Shown in pieces: positions 1 to 47,232 of a stretch of 47,232 bases of DNA. The notes under the pieces are model-generated. The model was not told where the DNA came from. It saw nothing but the letters and a program-made list of their open reading frames with translations, and did no database searches. Source of the stretch: Candidatus Omnitrophota bacterium (GTDB lineage: Bacteria; Omnitrophota; Gorgyraeia; Tantalellales; Tantalellaceae); contig JAJRVD010000002.1 of NCBI GenBank assembly GCA_024277375.1, forward strand, positions 1 through 47,232, in the 5' to 3' direction. Within the stretch, counting starts at the first letter, position 1. Every line of letters begins with the position of its first letter. The position numbers were made by a program, and so were the translations under genes.

Positions 1-47
1 AACCATTAGGGTATGCCATTTTTTTATTTTTTCAAAGACCTTATGCC

Positions 48-86
48 AGATCCTTCGACTCGGGCTTCGCCCTCGCTCAGGATGAC
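48..86. repeat. dispersed GTCATCCTGAGCG...GGATCT-type palindromic repeat
   Basis: agatccttcgactcgggcttcgccctcgctcaggatgac; related copies at 8382, 24841, ~37079 and ~39121. Confidence 0.7.
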
Positions 87-109
87 ACTTCGAAAGTGCC
101 CACAATATG

Positions 110-301
110 TTACACTATCTCCTCAGGCTTTGTAGCCGTGGTAGTGCAGTGCTGGAGCAATGTTTCCCAAACTTTCAGTTTATGATCATTCAGCCATATG
201 CCAATAGGAGCGGCCTCCTGTATAAATGGAGTGGAGTTGACTATGACCAAAAGCGCCAGACAAGTTGCTATGGTTTTAATTAGACGATTATTTCGGTGCA
301 T
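110..301 (-). CDS. small hypothetical, possible secreted peptide
   Basis: 63-aa ORF with hydrophobic N-terminus; no family recognised. Confidence 0.25.
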   Translation of the reverse strand: MHRNNRLIKTIATCLALLVIVNSTPFIQEAAPIGIWLNDHKLKVWETLLQHCTTTATKPEEIV

Positions 302-423
302 TTAATAAGCCTCCGTACAGGTTTTATGTCATTTCAGTTGAGCTATTCTACCAAAAACACACAATAAAGTCAACAAAAACTTAGTTCCCCACGCTGAGAA
401 ACTATCCATAAGGGAACAGTATA

Positions 424-483
424 GGGACGCCATAGGGGACAGCCTCCTTTTGGCCAAAAGGAGGCTGTCCCCTATGGCGTCCC
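424..483. repeat. perfect 60-bp palindrome (30-bp arms), REP/MITE-like or terminator-like
   Basis: gggacgccataggggacagcctccttttgg | ccaaaaggaggctgtcccctatggcgtccc. Confidence 0.85.
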
Positions 484-516
484 CTATGCAATTGTTTCAA
501 TGCTTCGTTATATGGG

Positions 517-544
517 TTGACATATTCCCTAAAATATGTATATT
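517..544 (+). promoter_or_regulatory. sigma70-like promoter for tRNA-Gly
   Basis: TTGACA - 16 nt - TATATT, about 20 nt upstream of the tRNA. Confidence 0.6.
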
Positions 545-564
545 AGTCTCTACGGTCTATGAGA

Positions 565-638
565 GCGAGCGTAGCACAATGGTAGTGCAGAAGCCTTCCA
601 AGCTTCTGACGTGGGTTCGATCCCCATCGCTCGCTCCA
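565..638 (+). tRNA. tRNA-Gly (anticodon TCC), CCA encoded
   Basis: Acceptor GCGAGCG/CGCTCGC, D-arm GCAC/GTGC, anticodon stem GAAGC-CTTCCAA-GCTTC, T-arm GGGTTCGATCCC, 3' TCCA. Confidence 0.95.
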
Positions 639-695
639 CTAAATTATCGCGCATTATTTGACTTTGATCGTACTTTACGTGATATCGGGTTGTCT

Positions 696-1343
696 ATGAA
701 GGATAAGAAAAAAATACCAGAGCCGGCTATACCGCGTCTTTCTCTATATTCCAGGGCTCTTCATGCCGCTGGAAAGATAGAGTTCATCTCCTCAGAGGAG
801 TTAGCTTCTCTTGCCGGGGTTAAGGCTGCCCAGGTTCGCCGTGACTTGACGTATTTTGGTCAATTTGGCACTCCCGGCAAAGGTTATAATGTAAAGAAAC
901 TACATGGACAGATAGTTCGGATACTCGGCGGCGATAAAGAATGGAACGTCGCGCTGGTGGGTGTAGGTAATTTAGGTGCCGCTTTTCTTCATTTTGAAGG
1001 GTTTCGTCAGCGCGGGTTTAATATTGTTTGCGCTTTTGACCGCGACGAATCTAAGGTAGATAAAGATTTTGGAACGGTTAAGGTCCAGTCCATAAGCGAC
1101 TTACAGGAGACCCTGAAAAAGGGAGATATAAATATCGCGATCGTAGCGGTTCCCGGAGGGGCCGCCGAGGAAGTTATGAATGCACTTAGCGATGCGGGCA
1201 TAAAAGCGATACTGAACTTTACATCCTTTAGGCCGCAACTGCCGAAAAAGGTACAAGTTTTGAATATGAATTTGACAATTGCGTTGGAGCAGTTGGCATA
1301 CTTTTTGACAAAGGAAACGAAGGACAACGTTTTTTTTGTGTAA
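696..1343 (+). CDS. rex: redox-sensing transcriptional repressor Rex
   Basis: Winged-helix (AGKIEFISSEELASLAGVKAAQVRRDLTYFGQFGTPGKGYNV) and Rossmann GVGNLGAAFLHF; start moved from ORF 450 because upstream overlaps the tRNA. Confidence 0.93.
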   Translation: MKDKKKIPEPAIPRLSLYSRALHAAGKIEFISSEELASLAGVKAAQVRRDLTYFGQFGTPGKGYNVKKLHGQIVRILGGDKEWNVALVGVGNLGAAFLHFEGFRQRGFNIVCAFDRDESKVDKDFGTVKVQSISDLQETLKKGDINIAIVAVPGGAAEEVMNALSDAGIKAILNFTSFRPQLPKKVQVLNMNLTIALEQLAYFLTKETKDNVFFV

Positions 1344-1347
1344 CCTC

Positions 1348-1377
1348 GTGATAAAATTCACTGTGATATTTGTCACA
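1348..1377. promoter_or_regulatory. two tandem Rex-box-like palindromes (GTGA-N6-TCAC)
   Basis: GTGA-TAAAAT-TCAC (1348-1361) and TGTGA-TATTTG-TCACA (1362-1377), 15-bp repeat period, between rex and the next gene. Confidence 0.7.
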
Positions 1378-1379
1378 AT

Positions 1380-2018
1380 ATGAAAAATCATTATCCGATA
1401 AACTTAGATCTGGAAAAGAAGCGATGCATTGTGATCGGCGGTGGTAACGTGGCTGAACGCAAGGTTAAGCGCCTCCTGGATTGCAATGCGGTAGTTACGT
1501 TGATAAGTCCGGAGGTTTCTTCCGGGATAATCCGACTTCGCAAAACTAAAAAAATTAAAGTTGAAATGCGGCGGGTTGCCCTAAAAGATCTTAAGGGCGC
1601 GCAGTTGGTTATTTCCGCTTCTGATGACAGGAAGGTAAACGCTTCGGTATCTGATTATTGTCATCGCAATAACATATTGATAAATGTTGTGGACTCGCCA
1701 AAAGAATGCAACTTTATTTTACCTTCGATCGTGACCCGAGGAGACCTCAGTATCGCGATATCTACAGGTGGAGTAAGTCCAGCTCTTTCTAAAAAGATCA
1801 GACAGGACCTTGAGAAAAGGTTTGGCATTGAGTACGCTAAGTTTTTGAGATTGATGAAAAAGGCGCGGCCAAGGGTAATTAAAGGGGTAAAGAACGCGGG
1901 GTCGAGAAAAACAATTTTTGAAAAAATTGTTAAGTCCAACATTTTAGTGTTGATAAAGAAGGGTAGAGAAAAAGACGCAAAACAAAAAATGGAACGTATT
2001 TTAAAAAATGATAAATAG
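1380..2018 (+). CDS. precorrin-2 dehydrogenase / sirohydrochlorin ferrochelatase (Met8/CysG N-terminal type)
   Basis: MKNHYPINLDLEKKRCIVIGGGNVAERKVKRLL; 212 aa; heme operon context. Confidence 0.9.
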   Translation: MKNHYPINLDLEKKRCIVIGGGNVAERKVKRLLDCNAVVTLISPEVSSGIIRLRKTKKIKVEMRRVALKDLKGAQLVISASDDRKVNASVSDYCHRNNILINVVDSPKECNFILPSIVTRGDLSIAISTGGVSPALSKKIRQDLEKRFGIEYAKFLRLMKKARPRVIKGVKNAGSRKTIFEKIVKSNILVLIKKGREKDAKQKMERILKNDK

Positions 2019-2472
2019 ACTAACAGATTTTTCTTCAGGGTTCGGAAATGCGTATTTCGTTACGCACCTTATCGCTATTGTTGCCAGCTATGCTGTGTTT
2101 TTTGTGACGTTCTCTGCGGCGGTTCTATATTTGGTGCAGGATAATAACTTGAAGCGTAAACATCTGGGCGCGATGTTCAATAGATTGCCGGATCTATCTT
2201 TGTTAGACAAGCTTACTTATAGATCAATTGAGTTGGGGTTTCCTATTCTGTCAGTGGCTATCATTGCCGGATTTCTTTTACAGAAAGATATTTCGGGTTC
2301 TTACTGGAATTGGAATACCAAGGAAGTATATTCGGTAGTTTCATGGCTTCTTTACGCTGTAACACTACACGTGAGGTTGTCATCCAAGTTGCGCGGGAAA
2401 AAGGTAGCGCTTTTATCAATTTTGGCGTTTGGTATAATTGTATTCAGTTTGTTCGTCGGATGTGGGGGATAA
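2008..2472 (+). CDS. HemX/CcsA-superfamily membrane protein (short form)
   Basis: SYWNWNTKEVYSVVSWLLYAVTLHVR resembles the CcsA WWD region; precedes hemA. Confidence 0.75.
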   Translation: MINRLTDFSSGFGNAYFVTHLIAIVASYAVFFVTFSAAVLYLVQDNNLKRKHLGAMFNRLPDLSLLDKLTYRSIELGFPILSVAIIAGFLLQKDISGSYWNWNTKEVYSVVSWLLYAVTLHVRLSSKLRGKKVALLSILAFGIIVFSLFVGCGG

Positions 2473-3545
2473 TGAACTTGTTTGTTTTGGGCATAAATCA
2501 TAAAACGGCTCCCGTCAACGTAAGAGAAAAACTCTCTTTCAGCGATCAGGAGATCGTTGAGGCCAATAAAAAGCTCGTGTCAAAGACTTCATTGAACGAA
2601 GGGTTGATCCTCTCAACATGTAACCGCGTGGAAATTTATGGAGTTTCGAACGATCCGGATGCCGACCATTTTGGGGAGATAAAAGGGTTTTTAAGTGATT
2701 TTCACCAGTTGGATCCCGAATGTTTTGAGGATAGACTTTATAACTACAACGGTGATAGGGTGATTAGGCACTTGTATAGGGTTGCTTCCGGGCTTGACTC
2801 GATGGTGATCGGAGAGATGGAAATATTAGGGCAGGTTAAAAAAGCTTACCATGTCGCTAAGGAAAGTAAGACTACGGGAAAGATATTGCATAGATTGTTT
2901 CAGAAAACTTTTACGACAGCAAAGAAGATCAGAACTGATACCGCTATTACCAGGGGATTGGTTTCCGTAAGTTCGGTCGCGGTTAAACTGGCCGGAAAAA
3001 TATTGGGAACTTTAGTGGACAAAGAAGTTCTTGTCGTTGGTGCGGGGCAGATCGGGGAACAGTTGATGATGTTCCTGAAGAAGAATGGGATAAAATCTAT
3101 TTTAGTGGCCAATCGGACGTTTGAAAAAGCACAGGAATTAGCCGTAAAATTTAACGCGACCGCTGTAAAGTTTGAGGATTTCAAAGAGGGACTGGTAGAG
3201 TCTGATATTGTTATTGCTTCGACAGGAGCGCCTCATTGCCTGATACGAAAACAGGACGTTTCCGAATTTATGCCGCGCCGCCGGCAAAGACCGCTTTTTA
3301 TCATAGATCTGGCAGTTCCGCGTGATGTTGAGTCAGAAGTCAATGACATAGATAACGCGTATTTGTATGATATCGATGATCTTCAGGGAATAGTGGAAAA
3401 AAACATAGAATTAAGAAAGAATGAGCTAGAAAATTGTGACAAAATCATAGCAGATTCATGTGATAAGTTTCTGCATTGGCTGCAAGTCGAGAAGGCAATA
3501 AAGAATGACGAAAGATACGTTGATAATAGGGTCGCGTTCAAGTAA
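2472..3545 (+). CDS. hemA: glutamyl-tRNA reductase
   Basis: MNLFVLGINHKTAPVNVREKLSF, LSTCNRVEIY, VIGEMEILGQVKKAY; start refined from ORF 2310. Confidence 0.96.
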   Translation: MNLFVLGINHKTAPVNVREKLSFSDQEIVEANKKLVSKTSLNEGLILSTCNRVEIYGVSNDPDADHFGEIKGFLSDFHQLDPECFEDRLYNYNGDRVIRHLYRVASGLDSMVIGEMEILGQVKKAYHVAKESKTTGKILHRLFQKTFTTAKKIRTDTAITRGLVSVSSVAVKLAGKILGTLVDKEVLVVGAGQIGEQLMMFLKKNGIKSILVANRTFEKAQELAVKFNATAVKFEDFKEGLVESDIVIASTGAPHCLIRKQDVSEFMPRRRQRPLFIIDLAVPRDVESEVNDIDNAYLYDIDDLQGIVEKNIELRKNELENCDKIIADSCDKFLHWLQVEKAIKNDERYVDNRVAFK

Positions 3546-4425
3546 ACTGGCGCTTACTCAGACTCGTTTAATAAAAGATGCCATCGAGGCGGTATTTCCG
3601 GAGTTGAAGGTAGCGATCAAAACTATCAAAACAACCGGATATAAGATCCTGGATGTTCCGTTAAGCAAGATTGGTGATAAGGGGCTCTTTACTAAGGAGA
3701 TCGAAGAGGCGCTCCTGGCAAATGAAGTTGATCTCGCGGTTCATAGCATGAAAGACCTGCCGACTAAATTGCCTGAGGGCTTAGTGATCGGAGCGGTTAC
3801 GAATAGAGAAAATTCTTGCGACATACTGGTTTATTCCGAAGGCTATACTCTCGAGACATTGCCTCAAGGCGCTAAAGTAGGAACGAGTAGTCTTCGCCGC
3901 CGCGCTCAAATTCTTAACAAACGAAGTGATCTTGAGATCCTTGATCTTAGAGGGAATTTGGATACACGTGTTCGCAAACTTGAGCAAGGTCAATTTGACG
4001 CCATAATCCTGGCGTATGCAGGCGTGAAGCGTCTGGGGCTTGAGGTGAAGATGTCGATTATATCGGTTAGCGATATGTTGCCTCAGGCGGGACAAGGCGC
4101 GTTGGGGATCGAGATAAGGGAAAATGATCCTGATGTCAGCAGGATAGTTGACGTTTTAAATGACGCGAAATCGCGTCTTTGTGTTGAAGCGGAACGCGCG
4201 TTGCTTGCTGTGTTGGAAGGCGGATGCCAGGTTCCTATCGGAATGTCTGCCCGAATAGAGGATGAAATGATCCTTATTTCAGGTGGTGTGTTTTCATTAG
4301 ATGGGAAAAACGCCGTGCGAGATGAAATAGATGGCGACAAAAAGGACGCGTCTGGTTTAGGCGAAGAGTTGGCAAAAAATTTGCTAGACAAGGGCGCGGG
4401 AGAGATCTTAGAGGAGATCAGATAA
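3505..4425 (+). CDS. hemC: porphobilinogen deaminase
   Basis: IGSRSSKLALTQT, AVHSMKDLPT, GTSSLRRRAQ, EGGCQVPIG. Confidence 0.97.
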   Translation: MTKDTLIIGSRSSKLALTQTRLIKDAIEAVFPELKVAIKTIKTTGYKILDVPLSKIGDKGLFTKEIEEALLANEVDLAVHSMKDLPTKLPEGLVIGAVTNRENSCDILVYSEGYTLETLPQGAKVGTSSLRRRAQILNKRSDLEILDLRGNLDTRVRKLEQGQFDAIILAYAGVKRLGLEVKMSIISVSDMLPQAGQGALGIEIRENDPDVSRIVDVLNDAKSRLCVEAERALLAVLEGGCQVPIGMSARIEDEMILISGGVFSLDGKNAVRDEIDGDKKDASGLGEELAKNLLDKGAGEILEEIR

Positions 4426-4427
4426 TA

Positions 4428-5933
4428 ATGCCAAAAACAGTATATTTAGCGGGAGCCGGACCGGGAGATGAGCGGTTGATAACGGTTAAAGCACTCGACC
4501 TCATAAAAAAGGCCGATTGTATAGTCTATGACTACCTTGTCAATCCTAATTTGCTGCGATTCGCGAAAAAAAAGTGTGAACTTATATACGTGGGCAAGAA
4601 AGCGAAAGCACATACATTAACGCAAGAGAAGATCAATGAACTTTTGGTGCGAAAAGCCAAAAAGCATGATATGGTGCTTCGCTTGAAAGGTGGAGATCCT
4701 TACATCTTCGGAAGGGGAGCGGAAGAGGCTCTTCATCTCAAGAAAAACAAAATTAATGTTGAAGTTGTTCCGGGCATAACAAGCGCTATCGCGGTTCCGG
4801 CATACGCGGGAATATCGCTTACTCATAGAACGGCGAATTCTACAGTTGGCTTTATTACGGGGCACGAAGATCCTACAAAGGATATCTCCAGTATCGATTG
4901 GGACGCGCTTTCGAAGGCTTTAGGGACAATGGTGTTTTTGATGGGGGTTGGCAACCTGCCTAATATAACAAAGAAACTGATCGCGAGCGGGAAATCCAAA
5001 AAGACTCCTGTAGCTCTTGTTCGGTGGGGAACTACCGCTAAACAGGAAGCAGTCACAGGCACGCTGGGAAGTATTGTACAGATAGCGAAGAAAAATGGGA
5101 TTAAACCCCCCGCGATAATTGTTGTGGGAGAGGTTGTGAAGCTTAGGAAAACATTGAACTGGTTTGAGGAAAAACCTCTTTTTGGTAAAAGAATAGTAGT
5201 TACTCGTACTCGCGTGCAGGCAAGTGGCTTGTCGGAAAAATTTATCGAGTTGGGCGCAGAGGTTGTTGAGGTCCCGACGATCGAGGTCGTATCACTAAAG
5301 GCGGACAAAAAGGTTAAGGCCGCCTTTAAGAGGTCTGAATATGATTGGATCTTTTTTACAAGCCAGAACGGCGTTAAGGATTTCTCGGACATGTTGGACC
5401 GGATCGGAAAAGATAGTCGTATTTTTGGACGATCTAAAGTTTGCGCTATTGGCTCTGAAACGGCAAAAAGTCTGGCCAAAATTGGGATAAAGCCGGATTA
5501 TGTTCCCGGCGAATTTCGTGCCGAGGCGATAATTGATCATTTTAAGAAGAAACGTATGGCAGGTAAAAATGTGTTGATCTTGCGCGCGAAACAGGCGCGC
5601 AATGTATTGCCTGACGGACTTAAGAAATTAAAAGCGCTGGTTAAGGTCGTTGATCTTTATGATACACGTACTCCTAAAGAAAGCGACGGGCGGCTAAAAG
5701 ATATTTTTAACGATAAGGTGGACATGGTTACTTTTACCAGTTCGTCGACCGTTAAGAATTTTGTTAAACTCGCGGGGAAAAATTATAAAAAAATGGTCAA
5801 AGGCGTAAAGATAGCATCTATTGGACCGATCACGTCCAAGGCTATAAAGGAAGCGGAGTTGAGTGTTGATGTTAGAGCAAAGGTCTATACCATAAAAGGA
5901 TTGGTAGAGGCCATAGTAAAGAAGATAAAATAG
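4428..5933 (+). CDS. cobA-hemD: fused uroporphyrinogen-III C-methyltransferase / uroporphyrinogen-III synthase
   Basis: N-term VYLAGAGPGDERLITVKALDLIKKADCIVYD, RLKGGDPYIFGRG; C-term HemD-like domain (VTRTRVQASGLSEKFIELGAEVVEVP). Confidence 0.95.
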   Translation: MPKTVYLAGAGPGDERLITVKALDLIKKADCIVYDYLVNPNLLRFAKKKCELIYVGKKAKAHTLTQEKINELLVRKAKKHDMVLRLKGGDPYIFGRGAEEALHLKKNKINVEVVPGITSAIAVPAYAGISLTHRTANSTVGFITGHEDPTKDISSIDWDALSKALGTMVFLMGVGNLPNITKKLIASGKSKKTPVALVRWGTTAKQEAVTGTLGSIVQIAKKNGIKPPAIIVVGEVVKLRKTLNWFEEKPLFGKRIVVTRTRVQASGLSEKFIELGAEVVEVPTIEVVSLKADKKVKAAFKRSEYDWIFFTSQNGVKDFSDMLDRIGKDSRIFGRSKVCAIGSETAKSLAKIGIKPDYVPGEFRAEAIIDHFKKKRMAGKNVLILRAKQARNVLPDGLKKLKALVKVVDLYDTRTPKESDGRLKDIFNDKVDMVTFTSSSTVKNFVKLAGKNYKKMVKGVKIASIGPITSKAIKEAELSVDVRAKVYTIKGLVEAIVKKIK

Positions 5934-5963
5934 ATTCCCGATAAAAATATTCGGGAATGACAC
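5934..5963. repeat. ATTCCCGA...TCGGGAAT hairpin repeat, copy 1
   Basis: attcccgataaaaatattcgggaatgacac directly after the cobA-hemD stop. Confidence 0.75.
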
Positions 5964-5972
5964 GGGGGAATA

Positions 5973-7130
5973 ATGATAAATTGCACAAGATTGCTTTGCG
6001 GGGTAGCGGGTTCAAATGATGATATACGTTACAAAAAGGGGAAACCCGCCGACACCAACAGACCCATCGTTGTCTGGAATTCGACAAGAAAATGTAACCT
6101 TAAGTGTATACATTGTTACATTGACGCGACTCCATCAGCGAGTGCGGGCGAGCTCACGACTGTCGAAGCTAGAACGATGCTTGACGATTTGGCGGATTTC
6201 GGAGCACCGGTATTTCTCTTCTCAGGAGGGGAACCGTTCATGCGGGATGACCTTTATGAACTTGGGAACTACGCTAAGGGCAAAGGCCTTAGAACTGTTA
6301 TCTCTACGAACGGAACTATGATAACAGATGATGTTGCCAAAAAAATACGTGACACCGGTTTTTCATATGTGGGAATAAGCCTGGACGGCCTTGAAGATGT
6401 TAATGATAAATTCAGGGAACAGAAGGGCGCGTTCAAAAAGACATTGGAAGGCATAAGAAATTGCAAGAAGAACGGTGTTCACGTTGGGTTAAGATTCACT
6501 ATCAACAAACATAACTTCAGGGATATCGCGGGTATCTTCGACCTGATCGAGAATGAAGGCATTCCGCGCACATGTTTTTATCATCTGGTTTATTCCGGGC
6601 GTGGAACTGATATGGTAAAGGATGACCTTACTCATTCTGAAGCTCGCGATACAATGGATCTTATTTTTGATAGGAGTGAGGATATAGTTGCCAGGAAACA
6701 AGATACAGAGATACTAACCGTAGATAATCATGCTGACGGTATTTATCTGTATCTTCGACTGAAGAAAAAGGATCCTAAGCGCGCCGCGGAAGTATTAGAA
6801 CTTCTTCGCATTAATGGCGGGAATAAATCCGGCATAGGTATCGCTAATGTGGATAATCTGGGCGAGGTACACGCGGATCAGTTTTGGAGGCATTATTCTT
6901 TTGGAAACGTAAGAAAGAGAAAGTTTAGTGAGATATGGATGGATGAAAGTGACGAATTGTTGAACGGTCTGCGTCACAAAGTGCCTCTATTGAAAGGTAA
7001 ATGCGGAAGATGTAAATTTAAAGACGCGTGTGCCGGTAATTTCAGGGTCCGAGCCGAAGCGGTATACGGTGATATCTGGCAGGAAGATCCGGCATGTTAT
7101 TTGACGGAAGAAGAGATATTAAATGGGTAG
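5973..7130 (+). CDS. ahbC: radical SAM protein AhbC-like (Fe-coproporphyrin III synthase)
   Basis: INCTRLLCG..., CNLKCIHCY radical SAM motif, C-terminal CGRCKFKDAC; clustered with ahbA/B/D. Confidence 0.85.
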   Translation: MINCTRLLCGVAGSNDDIRYKKGKPADTNRPIVVWNSTRKCNLKCIHCYIDATPSASAGELTTVEARTMLDDLADFGAPVFLFSGGEPFMRDDLYELGNYAKGKGLRTVISTNGTMITDDVAKKIRDTGFSYVGISLDGLEDVNDKFREQKGAFKKTLEGIRNCKKNGVHVGLRFTINKHNFRDIAGIFDLIENEGIPRTCFYHLVYSGRGTDMVKDDLTHSEARDTMDLIFDRSEDIVARKQDTEILTVDNHADGIYLYLRLKKKDPKRAAEVLELLRINGGNKSGIGIANVDNLGEVHADQFWRHYSFGNVRKRKFSEIWMDESDELLNGLRHKVPLLKGKCGRCKFKDACAGNFRVRAEAVYGDIWQEDPACYLTEEEILNG

Positions 7131-7164
7131 AGATTGCTTCGTCGCCTGCGGCTCCTCGCAATCA

Positions 7165-7280
7165 GGCTGTGTCGTAATTCGTTTTGCGGGTGGCCGCATA
7201 CAATATCTTGTAGGGGTTCGATTTATCGAACCCGATATAACGGGCTTGATGAATCAAGCACCTACATTATGACACAGTCT
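7165..7280. repeat. MITE-like repeat copy A (TIR GGCTGTGTCGTAAT / ATTATGACACAGTC)
   Basis: Core gtaggggttcgatttatcgaacccgatataacgggcttgatgaatcaagc(a/c)cctac. Confidence 0.8.
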
Positions 7281-7373
7281 AAATGACAACTCTTTCTGTC
7301 ATTGCGAGCGAACAACGTGAGCGAAGCAATCCCAAAAAACGGTATACGAAATATGAGATACGGAATACGAATT

Positions 7374-8378
7374 ATGGCTTTTCCAGAAGACAGGATGAGA
7401 GATAAAAGAATAACTGAGGAAACGAGGCGGAAGTACCGTGAAACCGGTGAACTTTCCCCTAAAGACCTGGTTATGCCTATTTTTGTTAAAGAAGGTATTT
7501 CTAAAAAAAATGAGATCTCTTCCATGCCGGGCATTTATCAGTTCCCTTTTGAAGATGTTGCCGCTGAAGCTCAGCGAATTTTAGATGCCGGTGTTCCGGC
7601 TGTTATTTTGTTTGGTATACCCGAGAAGAAAGATGAGACGGGATCGGGTTCTTATGCTGAAAATGGAGTAGTTCAGAAAGCTATTCGAATTATAAAGGAG
7701 AAGGTTCCTGAGATTACTGTTATTGGTGATGTGTGTATGTGTGAATATACTTCGCACGGTCATTGCGGGATACTTAACAAGTCAGAAAGCAGGGGTCGGG
7801 AGTCAGAATATATAGTTGATAATGATGCGACAATAGAGATTTTGGGGAAAATTGCCGTTTCTTATGCTAAGGCGGGAGCGGACATTGTCGCACCATCAGC
7901 TATGATGGATGGTCAGGTTAAGGCCATAAAGGATGCGCTTACGGTGAATGTTTATCCTGATGTTAAAATAATGTCTTACTCTGCAAAATATGCTTCCGCT
8001 TTTTACGGACCCTTCCGGGACGCGGCAGAATCTCCTCCGCGATTTGGAGACAGGCGAACGTATCAGATGGATCATTACAACTCTGACGAAGCAATTCTTG
8101 AGTCTGCGATGGACATAGAAGAGGGTGCGGATATTTTGATGGTGAAGCCGGCCTTGGCGTATCAGGACATTATATGCCGGTTAAAAAAAGAACTTAATTT
8201 CCCGCTTGCTTGTTATTCGGTTAGCGGAGAGTACGCGATGTTCAAGGCGGCCGCTGCTAAAGGTTATTTAAATGAAGAGAAGGTGGTTTTAGAATCCCTT
8301 GTAGGATTAAAACGCGCGGGTGCGGACACGATTATAACATACTACGCGGTAGAGGCGGCGAAATGGCTCACGAAATAG
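7374..8378 (+). CDS. hemB: delta-aminolevulinic acid dehydratase
   Basis: SPKDLVMPIFVKEG, DVCMCEYTSHGHCG, APSAMMDGQV, MVKPALAYQD; start refined from ORF 7302, whose N-term is repeat-derived. Confidence 0.96.
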   Translation: MAFPEDRMRDKRITEETRRKYRETGELSPKDLVMPIFVKEGISKKNEISSMPGIYQFPFEDVAAEAQRILDAGVPAVILFGIPEKKDETGSGSYAENGVVQKAIRIIKEKVPEITVIGDVCMCEYTSHGHCGILNKSESRGRESEYIVDNDATIEILGKIAVSYAKAGADIVAPSAMMDGQVKAIKDALTVNVYPDVKIMSYSAKYASAFYGPFRDAAESPPRFGDRRTYQMDHYNSDEAILESAMDIEEGADILMVKPALAYQDIICRLKKELNFPLACYSVSGEYAMFKAAAAKGYLNEEKVVLESLVGLKRAGADTIITYYAVEAAKWLTK

Positions 8379-8381
8379 AAC

Positions 8382-8422
8382 GTCATCCTGAGCGAGGTCC
8401 GAAGGACCGAGTCGAAGGATCT
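8382..8422. repeat. GTCATCCTGAGCG-type dispersed repeat at the hemB/ahbD junction
   Basis: gtcatcctgagcgaggtccgaaggaccgagtcgaaggatct. Confidence 0.8.
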
Positions 8423-8431
8423 CAATTAAGA

Positions 8432-9478
8432 ATGATAGCCTGGGAGCTCACGCGGAGTTGTAATCTGTCGTGCGCGCATTGCCGCGCTTCAAGTGAGAGT
8501 GGTCCTTATGAAGGTGAGCTCACAACGGAAGAGTGCTTCAAAGTAATTGATGATATAACGACAGTAGCGAAACCTATTGTGATCTTGACCGGCGGTGAAC
8601 CACTCCTGCGTGAAGATGTTTTTGAGATCGCCAAATACGGGACAGAGAAGGGTCTGAGAATGGTTATGGCTCCGAACGGAACGCTTCTTACTCCTGAAAA
8701 TGTAAAACGATCAATTGAGGCGGGAATAAAGAGAATATCGATCAGTTTGGATGGACCGGACGCGGCTACTCATGACGATCTAAGACAAGTTCCGGGCGCG
8801 TTTGACGCGGCGATCAAAGGTATTTCCGCCGCCCGTGACGGCGGATTGGAATTTCAGATAAATACGACGGTTACTAAGCGTAATGTTACGCTTTTACCTG
8901 AGATGTTGACATTGGCACGAGACTTGGGGGCTAAAGAACATCACATATTTTTGCTTGTTCCGACCGGGAGAGGCAAAGAAATGGAAGAGGACGAACTTAC
9001 CCCGGAAGAATATGAAGATACCCTTAAATATCTCAGTGAAGAAGGGGACAATACGAACGTAGCTATACAGGTAACCTGCGCGCCGCATTTTAAACGTATT
9101 ATGCTGCAAAGTCATTCGAAGATGGCAAAAACCATTCGTGGCAGGGGCTGTATGGGCGGGATAAGTTTTTGTTTTATCTCTCATGTCGGAGATCTTCAAC
9201 CCTGCGGCTATCTTGAGCTTGATTGTGGCAATGTAAAAAGAGAGGGATTCAAAAAAGCCTGGGAAGGATCTGACGTCTTTAACAATTTGAGAAATCCGGC
9301 CATGTATAAAGGTAAGTGCGGGATATGCGAGTTCAAGAATGTTTGCGGTGGGTGCCGCGCGAGGGCGCAAGCCAAATATGACGATTACCTGGCAGATGAA
9401 CCATATTGTGTGTATGAACCAAAGAGGTGCGATAGTTCTGATGGTGAAAAAGCAGAGATCGCTGAGTGCGATAGATAA
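8432..9478 (+). CDS. ahbD: radical SAM protein AhbD-like (heme b synthase)
   Basis: MIAWELTRSCNLSCAHCRA, LTGGEPLLREDVFEIAKYGTEKGLRMVMAPNGT, C-term CGICEFKNVCGGCRARA; ORF extends to 8363 through a repeat. Confidence 0.85.
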   Translation: MIAWELTRSCNLSCAHCRASSESGPYEGELTTEECFKVIDDITTVAKPIVILTGGEPLLREDVFEIAKYGTEKGLRMVMAPNGTLLTPENVKRSIEAGIKRISISLDGPDAATHDDLRQVPGAFDAAIKGISAARDGGLEFQINTTVTKRNVTLLPEMLTLARDLGAKEHHIFLLVPTGRGKEMEEDELTPEEYEDTLKYLSEEGDNTNVAIQVTCAPHFKRIMLQSHSKMAKTIRGRGCMGGISFCFISHVGDLQPCGYLELDCGNVKREGFKKAWEGSDVFNNLRNPAMYKGKCGICEFKNVCGGCRARAQAKYDDYLADEPYCVYEPKRCDSSDGEKAEIAECDR

Positions 9479-9911
9479 AAAGATAATTAACAGGTTGCAA
9501 AGAGACATTCCTTTTGTGAAGAAACCATGGAGCGCGATCGCTCGTGAACTTGAGATAGATGAAGCGCGGCTCTTGAAGCGGATCGGACTGTTAAAGAAGA
9601 TCGGAGTGATCCGAAGGATAAGCGCAACTTTTAATCCGCAAAAAGTGGGATTTACCTCAACACTTGTAGCCGCGAAGGTCGCGTCGCGAGACATTGATAA
9701 AGTCGCTAAAAGGATAAACGCTTACGAGGAGATAACACATAACTATAAAAGAGATTCGGAATACAATCTTTGGTTTACGCTTGTAGCGCGGAGCAAGAAT
9801 AGAATTTCGCAAGTGTTGAGAGAGATAAAAAGGGACAATAAGGAAATCAAGAAGTTAGTGAATTTGCCCGCGAAACGTTTGTTCAAGATCGGGGTTAAAT
9901 TTAAGGTGTAA
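9441..9911 (+). CDS. ahbA: siroheme decarboxylase subunit A-like (Lrp/AsnC fold)
   Basis: IDKKIINRLQRDIPFVKKPWSAIARELEIDEARLLKRIGLLKKIGVIRRISA; next to ahbB paralog; start refined. Confidence 0.82.
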   Translation: MVKKQRSLSAIDKKIINRLQRDIPFVKKPWSAIARELEIDEARLLKRIGLLKKIGVIRRISATFNPQKVGFTSTLVAAKVASRDIDKVAKRINAYEEITHNYKRDSEYNLWFTLVARSKNRISQVLREIKRDNKEIKKLVNLPAKRLFKIGVKFKV

Positions 9912-9961
9912 GAGGGGATCTCTTCGTCGTCATTTGTTTCGCAAATGAGCTCCTCGCAATC

Positions 9962-10079
9962 AGACTGTGTCACGACATAACGGGCTTGATTCATCAAGCC
10001 CGTTATGTCGGGTTCGATAAATCGAACCCCTACATTACATTGTATGAGGCTATCCGCAAACCGAATTACGACACAGCCT
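9962..10079. repeat. MITE-like repeat copy B (inverted relative to A)
   Basis: agactgtgtc...cgggcttgattcatcaagcccg...ggttcgataaatcgaacccctac...gacacagcct. Confidence 0.8.
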
Positions 10080-10138
10080 GAATGACGGCTCTTGCTGTCA
10101 TTGCGAGCGAAGTGAGGGAAGCAGTCTCTAAAGAAACC

Positions 10139-10597
10139 ATGAATAATATTGACAAAAAGATCATCAGTTTACTTGCGCAGGATATCCCGTTGGTGGAGCG
10201 GCCTTTTGAGGCGCTTGCGAGCAAGCTTGGCACGCAAGAAGCGGAACTCATAAAAAAGTTGAAAGCATATAAGAAAAGCGGTCAGATGCGAAAACTCGCC
10301 GCGGTTTCTAACCACAGGAAGATCGGGTTCAAATATAATGCTATGGTCGTGTGGAATATTCCTGAAGATAAATCTGAAAAAACCGGAGAAATAATGGCTA
10401 CTTTTAACGGGGTAAGCCATTGTTATCAGAGAAGTAAATTCCAAGGCTGGAAATATAATCTGTATACCATGATACATGGGAAGACAAAAAAAGAATGTTT
10501 TGATCTGGCGGCTAAAATCGCGAAGAAGACAGGTTTTGAAGATAATATGGTGCTTTTTTCGTCAAAGGAGTACAAAAAAACCGGCGTTAAGTACTAG
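10139..10597 (+). CDS. ahbB: siroheme decarboxylase subunit B-like (Lrp/AsnC fold)
   Basis: MNNIDKKIISLLAQDIPLVERPFEALASKLGTQEAELIKKLKAYKKSGQMRKLAAVSNHRKIGFKYNAMVVWNIPED; start refined from ORF 10082. Confidence 0.85.
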   Translation: MNNIDKKIISLLAQDIPLVERPFEALASKLGTQEAELIKKLKAYKKSGQMRKLAAVSNHRKIGFKYNAMVVWNIPEDKSEKTGEIMATFNGVSHCYQRSKFQGWKYNLYTMIHGKTKKECFDLAAKIAKKTGFEDNMVLFSSKEYKKTGVKY

Positions 10598-10620
10598 AAT
10601 TACGTAGGAGCCGCTTCCAA

Positions 10621-10726
10621 GGCTGTGTCGTAATGTAGGGGCTTGATTCATCAAGCCCGTTATATCGGGTTCGATAAGTCGAACCCCTGTAATATGTTGT
10701 ATGCAGCCATGACTTGTGACACAGCC
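10621..10726. repeat. MITE-like repeat copy C
   Basis: ggctgtgtcgtaatgtaggggcttgattcatcaagcccgttatatcgggttcgataagtcgaacccc...gacacagcc. Confidence 0.8.
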
Positions 10727-10757
10727 CGGAAGGAGGAGAACCTTAAAGAGGTATATT

Positions 10758-12044
10758 ATGAAACATGCAAAATCGAAAAAATATTTCAAAGAGGCCAAAA
10801 AGGTGATTCCCGGCGGGGTAAACAGTCCCGTTAGGGCTTTTAAAGCTGTTGGGGGATGTCCTGTATTTATTGACAAGGCCAAAGGCGCGTACATTTACGA
10901 TGTTGACGGGAATAAATATATTGATTACGTTCTTTCCTGGGGACCGATGATACTCGGGCACGCTAATGATAAAATTTTAAAGCCTGTCAGCAGGCTTCTT
11001 AAGAATGGAACAAGTTTTGGCGCGCCGACTCGCAGAGAGGTTGAGCTTGCCCAACTTGTAGCGAAAGCATATCCTTCGATCGAAAAGGTAAGGCTTACTT
11101 CTTCCGGAACTGAAGCAGCAATGAGCGCGATAAGATTGGCAAGAGGATATACCGGACGGGACAAAATAATTAAGTTTGAAGGATGCTATCATGGGCATTA
11201 TGACAGCCTTTTGGTCAAGGCTGGCTCAGGTGCCGCGACTTTTGGGGTGCCATCTTCGGCGGGTGTTAATGCAAGTTTTGCCAAAGATACCATAACACTT
11301 CCTTATAATGATTTAGAAAGCGTTAAAAAGGTGATCAGGAAGGAAAAAAATAAAATAGCCTGCTTGATTCTAGAACCGATTCCTGCTAATATGGGGGTTG
11401 TTTTACCGGAGCGAAATTACTTAAAAGCACTGCGGAAGATAACGGAAGAAAACGATATTATTCTGATCTTTGATGAAGTAATAACAGGTTTTAGAGTCGC
11501 GTTGGGCGGCGCGCAAGAGATATACAATATAAAACCGGATCTAACCGTCTTGGGCAAGATCATAGGCGGAGGGTTTCCAATAGGAGCTTTTGCCGGTAAA
11601 GCGAAGATCATGAATTGTTTGTCTCCGGACGGATCGGTTTACCAGGCGGGAACTCTTTCAGGTAATCCGATCGCGGTGGAAGCGGGAATAAACACCATAA
11701 AAGCATTAAGGAACAAAAAAGCCTACAAACAACTCGATCGCAAAGGGGAACTGTTCGAAGATGGGTTGCGAAAAATATCGGACAGGACGGGAACCAAAAT
11801 AGTGATCAACAGATTCGGTTCATTGCTTACCGTGTTTTTTACAACGCAGGGAAGCGTAAAGAATTATGCAGACGCGGCAAAGTGTGACGCGGCAAAGTTT
11901 GGCAAGTATTTCGGAGGGATGTTGGATCAAGGCGTATATTGCGCCCCTTCACAGTTTGAGGCGAATTTTTTGTCAGTGAAACACACGGTTAAAGATATAG
12001 AGAGAACTTTAGAGGCAGCGGAGAAAGTGTTAATGGGAGTATAG
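10758..12044 (+). CDS. hemL: glutamate-1-semialdehyde 2,1-aminomutase
   Basis: PGGVNSPVRAFKAVGGCPVFI, SSGTEAAMSAIRLARGYTGRDKIIKFEGCYHGHYD, FDEVITGFR. Confidence 0.97.
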   Translation: MKHAKSKKYFKEAKKVIPGGVNSPVRAFKAVGGCPVFIDKAKGAYIYDVDGNKYIDYVLSWGPMILGHANDKILKPVSRLLKNGTSFGAPTRREVELAQLVAKAYPSIEKVRLTSSGTEAAMSAIRLARGYTGRDKIIKFEGCYHGHYDSLLVKAGSGAATFGVPSSAGVNASFAKDTITLPYNDLESVKKVIRKEKNKIACLILEPIPANMGVVLPERNYLKALRKITEENDIILIFDEVITGFRVALGGAQEIYNIKPDLTVLGKIIGGGFPIGAFAGKAKIMNCLSPDGSVYQAGTLSGNPIAVEAGINTIKALRNKKAYKQLDRKGELFEDGLRKISDRTGTKIVINRFGSLLTVFFTTQGSVKNYADAAKCDAAKFGKYFGGMLDQGVYCAPSQFEANFLSVKHTVKDIERTLEAAEKVLMGV

Positions 12045-12074
12045 ATTCCCGATAAAAACATTCGGGAATGACAC
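12045..12074. repeat. ATTCCCGA...TCGGGAAT hairpin repeat, copy 2
   Basis: attcccgataaaaacattcgggaatgacac directly after the hemL stop. Confidence 0.75.
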
Positions 12075-12089
12075 GTTGGAGGATAGCAT

Positions 12090-12914
12090 ATGTTTATAAA
12101 AATTGTTGTTGAGAATTGGAAAAAGCTGTTCATCGCGATAGGCGTTTTATTCGTTATATTCATTGTCGTCTCGGCCGCTTTGATCCATTTTACGGAAAAG
12201 CCCGAATTTTGTAACACATGTCACCTTATGAAGCCCTACCATAAAGCATGGACAGAGTCGGCTCATAAGGATGTTAGCTGTCTTAAATGTCATATTGAGC
12301 CGGGTTTGAAATCGCATATTAAGGGGAAGATAGACGGTTTGATGCAGGTTCTGGAATATGCATCAGGTAGATACTCTGAAAAACCTGTAGCGACAGTACG
12401 GGATATTTCTTGCTTGCAAGAGGGTTGCCACGAGAAAGAGTCTCTTAGAAACAAGAAAATAATGTTCAAGGATAAGGTTGAATTCCATCATAAAACACAT
12501 TGGCAGGAACATCCCGAGCTAGGTAAGAACATAAGTTTAAGATGTGCTACGTGTCACATGTGGCTTACCTTTGATAAGCATGTAGCGGTTGATGAGAATA
12601 CTTGTTTTATTTGTCACTTTAAGACGGTACCAGTTGAAATGATCACCGAGCAATGCACTAAATGTCATACCGGGATAAGCGAGACTGAGACGCATCGGGA
12701 GTATATGGCCGAGGGGATGCATTGCGCGGATTGTCACGACACGATAAAGACCACAGACGCACCCGTCCTAAAGCAGATGTGTTATTTTTGCCATGCCGAT
12801 CAGGATAAGCTGAATAAAATAGATGACAGGGAACTGTTGCATCAAAAACATATACCTGACAACAATGCTGATTGTATAAGTTGTCATGAATTGATAGCGC
12901 ACGGGAAGGAATAA
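12090..12914 (+). CDS. NrfH/NapC-like membrane-anchored multiheme cytochrome c (8 CXXCH + 1 CX4CH)
   Basis: One N-terminal TM then FCNTCHLMKPYHKAWTESAHKDVSCLKCHIEPG; CLQEGCH is CX4CH. Confidence 0.88.
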   Translation: MFIKIVVENWKKLFIAIGVLFVIFIVVSAALIHFTEKPEFCNTCHLMKPYHKAWTESAHKDVSCLKCHIEPGLKSHIKGKIDGLMQVLEYASGRYSEKPVATVRDISCLQEGCHEKESLRNKKIMFKDKVEFHHKTHWQEHPELGKNISLRCATCHMWLTFDKHVAVDENTCFICHFKTVPVEMITEQCTKCHTGISETETHREYMAEGMHCADCHDTIKTTDAPVLKQMCYFCHADQDKLNKIDDRELLHQKHIPDNNADCISCHELIAHGKE

Positions 12915-12940
12915 GTTCTAACAAGAAGAAGGGGGTTAAT

Positions 12941-13474
12941 GTGAAGAAGAATGTTTTAGCGATTATGGTCGTGGCGGCCTTATTGGGTGTATCGACCCTT
13001 GTTTTTGCTGAAGGCGGTCACCAGTACATTGGCGTAAAGAAGTGCTCTATGTGTCATAAGTCCGCGTCAAAAGGTAACCAGTATGGTCAGTGGTTGGGTA
13101 CAAGACACGCAAAAGCTTATGAGGCTTTAGGTAGCGCGGCGGCTAAGGAAGCAGCGGCAAAATCCGGAGTTACCGGCAATCCACAGGAAGCACCCGAGTG
13201 TTTAAAGTGTCATGTGACCGGCTATGGAGCGGACGCGAGCCAGCTGGGAAAAGGTTACAAGAAAGAAGATGGCGTACAGTGTGAGGCTTGTCATGGTGCC
13301 GGCGGCGATTATTGGAAGATGAGTACAATGAAAGATAAAGCGGCAGCTGTTGCCGGTGGCCTTGTTATTCCGTCTAAAGAAGTATGTGTGAAATGTCACA
13401 ATGAAGAAAGTCCGAATTTCAAAGGGTTCAACTTCGATGAGTATAAGGCTAAGATAGCGCACCCGAGATCGTAG
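12941..13474 (+). CDS. periplasmic tetraheme cytochrome c554-like
   Basis: Signal peptide; CSMCH, CLKCH, CEACH, CVKCH; QYIGVKKCSMCHKS...WLGTRHAKAYEAL. Confidence 0.85.
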   Translation: MKKNVLAIMVVAALLGVSTLVFAEGGHQYIGVKKCSMCHKSASKGNQYGQWLGTRHAKAYEALGSAAAKEAAAKSGVTGNPQEAPECLKCHVTGYGADASQLGKGYKKEDGVQCEACHGAGGDYWKMSTMKDKAAAVAGGLVIPSKEVCVKCHNEESPNFKGFNFDEYKAKIAHPRS

Positions 13475-13492
13475 TTAGAACCGTCATTGCGA

Positions 13493-13582
13493 GGGCTGCA
13501 TACAACATAATGTAGGGGTTCGATCCGTCGAACCCGATATAACGGGCTTGATGAATCAAGCCCCTACATTATGACACAGTCT
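13493..13582. repeat. MITE-like repeat copy D (left end truncated)
   Basis: gctgcatacaacataatgtaggggttcgatccgtcgaacccgatataacgggcttgatgaatcaagcccctacattatgacacagtct. Confidence 0.75.
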
Positions 13583-13584
13583 GA

Positions 13585-16500
13585 ATGACGACAAAAAAAG
13601 GAAAAATTGTGAATAGGATAGGTCATATTTTAGGGTTGGTCTTCGCGACGATCTTGCTGTTTGCGTCGAAAACGTTTCTTTTGCTCAACCCGATAGTGTC
13701 AGCGGGTTTTTTGTTGCTTGTCAGCATGTTCTATGTTGTTTGTACCGTTGTTTCCAAAAGATCACTGTTTTTGTATCCCGTAATGTTTTTTGGGGCACTG
13801 GCTTATTATTTGTGCCTATACGGTGCGGGTATATCGTATATATGGTATCCCGCGCATTCCTTTGTGCTTATCGTCCTTTTAGCGATAGCGAAATATATCG
13901 CCGGATCCAGAGGAAAAAGGGAGTATTCGAATGCTTTTCGGAAAGGCATTAATACGACGGTTGCTTTTTTTACCTTTTGGGCGTTGAGCTTTGCCAGAAC
14001 ATATTGGGGTTCTGATCCCATGGTGTATGTTCTGGCCTTTTTTTGTTACGCTGTTTTTTATCGTGTTCAGAACCGTCTTGATCCGGAAAGACGAAATCTT
14101 ACCTATGTATGGATCTTTTATGGAATAGTCGGAACTTTGGCGCTAGCGGGTATGCAGATTTTCCCTCCATTGGTCAAAACCGCGTTATTAGTGCTTTTGG
14201 TTTTTGCGCTTGCCCATAGGAGTATAAAAGTTTACAAGAAAGGTGGATACTTCGCGACTATGCCGTTTCTGATCGGGATTCTTGTAAGTACATTTTTTGC
14301 GTTTGTCTTTTTTTCCCGTCAGTGGAATGTGTTAGCAATTACATTTCTTTTTAGTTCTTTAGCGTTTTGGTACGTATACAAGGCTATTAAAGAAGAAATT
14401 GTTGGTGACCATATCAGCAATGCCGGCGAAAAATTTTTGATGATCGTTTTTAAGTCAGGTTTTATTCTATTGCCCGTGGTGTTTTGGGGCATTCTTTTAT
14501 CCAAAGGTTTTCCTCCCGGATACTTGAACATAACACTATCGCTTGTTTTTGCATTATTCTTCGCGAAGCTGACGCGTTCACCGTATAAAAGCTTGTTCAA
14601 GAAGAGGAACCACTATGTGTATCTGTCTGGCATGTTCTTTACGGCGCTGGTCTATTTGGTGGTGTTTTCGTTTGAGCGGTTTATATCTAGAGAGTATCTG
14701 TTCCTTTTTACCCCGGTGTGGATGGCGGTCTTGCTCAGTATTGCTGATTTTTTCAGGAAAAATGAAGACTTAAAAAGAGCAAACTCGATCATTGATGTCG
14801 CTTTTTTGCCTATCGCGATAAACGCGATACTCCTAATGACACTTAATGTTTTTAATCCAACGTTGGGCATGATCTTGTCGGGCATAACCATCGTAACGCT
14901 TTTTATGTTTTTGGCAATATTAAGGAGCCATATAGTTTTCTATTCGTTCTCACTGGCCTCCTGGTTCGCTTTGTATAGTGTGCTTCGATCTGTATCCGCT
15001 TCGACACAGGTCTTTGTATTATCCTACATGACGGTCGCGCTTGCCTGCGCTCTGTCCGGGTATCTGCTGACAAGGAAGAAGAATGTTACATCAAACGTAT
15101 TTAACTTTTCACTCGTATTGTATTCTTTGACCGCGATACAATTGGTCCCCGTAGGGTCAAGCTTGCGTTTGGTCGTTCTGTGCTCTATGGCGATAGTGTA
15201 TTTACTGCTGGGGGCTCTTTTGAGCTTGAACAAAAAGACTGATGGCCTTTTCTCGAAAATCGGACATTTCTGCGCGGGTATGATAATTTTTAGTGTTCTG
15301 TCCGATAAGTCATTCAATCAGGCGATATATGCCAGTTTTGCTTTGGCTGTAGCGTATTTGTTGCCGCTACTCTTGCATAAAAGAGAGAAATACGCGTATC
15401 CCGCGAGTCTTTTCGCGGCGCTGGGATATCTTCTTTTATTGATCAAAATATGCCCGTCCAATTGGGTCATGTTCGCATATCTACCGTTAATAGCGGTGTT
15501 TCTTTTTCATCGGAAGGCACCGGCGGCACGTACATCAGTCTATTTTTCCTCAGTCGCTATTGCTTTCTGGGCGCTGACCTCCAGTGCCCTAGTCCCGATT
15601 TTCGCGGCTGGGTCCTCAATTTTGTATGGTATTGTTTTTATTTTGTTCGACAGAAAAGCGGTCTCTTTTACTGCAACATTCGCGAGTTTTTTGTTCTTGG
15701 GAGTTTATTTTCTCCTTAACAGTTTTTTTCCGACAGAACAAGCTATTATGTTCTTTTGCGTGGTTACCTTCATACTTTTTGTCGGTGGTGTTCTCTCGAG
15801 GAATGTTGAGCGTATTAAACAATGGAGTAGTGCTTTTACGATCGCCGGGGTCGCGTTTCTTTTTCTTGCCGCGGTTATCTCAGCATTTGCCGGAGCGATT
15901 ACGGCAACTAAAACCGTTGTTGTTCTCTCGAGCGTCGCGTTTGTTCTGACCGCGTTAATATTCCGTAAGGAAATTTTTCTTTATCTTCTAACCTTAAATA
16001 TGGCGTTATTGTTTTTCAATTTTGTGCAAACTTCAGGGACGGTGTTTACTCAAGATTTGTTTGTATACTTCGTGTACGGAACTCTATTGATCGGGGCGTT
16101 TTTTGTCATACCTTATGTAAAGCGGTTGCGCAGGTATGATCGTGTTTTTACGATGTTCACGATCGCCAACTGGAAGGGTATACTTGTTTATTCTATTCCG
16201 GTATGCGTTATCCTTGTGATCACCTTGATGTTATACGCTGTCAAGATCACCGAGCATCCTCAATTTTGTAGTTCTTGTCACTATATGGATGACTATGTTG
16301 AATCCTGGGAGCATTCTAATCACAAAGATGTTAAGTGCGTTGATTGTCATTATGAGCCCGGAGTGAAAGCGATCGCGATAGGAAAAGTAGAGGGGCTTGT
16401 TCAGCTGGTGAAATATATGACCCATACATATGGTTCCAAGCCATGGGCGGAGGTTAGAGATAAAAGTTGTTTGCGTGAAGGCTGTCATGACAAGATGGAC

Positions 16501-16962
16501 AGAAAAAAGCCGGTAATATTCGAGAAGGGAATACCGTTCGCACATTCAACACATCTGGATAATCCGGCTCAAAAACATACTCTCAGGTGTACCACTTGTC
16601 ATGGTCAGTCAGACGATGAGGCGTAACATCTGTCTGTAACAAAGAGCGCCTGTTTTGTATGCCATTTCAAAGACAAAGAAGCCAATCAGACGTCTAATTG
16701 CGGAACATGTCATGGAATGCCGGATGCTCATAAGGAGTTCATTGAAGATACCACTAACGTAGATTGCATGGCCTGTCATGAGGGGATTACAGAAGGAAGC
16801 GGCAAGGTAGAGGCTTTTTATTGTTTGTTTTGCCATGGCAAAAAGGATGTTCGAAAGAAGATCTCTATTGAAGAGATGCACCAAAAACATGTTACGGATA
16901 ATAAAGTCGAATGTTTTCAGTGCCACGGTGTCGTGAAACATGGACCCGGGGAGGGAATATAA
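13585..16962 (+). CDS. polytopic membrane protein fused to NapC-like multiheme cytochrome; one in-frame TAA at 16624-16626 (possible pseudogene or readthrough)
   Basis: ORFs 13585-16626 and 16717-16962 share a frame; ~850 aa of TM segments then HPQFCSSCHYMDDYVESWEHSNHKDVKCVDCHYEPG; heme motifs continue past the stop (CFVCH, CGTCH, CMACH, CLFCH, CFQCH). Confidence 0.8.
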
Positions 16963-16963
16963 T

Positions 16964-17611
16964 ATGAAATGGGAAATATCGGATAAAGCAATGGAGTCCA
17001 GCTTTGTTCAAGAGGTTGAAAAGAGAAGCGAACAGAACGTTTCGTCTTGCTATCAGTGCGGGAAGTGTTCGGCGGGGTGTCCTATTTGCCAGGATATGGA
17101 TTTTTCCCCCAATCAGATACTTCGTCTTATTCAGATGGGGTTAAAAGATGAGATACTGGCAAGTTCGTCCATATGGATGTGCGCTTCTTGTCAGACCTGT
17201 ACAACAAGATGTCCTTTGAAGATAGACTTGGCAAAGATAATGGACGCTTTGCGGATAATTTCACATATGCAGGACCATCAGAAAAAGTTCAAACCGAAAT
17301 CTTTTGTGAAAGACCTTGCCGGACGAACATATGACAGTTTGCTTAAAACTCTCGATATGGATGTTACCTCTAACCTGAAAGTTTTTGCCAAGGTTTTTCT
17401 GGAAAGTATACGGCAATATGGAAGGCTTTCGGAAGTCGGCCTGATCTTGAACTACAATATCAATAGCGGATTTTTGTTCTCTAACGTTAAGAATTGTCCC
17501 GCGTTTCTTTCGAGGGGCAAACTGAAGATAAAACCGGCCGATCTTAAAAGGATCGACAAGGTAAGACGAATATTTGAAAAACTAGCTGAACTAGAGAAGG
17601 AAGAATTATGA
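16964..17611 (+). CDS. hdrC: heterodisulfide reductase subunit C-like
   Basis: CYQCGKCSAGCPI, CASCQTCTTRCPLKIDLAKIMDALR; start refined from ORF 16940. Confidence 0.93.
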   Translation: MKWEISDKAMESSFVQEVEKRSEQNVSSCYQCGKCSAGCPICQDMDFSPNQILRLIQMGLKDEILASSSIWMCASCQTCTTRCPLKIDLAKIMDALRIISHMQDHQKKFKPKSFVKDLAGRTYDSLLKTLDMDVTSNLKVFAKVFLESIRQYGRLSEVGLILNYNINSGFLFSNVKNCPAFLSRGKLKIKPADLKRIDKVRRIFEKLAELEKEEL

Positions 17612-18495
17612 AGTATGCCTATTTTCCGGGATGCTCACTACACGCGACAGCGGAAGAATACGCCCGATCAAGTGTCGCGGTTTGCGAAAAACTCGGTATT
17701 GAACTAGAAGAGATCGAAGATTGGTTGTGTTGTGGAGCTACACCCGCGCATATTACTAATCATCTAGCGTCTATTGCTTTACCTATAGCCAGTTGCGCGT
17801 GGGCTGAAAAGCAAAAGCTGGATGTTCTTACCTGCTGCGCGGCATGTTCCAGCAGGCTTAAATTGGCAAATCAGGAAGTGAAAGAAGATCCTGAGCTTCG
17901 CGCTAAGGTGAATAAAATTATTGAAGAGGACTATAAAGGAAATATAGAGGTACATCATATACTGGAAGTCCTCTCAAAAAAGGTGGGGTTCGAGAATCTA
18001 AGAGAACAGATCGTAAAGCCGCTCAATGGATTGAAGGTAGCTTGTTATTATGGCTGTCTTTTAACGAGGTTGCCTGAGCCTTTGCGGCTGGACAATCTTG
18101 AAGACCCCATGGTTATGGATGATCTCGCGACGGCAATGGGCGCGGAAGCGGTTGACTGGCCGTATAAAACCGAATGTTGCGGAGCTAGTCTCGCGGTTAT
18201 ACAGGAGCAAACAGTATTAAGGCTCGCTAATGACATTTTAACCATAGCTGAGGATAGCGGAGCCGAATGTATTCTTGTAGCCTGTCCTTTGTGTCAGTCT
18301 AACCTGGATCTGATGCAGTCGGGAGTAAATAAAAAATACAATAAAAACTTCAATATTCCGGTGTTTTATTTTACTCAACTTTTAGGGCTGGCGATGGGCA
18401 TAGATAGAGAGAAGCTGGCGTTATCAAAATTAATCGTTAACCCTTTCCCGCTTTTGGCGGAGAAGGGGTTCATAGAAAAAGAGGCGTATCTATAA
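17608..18495 (+). CDS. hdrB: heterodisulfide reductase subunit B-like
   Basis: MKYAYFPGCSLHATAEEYARS, CCAACSSRLK, ECCGASLAV, CPLCQSNLD (CCG domains). Confidence 0.94.
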   Translation: MKYAYFPGCSLHATAEEYARSSVAVCEKLGIELEEIEDWLCCGATPAHITNHLASIALPIASCAWAEKQKLDVLTCCAACSSRLKLANQEVKEDPELRAKVNKIIEEDYKGNIEVHHILEVLSKKVGFENLREQIVKPLNGLKVACYYGCLLTRLPEPLRLDNLEDPMVMDDLATAMGAEAVDWPYKTECCGASLAVIQEQTVLRLANDILTIAEDSGAECILVACPLCQSNLDLMQSGVNKKYNKNFNIPVFYFTQLLGLAMGIDREKLALSKLIVNPFPLLAEKGFIEKEAYL

Positions 18496-21400
18496 TGGCT
18501 AGAATAGGCGTATTTGTATGTTGGTGTGGTTCTAATATCGCGGAAACGGTTGATTCCGAAGGCGTAGGGGAATATGCCGCGAAGTTGCCGGGCGTTGCAG
18601 TCTCAATGGATTACAAATATACATGTTCGGACCCCGGACAGAAAATGATAATCGAGGCTATCCGGGAGCATAAACTGACCGGAGTTGTTGTCGCTTCATG
18701 TTCTCCGCGTATGCATGAGACTACCTTTAGACGAACTGTTGCCGGTGTGGGGTTGAATCCCTATTTGCTTGAGATGGCAAATATACGGGAGCATTGCTCA
18801 TGGGTGCATCATGACAAGGAAGCAGGCACAGAAAAGGCAAAGATATTGGTTCGTATGATGGTAGAAAAGGTGAAACATAATCATAAGTTATATCCTATCA
18901 AAGTACCTGTGACAAATAGAGCTCTCGTAATCGGCGGGGGTATTGCCGGCATACAGGCCGCGTTGGATATCGCGAAGGAAGGTCATGAAGTAATAATTGT
19001 GGAAAAACAACCATCAGTGGGTGGGCATATGTCGCAGTTGGATGAAACTTTTCCAACGTTGGATTGTTCTCAGTGTATATTGACTCCCCGTATGGTAGAA
19101 ATAATCCAGGATAAAAATATAAAACTCTATGCCTACTCGGAAGTCGAATCGGTAAGCGGTTTTATCGGCAATTTCAAAGTAAAGATCCGCCGCAAAAGTC
19201 GCTACCTGAAGGAGAGTGAATGTACCGGTTGTTCTGATTGCGAAGAACCATGTCCGGTAGAACTTAAGAATGAATTTAACGAAGGTTTGGATACCCGCAA
19301 AGCTATTTATCGTCCATTTACACAGGCTGTTCCGAATTCATTTCTTATCGAGAAAACAAAAGAACCGGCCCCGTGTAAAGTGGTTTGTCCTATAGGACAG
19401 AATGTGCAGGGTTATGTAGCTTTAATGTCTAAAGGTAAATTTAAGGAAGCACTTAAAGTTGTGCGCGAAACCAATCCGTTCCCGTCGGTTTGCGGGAGGG
19501 TTTGCACCCACGTTTGTGAAACCGCGTGCAACAGGAGCCGTATAGATGAGCCTATTTCAATAGCGTCACTAAAAAGAGTTTTGGGAGACTTTGAGGCCGC
19601 CAATCCGGAGCTTATAACATACGCGAAACCTGAAGAAACAAAATCTGAAAAAGTTGCTGTTGTCGGCGCCGGTCCTGCCGGACTTGTATGTGCTTATGAC
19701 CTGGCAAAAGCGGGATATAAAGTTAAAGTGTTTGAATCTACACCCGTGGCGGGCGGGATGCTCTATTTAGGTATACCGGAATATCGGCTTACTCGCGATG
19801 TTATTGCCAGGGAGGTAAAGGCTATCCAGGATATGGGTGTTGAGATAGAACTGAATTCGCCGGTTGATGACGCGCAAGAACTCTTGAAAAAGGGATATAA
19901 AGCTGTTTTTCTCGGTATTGGTTGTCAAAAAGGAAAAGACCTTGGAATAGAGGGTGAAGATGCCGAAGGCTCTACGGACGCTGTCGCGTTCTTGAAAAAG
20001 GTGAACCTCGGAGAAACAACTAAAGTAGACGGTAATGTTATTGTTGTAGGTGGTGGTAACTCCGCTATCGATGCCGCGAGAAGCGCGCTTCGACTGGGGG
20101 CTAAGCAGGTAAAGATAGTTTACAGACGCTCTAAAAAAGAAATGCCCGCCGATCCGAGAGAAGTTGAAGATGCTGAGAAAGAAGGCGTGAGCATAGAGTT
20201 TCTTTCCAATCCGACCAAAGTAATAACTGAAAATGGCAGGATAACCGAGGTAGAGTGTTTAAGGATGGAACTCGGTGAACCTGACGGATCCGGGCGAAGA
20301 AGGCCTGTGCCCGTAAAAGGATCTGAATTTATTATCAAATCAGACCTCTTAATAAGAGCTGTAAGCCAGGCTATGGAACAGGATTTTGATAAGTCCGAAA
20401 ATATTAAATTAAGCAGGTGGAAAACTGTTGATGTAGATCCGTTGACACTGGCGACTTCAGTCGATGGAATATTTGCCGGCGGCGACGGTGTTAATGGACC
20501 GGAAACCGTAGTTAGAGCAATGGAAGACGGATATATCGCGGCAGAATCTATAAAGAGGTTCTTAACTTCCCGAGACCTGAAAGAAGGGCGTAACTTTCCT
20601 GCTCATAAGGTCACCGAAGAACCGGCAGAGAGGCTTTTTGAGGGAGTTGAAAAAGCCTCGAGAGTAAAAATACCTGAAATATCGATTGAGGACAGAAATA
20701 ACTTTAAAGAGGTAGCGAGTGTTCTTTCCGATGAGGACGCGATCAAGGAGGCTAAAAGATGTCTTAATTGCGGGATATGTTCCGAATGCGGGGAATGCGG
20801 CAAAGCGTGTGAAAAGGATCTGATAGACCATAATATGGAAGATGAGATCGTCGAAGAAGATGTGGGCGCTATTGTTGTCGCGACGGGATATGATCTTATG
20901 GACCCATCGGTATATGAAGAGTACGGCTACAAAAAATATCCGGATGTATTGACCAGTTTAGAATTTGAGAGAATGGTAAGTGCCTCCGGGCCGACAAACG
21001 GAAAGTTAATAAGGCCTTCAGACGGACAAACACCTAAAAATGTGGTTTTTGTCCAATGTGTCGGATCCCGGGATGAAGATAAAGGGTATCCGTATTGTTC
21101 AGGGATATGCTGTATGTATACGGCAAAGCATACGATGCTTTTTAAACATAAAGTTCCTGACGGAAAAGCTTTCGTTTTCTATGTCGACGTTCGAGCTTCA
21201 GGGAATAACTATTAGCAGTTTGTCAGGCGTGTTGTTAAGGAGAAAAAGGCAATATATTTACGCGGTAGGGTAGCGAAAGTATTTCCTCTGGGACCAAAGC
21301 TCATTGTTAGAGGTGCCGACACTCTAAGTGGAGGGCAGATCGAGATAGAAGCGGACATGGTAGTTCTGGCTACGGCTGTGACGGCGGCTCCAGGAGCGGA

Positions 21401-21863
21401 TAAGCTTGCGCAGACATTGAAAATTTCCTATGATGAGCATAATTTTCTTTCGGAAGCTCATCCGAAGTTACGTCCGGTTGAGACTAATACCGCGGGTATA
21501 TTTTTGGCGGGTACATGCCAGGCTCCCCGGGATATTCCTGAAACTGTCGCTCAGGCATCGGGTGCCGCGGCAAAGGTATTGGGTATAATTCATGGTAATG
21601 AACTGGAAAGAGAGCCCGCGACCGCGATCGTGGACGAAACCAACTGCAACGCGTGTTTCGACTGCGAGAAAGTATGCGCTTATAACGCGGTAGAGGAAAA
21701 AGAGATCAAAAACAGAAAAGGTGAACTAATAAAAGTTGTTGCCAGTATAAACCAGGGGATGTGTCAAGGGTGCGGGGCATGTGCCGCGTCCTGTAGATCC
21801 GGATGCATAGATGTTCAGGGCTTTACGGATGAACAGATATACGCGGAAATATTGGCAAGTTAA
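18495..21863 (+). CDS. hdrA: heterodisulfide reductase subunit A with inserted GltD/NfnB-like NAD(P)H oxidoreductase domain; one in-frame TAG at 21213-21215
   Basis: IGVFVCWCGSNIAETVD, GGGIAGIQAALDIAKEGHEVIIVEK; insert PCKVVCPIGQNVQGYVALM...VVGAGPAGLVCAYDLAKAGY; ORFs 18495-21215 and 21357-21863 in one frame; 3' part has IFLAGTCQAPRDIPETVAQASGAA and ferredoxin motifs. Confidence 0.88.
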
Positions 21864-21874
21864 TTCAGCATTCG

Positions 21875-22064
21875 GGCTGTGTCGTAATTCGTTTTGCGGA
21901 TGGCCGCGTACAATATGTTTGTGGATGGCCGCGTACAATATGTTTGCGGATGGCCGCGTACAATATGTTTGTGGATGGCCGCGTACAATATGTTGTAGGG
22001 GTTCGATTTATCGAACCCGATATAACGGGCTTGATGAATCAAGCCCCTACATTATGACACAGTT
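21875..22064. repeat. MITE-like repeat copy E with internal 25-bp tandem array
   Basis: ggctgtgtcgtaattcg...gacacagt; four copies of g(c/t)ggatggccgcgtacaatatgttt at 21896-21994. Confidence 0.85.
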
Positions 22065-22086
22065 TGAATGACGGAACAGGAGAAAC

Positions 22087-22560
22087 ATGAAAAAGTGGGA
22101 ACCTAAAATAACAGCGTTTTTATGTAACTGGTGTTCTTACGCGGGCGCGGACCTGGCGGGGACAAGCAGATTTGAATATCCAACCAACATAAGGATCATC
22201 CGCCTACCATGTTCCGGAAAGGTGGACCCCTTGTTTATAGTGAAGGCTTTCGAGAACGGATCGGACGGCGTACTTGTCTCAGGGTGTCATCCGGGGGATT
22301 GCCATTATACGAGTGGCAATTATCACGCGCGAAGAAAATTCGCTATGTTCCGTAAACTAATTGAGTTTTATGGAATAGATATTAAGCGGATCCAATTTTC
22401 GTGGGTTTCCGCCGCTGAAGGCGGGAAGTGGGCAGAGGTAGCTACTCAGGTTACAGAGGACATCCGAAAACTGGGTCCGTATGAGCCGTTCAAGAAGGAA
22501 GCTGTTGTACAGGGATGCAGTGTACATCCGATGAATAATGAAAAGGGAATATTAAACTAA
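22087..22560 (+). CDS. mvhD: MvhD/FlxD-like Fe-S electron transfer protein
   Basis: ITAFLCNWCSYAGADLAGTSRFEYPTNIRIIRLPCSGKVDPLFIVKAFENGSDGVLVSGCHPGDCHY. Confidence 0.94.
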   Translation: MKKWEPKITAFLCNWCSYAGADLAGTSRFEYPTNIRIIRLPCSGKVDPLFIVKAFENGSDGVLVSGCHPGDCHYTSGNYHARRKFAMFRKLIEFYGIDIKRIQFSWVSAAEGGKWAEVATQVTEDIRKLGPYEPFKKEAVVQGCSVHPMNNEKGILN

Positions 22561-22571
22561 ATGGGGATAAA

Positions 22572-23375
22572 ATGAGTAAAATACTTAAAAAAGAAGTTTT
22601 GAGTCCGGATGTAAAGTTGTTTGTTGTCGAAGCTAAAGAAATAGCTAAAAAGGCCGAACCCGGTCAGTTTATTATACTTATGGTTTCCGAAGAAGGAGAG
22701 AGGATTCCGCTCACTATAGCGGATTTTTCCCGGGATGATGGGACTTTGACTCTTGTTGTTCAGGAAGTCGGTGTAACTACAAAAAAAATGGGCAAGCTTG
22801 AAGAGGGAGATGATATCCCTTACATCGTGGGACCTTTGGGGAAGCCTTCAGATGTAGTCAAAAGGGGTCTTATTGTTTGTATTGGCGGAGGGATAGGAAT
22901 AGCGCCTATATACCCTATTGCCAGAAAACTTAAAGAACTTGGAAATGAAGTGATCTCGATAATTGGCGCTCGAACCAAAGACATCCTTTTCTGGGAAGAA
23001 AAAATGGGAGAAGTGAGTAGCGAGCTTATCGTGACAACCGATGATGGCTCATACGGTAAAAAAGGTTTTGTAACACAGGTTTTGCAGGGGATTATTGATA
23101 GTGGTCGCGAAATAAGCGAAGTTATGGCGATAGGTCCGGTGCCGATGATGAAGGCGGTGTCGGATCTGACAAAGACATATGGGATAAAGACGGTAGTCAG
23201 TTTGAATCCCATAATGGTAGACGGAACAGGCATGTGTGGAGGATGTAGAGTTGATGTTGATGGCGAAAAGAAGTTCTGTTGTGTAGATGGTCCTGAATTT
23301 GACGCGCATTATGTAGATTTTGAAGGGCTTATTCAGAGACAACAGGCATATAAAGAAGAGGAACAACAAGGCTAG
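22572..23375 (+). CDS. nfnA: NfnA/SudB-like ferredoxin-NADP+ reductase subunit alpha
   Basis: AEPGQFIILMVSEEGERIPLTIAD, GGGIGIAPIYPIARKLKELGNEVISIIGART, MVDGTGMCGGCRV. Confidence 0.92.
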   Translation: MSKILKKEVLSPDVKLFVVEAKEIAKKAEPGQFIILMVSEEGERIPLTIADFSRDDGTLTLVVQEVGVTTKKMGKLEEGDDIPYIVGPLGKPSDVVKRGLIVCIGGGIGIAPIYPIARKLKELGNEVISIIGARTKDILFWEEKMGEVSSELIVTTDDGSYGKKGFVTQVLQGIIDSGREISEVMAIGPVPMMKAVSDLTKTYGIKTVVSLNPIMVDGTGMCGGCRVDVDGEKKFCCVDGPEFDAHYVDFEGLIQRQQAYKEEEQQG

Positions 23376-23388
23376 GAGAAGTGTAATC

Positions 23389-24786
23389 ATGGAAATAAAG
23401 AAAACTCAGCAGGATATGCCAAGACAAAAACCGGAAGAACGAAAAAAGAACTTCAATGAAGTGGCTTTGGGCTATACTGAAGATATGGCGCTTTCAGAGG
23501 CAGCTAGATGTATACAGTGCAAAAAACCGCTTTGTGTTGACGGGTGTCCGGTTGAAATAGATATTCCCGGATTTATTCAGCTTATTAAGGATAAGGACTA
23601 TATGGGCGCGGCATTGAAAATTAAGGAAAAAAATTGTCTTCCCGCCGTTTGCGGGAGAGTTTGTCCTCAGGAAGATCAATGTGAACTGAAATGTGTGCTG
23701 GGGATAAAGGGAGAGTCGGTATCGATAGGACGTTTGGAAAGATTTGCCGCGGATTTTGAGATTGAGCAAACTAAAGGCACGCCATTCAAGCGGCATGCCA
23801 TTTCTTCAGGCGCTAAAAAGATCGCCATTGTCGGGTCTGGTCCATCCGGACTTACAGTCGCGGCGGAACTTGCGCATTTGGATTATAAGGTTACGATCTT
23901 TGAAGCTTTTCATAAGGCAGGAGGCGTGCTCGTTTATGGTATCCCGGAATTTAGATTGCCTAAGTCAATAGTCGAAAGAGAAGTAGAATATGTAAAAAGT
24001 CTGGGAGTTGAATTAAAGACAAACTGGATCATCGGTAAAATCAAAACAATAGACGATCTTCTTGATAACGGGTTTGCCGCCGTTTATGTTTGCACAGGAG
24101 CCGGACTTCCATATTTTATGGAAATACCCGGGGAGAACAGTATTGGTGTATATTCCGCGAATGAATTTCTGACAAGAAGCAATCTGATGAAGGCATATAA
24201 ATTCCCCGAATACGATACTCCGATCAAACATGGTAAAAAAATAGCGGTTATAGGCGGGGGGAACGTCGCTATGGACGCCTCAAGGACCGCGTTACGCCTG
24301 GGTGCCGATAATGTGTATTTAATTTATCGCAGGTCCATGGAGGAGATGCCCGCTCGTGAAGAAGAGATAGAGAACGCCCAGGAAGAAGGAATTGATTTCA
24401 GGCTTCTAACCAATCCTATAGAGATTTTAGCGGATGAGAAGGGCAAAGTAAGAGGAATTAAATGCATAAAAATGGAACTGGGTGAACCGGATGATTCGGG
24501 AAGACGCAGACCCGTTCCAATTGATGGATCCGAGTTTGAGGTCGAAGTGGATACAGTAATAATGTCGATAGGAAACGGAGCAAACCCGCTGATATCCTCG
24601 ACTACGCCTGATCTTGATACGAATAAATGGGGGAATATTATTACAAAAGATGAATCCGGCCAGACTTCTAAAAAAGGAGTATTCGCCGGAGGAGATATTG
24701 TTACCGGCGGCGCGACTGTGATCCTTGCCATGGGGGCGGGTAAAAAAGCCGCGGAAGCAATTGATAAATATCTATCTTGTGAATAG
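23389..24786 (+). CDS. nfnB: NfnB/SudA/GltD-like NADPH-dependent oxidoreductase
   Basis: EAARCIQCKKPLCVDGCPVEIDIPGFI, VCGRVCPQEDQCE, GSGPSGLTVAAELAHLDYKVTIFEA; start refined. Confidence 0.93.
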   Translation: MEIKKTQQDMPRQKPEERKKNFNEVALGYTEDMALSEAARCIQCKKPLCVDGCPVEIDIPGFIQLIKDKDYMGAALKIKEKNCLPAVCGRVCPQEDQCELKCVLGIKGESVSIGRLERFAADFEIEQTKGTPFKRHAISSGAKKIAIVGSGPSGLTVAAELAHLDYKVTIFEAFHKAGGVLVYGIPEFRLPKSIVEREVEYVKSLGVELKTNWIIGKIKTIDDLLDNGFAAVYVCTGAGLPYFMEIPGENSIGVYSANEFLTRSNLMKAYKFPEYDTPIKHGKKIAVIGGGNVAMDASRTALRLGADNVYLIYRRSMEEMPAREEEIENAQEEGIDFRLLTNPIEILADEKGKVRGIKCIKMELGEPDDSGRRRPVPIDGSEFEVEVDTVIMSIGNGANPLISSTTPDLDTNKWGNIITKDESGQTSKKGVFAGGDIVTGGATVILAMGAGKKAAEAIDKYLSCE

Positions 24787-24820
24787 TTGATAGTGAATAG
24801 TGAATGGTTGATAGTGAATG
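24779..24820. repeat. six tandem degenerate heptamers (GTGAATA / GTTGATA / GTGAATG)
   Basis: gtgaata gttgata gtgaata gtgaatg gttgata gtgaatg. Confidence 0.85.
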
Positions 24821-24840
24821 GCAGGGGCGCGATCCCCCTT

Positions 24841-24875
24841 GTCATCCTGAGCGAGCGAAGCGAGCCGAAGGATCT
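24841..24875. repeat. GTCATCCTGAGCG...GGATCT dispersed repeat
   Basis: gtcatcctgagcgagcgaagcgagccgaaggatct. Confidence 0.8.
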
Positions 24876-24910
24876 AAATTATAATAGTGAGTGTAAAAGG
24901 TGGACAGTAT

Positions 24911-25717
24911 ATGGAAAATAAACTACAAGAAATAGCGAAAAAACTTTTGACTGACGGAGAAGTTGATCTCGTAATAGGTTACGGGGCGGATACCGATAGG
25001 TTTATTGAGCCTGTATTTATTACTAAGCCGGATGAGGCGAAAAAACTTCTGTGGAACAAAAAATGTTTTAATAATCTGGCAGTGTACTTAACGAAGGATG
25101 TAGTTAAACACGCGAATAAGGTGGGGATAATTGCCAAAGGCTGCGACATAAAAGCTATTGTGGGGCTGATCCAGGAAAGCCAGATAGATAGAGATAAAGT
25201 CGTTATACTTGGTATCTCATGCGATGGTGTCGGAGAGCCGCTTCTAAAAAAATGTAACGGTTGCGATGTGAATACCCCTAAACTATACGATCATTTGATC
25301 GGAGACCCTATTGAGTCGACTCTGCGGGAAGACAAATACGCGGAGGTAGAGGACTTTGAAAGAAGAAGCGGGGAAGATAAAAAGGCGTTTTGGGACAAAG
25401 AACTTGCCAAGTGTATAAAATGTTATGCTTGCAGGGCCGCGTGCCCTTTGTGTTATTGCGCCAAATGTGTTGTTGAGAAAAATATACCACAATGGGTGCC
25501 GACAAGTCCACATAGTGCCGGTAATTTTTCATGGAACTTTATAAGGAGTTTTCATCTTACCGGTCGATGCGTTGGCTGCGGGGAATGTGAAAGAGTGTGT
25601 CCTGTAGGGATACCACTGGGTCTTATCAATAAAAAGGCGGCTTTGGAGGTAAAAAGCGCCTTTGAATATGAGGCTGGTTATGACTACGAGGTTGAGCCGC
25701 CGCTTACTTGTTTTTAA
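24911..25717 (+). CDS. Flx-like 4Fe-4S dicluster subunit (FlxB-type position)
   Basis: CIKCYACRAACPLCYCAKC, CVGCGECERVCPVGIPL; sits between Nfn and Flx-like subunits; start refined. Confidence 0.8.
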   Translation: MENKLQEIAKKLLTDGEVDLVIGYGADTDRFIEPVFITKPDEAKKLLWNKKCFNNLAVYLTKDVVKHANKVGIIAKGCDIKAIVGLIQESQIDRDKVVILGISCDGVGEPLLKKCNGCDVNTPKLYDHLIGDPIESTLREDKYAEVEDFERRSGEDKKAFWDKELAKCIKCYACRAACPLCYCAKCVVEKNIPQWVPTSPHSAGNFSWNFIRSFHLTGRCVGCGECERVCPVGIPLGLINKKAALEVKSAFEYEAGYDYEVEPPLTCF

Positions 25718-25743
25718 AAAAATGATAATGAGGACTTTATAAG

Positions 25744-26718
25744 ATGAAGAAAACATTAAAAGAAATATTCGACGCGTTAAGGACAAAAAATTATAGAGTA
25801 GTTGCCCCCGTTAGAGATGGTAATAAAATATTTTTCACAGAAGTTAGTTCCCCGGATGAAATAACGCTTGATTATGTTAATTCTGAGATCGCCGCGAAAG
25901 AATGGCTGTTTCCACGCACTGAGGTGGTAATGAAGTTCGATAACTTAGCGACAGAAAACGTAGAAATAAGTGACGATATTGAAAATCAAACTGTTGAGAC
26001 TCTAACGGCCATTATTGGAGTCCGACCCTGCGATGTGAAAAGTCTTCTTATCCTGGATAAAGTGTTTTCCTGGGATTACAAGGATGCCTTTTACCTGAAT
26101 AGACGTGAGAATACTGTGCTGGTAACGCTCGGATGTTCGAAACTCGGGGATGGTTGTTTTTGCGATAAAGTCGCCCTTGATATGAGCTCACAAGAGGGTT
26201 CAGATGTTTTTCTCGCGCAAAATGGTGACGGTTCATTTGAAATGAGCGTGGTTTCTGATAAAGGCGCGGAAATTTTTCCGGGAGAGAAAATTGTTCCTGA
26301 GGAGCAAAAAACGACCGGGGACGCTTTTGACAAGAAAAAGATAAAAGCGTGGCTTGACGGTAATTTTGAGGATGAGATCTGGGATAAAATGGCGCTTAAG
26401 TGTCTTAGTTGTGGTGCATGCGCTTATGTGTGCCCCACATGTCATTGTTTTGACGTGATCGATGAAGCATCCATTTCTGAAGGATGCAGGCGAAAGAATT
26501 GGGATTCCTGCGGTTTCGGGCAATTTACAATACATGCGTCAGGGCATAATCCCCGACCATCGCAAAAAGAGAGATTTCGCAACAGGATACTGCACAAGTT
26601 TAAGTACTATGTAGATAAGTTTGATGAGACAGCCTGTGTGGGGTGCGGTCGGTGCAGAAAAGTATGCCCGGTGAATATGAATTTGCGGGACATAGTAGGC
26701 GCGATAGAAAAGAAATAA
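25744..26718 (+). CDS. 4Fe-4S protein, sulfhydrogenase beta / AsrA-like (FlxC-type)
   Basis: GVRPCDVKSLLILDKVF, CLSCGACAYVCPTCHCFDV, CVGCGRCRKVCPVNM. Confidence 0.83.
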   Translation: MKKTLKEIFDALRTKNYRVVAPVRDGNKIFFTEVSSPDEITLDYVNSEIAAKEWLFPRTEVVMKFDNLATENVEISDDIENQTVETLTAIIGVRPCDVKSLLILDKVFSWDYKDAFYLNRRENTVLVTLGCSKLGDGCFCDKVALDMSSQEGSDVFLAQNGDGSFEMSVVSDKGAEIFPGEKIVPEEQKTTGDAFDKKKIKAWLDGNFEDEIWDKMALKCLSCGACAYVCPTCHCFDVIDEASISEGCRRKNWDSCGFGQFTIHASGHNPRPSQKERFRNRILHKFKYYVDKFDETACVGCGRCRKVCPVNMNLRDIVGAIEKK

Positions 26719-26740
26719 CGTTGGGAAAGACAGGAGACAT

Positions 26741-27574
26741 ATGGATAATTTATATAGATCTAATTTAGCTAAGATAGTAAAAGTGACGGACGAAACCCCG
26801 GACGTTAAAACCTTTAAACTTGAATTCGTGGATGAAAAATTCAGAGATTCATTCGACTTTAAAGCCGGACAGTTCGGGCTTTATGGGGTTTTTGGCGAAG
26901 GCGAATCAACTTTTTGCGTCGCGTCGCCTCCTACACGCAAAGGGTATATCGAGTGCAGTGTAAAAAAGACCGGAAGAGTTACGGACGCGTTGCACAATCT
27001 TGACGAGGGAGCGGTGATAGGGTTTAGAGGCCCTTATGGCAATAGTTTTCCTATAGAGGATATGAAAGGGAAAAATATTGTATTTATAGCCGGTGGTATC
27101 GGGTTGGCTCCTGTCAGATGCATTATATGGAACTGTCTTGACTTGCGTAAGGAGTTCAAGGACATAACGATAATATACGGATCTCGCAGTGTGGATGACC
27201 TAGTGTATAAGGAAGAACTTAAACAATGGGAAGAGATGTCCGATGTGAAATTGGTCAAAACTGTTGATCCCGGAGGGGAAACCGATGATTGGAATGGCGA
27301 AGTAGGTTTTGTTCCCACAATAGTGGAGAAAGTCGCGCCTGGTGCTGAGAATTCTATCGCGGTTATTTGCGGCCCTCCAATAATGATAAAGTTCACGTTG
27401 CCCGTTCTGGATAAGTTGGGATTTGAACCGGAGAGTATAATTACCACCCTTGAAAATAGAATGAAGTGTGGTCTTGGGAAATGCGGACGATGTAACGTGG
27501 GAAACGTTTATGTGTGCAAAGATGGTCCTGTATTTACATATAAGGACCTTAAAAAAATGCCCGAGGAGTTTTGA
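26741..27574 (+). CDS. FAD/NAD(P)-binding oxidoreductase, sulfhydrogenase gamma / FlxA-like
   Basis: FKAGQFGLYGVFGEGESTFCVASPPTRKGYIECSVKKTGRVT, IAGGIGLAPVRCIIW, ENRMKCGLGKCGRCNVG. Confidence 0.9.
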   Translation: MDNLYRSNLAKIVKVTDETPDVKTFKLEFVDEKFRDSFDFKAGQFGLYGVFGEGESTFCVASPPTRKGYIECSVKKTGRVTDALHNLDEGAVIGFRGPYGNSFPIEDMKGKNIVFIAGGIGLAPVRCIIWNCLDLRKEFKDITIIYGSRSVDDLVYKEELKQWEEMSDVKLVKTVDPGGETDDWNGEVGFVPTIVEKVAPGAENSIAVICGPPIMIKFTLPVLDKLGFEPESIITTLENRMKCGLGKCGRCNVGNVYVCKDGPVFTYKDLKKMPEEF

Positions 27575-27576
27575 AA

Positions 27577-28623
27577 ATGAGTATAAAACGAAGTAAAGGA
27601 TGGAAGTTCTTTTCATCAATAAAGTTAGCGATATGGCTTTTGGCTTCGATCGCTACCGTTTCTATAATCGGAACATTGATATTACAGAACAAAAGCGCGG
27701 CCGAATATATTTCAAGATACGGACATTCTACATACAAAGTGTTTTCAGCAATGGGGTTTACTCATGTTTACTCGGCATGGTGGTTTATCCTTCTTCTGGG
27801 GCTTTTATCGCTAAATCTCACAGTGTGTTTATTGAATAGATTTTCTCTGAAGCTACGTTCATTAGGGACAACAATTGCGCATTTAAGTGTATTGGTTATC
27901 TTTGCGGGGGCATTGGTCGGAATGTTCTTTGGTCAAAAGGGCTTTGTAAAAATTTATGAAGGGCAGAGTATAGGCTCTTTCGAGTCCCATGGCAAAAAAG
28001 TGTCACTAGATTTTTCAGTGAGGCTGAACGATTTTATTTACGAGGAAAACATAAGTCCGGATGAGAAGATCGTGGTTTCCTCAGAAGACGGCTCAGTGCT
28101 GGAGGAGGTTTCGGTTGAGATTGGAACGGAAGCAAAGATCCCCCATACGGAAAATAGCATTAAAGTTTTGCGATATGTCCCGGATTTTATTTTGGATGTT
28201 TCTACCAAGAAAGTTGTTTCTCGTTCTTCCGAGCCCAGGAATCCCGCGGTGGAGATAGAGTTAAACACAGCCGGAGAGACTAAAACCCTTTGGGTTTTTG
28301 CCAGATATCCGGATATACACAATACGGTTGTGGGGGGGGTGAAGATTAAGTATGTGTGGGCATACAGACGCCCCAAAGATTTTATAAGCAACCTAACTGT
28401 TATAAAAGATGGCAAAGAGGTTTTAAAACAAGACGTTAGAGTGAATTGTCCTCTTAAGTTCGGTGGATATACTTTTTTTCAGTCCAGCTATGATAAAACA
28501 AACCTCGTTTGGACCGGCCTTCAGGTAGTAAAAGATCCCGGAGTGCCCATTGTCTATCTGGGTTTTGTATTGCTGGTACTGGGGTTAGGTATCAGATTTT
28601 ATGTTAATCCAATGATCAAATAA
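27577..28623 (+). CDS. resB: cytochrome c biogenesis protein ResB (System II)
   Basis: FFSSIKLAIWLLASIATVSIIGTLI, WWFILLLGLLSLNLTVCLLNR, AHLSVLVIFAGALVG. Confidence 0.92.
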   Translation: MSIKRSKGWKFFSSIKLAIWLLASIATVSIIGTLILQNKSAAEYISRYGHSTYKVFSAMGFTHVYSAWWFILLLGLLSLNLTVCLLNRFSLKLRSLGTTIAHLSVLVIFAGALVGMFFGQKGFVKIYEGQSIGSFESHGKKVSLDFSVRLNDFIYEENISPDEKIVVSSEDGSVLEEVSVEIGTEAKIPHTENSIKVLRYVPDFILDVSTKKVVSRSSEPRNPAVEIELNTAGETKTLWVFARYPDIHNTVVGGVKIKYVWAYRRPKDFISNLTVIKDGKEVLKQDVRVNCPLKFGGYTFFQSSYDKTNLVWTGLQVVKDPGVPIVYLGFVLLVLGLGIRFYVNPMIK

Positions 28624-28639
28624 GGTAAGGGAGAAAAAG

Positions 28640-29431
28640 ATGAACCCTCTATATCTCAATGTTAGTTTCGCGGCATGTTTATTAGCGGCTGTTTTTTACG
28701 CTGGTAGCTTGTTTTTTAAGAACAAGTCCTTTGCTTTTCTTGCCAGGCTCTCGGCCTTGGCGGGTGTTATAGGGCTACCTCTCTATATTGGTGTACGCTG
28801 GCATATTGCTCAAAGGCCGCCTTTGAGCAATATGTTCGAGTCTCTTGTCGTTTTTGCCTGGGCCATATTGATAGCTGTCATTATAACGGATCTCAAGTAC
28901 AAAATAAAAAGTGTTACTCTTTGCGGGGCTTTTATGGCGGTAATTGCGCTGGGATACGCGTCCTTACTAAATAAGGAGATCGTGCCGCTTCTTCCGGCGC
29001 TAAAAAGCAACTGGCTTACCATCCATGTGTTAACGTGTTTCGTCGGATACGCGGCATTTACCGTGTCTTTTGTAGCCAGCATAGTATATCTTGTTCAGGT
29101 AAAGTTTACAGCTCAGGCCAACGCGAATGTAGAGAAGCTGGACTCTCTGAGCTATAATATGATAGCCTTCGGATTTTTATTTTTGACCTTGGGGATCATC
29201 ACCGGCGCGGTGTGGGCTAATTCCGCATGGGGAACTTATTGGAGTTGGGATCCAAAAGAGACGTGGTCTCTTATTTCATGGTTTGTTTACGCGATTTATT
29301 TACATGTTCGACACACAAAAGGGTGGCGGGGCGCGAAGGCCGCGTGGCTTTCTGTTTTAGGATATTTATCGGTCCTTTTCACATATTTCGGTGTAAATTA
29401 TTTATTGTCCGGATTGCATAGCTACGGATAA
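28640..29431 (+). CDS. ccsA: cytochrome c biogenesis protein CcsA/ResC (System II)
   Basis: WGTYWSWDPKETWSLISWFVYAIYLHVRHTKGWRG (WWD motif). Confidence 0.95.
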   Translation: MNPLYLNVSFAACLLAAVFYAGSLFFKNKSFAFLARLSALAGVIGLPLYIGVRWHIAQRPPLSNMFESLVVFAWAILIAVIITDLKYKIKSVTLCGAFMAVIALGYASLLNKEIVPLLPALKSNWLTIHVLTCFVGYAAFTVSFVASIVYLVQVKFTAQANANVEKLDSLSYNMIAFGFLFLTLGIITGAVWANSAWGTYWSWDPKETWSLISWFVYAIYLHVRHTKGWRGAKAAWLSVLGYLSVLFTYFGVNYLLSGLHSYG

Positions 29432-29441
29432 GAGGGGAATT

Positions 29442-30239
29442 ATGAAAAAGTTTTTCGCGCTTTTATTTATTTTTTGTTTTGGTATGACAGGGCTATCACA
29501 CACTGATGAAGCGAATTTCAGAAAGAAGTGTCAGACTTGTCATAAGAGAGTATTGGGCGAATGGGACGCGGCAAAGGTTGTTCACTTCCCGTACGCTGAG
29601 GGTAGTTGTGAATCGTGCCATTCATCAAAACATAAAAAGTTCACGGGAGAAATAAATGAACTTTGTTTGATATGTCATGACTTGGACGACGCGGTGCTTA
29701 AAAAGTCACATTTTAACGCGAACGTAGAGGGAGTCGCGTGTACGAGTTGTCATTACACCCATGGCTCGGACAGAAAAGCTATGTTCAAAGAATCTGTTCA
29801 TGAACCGTTTTCTTCCGGTATGTGCGACGCGTGCCATGAGGTTACACCGGAGGGAAAATTAAAACAACTGGATGGAATGAACGATATTTGTCTGACCTGC
29901 CACGATGGCATTGTCGCGAAGGACGAAAAGGTTATCCATCCGGCGTTCGAGATGCTGGAATGTACAAATTGTCATAATCCGCATACATCACCCGATATTA
30001 AACTTTTAAAGAAGCCTGTAAGTGAAGTGTGCTTTGAGTGTCATGAACCGATGGTGGCAAAAAAACATCCATATGATGTGACTCCTTCGAAAAAAATTAT
30101 AAAAAATGAGGCGCTTTTTGCGCATGGAGGGCACGTTACATGTGTAAGTTGCCATAAGCCGCATGCTTCAAAGCTTCCAGTGCTTTTGAAAGAGTCAATA
30201 GATAATCGGGAATTATGCTATAAGTGTCATAAAAAGTAG
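29442..30239 (+). CDS. decaheme c-type cytochrome (doubled CXXCH type)
   Basis: Signal peptide; CQTCH, CESCH, CLICH, CTSCH, CDACH, CLTCH, CTNCH, CFECH, CVSCH, CYKCH. Confidence 0.9.
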   Translation: MKKFFALLFIFCFGMTGLSHTDEANFRKKCQTCHKRVLGEWDAAKVVHFPYAEGSCESCHSSKHKKFTGEINELCLICHDLDDAVLKKSHFNANVEGVACTSCHYTHGSDRKAMFKESVHEPFSSGMCDACHEVTPEGKLKQLDGMNDICLTCHDGIVAKDEKVIHPAFEMLECTNCHNPHTSPDIKLLKKPVSEVCFECHEPMVAKKHPYDVTPSKKIIKNEALFAHGGHVTCVSCHKPHASKLPVLLKESIDNRELCYKCHKK

Positions 30240-30266
30240 GGCGATTGTACTTACTACCATTTTTTA

Positions 30267-30295
30267 TTGCCTTGTAGTAAAAAATGTGATAAAAT
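30267..30295 (+). promoter_or_regulatory. sigma70-like promoter upstream of the NHL/cytochrome block
   Basis: TTGCCT - 17 nt - TAAAAT; AGGAGG at ~30309. Confidence 0.5.
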
Positions 30296-30325
30296 TTAAT
30301 AAATTTCAGGAGGAATGGTTCAACT

Positions 30326-31348
30326 ATGAAGAGATATAGATACAAATGTTTCAGTAAAGCGTACGAGTTAGTGAAATTATTCACAGTGACAAAGTTCACA
30401 GTGACTTTATTCACAATGCTGATGATTTTATTCGGGCACATCGGCACATATGAATCACTGGCCGAGGAAACAACCTCTTTGGACGGTTACAAATTTTTAT
30501 TTGAGATAACCTCCGACGATAGTGATGTCGGTGCTCTTAATCAGCCGGTTGATCTCGATGTTGCAGATGGCCAGATTTATGTAGCAGACACTATAAACAG
30601 CCGTATTGTTGTTTTTGATGATAAGGGCAATGTGGAAAATGTTTTTGGAAAAAGAGGTACGGGTGCGGGTGAATTGAAGGCACCAATGGCGATAGCCATT
30701 GACGAGGGGAACAACAAGGTCTATGTAGCGGACTCTTCAAATTATCGCATTCAAGTGTTTAAGACTAATGGCGATTTTATTATGTCGATAGATCCTAATA
30801 AAGAAATCAAGGGCTCAGCGAAAAAGGTTCGGCCAATCGGTGTCGCCGTTGCAACAAATGGTAATATTTATGTTTCTGATGTCGATAACAATTTTATCCG
30901 AGTGTATTCCCCTAAAGGGAAGTTTATCTTTAAGTTCGGTGGTTTCGGTGCGGAGAATGGAAAGCTTTGTGTACCTGTGGGGATATCAATAGATGAGAAT
31001 GATAGTGTGTATGTCGTTGATATGAGTAATTCTCGACTTCAGGTTTTCGATAAAGATGGAAATTTTGTTATGAATATTGGGTCACGGGGCGATATTAAAG
31101 GTTCTTTTGGAAGTCCTAAAGATGTCTGTATTGATGCGGCCGGAAGAATATATATTTCTGACGCAATGAATTTGGTTGTACAAATTTTTGATAATGATGG
31201 CAATTTTGTAGGTGTTATCGGCGCGGAGAAAGATGTTGATAAGCAGTTTGCATCTCCGTTTGGATTAGCGGTTAAGGGCGAACGCCTTTATGTGATCGAT
31301 AGATGGAGAAATAGTGTAAGAGTTTTGGGAACCAAATTTCAAAATTAA
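30326..31348 (+). CDS. secreted NHL-repeat beta-propeller protein
   Basis: Repeated blades e.g. LNQPVDLDVADGQIYVADTINSRIVVFDDKGN, KAPMAIAIDEGNNKVYVADSSNYRIQVF; start could instead be 30416. Confidence 0.88.
   Translation: MKRYRYKCFSKAYELVKLFTVTKFTVTLFTMLMILFGHIGTYESLAEETTSLDGYKFLFEITSDDSDVGALNQPVDLDVADGQIYVADTINSRIVVFDDKGNVENVFGKRGTGAGELKAPMAIAIDEGNNKVYVADSSNYRIQVFKTNGDFIMSIDPNKEIKGSAKKVRPIGVAVATNGNIYVSDVDNNFIRVYSPKGKFIFKFGGFGAENGKLCVPVGISIDENDSVYVVDMSNSRLQVFDKDGNFVMNIGSRGDIKGSFGSPKDVCIDAAGRIYISDAMNLVVQIFDNDGNFVGVIGAEKDVDKQFASPFGLAVKGERLYVIDRWRNSVRVLGTKFQN
30371..30414. promoter_or_regulatory. three tandem GTGA-N6-TCAC palindromes, 15-bp period
   Basis: GTGAaattatTCAC a GTGAcaaagtTCAC a GTGActttatTCAC. 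Confidence 0.5.
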
Positions 31349-31366
31349 CCTAAGGGGGTAAATCGA

Positions 31367-32437
31367 ATGAAAAAGGTTCTAGTTTTATTAATGGCGATTG
31401 GTGTAGTTGTGGCCTGTTGTGGTAGCGCGGAAGCTGGTATTGCGAATACAAAACATGATATGTATACCTCGGGGAAAGGCACCGATCCAAACGTTTGCGG
31501 TTATTGTCATATGCCTCACAATGCCGCGGGGGACAAAATATGGTCTACTTGGGCTAATGAAGCTCAACTTACGTCAGGGCCATCAAGTACGGTAGGTAAT
31601 ATGTGTTATACCTGTCATGACGGAACTATAACCAACAAAGGACAGAACTCTGTTTTTAATGATGCTTTACAGCAGCATAAGACAGATGCCGGTAGTGATT
31701 GCAATATATGTCATACCGTGCATGATAACACAAACGGTAAGTTCTTAGGTGTAGTCAAAACTAACGGGACGTACTGTGAAACCTGCCATGGCGCAAATCA
31801 GCATGTAAATGCTACATATCTTGGCGACCATACAGCCGGTTCCGAGCATCCGAATCGAAGTGCCGGTGGCGAGGATTGTACCGGGTGCCATAAGATGCAT
31901 GGCGCTGCCGCATATGTTGATCCAAACTCAAGCATTACGCATCCGATTCTTTACATGGACAATACGGATTCCGCTATGTGTGTAGATTGTCACGGGAACG
32001 CTAAGGTTCAGGCGACAACCGGAGGGAATAAACATCCGGTTAATTTAGCAACTGCCGGTACCTGGGGAAAAATGGATTGTGAAAAGTGTCATGATGTTCA
32101 TCAGCCAAACAATTCGGGACGTACAGCCATTTTGGCGGAAGACAATACCGATTCGGCATACTGTATGACTTGTCATCAGCCCGTGGCAACTACTAATGGG
32201 CCAAAGATCGGTGACCATACACATCCGGCGGGAGTTGCTTTCACGTCAGTAGGCACTACTCCGTCAGGTAGCGACATTGATGATGACAATGCAAATGGTG
32301 TGGATTATGCCGGGAACTCCGCAAATTTGGTTTGCGAAAGTTGTCATTCAGTACATAGAAAAGGTGTTGCTTCTCCGCTATTACGTGTTACGGACGCAGG
32401 TGGTGCTTTGTGTGCTAACTGTCACGCTAATAAATAG
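31367..32437 (+). CDS. secreted decaheme cytochrome c, paralog 1
   Basis: Signal peptide; CGYCH, CYTCH, CNICH, CETCH, CTGCH, CVDCH, CEKCH, CMTCH, CESCH, CANCH. Confidence 0.9.
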   Translation: MKKVLVLLMAIGVVVACCGSAEAGIANTKHDMYTSGKGTDPNVCGYCHMPHNAAGDKIWSTWANEAQLTSGPSSTVGNMCYTCHDGTITNKGQNSVFNDALQQHKTDAGSDCNICHTVHDNTNGKFLGVVKTNGTYCETCHGANQHVNATYLGDHTAGSEHPNRSAGGEDCTGCHKMHGAAAYVDPNSSITHPILYMDNTDSAMCVDCHGNAKVQATTGGNKHPVNLATAGTWGKMDCEKCHDVHQPNNSGRTAILAEDNTDSAYCMTCHQPVATTNGPKIGDHTHPAGVAFTSVGTTPSGSDIDDDNANGVDYAGNSANLVCESCHSVHRKGVASPLLRVTDAGGALCANCHANK

Positions 32438-32499
32438 ATCTGAGTGTTAGTGCTTTATTTATAGCGTTATATCGGTTGTTAATTTACCCCCTGTTCATG

Positions 32500-32530
32500 G
32501 GCCTCACGGGCATAAAATGCCCGTGAGGCC
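32500..32530. terminator. strong hairpin between decaheme paralogs (terminator-like, no long poly-T)
   Basis: ggcctcacgggcat aaa atgcccgtgaggcc. Confidence 0.55.
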
Positions 32531-32545
32531 TTTGCAAAATTTATT

Positions 32546-32568
32546 GTAGGGGCACAGCGTGCCCCTAC
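32546..32568. repeat. GTAGGGGCAC-AGC-GTGCCCCTAC hairpin repeat
   Basis: gtaggggcacagcgtgcccctac; relatives at ~38051 and ~46569. Confidence 0.75.
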
Positions 32569-32582
32569 TTTGTGCCATAGAT

Positions 32583-33749
32583 ATGAAAAAAATACTGTCC
32601 ACACTATTTATAGTATTCGTTTTGGCCGCTGAGCCTGTTTTCGCGGGCGTAGCCGGGTCTAAGCATGACATGTTTGCCCAAGGGAAGGGCACCGATACGA
32701 ACATGTGTAGCTACTGTCATGTGCCGCATAACGCCGCGGGGGAAAAGATATGGTCCTTTTGGCCTAATGAAGCGAGGCTTACCCCCGGATACACAAATCC
32801 GAACCAACCGTGGTATCTGACGACCGGCGCTATTTCAGATATGCCGATAGAAAATATGTGCTTCAGCTGCCATGACGGGACTGCGGCCGGAGGAGAAAGT
32901 GAAATGGGGCTCACCGAAACACAAACTGTTTTTTACAATCGCAATCGTCACAAAACATGGGGTAGCGGGGATTGCGACATATGTCATACGGTTCACGATA
33001 ATACAAACGGTAATTTTTTGATAGTGCCTGCTACACAAAGCGCCGAAAGTGAAATGCCGACGTATTGTGAGACTTGTCATGGAGCGAATCCTTATCCCGG
33101 AGCCGGATCCTACGGAAATATGCTGGCAGGATCACAGCATCCATATAAGGATGCCGGATGGCTACTGAACGGATCCTGTAATTCCTGTCATACAATGCAC
33201 GGCGGCTCGGATTATACAACCACTGGAATAGCCCATCCAATATTAAAGACATCTAACGCGGATTCGGTGTATTGTGAAATGTGCCATAATCACGAACAAA
33301 AGACAACGGGAGGGAATAGACACCCGGCAAACTTATCTGCGGCAGGGGGCTGGGGAAAAGTAACCTGTGAATCCTGTCATGACCCCCATCAACCTGATAC
33401 TAACGATTCAGGGAAGCCGTTCATTTTGCTTGACGAGAATATAGATTCCGGGTTTTGTACAAACTGTCATGATGCTACATCAGAAACAAATGGCCCGATG
33501 ATCGGTGGAGGGCACCCGGTTAATAGGCCGTTTACAGTAAATCCCACTGATCCGCTCAAGGCACCCGCGGGAAATACAATCGATGATAATACCGATGGTA
33601 TCATTGATTATCCGTTAAATACCGCAAGCATGGTATGTGAAAGTTGTCATTCTGTCCATAGAAAGGGGATTGATGTCCCGGCATTGCGCGATACGAAGGG
33701 GAACAGCGCATCCTGTATAAATTGTCACGGCAACACAACCGGACCATAG
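32583..33749 (+). CDS. secreted decaheme cytochrome c, paralog 2
   Basis: GVAGSKHDMFAQGKGTDTNMCSYCHVPHNAAGEKIWSFWPNEARLT parallels paralog 1; 10 CXXCH; start refined. Confidence 0.9.
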   Translation: MKKILSTLFIVFVLAAEPVFAGVAGSKHDMFAQGKGTDTNMCSYCHVPHNAAGEKIWSFWPNEARLTPGYTNPNQPWYLTTGAISDMPIENMCFSCHDGTAAGGESEMGLTETQTVFYNRNRHKTWGSGDCDICHTVHDNTNGNFLIVPATQSAESEMPTYCETCHGANPYPGAGSYGNMLAGSQHPYKDAGWLLNGSCNSCHTMHGGSDYTTTGIAHPILKTSNADSVYCEMCHNHEQKTTGGNRHPANLSAAGGWGKVTCESCHDPHQPDTNDSGKPFILLDENIDSGFCTNCHDATSETNGPMIGGGHPVNRPFTVNPTDPLKAPAGNTIDDNTDGIIDYPLNTASMVCESCHSVHRKGIDVPALRDTKGNSASCINCHGNTTGP

Positions 33750-33757
33750 GATCTGAA

Positions 33758-35197
33758 ATGCGGCACAAATTAACGATATTGTTCTTAGCGGTTATACTAT
33801 TCTTTGCTTCCGGCCAGGCCTTCTCTGAGCCTCATGGCAATGGTGAGCCCTGCGCCACGTGTCATGATCTTCATCACAATGATGAATATAAACAACTGAA
33901 AATGGAAGCTATTCTGAGCGGGAAGGTATCCTGTTTTGCCTGTCACTCGGTCAAGTCGGACGCAGGCGCGCCTGATACGGAGCAAGAATTCATGATGTCT
34001 CAGTCCCATCTCCCCCTCGCTGATAGCAAAGAATGTCTTGTATGCCATGACCTGGGAGAAAAACATATGGATGGTCGTCTTGACAGTTGGCCGTCGCTTG
34101 AACTTAAGGATCCGGATCCAAAAGATTCTCATATATACTCCGGGGCTAAGATAAATAATTTCTGCTTAAGCTGTCATGATAATTCTCCGGTCACACTGGG
34201 CGATCCTCCGCAAACTCCCATAGATCTATCAAGCGCTTACGAATTCACCGGGCATGGTAAGATCGATATTGATCAGCCCTGTACGGCTTGTCATGAGCAC
34301 CATGCTTCTATGACAAAGCCCCATATGATCCGTGACATTATTAATAATTCGACGGTCATTGGCAATGATAACAGTGTTTGTTTCGCTTGCCACTCATATT
34401 CCAGCGAAAGTTATCCGGGAAAGATAATGTATCAATCTTCCGAACATGGGATGCGGGAAAAGTTGTGTATAGATTGTCACAATCCGCATGGGGACAATAA
34501 GGATCTCTGCTATCTGTGCCATAATGCTAAATATTCAGCACACTACAGCTCAAAACGAGATAAGCTTTGTGTCGACTGCCATAACCCTCACAAAAAAGAC
34601 GACTTAAAAATGACCATAGAGGACGAGGAAAAGCTATGCTTCCTTTGTCATGTCGAGTTGGAAAAAGAATTCGGCAATGTGAGAGACGGGGTATCAGGCG
34701 TCTACACTCATCACAAAGTTGATGATGAAGAATATGGCGGCGGCAAAGTGGAATGCTTTGATTGTCACAATCCACATTCTGTAACAAACATGAACATCGT
34801 TAGCGAGCCCGGCTCTTCCGGATGGAGCATGCCGCCACGCGCGTTCCCTAAGGATTCATATTCGTTTAAGACTGACATGTATGACGAGTTTTGTTTGAGC
34901 TGTCACGACGGTTCATCTTTTTCGGCGGCGGATATCAAAACCGAGTTGAGTTTTAATTCAACGCTTGAGAGCGAATTCACCGAAGACGGCGCGACCAATC
35001 TCCATAAGGCACACAAAGACAAAGGGTACGGTTGTCAAAACTGTCATGACGCGCATTCATCGAGAGGAACAAGTGGGATCAAACGCGGCGCTCTTTTGCA
35101 TGAAAAAATACGAATTAACAGTTGGAGCGAAAGCGGGAAATATAATGAAGGTAAAAATTCTTGCTCAAGCTCGTCTTTGGGGGCAGGATGCCATTAA
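33758..35197 (+). CDS. 13-heme c-type cytochrome with extra C-terminal CX8CH
   Basis: Signal peptide; 13 CXXCH counted (CATCH ... CQNCH); ends NSCSSSSLGAGCH; start refined. Confidence 0.88.
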   Translation: MRHKLTILFLAVILFFASGQAFSEPHGNGEPCATCHDLHHNDEYKQLKMEAILSGKVSCFACHSVKSDAGAPDTEQEFMMSQSHLPLADSKECLVCHDLGEKHMDGRLDSWPSLELKDPDPKDSHIYSGAKINNFCLSCHDNSPVTLGDPPQTPIDLSSAYEFTGHGKIDIDQPCTACHEHHASMTKPHMIRDIINNSTVIGNDNSVCFACHSYSSESYPGKIMYQSSEHGMREKLCIDCHNPHGDNKDLCYLCHNAKYSAHYSSKRDKLCVDCHNPHKKDDLKMTIEDEEKLCFLCHVELEKEFGNVRDGVSGVYTHHKVDDEEYGGGKVECFDCHNPHSVTNMNIVSEPGSSGWSMPPRAFPKDSYSFKTDMYDEFCLSCHDGSSFSAADIKTELSFNSTLESEFTEDGATNLHKAHKDKGYGCQNCHDAHSSRGTSGIKRGALLHEKIRINSWSESGKYNEGKNSCSSSSLGAGCH

Positions 35198-35232
35198 TTG
35201 AAGGTGCTGGGTGATCGATTATCAATTTTCAT

Positions 35233-36999
35233 ATGTGTGTGTTCAGGAATATTATTGTCGTCATATTTCTATGTGCGGTTGTCTGCATGTCGGCGGCTTC
35301 GTCTGCCTCTTCCGAAAGGCTTAACATGAAGGCTGAGACTGAATATGGTCTAAGCGATTTTTATCGCTCCCCGGAGCCGCCGGAAGGTTCCACCGGAACC
35401 CACCTTTCACAAGACTATAGATTGTACTTAGAGGGCGGGATATTCAAGCAGGGCATGCTCGACGCGATGGTCGGAGCGGAACTACAGGACAAGTACGGAA
35501 CCAGGGATTTCAATACTGAAAATAAAGTACGTTTTGATTATGGCAAGTGGCTTAGAATTGAAACTTTATCGAAGCAGGAGATCGATGAAGATATGTTTTT
35601 TGCCGGTTCGATCCAGCCGCAATCACCGATACGTACCGTTACAAATAAATATTCGGGGAAGCTTAAAATAGACAAAGTTACAACGGTGGATTATGTTCTC
35701 GAGGATAGAGAGAGAAGGGATCTTCTCCTTGGAACCGTTACGGGAGAAGAAACAGAAACAAAGACACTTAAATTCAAAAGAAGGGCGCGTGGCTTGACCA
35801 TAAGCGGAAAATACAGGCAACGGGATTTTAAGGACCTATTAGGGACGCGCAGTGATATAGCCTCGAAGGATATTGGAATGGAAATCTTTTATCGACCAAA
35901 AAACTACATCAGTATTCTGGCAGGGTTTGACGACGAAACCGACGAGGACGTTGACAAGGGCACGGAACTACATTCCAGAAACTCCAGGATGGAGCTTGCT
36001 CTTAAGCCCGTTCAGGGGCTGAAGATCCGCGACCGCGTAACCTTGCGACAAGATGATGACTCCAAAACCGGAGAAAATATTATTAACGTATCTAATGAGA
36101 TCATAATAAATTTTGACCCGAGAAAAGAGACTACTTTTGAACTTGCGTACAAGAGGTCAGAAGAAGACAAAGAAAGGAATGTGGACATTATCTCAACAAC
36201 GGATGAGACAAGATTCAAAATGCGTCTCATACCCATAAATGGAGTTACAGTGCAGTCGGGAGTCGAGATTACCGATAAAGTAAGTTCATCGTCCGCTGAA
36301 AATCTCCTAAATACAAAAGTGTATACTGATCTGACGCTCGAACCGGTTAAAACAACAAAGATCGGGGCCAACATTTCAAATACGTCACAAAAGAACACTT
36401 TCACCTCTCAAGTTATATCCAATACAACGGCTATGTCAGCTACGCTGCAATACAGGCCCAGGGGGCGTTTTTATTGGTTTCTTCAGGGAAATACCTCGAT
36501 AACGGATAATCCATCAACAGATTCATTTACGCGGACAGATACGGTAAGTTCCAGCCTGAACATGGATCCTTTCTCGTTTCTGGATATATCTTTCAGGACA
36601 AGCGGCCAACGAACGACGGGGTCGTCTGGATCGGGAGATTCCAATAGGCTTTTGAACTCAATTGAGTTAAGCATGAAGCTTTTGAATAATATGAATTTTT
36701 CCGCTGAATATGAAATGATCAATTCTACCGGAGCAAGCTCGACAAACGAGAGTCTTGTAGACTTGTCGTTGTTCTATCATTTGACAAAAATGGATTTTTC
36801 GTTAAGATACCAGATACGTGATATATCGGGATCGGCCACAACGGGAAAAACTTTGATCTTGAGCGATTTAAAGTATAGAATAAGCAAAAACATTGTTTTT
36901 AGTGTCAGGTTTTCTATGACTGATTATTCGGATCAGGTGGATTCTTTTAACAGCTACGATACGACATTGATAGAAAGCTTACTTTCTATGAAATTTTAA
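35233..36999 (+). CDS. predicted outer-membrane beta-barrel (porin-cytochrome conduit candidate)
   Basis: Signal peptide, alternating amphipathic strands, C-terminal SLLSMKF; flanked by multiheme cytochromes. Confidence 0.75.
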   Translation: MCVFRNIIVVIFLCAVVCMSAASSASSERLNMKAETEYGLSDFYRSPEPPEGSTGTHLSQDYRLYLEGGIFKQGMLDAMVGAELQDKYGTRDFNTENKVRFDYGKWLRIETLSKQEIDEDMFFAGSIQPQSPIRTVTNKYSGKLKIDKVTTVDYVLEDRERRDLLLGTVTGEETETKTLKFKRRARGLTISGKYRQRDFKDLLGTRSDIASKDIGMEIFYRPKNYISILAGFDDETDEDVDKGTELHSRNSRMELALKPVQGLKIRDRVTLRQDDDSKTGENIINVSNEIIINFDPRKETTFELAYKRSEEDKERNVDIISTTDETRFKMRLIPINGVTVQSGVEITDKVSSSSAENLLNTKVYTDLTLEPVKTTKIGANISNTSQKNTFTSQVISNTTAMSATLQYRPRGRFYWFLQGNTSITDNPSTDSFTRTDTVSSSLNMDPFSFLDISFRTSGQRTTGSSGSGDSNRLLNSIELSMKLLNNMNFSAEYEMINSTGASSTNESLVDLSLFYHLTKMDFSLRYQIRDISGSATTGKTLILSDLKYRISKNIVFSVRFSMTDYSDQVDSFNSYDTTLIESLLSMKF

Positions 37000-37179
37000 T
37001 GTATACTTTGTAAAATGACAAAAACTCGAAATATCGTAGGAGTGGCCTCTGGCCGCGAACACTTTTCAGGCCTTTCCCCGAGATCCTCCACTCGACTTCG
37101 CTCGGGACGGGCTGGTCTCGGGATGACCTCTAGGCTGATGCCCTTCGGTCTCGTTTTGCTCAGGATGACAGGGCTTGCC

Positions 37180-38037
37180 ATGTCTGTTCTATTAATTTTA
37201 TCGTGTTTTTATGTTAACGCCTTTGCTTCTGATGAATGTTGGGATTGTCATCCGGTTGAAACAGATAGCGCTGATCTTACGGTACACTTCGATCGAGACG
37301 CCCAATGCGACATGTGCCATGGCGATCCGGAAGAACATCTGACCCAGAGAGACAAAAGTGACAATATAATTAACCCCGCCAGCCTGGGGAGAGCAAGATC
37401 AAATGCCGTTTGTTTGAGGTGTCATGAGGAAAAAGATAAAGACATAAGAGAGCGTTTTTCAGCGGTGACAAATGGTCACGATGATTTGAACTGTTTCGAC
37501 TGTCATGAAGCACATATGAAGGTCCCGGCGACACTTGATGACCTGGACAACTTTAAAAAGAATATGTCGGTAGATTGCGCAGGGTGCCATGAAGACATCT
37601 ACAATGTTTTTTATTCTTCCTCACACGGAGAATCTAACCTGACCTGTTCCGATTGCCATAAATTGCATGACATTCATACAATAAGCCAGGAGGTCGAACA
37701 GCAGATAGAACGCTGTCTTTTTTGTCATCCGACACAGGATTTGGAATTTAAATATCCGAATGTGCATCCGTTGCGCGAAAGACAGATAAAGTGTACAAGT
37801 TGTCATAATCCTCATAGTAGCGAGCACGATTTGATGCTTAATGAGGATGGGGATGATCTTTGTGAATTGTGTCATGCGGATATTGTTATAGCAGGGGGAC
37901 AACATCCTGAGTCGAGGAATACAAATCACTCGCGAAGTACGGTTAAATGCGGGGATTGTCACAAACCACATGGGGCAAATTTTGAGATGTTATTGATACA
38001 TAGTCCGGATACGATATGTACCACATGTCATAATTAG
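37180..38037 (+). CDS. 11-heme c-type cytochrome
   Basis: MSVLLILSCFYVNAFASDECWDCH...; CWDCH, CDMCH, CLRCH, CFDCH, CAGCH, CSDCH, CLFCH, CTSCH, CELCH, CGDCH, CTTCH; ORF 37015 N-term is repeat-derived. Confidence 0.88.
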   Translation: MSVLLILSCFYVNAFASDECWDCHPVETDSADLTVHFDRDAQCDMCHGDPEEHLTQRDKSDNIINPASLGRARSNAVCLRCHEEKDKDIRERFSAVTNGHDDLNCFDCHEAHMKVPATLDDLDNFKKNMSVDCAGCHEDIYNVFYSSSHGESNLTCSDCHKLHDIHTISQEVEQQIERCLFCHPTQDLEFKYPNVHPLRERQIKCTSCHNPHSSEHDLMLNEDGDDLCELCHADIVIAGGQHPESRNTNHSRSTVKCGDCHKPHGANFEMLLIHSPDTICTTCHN

Positions 38038-38050
38038 GTATGGATAAAAT

Positions 38051-38079
38051 GGTAGGGGCGCGGCGTGCCGTGCCCCTAC
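38051..38079. repeat. GTAGGGGC...GCCCCTAC hairpin repeat
   Basis: gtaggggcgcggcgtgccgtgcccctac. Confidence 0.7.
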
Positions 38080-38099
38080 ACAATTAAAAGGAGTTAGAG

Positions 38100-38891
38100 A
38101 TGTTCTGGAAATTAAAGAAGACCAAACTATTAAAGCTTTTCACTATCCACTGTTTACTAAGCACCGTAGTGCTCTCAGGCTGCGCCGGAGGGCCATCCAG
38201 CTACTTTCGCAAAGAGGAACTGCCACCTGAAGCATACGTAAGGGTAGGTACAATACCTCTCGTGAATTTGGCTGCCCATAGAGACGCGGACAAAAAGGTT
38301 GTGTACTCACTGCTGACGCAGCTTTTAAGGACAAATTATTTTGACGTTGTGGAAATGGGCGAAGTCGACAAGGCGATAAAAGACGCTAAGGTACGAAAAG
38401 ATGCGGCACTGTCCAATGATAACATAATCAGGATAGGTCAACTTACGGGTGCGGATGTCCTTTTGATGGGCGCGGTTAAGGAGTATAAGATCGATTCAAG
38501 TACAATGTTGGGTGAAAAAGTATTCGTTCCGGAAGTTTCGATAAGCTTGCGCTTGGTCTCAACTAAAGACGCGTCGATCATATGGGCCGCTAATCATCAC
38601 CGCCGCGGCGATGACAGGGTTACGGTTTTCGGGTTGGGGAGGATCGATTCTATAAGTCTCTTGACGGATGTCATCGTTACCGATAGCGTTAGAGCCTTGA
38701 CTCGCGCAATGAAAAACCGCCAGGCGGCCTTGCGCGCGTTTAAGCACAGTCAAACAATGGTTGTCCCGAAGAAAGAGGTTACACGGGCAACAACGACCAG
38801 AAAAAGCGCTCCAACTACAAAAAAGTCAGGACCAAGAACCACAAAGGAAAAATATAAAGACGCATATCAGCAGATAAAAGCACAATATTGA
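38100..38891 (+). CDS. CsgG-like lipoprotein
   Basis: Lipobox LSGC; RTNYFDVVEMGEVDKAI...QLTGADVLLMGAVKEYKI...SISLRLVSTKDASIIWAANHHRRGDD; basic Thr/Lys-rich tail. Confidence 0.7.
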   Translation: MFWKLKKTKLLKLFTIHCLLSTVVLSGCAGGPSSYFRKEELPPEAYVRVGTIPLVNLAAHRDADKKVVYSLLTQLLRTNYFDVVEMGEVDKAIKDAKVRKDAALSNDNIIRIGQLTGADVLLMGAVKEYKIDSSTMLGEKVFVPEVSISLRLVSTKDASIIWAANHHRRGDDRVTVFGLGRIDSISLLTDVIVTDSVRALTRAMKNRQAALRAFKHSQTMVVPKKEVTRATTTRKSAPTTKKSGPRTTKEKYKDAYQQIKAQY

Positions 38892-38955
38892 ACAGTAAAT
38901 GGTCGTAGGAGCGGCCTCTGGCCGCGAACAGAAAAAACAAATACTAATCGTCAAT

Positions 38956-39071
38956 AGACTGTGTCTTAATGTAGGGGCTTGATTTATCAAGCCCGTTATA
39001 TCGGGTTCGATGAATCGAACCCCTACAATATATTGTATGCGGCCATCCGCAAAACGAATTACGACACAGTC
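38956..39071. repeat. MITE-like repeat copy F
   Basis: agactgtgtcttaatgtaggggcttgatttatcaagcccgttatatcgggttcgatgaatcgaacccctac...acgacacagtcc. Confidence 0.8.
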
Positions 39072-39166
39072 CGATTGCGAGGAGTGAACACAACGACGAA
39101 GCCGAGGGACACCGTTCCCGAGGTCATCCTGAGGCCAGAGGGCCTCAGGGGAGCAATCTCTAAAAA

Positions 39167-39586
39167 ATGAAAATATTTGTAGCCATATTAATTTTACTTT
39201 CTACCGTCGGCCTGACCTTGTATTGCACCAGCCAGGACGGCCGGGATCCTGACGGTTGTCTGGGCTGCCATATGGACGCCTTTCAAAATATACAGTACTT
39301 ACATCCCCTGGTAAGGCAGGGGGAATGCACAGTGTGTCATATCGAGTATGATATTGAGACCCATCAGGATTCCGGAGATGTGACGTTTGATGTTTGTGTG
39401 GAGTGCCATAATGATGAAAACCTTGGGCGCTCTCATTCTGTCGGCCCCGGTGTTTTGGATCCAAATACGGGTGGTACGATGACCTGCACTTCTTCTTGTC
39501 ATTTTCCACATGGGTCTGATAATAAGTTTCATTTGTCGTTTCGCGACAAAGCTGATCTGTGTCGTAGTTGCCATGCTGAATTTTAA
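39167..39586 (+). CDS. small multiheme cytochrome, possible lipoprotein (4 CXXCH + 1 CX3CH)
   Basis: CLGCH, CTVCH, CVECH, CTSSCH, CRSCH; N-term LLSTVGLTLYCTS lipobox-like. Confidence 0.8.
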   Translation: MKIFVAILILLSTVGLTLYCTSQDGRDPDGCLGCHMDAFQNIQYLHPLVRQGECTVCHIEYDIETHQDSGDVTFDVCVECHNDENLGRSHSVGPGVLDPNTGGTMTCTSSCHFPHGSDNKFHLSFRDKADLCRSCHAEF

Positions 39587-39598
39587 GGGAGGGATGTA

Positions 39599-40180
39599 AT
39601 GTCAAATAACGTTATAGCTAAACGCAGAAGATTTTTTTTAAAAGACTCATCACAACCAACGCTTATTCTCAAAGTTTATATGATGTTACTTGTGGTTATG
39701 TGTTCCTCCGGAGGGGTGTTTTATTTTATAGGGAATAAGAATCTGACCCAGGAATTTTTCAAAGCGCACTCTGTGATCGAAACTACGATGCAGCTATTGT
39801 TGCCCGCGTTAGTTGCAGTTAACCTCATCGCGCTTTTAGTGGCGTCCTTTTTGGTGATCTCGTTTTCTCATTCTATCGCGGGTCCGGTTTATAGATTGAA
39901 AAACTTATCCGGAAGGATCGCGAAAGGAGACTTGACCGTTGTGGTCAAGTTTCGAGAGAAAGACGCAATTCAGGAGTTGTCAAAAGTCATAAATGATATT
40001 ATAATGGGTTTAAATTCACGTCTGAAAAATCTTGAGGGATCTCTAACGGAGCTCGGGAATTTGTCTGATAAAGTGGAGAACATGAATGCGCTTTCTCCTG
40101 AAGACCTGGCAAACCTCAAGGATAGAATTCTGACGGTAAGTTCTGAACTGGAAGAGAAGATGAAAGAATTTAAACTGTGA
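39599..40180 (+). CDS. two-TM HAMP-domain protein without recognisable output domain
   Basis: HSIAGPVYRLKNLSGRIAKGDLTVVVKFREKDAIQELSKVINDIIMGL then coiled coil. Confidence 0.8.
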   Translation: MSNNVIAKRRRFFLKDSSQPTLILKVYMMLLVVMCSSGGVFYFIGNKNLTQEFFKAHSVIETTMQLLLPALVAVNLIALLVASFLVISFSHSIAGPVYRLKNLSGRIAKGDLTVVVKFREKDAIQELSKVINDIIMGLNSRLKNLEGSLTELGNLSDKVENMNALSPEDLANLKDRILTVSSELEEKMKEFKL

Positions 40181-40263
40181 TCACTACCATTAGGTAAATA
40201 CCCCTACATTTGATTACAATCAGAAAACCAGTTACATTTTTTCATCTCAAAACAAGCTTTTTA

Positions 40264-40292
40264 TTGATTTACAATAGCATTTATGTTATAAT
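40264..40292 (+). promoter_or_regulatory. sigma70-like promoter for giant protein gene
   Basis: TTGATT - 17 nt - TATAAT. Confidence 0.65.
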
Positions 40293-40347
40293 AAATCAAC
40301 AAAAAGTAAATAAATCTACCAATAGTACAAATACGAAAGGGTGATAT

Positions 40348-43300
40348 ATGCTGAAAATGAAATTTCCACTCCTCAAAATTTTCACTATTTTTCTTTGTTG
40401 TATTTTTCTGTTCAACACTGCAACACAAGCTCTTGACTTTTCAACACAAAATTTAAATGCGCCTTTATCATCAGGTGAAAGTGGTTTGATTGAAGCCTCT
40501 GGGGCTCTTACGTCAAACATATCGCTCAAAGCAGATGCCACGTTCCGCAATTTTACGTTATTTCTCGCGAAAAATCTTTTAGCGGACGGAAGGGATGATA
40601 CAGAGGTAAGGAAAATAGTAAGCGATTTCATCTCCGAGCTTACTTCGGAGTCCGCATTGTTATTCTTTGAGCTAAAGATGCAGATAGATTTCTCTGGAAT
40701 ACGTGAAGCTGGTGGGATCACATATATTCCTTTTCTAACATCTGGCCCAGATAGACAAAACATTCCTGGATCTATATCCATATCCAAGGCTAATAATCCG
40801 CTGATCAAGCAAGACCCGCGTTGGCAGCGTTATAATACGTATGCAGCTTTAGTGCAGTCGAGAGATTAGAGAATAATTCCATCCAAGGATATGAGCGGAG
40901 CCTCCGCGGAAGGTGACTCTAATGCTGAAGTACTAAACCGGATAAATGAAGGCAAGGTTGTTGAGATAACTTTTGACGAAAATAATAATTCTTTAGCTGC
41001 GAACAAAGTACGTTTTTATGAAGGATATGTGCCCGGAGAAACTGCCCCGAAAGATTATCTCGGCGAAAATATGGATGTTAATCAGTTGCTAGTAGGTTCC
41101 GAACGTGGTGTGTTAAAAAAGTGGATCAAAGAACATTATGTGTTGAACAAGCCCCTAAAGTTCAGGGTAATTTTAGGTGAAACTTCTCTAGGTTGGAATA
41201 CCGATTTTGAACATTCCTTTATTGCTCATGCCGGGATCAATGATGGGGTTATTTATCTTGGCTCCGCGTTCTTGAGTTATCTTATGCGGGTTGAAAATAC
41301 TTCACTTAGAGAAGAGGTTCTGGATAAAGATGAATATATGCATTGTCTGGGAATGGGGCATGGTTCTAGCGCAGAGTATGATGAGAGGCGGGCTCTGGTC
41401 GAGCGGGCGCTTAGTCCGCTCGAACGGATAAAACAGGCATTTTTAGACGAGGATGTGTATCGGATAAAGGATGAGCTAGAGACAAGGTTACGTGCCTCGA
41501 AGCTTGATATTCCAAATATCCTTAGTTTTCTTTCTCTGGCTAATGACGTGGCATTAAGCCAATTTACCGCGCCTGTTGAGGCGCGATACGCCATTAAAAA
41601 AGCTGTTTCCATTATGGATGAAGCCGATCAACAAAAGTTGAAGAGTGTACTATCTTCTTCGGCGGCAAAGCAATATCGAGATTTGAGAGTTGTCAGCGAA
41701 TTGCTGATAATGATGGGGGACTACACGCGGCTAAGAGACTTTATAAGAATACACGCACCGGAACTTAGGGGGCGTTCCATATGGCAGGTAACACCTGAGG
41801 GCTATTTCGCTGCCGGTGGATTAGGCAGAGTAATGCAATATTACAATGCTTCAATTGCGAAATTATGCAAAACGTATGATATAGAATTCGGTATAATCGA
41901 GCCTCATTATCAGAAACGCAAAAACAGAGAGAAGGACTCGAATAAAAAATATGTGGATCTTAGGTATGACGAGGATCTAACCCACAACCTGCGGGACATA
42001 AAAAACATCGCTGAATTTCAGGTTGATGTTGGAGATAAAAGGATAACCGCTGTCGTCAAGGAGGCGACTAATGAATTTGGGGTTAGAATATTTACGATAA
42101 GAGACAAAGAAGGATTTTATACGCATTCGCTATATAACTACAGAGATAATGCCTTTGAAAGAGATCCTGAAATTCCCACATGGGATGAATTTTCTAGCTT
42201 TTTCTCAAAAGCCTCTGTTGAGTTAATGAAATGGAAGGACGCGCAGAAAAAACACAAAAAAGTTACCCCCTACAAGGCTCCGGTAGTATGGTGGAATGAT
42301 TCACAAACGGCCCTTGTACCGGTTGAAATGAGAAAGGGTGCTGACGCAGAAAAAAGAAAGAAAGAAGAAAATCCCGAGTACAAAAGCAATACATTTTATA
42401 AAGATGCCATAGTGTGCGGAACTACACACACCTACAAAAATAGACGGGATATATATTCCCTTGAGAACAAAGAGGGAAAGTTGCATGCGGAGTCAGCGAT
42501 GCGGTTTTTGGGTATTCCCGAAGAATATTGGGATTACTTTAAACGTGAAAAGATCATCGATGAGGGAACCGCGCGAGAAAAACCCATTATGGTATATGAT
42601 CTGGCTTCCGGGGGGCTCCGACTTTCGGACGCACAATTCGCCGTATCTAAAATACACAGGGACGAAGTAGCGCCATATGACGCTGCGGGTATGGGCTCGG
42701 AAAATATGAACCTTATTGGTATTGCGAATCGTGACCATATAGCGCAAACAGCAAAGTACTGGTGGAGAGCGCTGAGAGAGCTTTATGGGGAAAAGGTTGA
42801 TGTTTGGAGGCCTACAACTGAGCAGATCCGAGCCGGTAAAAAACTTTCCAAGAAGAAACTTCGGCTAAAACCAAGACAGATATATCATACGAGTTTTGAT
42901 GTGCCCCCGAGTGGGCAGCTTCTTGATGAGGATAAGCCCGTAATCTCGTATTCAGGTAGAGAGGTGGATGAAAAAGCGGGGATGAAACGGGCACTTACAC
43001 TTGAAAACATAAAATATTACGTCAAGAATGGAGCACAGGTCATTATTTATGGGAATATACAGAATTACCCCGAAAGCCAGACATTAGGTTTTCAACTGGC
43101 GAATTTGGCTGCTGAAATTAAAGCTTGGTCTGACGAAGACTATAATATCAAAGGTAGGTTTATCTTTGTTCCGAATTTTGATCTAGACCAGCAGCGGCAG
43201 ATGCAGGCCGCTACGGACGTACAAATTAATGATTCAGATAGAAAGACCGGAGCCGGCGAACGAACTGAAACAAACCCAAATGCTGTTGCTGCGATTCTTG

Positions 43301-45828
43301 TAACTATTTTTGATGAAGGTCTTCTTGCTAGGTTGGGGTTAACCCTGGACCTGAATGTTCCGGGTGTTGGTGAAACTCTACGCCCTGAGATGCCCGCTCT
43401 GGACCCCATATATCAAAGTGAGGAATTCAATAAAAAAGCTGAGAGAGCGTATAGAAGGGCCATCGCTAAGGTGCTGGGTTTTGATAGCGATGATCCATCG
43501 AATTGGTCGGAAAGTCTGTCTTTCTATCATGATACCTCGGCTCGTATTGCTCCGGTCTCGGACGCGATGTTTACATCCATGGAATATCTGTGGCAATTTG
43601 GTAGTGCTATTAGAAAAAAGGAAGCAAAAATAAAAGCGAGGGAAATGGAGAAGGATTTAAACGAAAAAGAAATTATGGAAAAAGGGCTGATGGAACAGTT
43701 GTACAAGATAGATGAGGAGACACATCCCGAGAAATATCTCATATACAAAATTACAGACCTTGTGTTGAAGGGCAAAAGCGAGGAGTCGCTTCTTAAATTT
43801 TTTACAACTGTTCATTTTCAAAAACTCGGAAAAAACATGAATATCCCCGTTACTTTTCTTAATAACCTTATTGATGCGTACTCTAAAGATAAAAGCAAGA
43901 GGGCCTATATAAAAAGTTTTATGCTGAACTTTTTGAAGAAAACAAAAAAGTTATCTGAAAACAAACCCGATTCAGTGCAATCCGCTAGAGATATTCAGAT
44001 AATGACAGGACATGCGTTAACAGTACTTTCATGGATAGAAAGAGATGTCCGAGGAGCGATGGAGATTCGCCTTACGGCTGATGACGAGCGTATGGTTCAA
44101 AACGAAATGCGTGGCCGAAGCTTCATAGACATTAAGAGTTTACCGGATGGCATCATACATGTTGAAACCGAGGGTGCTGTGGGTTTCCATAACAGAGGAT
44201 GGGAAGGGTGGAAGAAAGTCAGGAGTGTCATCCATAACATTTTTGTAAGCGACAAAAAGCTGATGAATGCCGCTCAAGAAAAGCTTGTTATGTACTTAAT
44301 GCTACATGGTTTTATTGAAGTGCCGCATATTTTAAGGAAGGCTACACAAAAAGACGATCCTGACATTAGCACGATACATGAAACCTGCTTCATTGAAGAC
44401 CAATTTGCAGGTTCCTCTCAGACGACAAGTACGGGTGTAGGACATTTTCAGGGACATAAACTTGACATTAAGCATGTTACCGAAGGAGAGGGTGTTCAGG
44501 TCAATGTATTATATGACCAAAATGGCGAGATCGTAGAAGTGTTGACTCAACGTATTAAGCCCGGAGATTGGTGTTTGGCATTACCCGGATATGTCGATTA
44601 CATGATAAATCTTGGTGGGTTGAGATTTAATGATCTTTCAGTTCGTCTTAATGATGATGACATGTATAAGTTTAGTCCAAAGCTTTTTGATGTTATTGGT
44701 GTTCAGCCAAACGCCAAAGAGGTGTCCTCAAGGTTAAAGGCGCTCGGGACTGCTGTTAAGGAACGGGTTGTGAGTGCCCCATATATTGCCATAAAACAAA
44801 AGGGTGGCGCCGTAATAGTTAAAACTGACGACAAAACAGAAGCAGCATCTTCGTATGAAACTAAAGCACTTAAGATGAATGAGATTAAATTTGTGGAATC
44901 AATGCCGAATACTCTCCTGAATATGTACCGAAATTTTTTGACTCCGGAAAACCTTTACGCGAAAGTAGTAAATGAATTTGCTGTCGAACATAAAAACGCA
45001 ATAGAAAGATCCACGCTTCTTAACGCAAAGTCAGCCAAGGAAGCAAAGATTGGAGAGGAGATACCAGATAAAGCAGCTTCTCTTGGAAAGATCGAAGATC
45101 TCATCTCATATGTCGATGATAACGCCCTGTTTATGCAGAGTATTACTGACCCGGAACGAGAGGATCCAAAACTCATACGAATCGCTGTCGAGCAAATTGA
45201 AGCGATTGGAGTTGATACAGTATGTGGTTTCCTTAACGAAATGCAGGCCCCGGATACCAACGTCTATTTACAGCTGTTTTCCGCTCAAAATAAGGTTGCG
45301 AACATTAATTATGAGGAGTACAAAATAGCGCACAAAAAATTACCTCAAGGATTTAAAAACGATAAATGCAATACCGTAACTTTAGTGCCGATATTTAAGA
45401 AGGATGAGTTTGCTACAGGCGGTAATAAATCAGGAGGAAATCCTCAATGGCAAATAGGGGATATTGACCCCATCAGATCGATTCTCTATCCTGCGGGACT
45501 TAACTATGACAAAATGGGGTTAATAAGAAGCATCTCCGAGGGAGTAAGACTTTCCGAGATCTCAAGGAATGCCGATTATGACGTCGGACATGAATTTGTA
45601 TCTTTCACTTGGGCTCAGATAAAAAATATAGTTTTGACCCTGGGTGGAGATATTCGTGATTTTGATCTAACAAAGGAAGATCTTATCACCTTGGCGAGAA
45701 GTGAGGACATTTCAGAAATTGTAACTGTTTTAAATAAATTAGCAAAGCTGTTGCCGATTCTACCAATAAATGTGGAGGAGTTAAAACAAGTTTATGCCCG
45801 GGCAAAAGAAGCCTGGATTCGCGCATAA
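40348..45828 (+). CDS. secreted giant protein with GT-B (glycogen synthase/phosphorylase-like) region and cupin-like C-terminal region; one in-frame TAG at 40867-40869
   Basis: ORFs 40348-40869 and 40891-45828 are in one frame separated by one TAG; signal peptide KFPLLKIFTIFLCCIFLFNTATQA; IWQVTPEGYFAAGGLGRVMQYY; DVQINDSDRKTGAGERTETNPNAV. Confidence 0.65.
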
Positions 45829-45881
45829 TACAGCAATCCCTCGGGGCTACGTATTAATTATGTCTCGATGGCGCTGAATCA

Positions 45882-45926
45882 TCAGGGGTGTCCCTTTGGG
45901 GCCAGGCCCCAAAGGGACACCCCTGA
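45882..45926. repeat. 45-bp palindrome (22-bp perfect arms, 1-nt centre)
   Basis: tcaggggtgtccctttggggcc a ggccccaaagggacacccctga. Confidence 0.85.
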
Positions 45927-46067
45927 GCACAATGAACGTCCAATATCACCCGCATTCTAAGAATATTTCAATTTATCCAGCAATTCCTGTATAATTGTAA
46001 TGTAATCAAGCTTTGTGGAGGCGTAAGCAATGCTCCTCTACAAAATTCACAAAGGAGAAGTAATATC

Positions 46068-46562
46068 ATGGAAACATTTGAAGCTATAGGGAAAAGGGTG
46101 AGTACCAGGGAATACGCGGATAAGCCTGTTGAGAGGGCACTGCTGGAAAAACTTGTAGATGCCGGGATGCGTGCGCCATCGGCTCGAGCGGTTGAGCCAT
46201 GGAGGTTTGTGGTCGTTACTGAAAAAGATGCGTTAGAAAAACTTGGCCAAATAGCTGACCATGGTCCTTTTATTGCTGAGGCGGCGGCATGCATAGCAGT
46301 CTATTGTGAAGACACTAAATATTATCTCGAAGATGGCTGCGCGGCCACAGAAAACATTCTTCTCGCCGCGGCGGATATTGGCATTGGAACTTGCTGGGTT
46401 GCGGGGGATAAAAAAGCCTACGCCTCGGAGGTAGATAATTTACTAAAAGCACCGCAAAATTTTATGCTAATTAGCCTTATCGCGCTAGGTTGGCGAAAAT
46501 CCGAAAAGCAGCAACGCAAAAATCGAGATCTTGATGAAGTCCTGTTTTGGGAATCGTTTTAA
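46068..46562 (+). CDS. nitroreductase family protein
   Basis: METFEAIGKRVSTREYADKPVERALLEKLVDAGMRAPSARAVEPWRFVVVT; GTCWVAGDKKA. Confidence 0.93.
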   Translation: METFEAIGKRVSTREYADKPVERALLEKLVDAGMRAPSARAVEPWRFVVVTEKDALEKLGQIADHGPFIAEAAACIAVYCEDTKYYLEDGCAATENILLAAADIGIGTCWVAGDKKAYASEVDNLLKAPQNFMLISLIALGWRKSEKQQRKNRDLDEVLFWESF

Positions 46563-46568
46563 ATGTTT

Positions 46569-46597
46569 GTAGTGGCACGGCGCGTCGTGCCACTACA
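46569..46597. repeat. GTAGTGGCACG...CGTGCCACTAC hairpin repeat
   Basis: gtagtggcacggcgcgtcgtgccactac after the nitroreductase stop. Confidence 0.7.
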
Positions 46598-46600
46598 AAA

Positions 46601-47047
46601 TCACATATACAGAAAGATAAGGCGTTCTTTTTCTCTTCCTATCTCCGCCATTACCTGATAAATTTGCGCGTTAATATACGGGTTCGCTCGCCCGAAGCTT
46701 TTCCAGTGGACAAAATACTTTTCTATTCGGGAAAGAAGCTTCTTTATCAATTCGTCCAATTGCCCGCCTTCCGCAGGGAGGTCCTCTGACAGGCTTTGTA
46801 TGGTATTGTTATAGTCATTTATGAGTACATTGATTTTTTGTATGGCAGGTTCATAGTCTATAAAGGAACCCTGGAATTCGTCGTAAATCTCCCGCACGCG
46901 GAGCGTCGTGTCCTCCGAAAGATTTATTAAGTCCAGTATAACCGCTCTTTCAATGTTCTCCGGAGTAGTTCCCAGGGTAAACGTTTCAGGGTGAGACTCG
47001 CAAAATCCAACCAATGATAAAAATATCACTAAGCACAGTGTTTTCAT
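46601..47047 (-). CDS. small secreted hypothetical protein
   Basis: MKTLCLVIFLSLVGFCESHPETF signal-like N-terminus; ORF extends to 47098. Confidence 0.5.
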   Translation of the reverse strand: MKTLCLVIFLSLVGFCESHPETFTLGTTPENIERAVILDLINLSEDTTLRVREIYDEFQGSFIDYEPAIQKINVLINDYNNTIQSLSEDLPAEGGQLDELIKKLLSRIEKYFVHWKSFGRANPYINAQIYQVMAEIGREKERLIFLYM

Positions 47048-47232
47048 GTACATATTATACCATGAAATAATATTTATCCAAAAAATTAGGAAAAACAAGT
47101 AGTGTCAAGATAATTGGGCACTTTCATGTTCCAGTTCTTTGATCTCTTCCCCCATGGGGGAAGACGGCGCACCTGTTGGTTGCTTTACGGTATCTATATA
47201 TTGAATTATCCCATACACCCAATAACCCACAC

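Follow-up and report, generated by a model that had tools for sequence, protein, structure and literature searches.

A candidate tandem Rex operator between rex and the siroheme-dependent heme operon of an Omnitrophota bacterium

In an uncultured Candidatus Omnitrophota bacterium, the gene for the redox-sensing repressor Rex is followed directly by a long run of heme-synthesis genes, and the narrow gap between them is occupied by two palindromes that share the core letters of both Rex boxes and CRP/FNR-family sites. Which protein would read these palindromes, and what would it control from there? We approached the question in the window (the whole 47,232-nucleotide stretch of contig JAJRVD010000002.1 that was analysed), in the 2.07-Mb genome to which it belongs, and among 386 genomes of the class.

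The rex–heme junction

Coordinates of the features discussed, as positions in the window
Feature	Position	Strand	Basis
rex, redox-sensing NADH/NAD+ repressor, likely binder	696..1343	+	Pfam PF06971 and PF02629; NCBIfam Rex models above cut-off
Candidate Rex operator site 1, TCGTGATAAAATTCACTG	1346..1363 (core palindrome 1347-1362)	.	Sequence and matrix rank
Candidate Rex operator site 2, CTGTGATATTTGTCACAA	1361..1378 (core palindrome 1362-1377)	.	Sequence and matrix rank
Precorrin-2 dehydrogenase, siroheme branch, CysG N-terminal type; heme operon gene 1	1380..2018	+	PF13241, PF14824, PF10414
Heme operon remainder: CcsA-like, hemA, hemC, cobA-hemD, ahbC, hemB, ahbD, ahbA, ahbB, hemL	2008..12044	+	ORFs, PF01578, PF05201, AhbA/B domains
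NHL-repeat protein, probably exported, in multiheme cytochrome cluster	30326..31348	+	PF01436
Triple array of the same palindrome, inside NHL gene start	30369..30416	.	Pattern search and matrix

The original prediction described two back-to-back palindromes with a 15-bp period between an adjacent upstream rex and the first heme gene, and this arrangement is present: rex ends at 1343 and the palindromes occupy 1347–1377. They read CGTGATAAAATTCACT (1347–1362) and TGTGATATTTGTCACA (1362–1377), with base 1362 common to both and a period of 15 bp. Site 2 is a perfect TGTGA-N6-TCACA; site 1 has two outer-base mismatches and an intact GTGA-N6-TCAC. Two bases separate the end of the array from the ATG. 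As had also been predicted, no Shine-Dalgarno sequence is visible between the operator and this ATG. No sigma-70 promoter was recognised at the junction. The placement of the palindromes against the start codon of the operon suggests a transcript with a short leader or none.

The heme operon that follows is a siroheme-dependent Ahb route. For two of its genes the highest-ranking NCBIfam models, though below cut-off, are AhbC and AhbD, and its gene order is the same in relatives. On the other side of the junction, a tRNA-Gly(TCC) gene (565–638) lies directly upstream of rex. A dispersed perfect palindrome, GGGGACAGCCTC...GAGGCTGTCCCC, occurs at 421–486 of the window, at 1368–1405 of locus L055, and at loci L042 and L049; it stands shortly upstream of both rex genes of this genome and at other places in it, and looks like a mobile or REP-type repeat.

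Recurrence of the array and Rex boxes in relatives

Rarity of the tandem: The pattern GTGA-N6-TCAC-N-GTGA-N6-TCAC was searched with the reversed pattern as control. It occurs at two places in the genome, both on the contig of the window (1348, and a triple array at 30371), and at six places in five genomes among the 386 of the class, the triple array being counted once; the control gave none in either search. The six places are the rex–heme junction of the window, an orthologous NHL-repeat gene in four genomes, and the junction between rex and rnfC in genome G049. Looser searches were set aside. The single motif TGTGA-N6-TCACA is in excess in the window (44 against 17 expected), a count that misleads: much of the surplus comes from cytochrome genes, where the CXXCH heme motifs (TGYN6TGYCAY) look like the pattern. 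The sole other exact TGTGA-N6-TCACA in the genome, at C15:8177, lies inside a long ORF and was treated as chance. A regulon drawn from the Rex consensus with up to three mismatches was unusable, with 163 sites genome-wide against 127 for the control.

Heme operons of family f11: Footprinting covered the syntenic heme operons of family f11 rather than orthologous rex–heme junctions from close relatives. The Rex proteins of this family are 52–54% identical to that of the window and have the recognition-helix stretch AAQVRRDLTYFGQFGTPGKGY in common with it, and synteny extends over the heme operon and a large part of the cytochrome cluster. A box precedes the heme operon in each of four genomes: TTGTGAAAGAATTAACAA in G062, TTGTGAAAAAATTAACAA in G028, TTGTGAAAAAGTTAACAA in G087, and TTGTGAAAAAAATAACAA in G107 (the genome of locus L065), where it stands three bases before the ATG. 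All four follow TTGTGAA-N4-TTAACAA with at most one mismatch. G062, G028 and G087 each contain the exact form a single time, at the heme operon, and the one-mismatch sites in these three genomes include the rex promoter. The rex gene itself carries a Rex box just after a sigma-70-like promoter, read by eye, in 4/4 f11 genomes. The original prediction had staked itself on conservation in relatives, and the outcome favours it: Rex boxes stand before the same heme operon in four f11 genomes, and the tandem itself follows rex and adjoins the next ATG in a third family. Where the Rex is orthologous, sites have been kept at the orthologous targets, before the heme operon (G062, G028, G087 and G107) and in the NHL gene (G028, G087 and G107). 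Elsewhere the proximity of rex and heme genes takes other forms, with rex directly after ahbB and carrying its own Rex box in G132, and directly after the apparent end of hemL in G060 and G085.

Matrix scoring: A symmetrised matrix was built from nine Rex boxes of relatives, none of them from the window, and used to scan the window at about 47,000 positions. The five window palindromes rank 1, 2, 5, 7 and 9, with site 2 second, site 1 ninth, and the three units of the triple array at 1, 7 and 5. Site 2 scores 15.3 bits and site 1 11.1 bits; in shuffled windows, a mean of 0.08 positions reaches the score of site 2. With a matrix made only from boxes upstream of rex, the same palindromes rank 1, 4, 6, 8 and 11 (site 2 fourth, site 1 eleventh). 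Compared with TTGTGAA-N4-TTMACAA, the GTGA and TCAC cores are kept, with three mismatches at 1361, more at 1346 and two at 30369. Two single matches interspersed among these ranks, at 42289 and 43790, fall within a long ORF and are probably fortuitous. When built from the high-GC Streptomyces sites alone, a matrix ranks the window sites poorly, at 22 and 43, and is without power in this GC range.

The NHL gene and its cluster: The units of the triple array, which the original prediction had not mentioned, lie at 30370–30385, 30385–30400 and 30400–30415, again with a 15-bp period. Orthologues of the NHL gene are found in syntenic clusters of G028 and G087 (62% identity) and also in G107, and each of the three has a double palindrome of 15-bp period at the corresponding position in the sequence encoding the signal peptide. 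Across the four NHL genes, valine under the cores is encoded by GTG in 9/9 cases against 26/115 elsewhere in the genes (Fisher P 5e-6), and phenylalanine by TTC in 9/9 against 13/91 (Fisher P 3e-7), both values being uncorrected for shared ancestry. The fixation of these codons points to a constraint on the DNA and not on the protein alone.

The surrounding region (12090–38037) forms a large cluster in which genes for multiheme c-type cytochromes are joined by maturation genes (ResB/CcsA) and a gene for a possible beta-barrel outer membrane protein. It suggests an extracellular electron transfer system, and part of it is syntenic in G028 and G087. Within it, an HdrA-like gene (18495–21215 and 21357–21863) contains a single in-frame TAG at 21213–21215 (RASGNNY*QFVRRVVKEKK), and the same frame continues open beyond it; this could reflect read-through, a recoded codon, a pseudogene or an assembly error.

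The rnfC junction of G049: In G049, of family f32, rex is followed by the tandem TTGTGATTATTTTCACTGTGAGAGATTTCACAA, two nucleotides, and the ATG of rnfC (TIGR01945 above cut-off), which looks like the head of a full Rnf-type gene set. The layout is that of the window with a different target operon, and the two tandem sites are the only matrix matches of at least 12 bits within 20 kb around. The same genome has a near-perfect Rex box, TTGTGAAAATTATCACAA, at L225 (G049:C17:38637), shortly before a gene that is followed by a FAD/NAD-type reductase; this pair is similar in kind to window 25744–27574, and its first gene is a probable further Rex target judging by the box.

The likely binding protein and competing explanations

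The protein encoded upstream of the palindromes has the winged-helix N-terminus and the NAD(H)-binding Rossmann domain of Rex (PF06971, PF02629) and passes the cut-offs of NF003993 and NF003995. Its closest solved structures are Rex proteins, aligned over the full length including the GxGxxG motif. The five tandem-bearing genomes all fall within the seven with a Rex nearest to that of the window, an association with P ~3e-10 by genomes and ~1e-4 by families, in which relatedness is only partly handled. The window genome has a second rex, on contig C9, so that the C9 Rex could be the binder in place of the window Rex. Each f11 genome, and G049 as well, has a single Rex, which makes the C105-type Rex the likely binder there. 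The C9-like Rex (SGSGY) is a second type in Omnitrophota, and in 9/9 genomes examined (L165–L173) its own gene is preceded by two TGTGAA boxes at a strict 21-bp period; a pair of that form was not found before the C9 rex of this genome.

The same core letters would suit a CRP/FNR-family regulator of the CRP, FNR or HcpR type, whose consensus TGTGA-N6-TCACA is matched perfectly by site 2. We regard this assignment as extremely improbable. The CRP helix-turn-helix family PF13545 has no match in the genome, which is 95.7% complete, and is present in 14/14 control genomes; the sole cNMP-binding protein is 164 residues long and is without a recognisable helix-turn-helix. The sites of relatives, TTGTGAA-N4-TTAACAA, have the Rex form, and the tandem tracks the Rex subtype and adjoins rex in two families. 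The preference of the original prediction for Rex over CRP/FNR is thus borne out by the boxes of relatives and by the lack of PF13545 matches. Control might instead be exerted on the RNA: the computed fold of the transcript has two neighbouring hairpins that stop just short of the AUG (-9.3 kcal/mol, z -2.85) and could govern translation of the first heme gene, and the lack of a visible Shine-Dalgarno sequence would suit such a role. Such folding is, however, expected of any DNA palindrome; the f11 heme boxes, with their TTGTGAA and TTAACAA halves, are only partly self-complementary, and their distance from the ATG downstream varies from 3 to about 90 nt, and in the NHL genes the array comes after the start codon. 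An RNA element is therefore highly unlikely.

Two further explanations concern the array itself. A 15-bp period at two places of one contig, in a genome where dispersed palindromic repeats do occur, might reflect a proliferating short repeat or a chance expansion that regulates nothing. The units differ in their spacers and agree in the GTGA and TCAC cores, the genome has the tandem at no more than two places and the 386 genomes have it at six, and GTG and TTC codons are fixed under the cores in four NHL genes, all of which makes an idle repeat extremely unlikely. Alternatively, Rex binds and the control unit is site 2 alone, with site 1 decayed or accidental. The lower score of site 1 and the single box at the f11 heme operons favour this reading; the exact 15-bp double arrangement nevertheless recurs in G049 and in the NHL genes of four genomes, and we consider control by site 2 alone unlikely. 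What the sequence evidence makes very probable is that the two palindromes form a double operator through which the Rex encoded upstream would repress the siroheme-dependent heme operon.

Predicted control and comparison with known Rex systems

Characterised Rex proteins occupy their operators at low NADH, and NADH releases them (PMC5355995); by analogy the candidate operators would repress heme synthesis until NADH accumulates. At low NADH relative to NAD+, Rex dimers would occupy both sites and stop transcription of the heme operon; a rise in NADH would release them and allow heme synthesis. Through the triple array at 30370, the NHL gene and perhaps the genes after it would come under the same Rex control, and heme supply would increase in step with the cytochromes when electrons require an outlet. 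The NADH/NAD+ balance thus probably switches heme, cytochrome and NADH-handling genes together, as far as their shared sites indicate. With centres spaced by 15 bp, two dimers sitting on the array simultaneously would be about 1.4 turns from each other, on roughly opposite faces of the DNA. More tentatively, and somewhat short of what we would call probable, the 15-bp array may be a distinct Rex architecture in which two or three dimers sit side by side on roughly opposite faces, sharpen the response to NADH, and jointly control heme synthesis, Rnf and the extracellular cytochrome cluster, including from inside coding sequence in the NHL signal-peptide region.

Rex control of heme genes and the rex–heme operon are known from Streptomyces, where Rex represses rex-hemAC1DB in Streptomyces avermitilis (PMC5355995). 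The phylum and the Ahb pathway are new here, as far as sequence can tell, and so are the 15-bp double operator and the way in which the same array ties in a cytochrome cluster and rnf; a search of the open-licence literature found neither tandem Rex operators at 15 bp nor any account of Rex in Omnitrophota. The candidate operators extend the Rex–heme link from Streptomyces to an uncultured phylum with a siroheme-dependent heme pathway, and suggest that NADH/NAD+ governs heme supply, Rnf and multiheme cytochromes jointly. A double operator phased at 15 bp, once inside coding sequence, is a small and testable departure from single Rex boxes.

The canonical Rex operator is TTGTGAA-N4-TTCACAA (Staphylococcus aureus, PMC2883068; Streptomyces, PMC5355995). 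The window sites resemble it in their two inverted GTGA half-sites and in the 6-bp gap between the TGTGA and TCACA cores, and depart from it in some missing outer and inner bases, with at least three mismatches at the heme junction and a weak match at site 1; the sites of relatives are near-perfect. Canonical boxes stand singly, whereas those of the window abut at a 15-bp period. The C9-like Omnitrophota boxes are likewise paired Rex half-site motifs at rex, but they have a 21-bp period and precede rex itself, in contrast to the 15-bp array after rex in the window. CRP, FNR and HcpR operators have the same core letters, and such a regulator was not found in the genome. The closest parallel is with the rex-hemACD and rex-hemAC1DB operons of Streptomyces, in which, as in the window, rex is directly followed by heme-synthesis genes; control by an operator is known there and predicted here. 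The Streptomyces sites combine GTGAA, GTGAT and GTGAC half-sites with TTCAC (PMC5355995), and the footprinted S. avermitilis sites include TTGTGATACGGTTCACGA and TTGTGACCTGCTTCACAT (PMC5355995), whose GTGAT or GTGAC and TTCAC half-sites resemble those of the window. The Streptomyces operator precedes rex, and rex and hemA share a transcript there; upstream of the window rex there is no matrix match of at least 11 bits, and the double candidate operator instead stands between rex and the heme genes, at the head of an Ahb heme pathway in an Omnitrophota bacterium with multiheme cytochromes.
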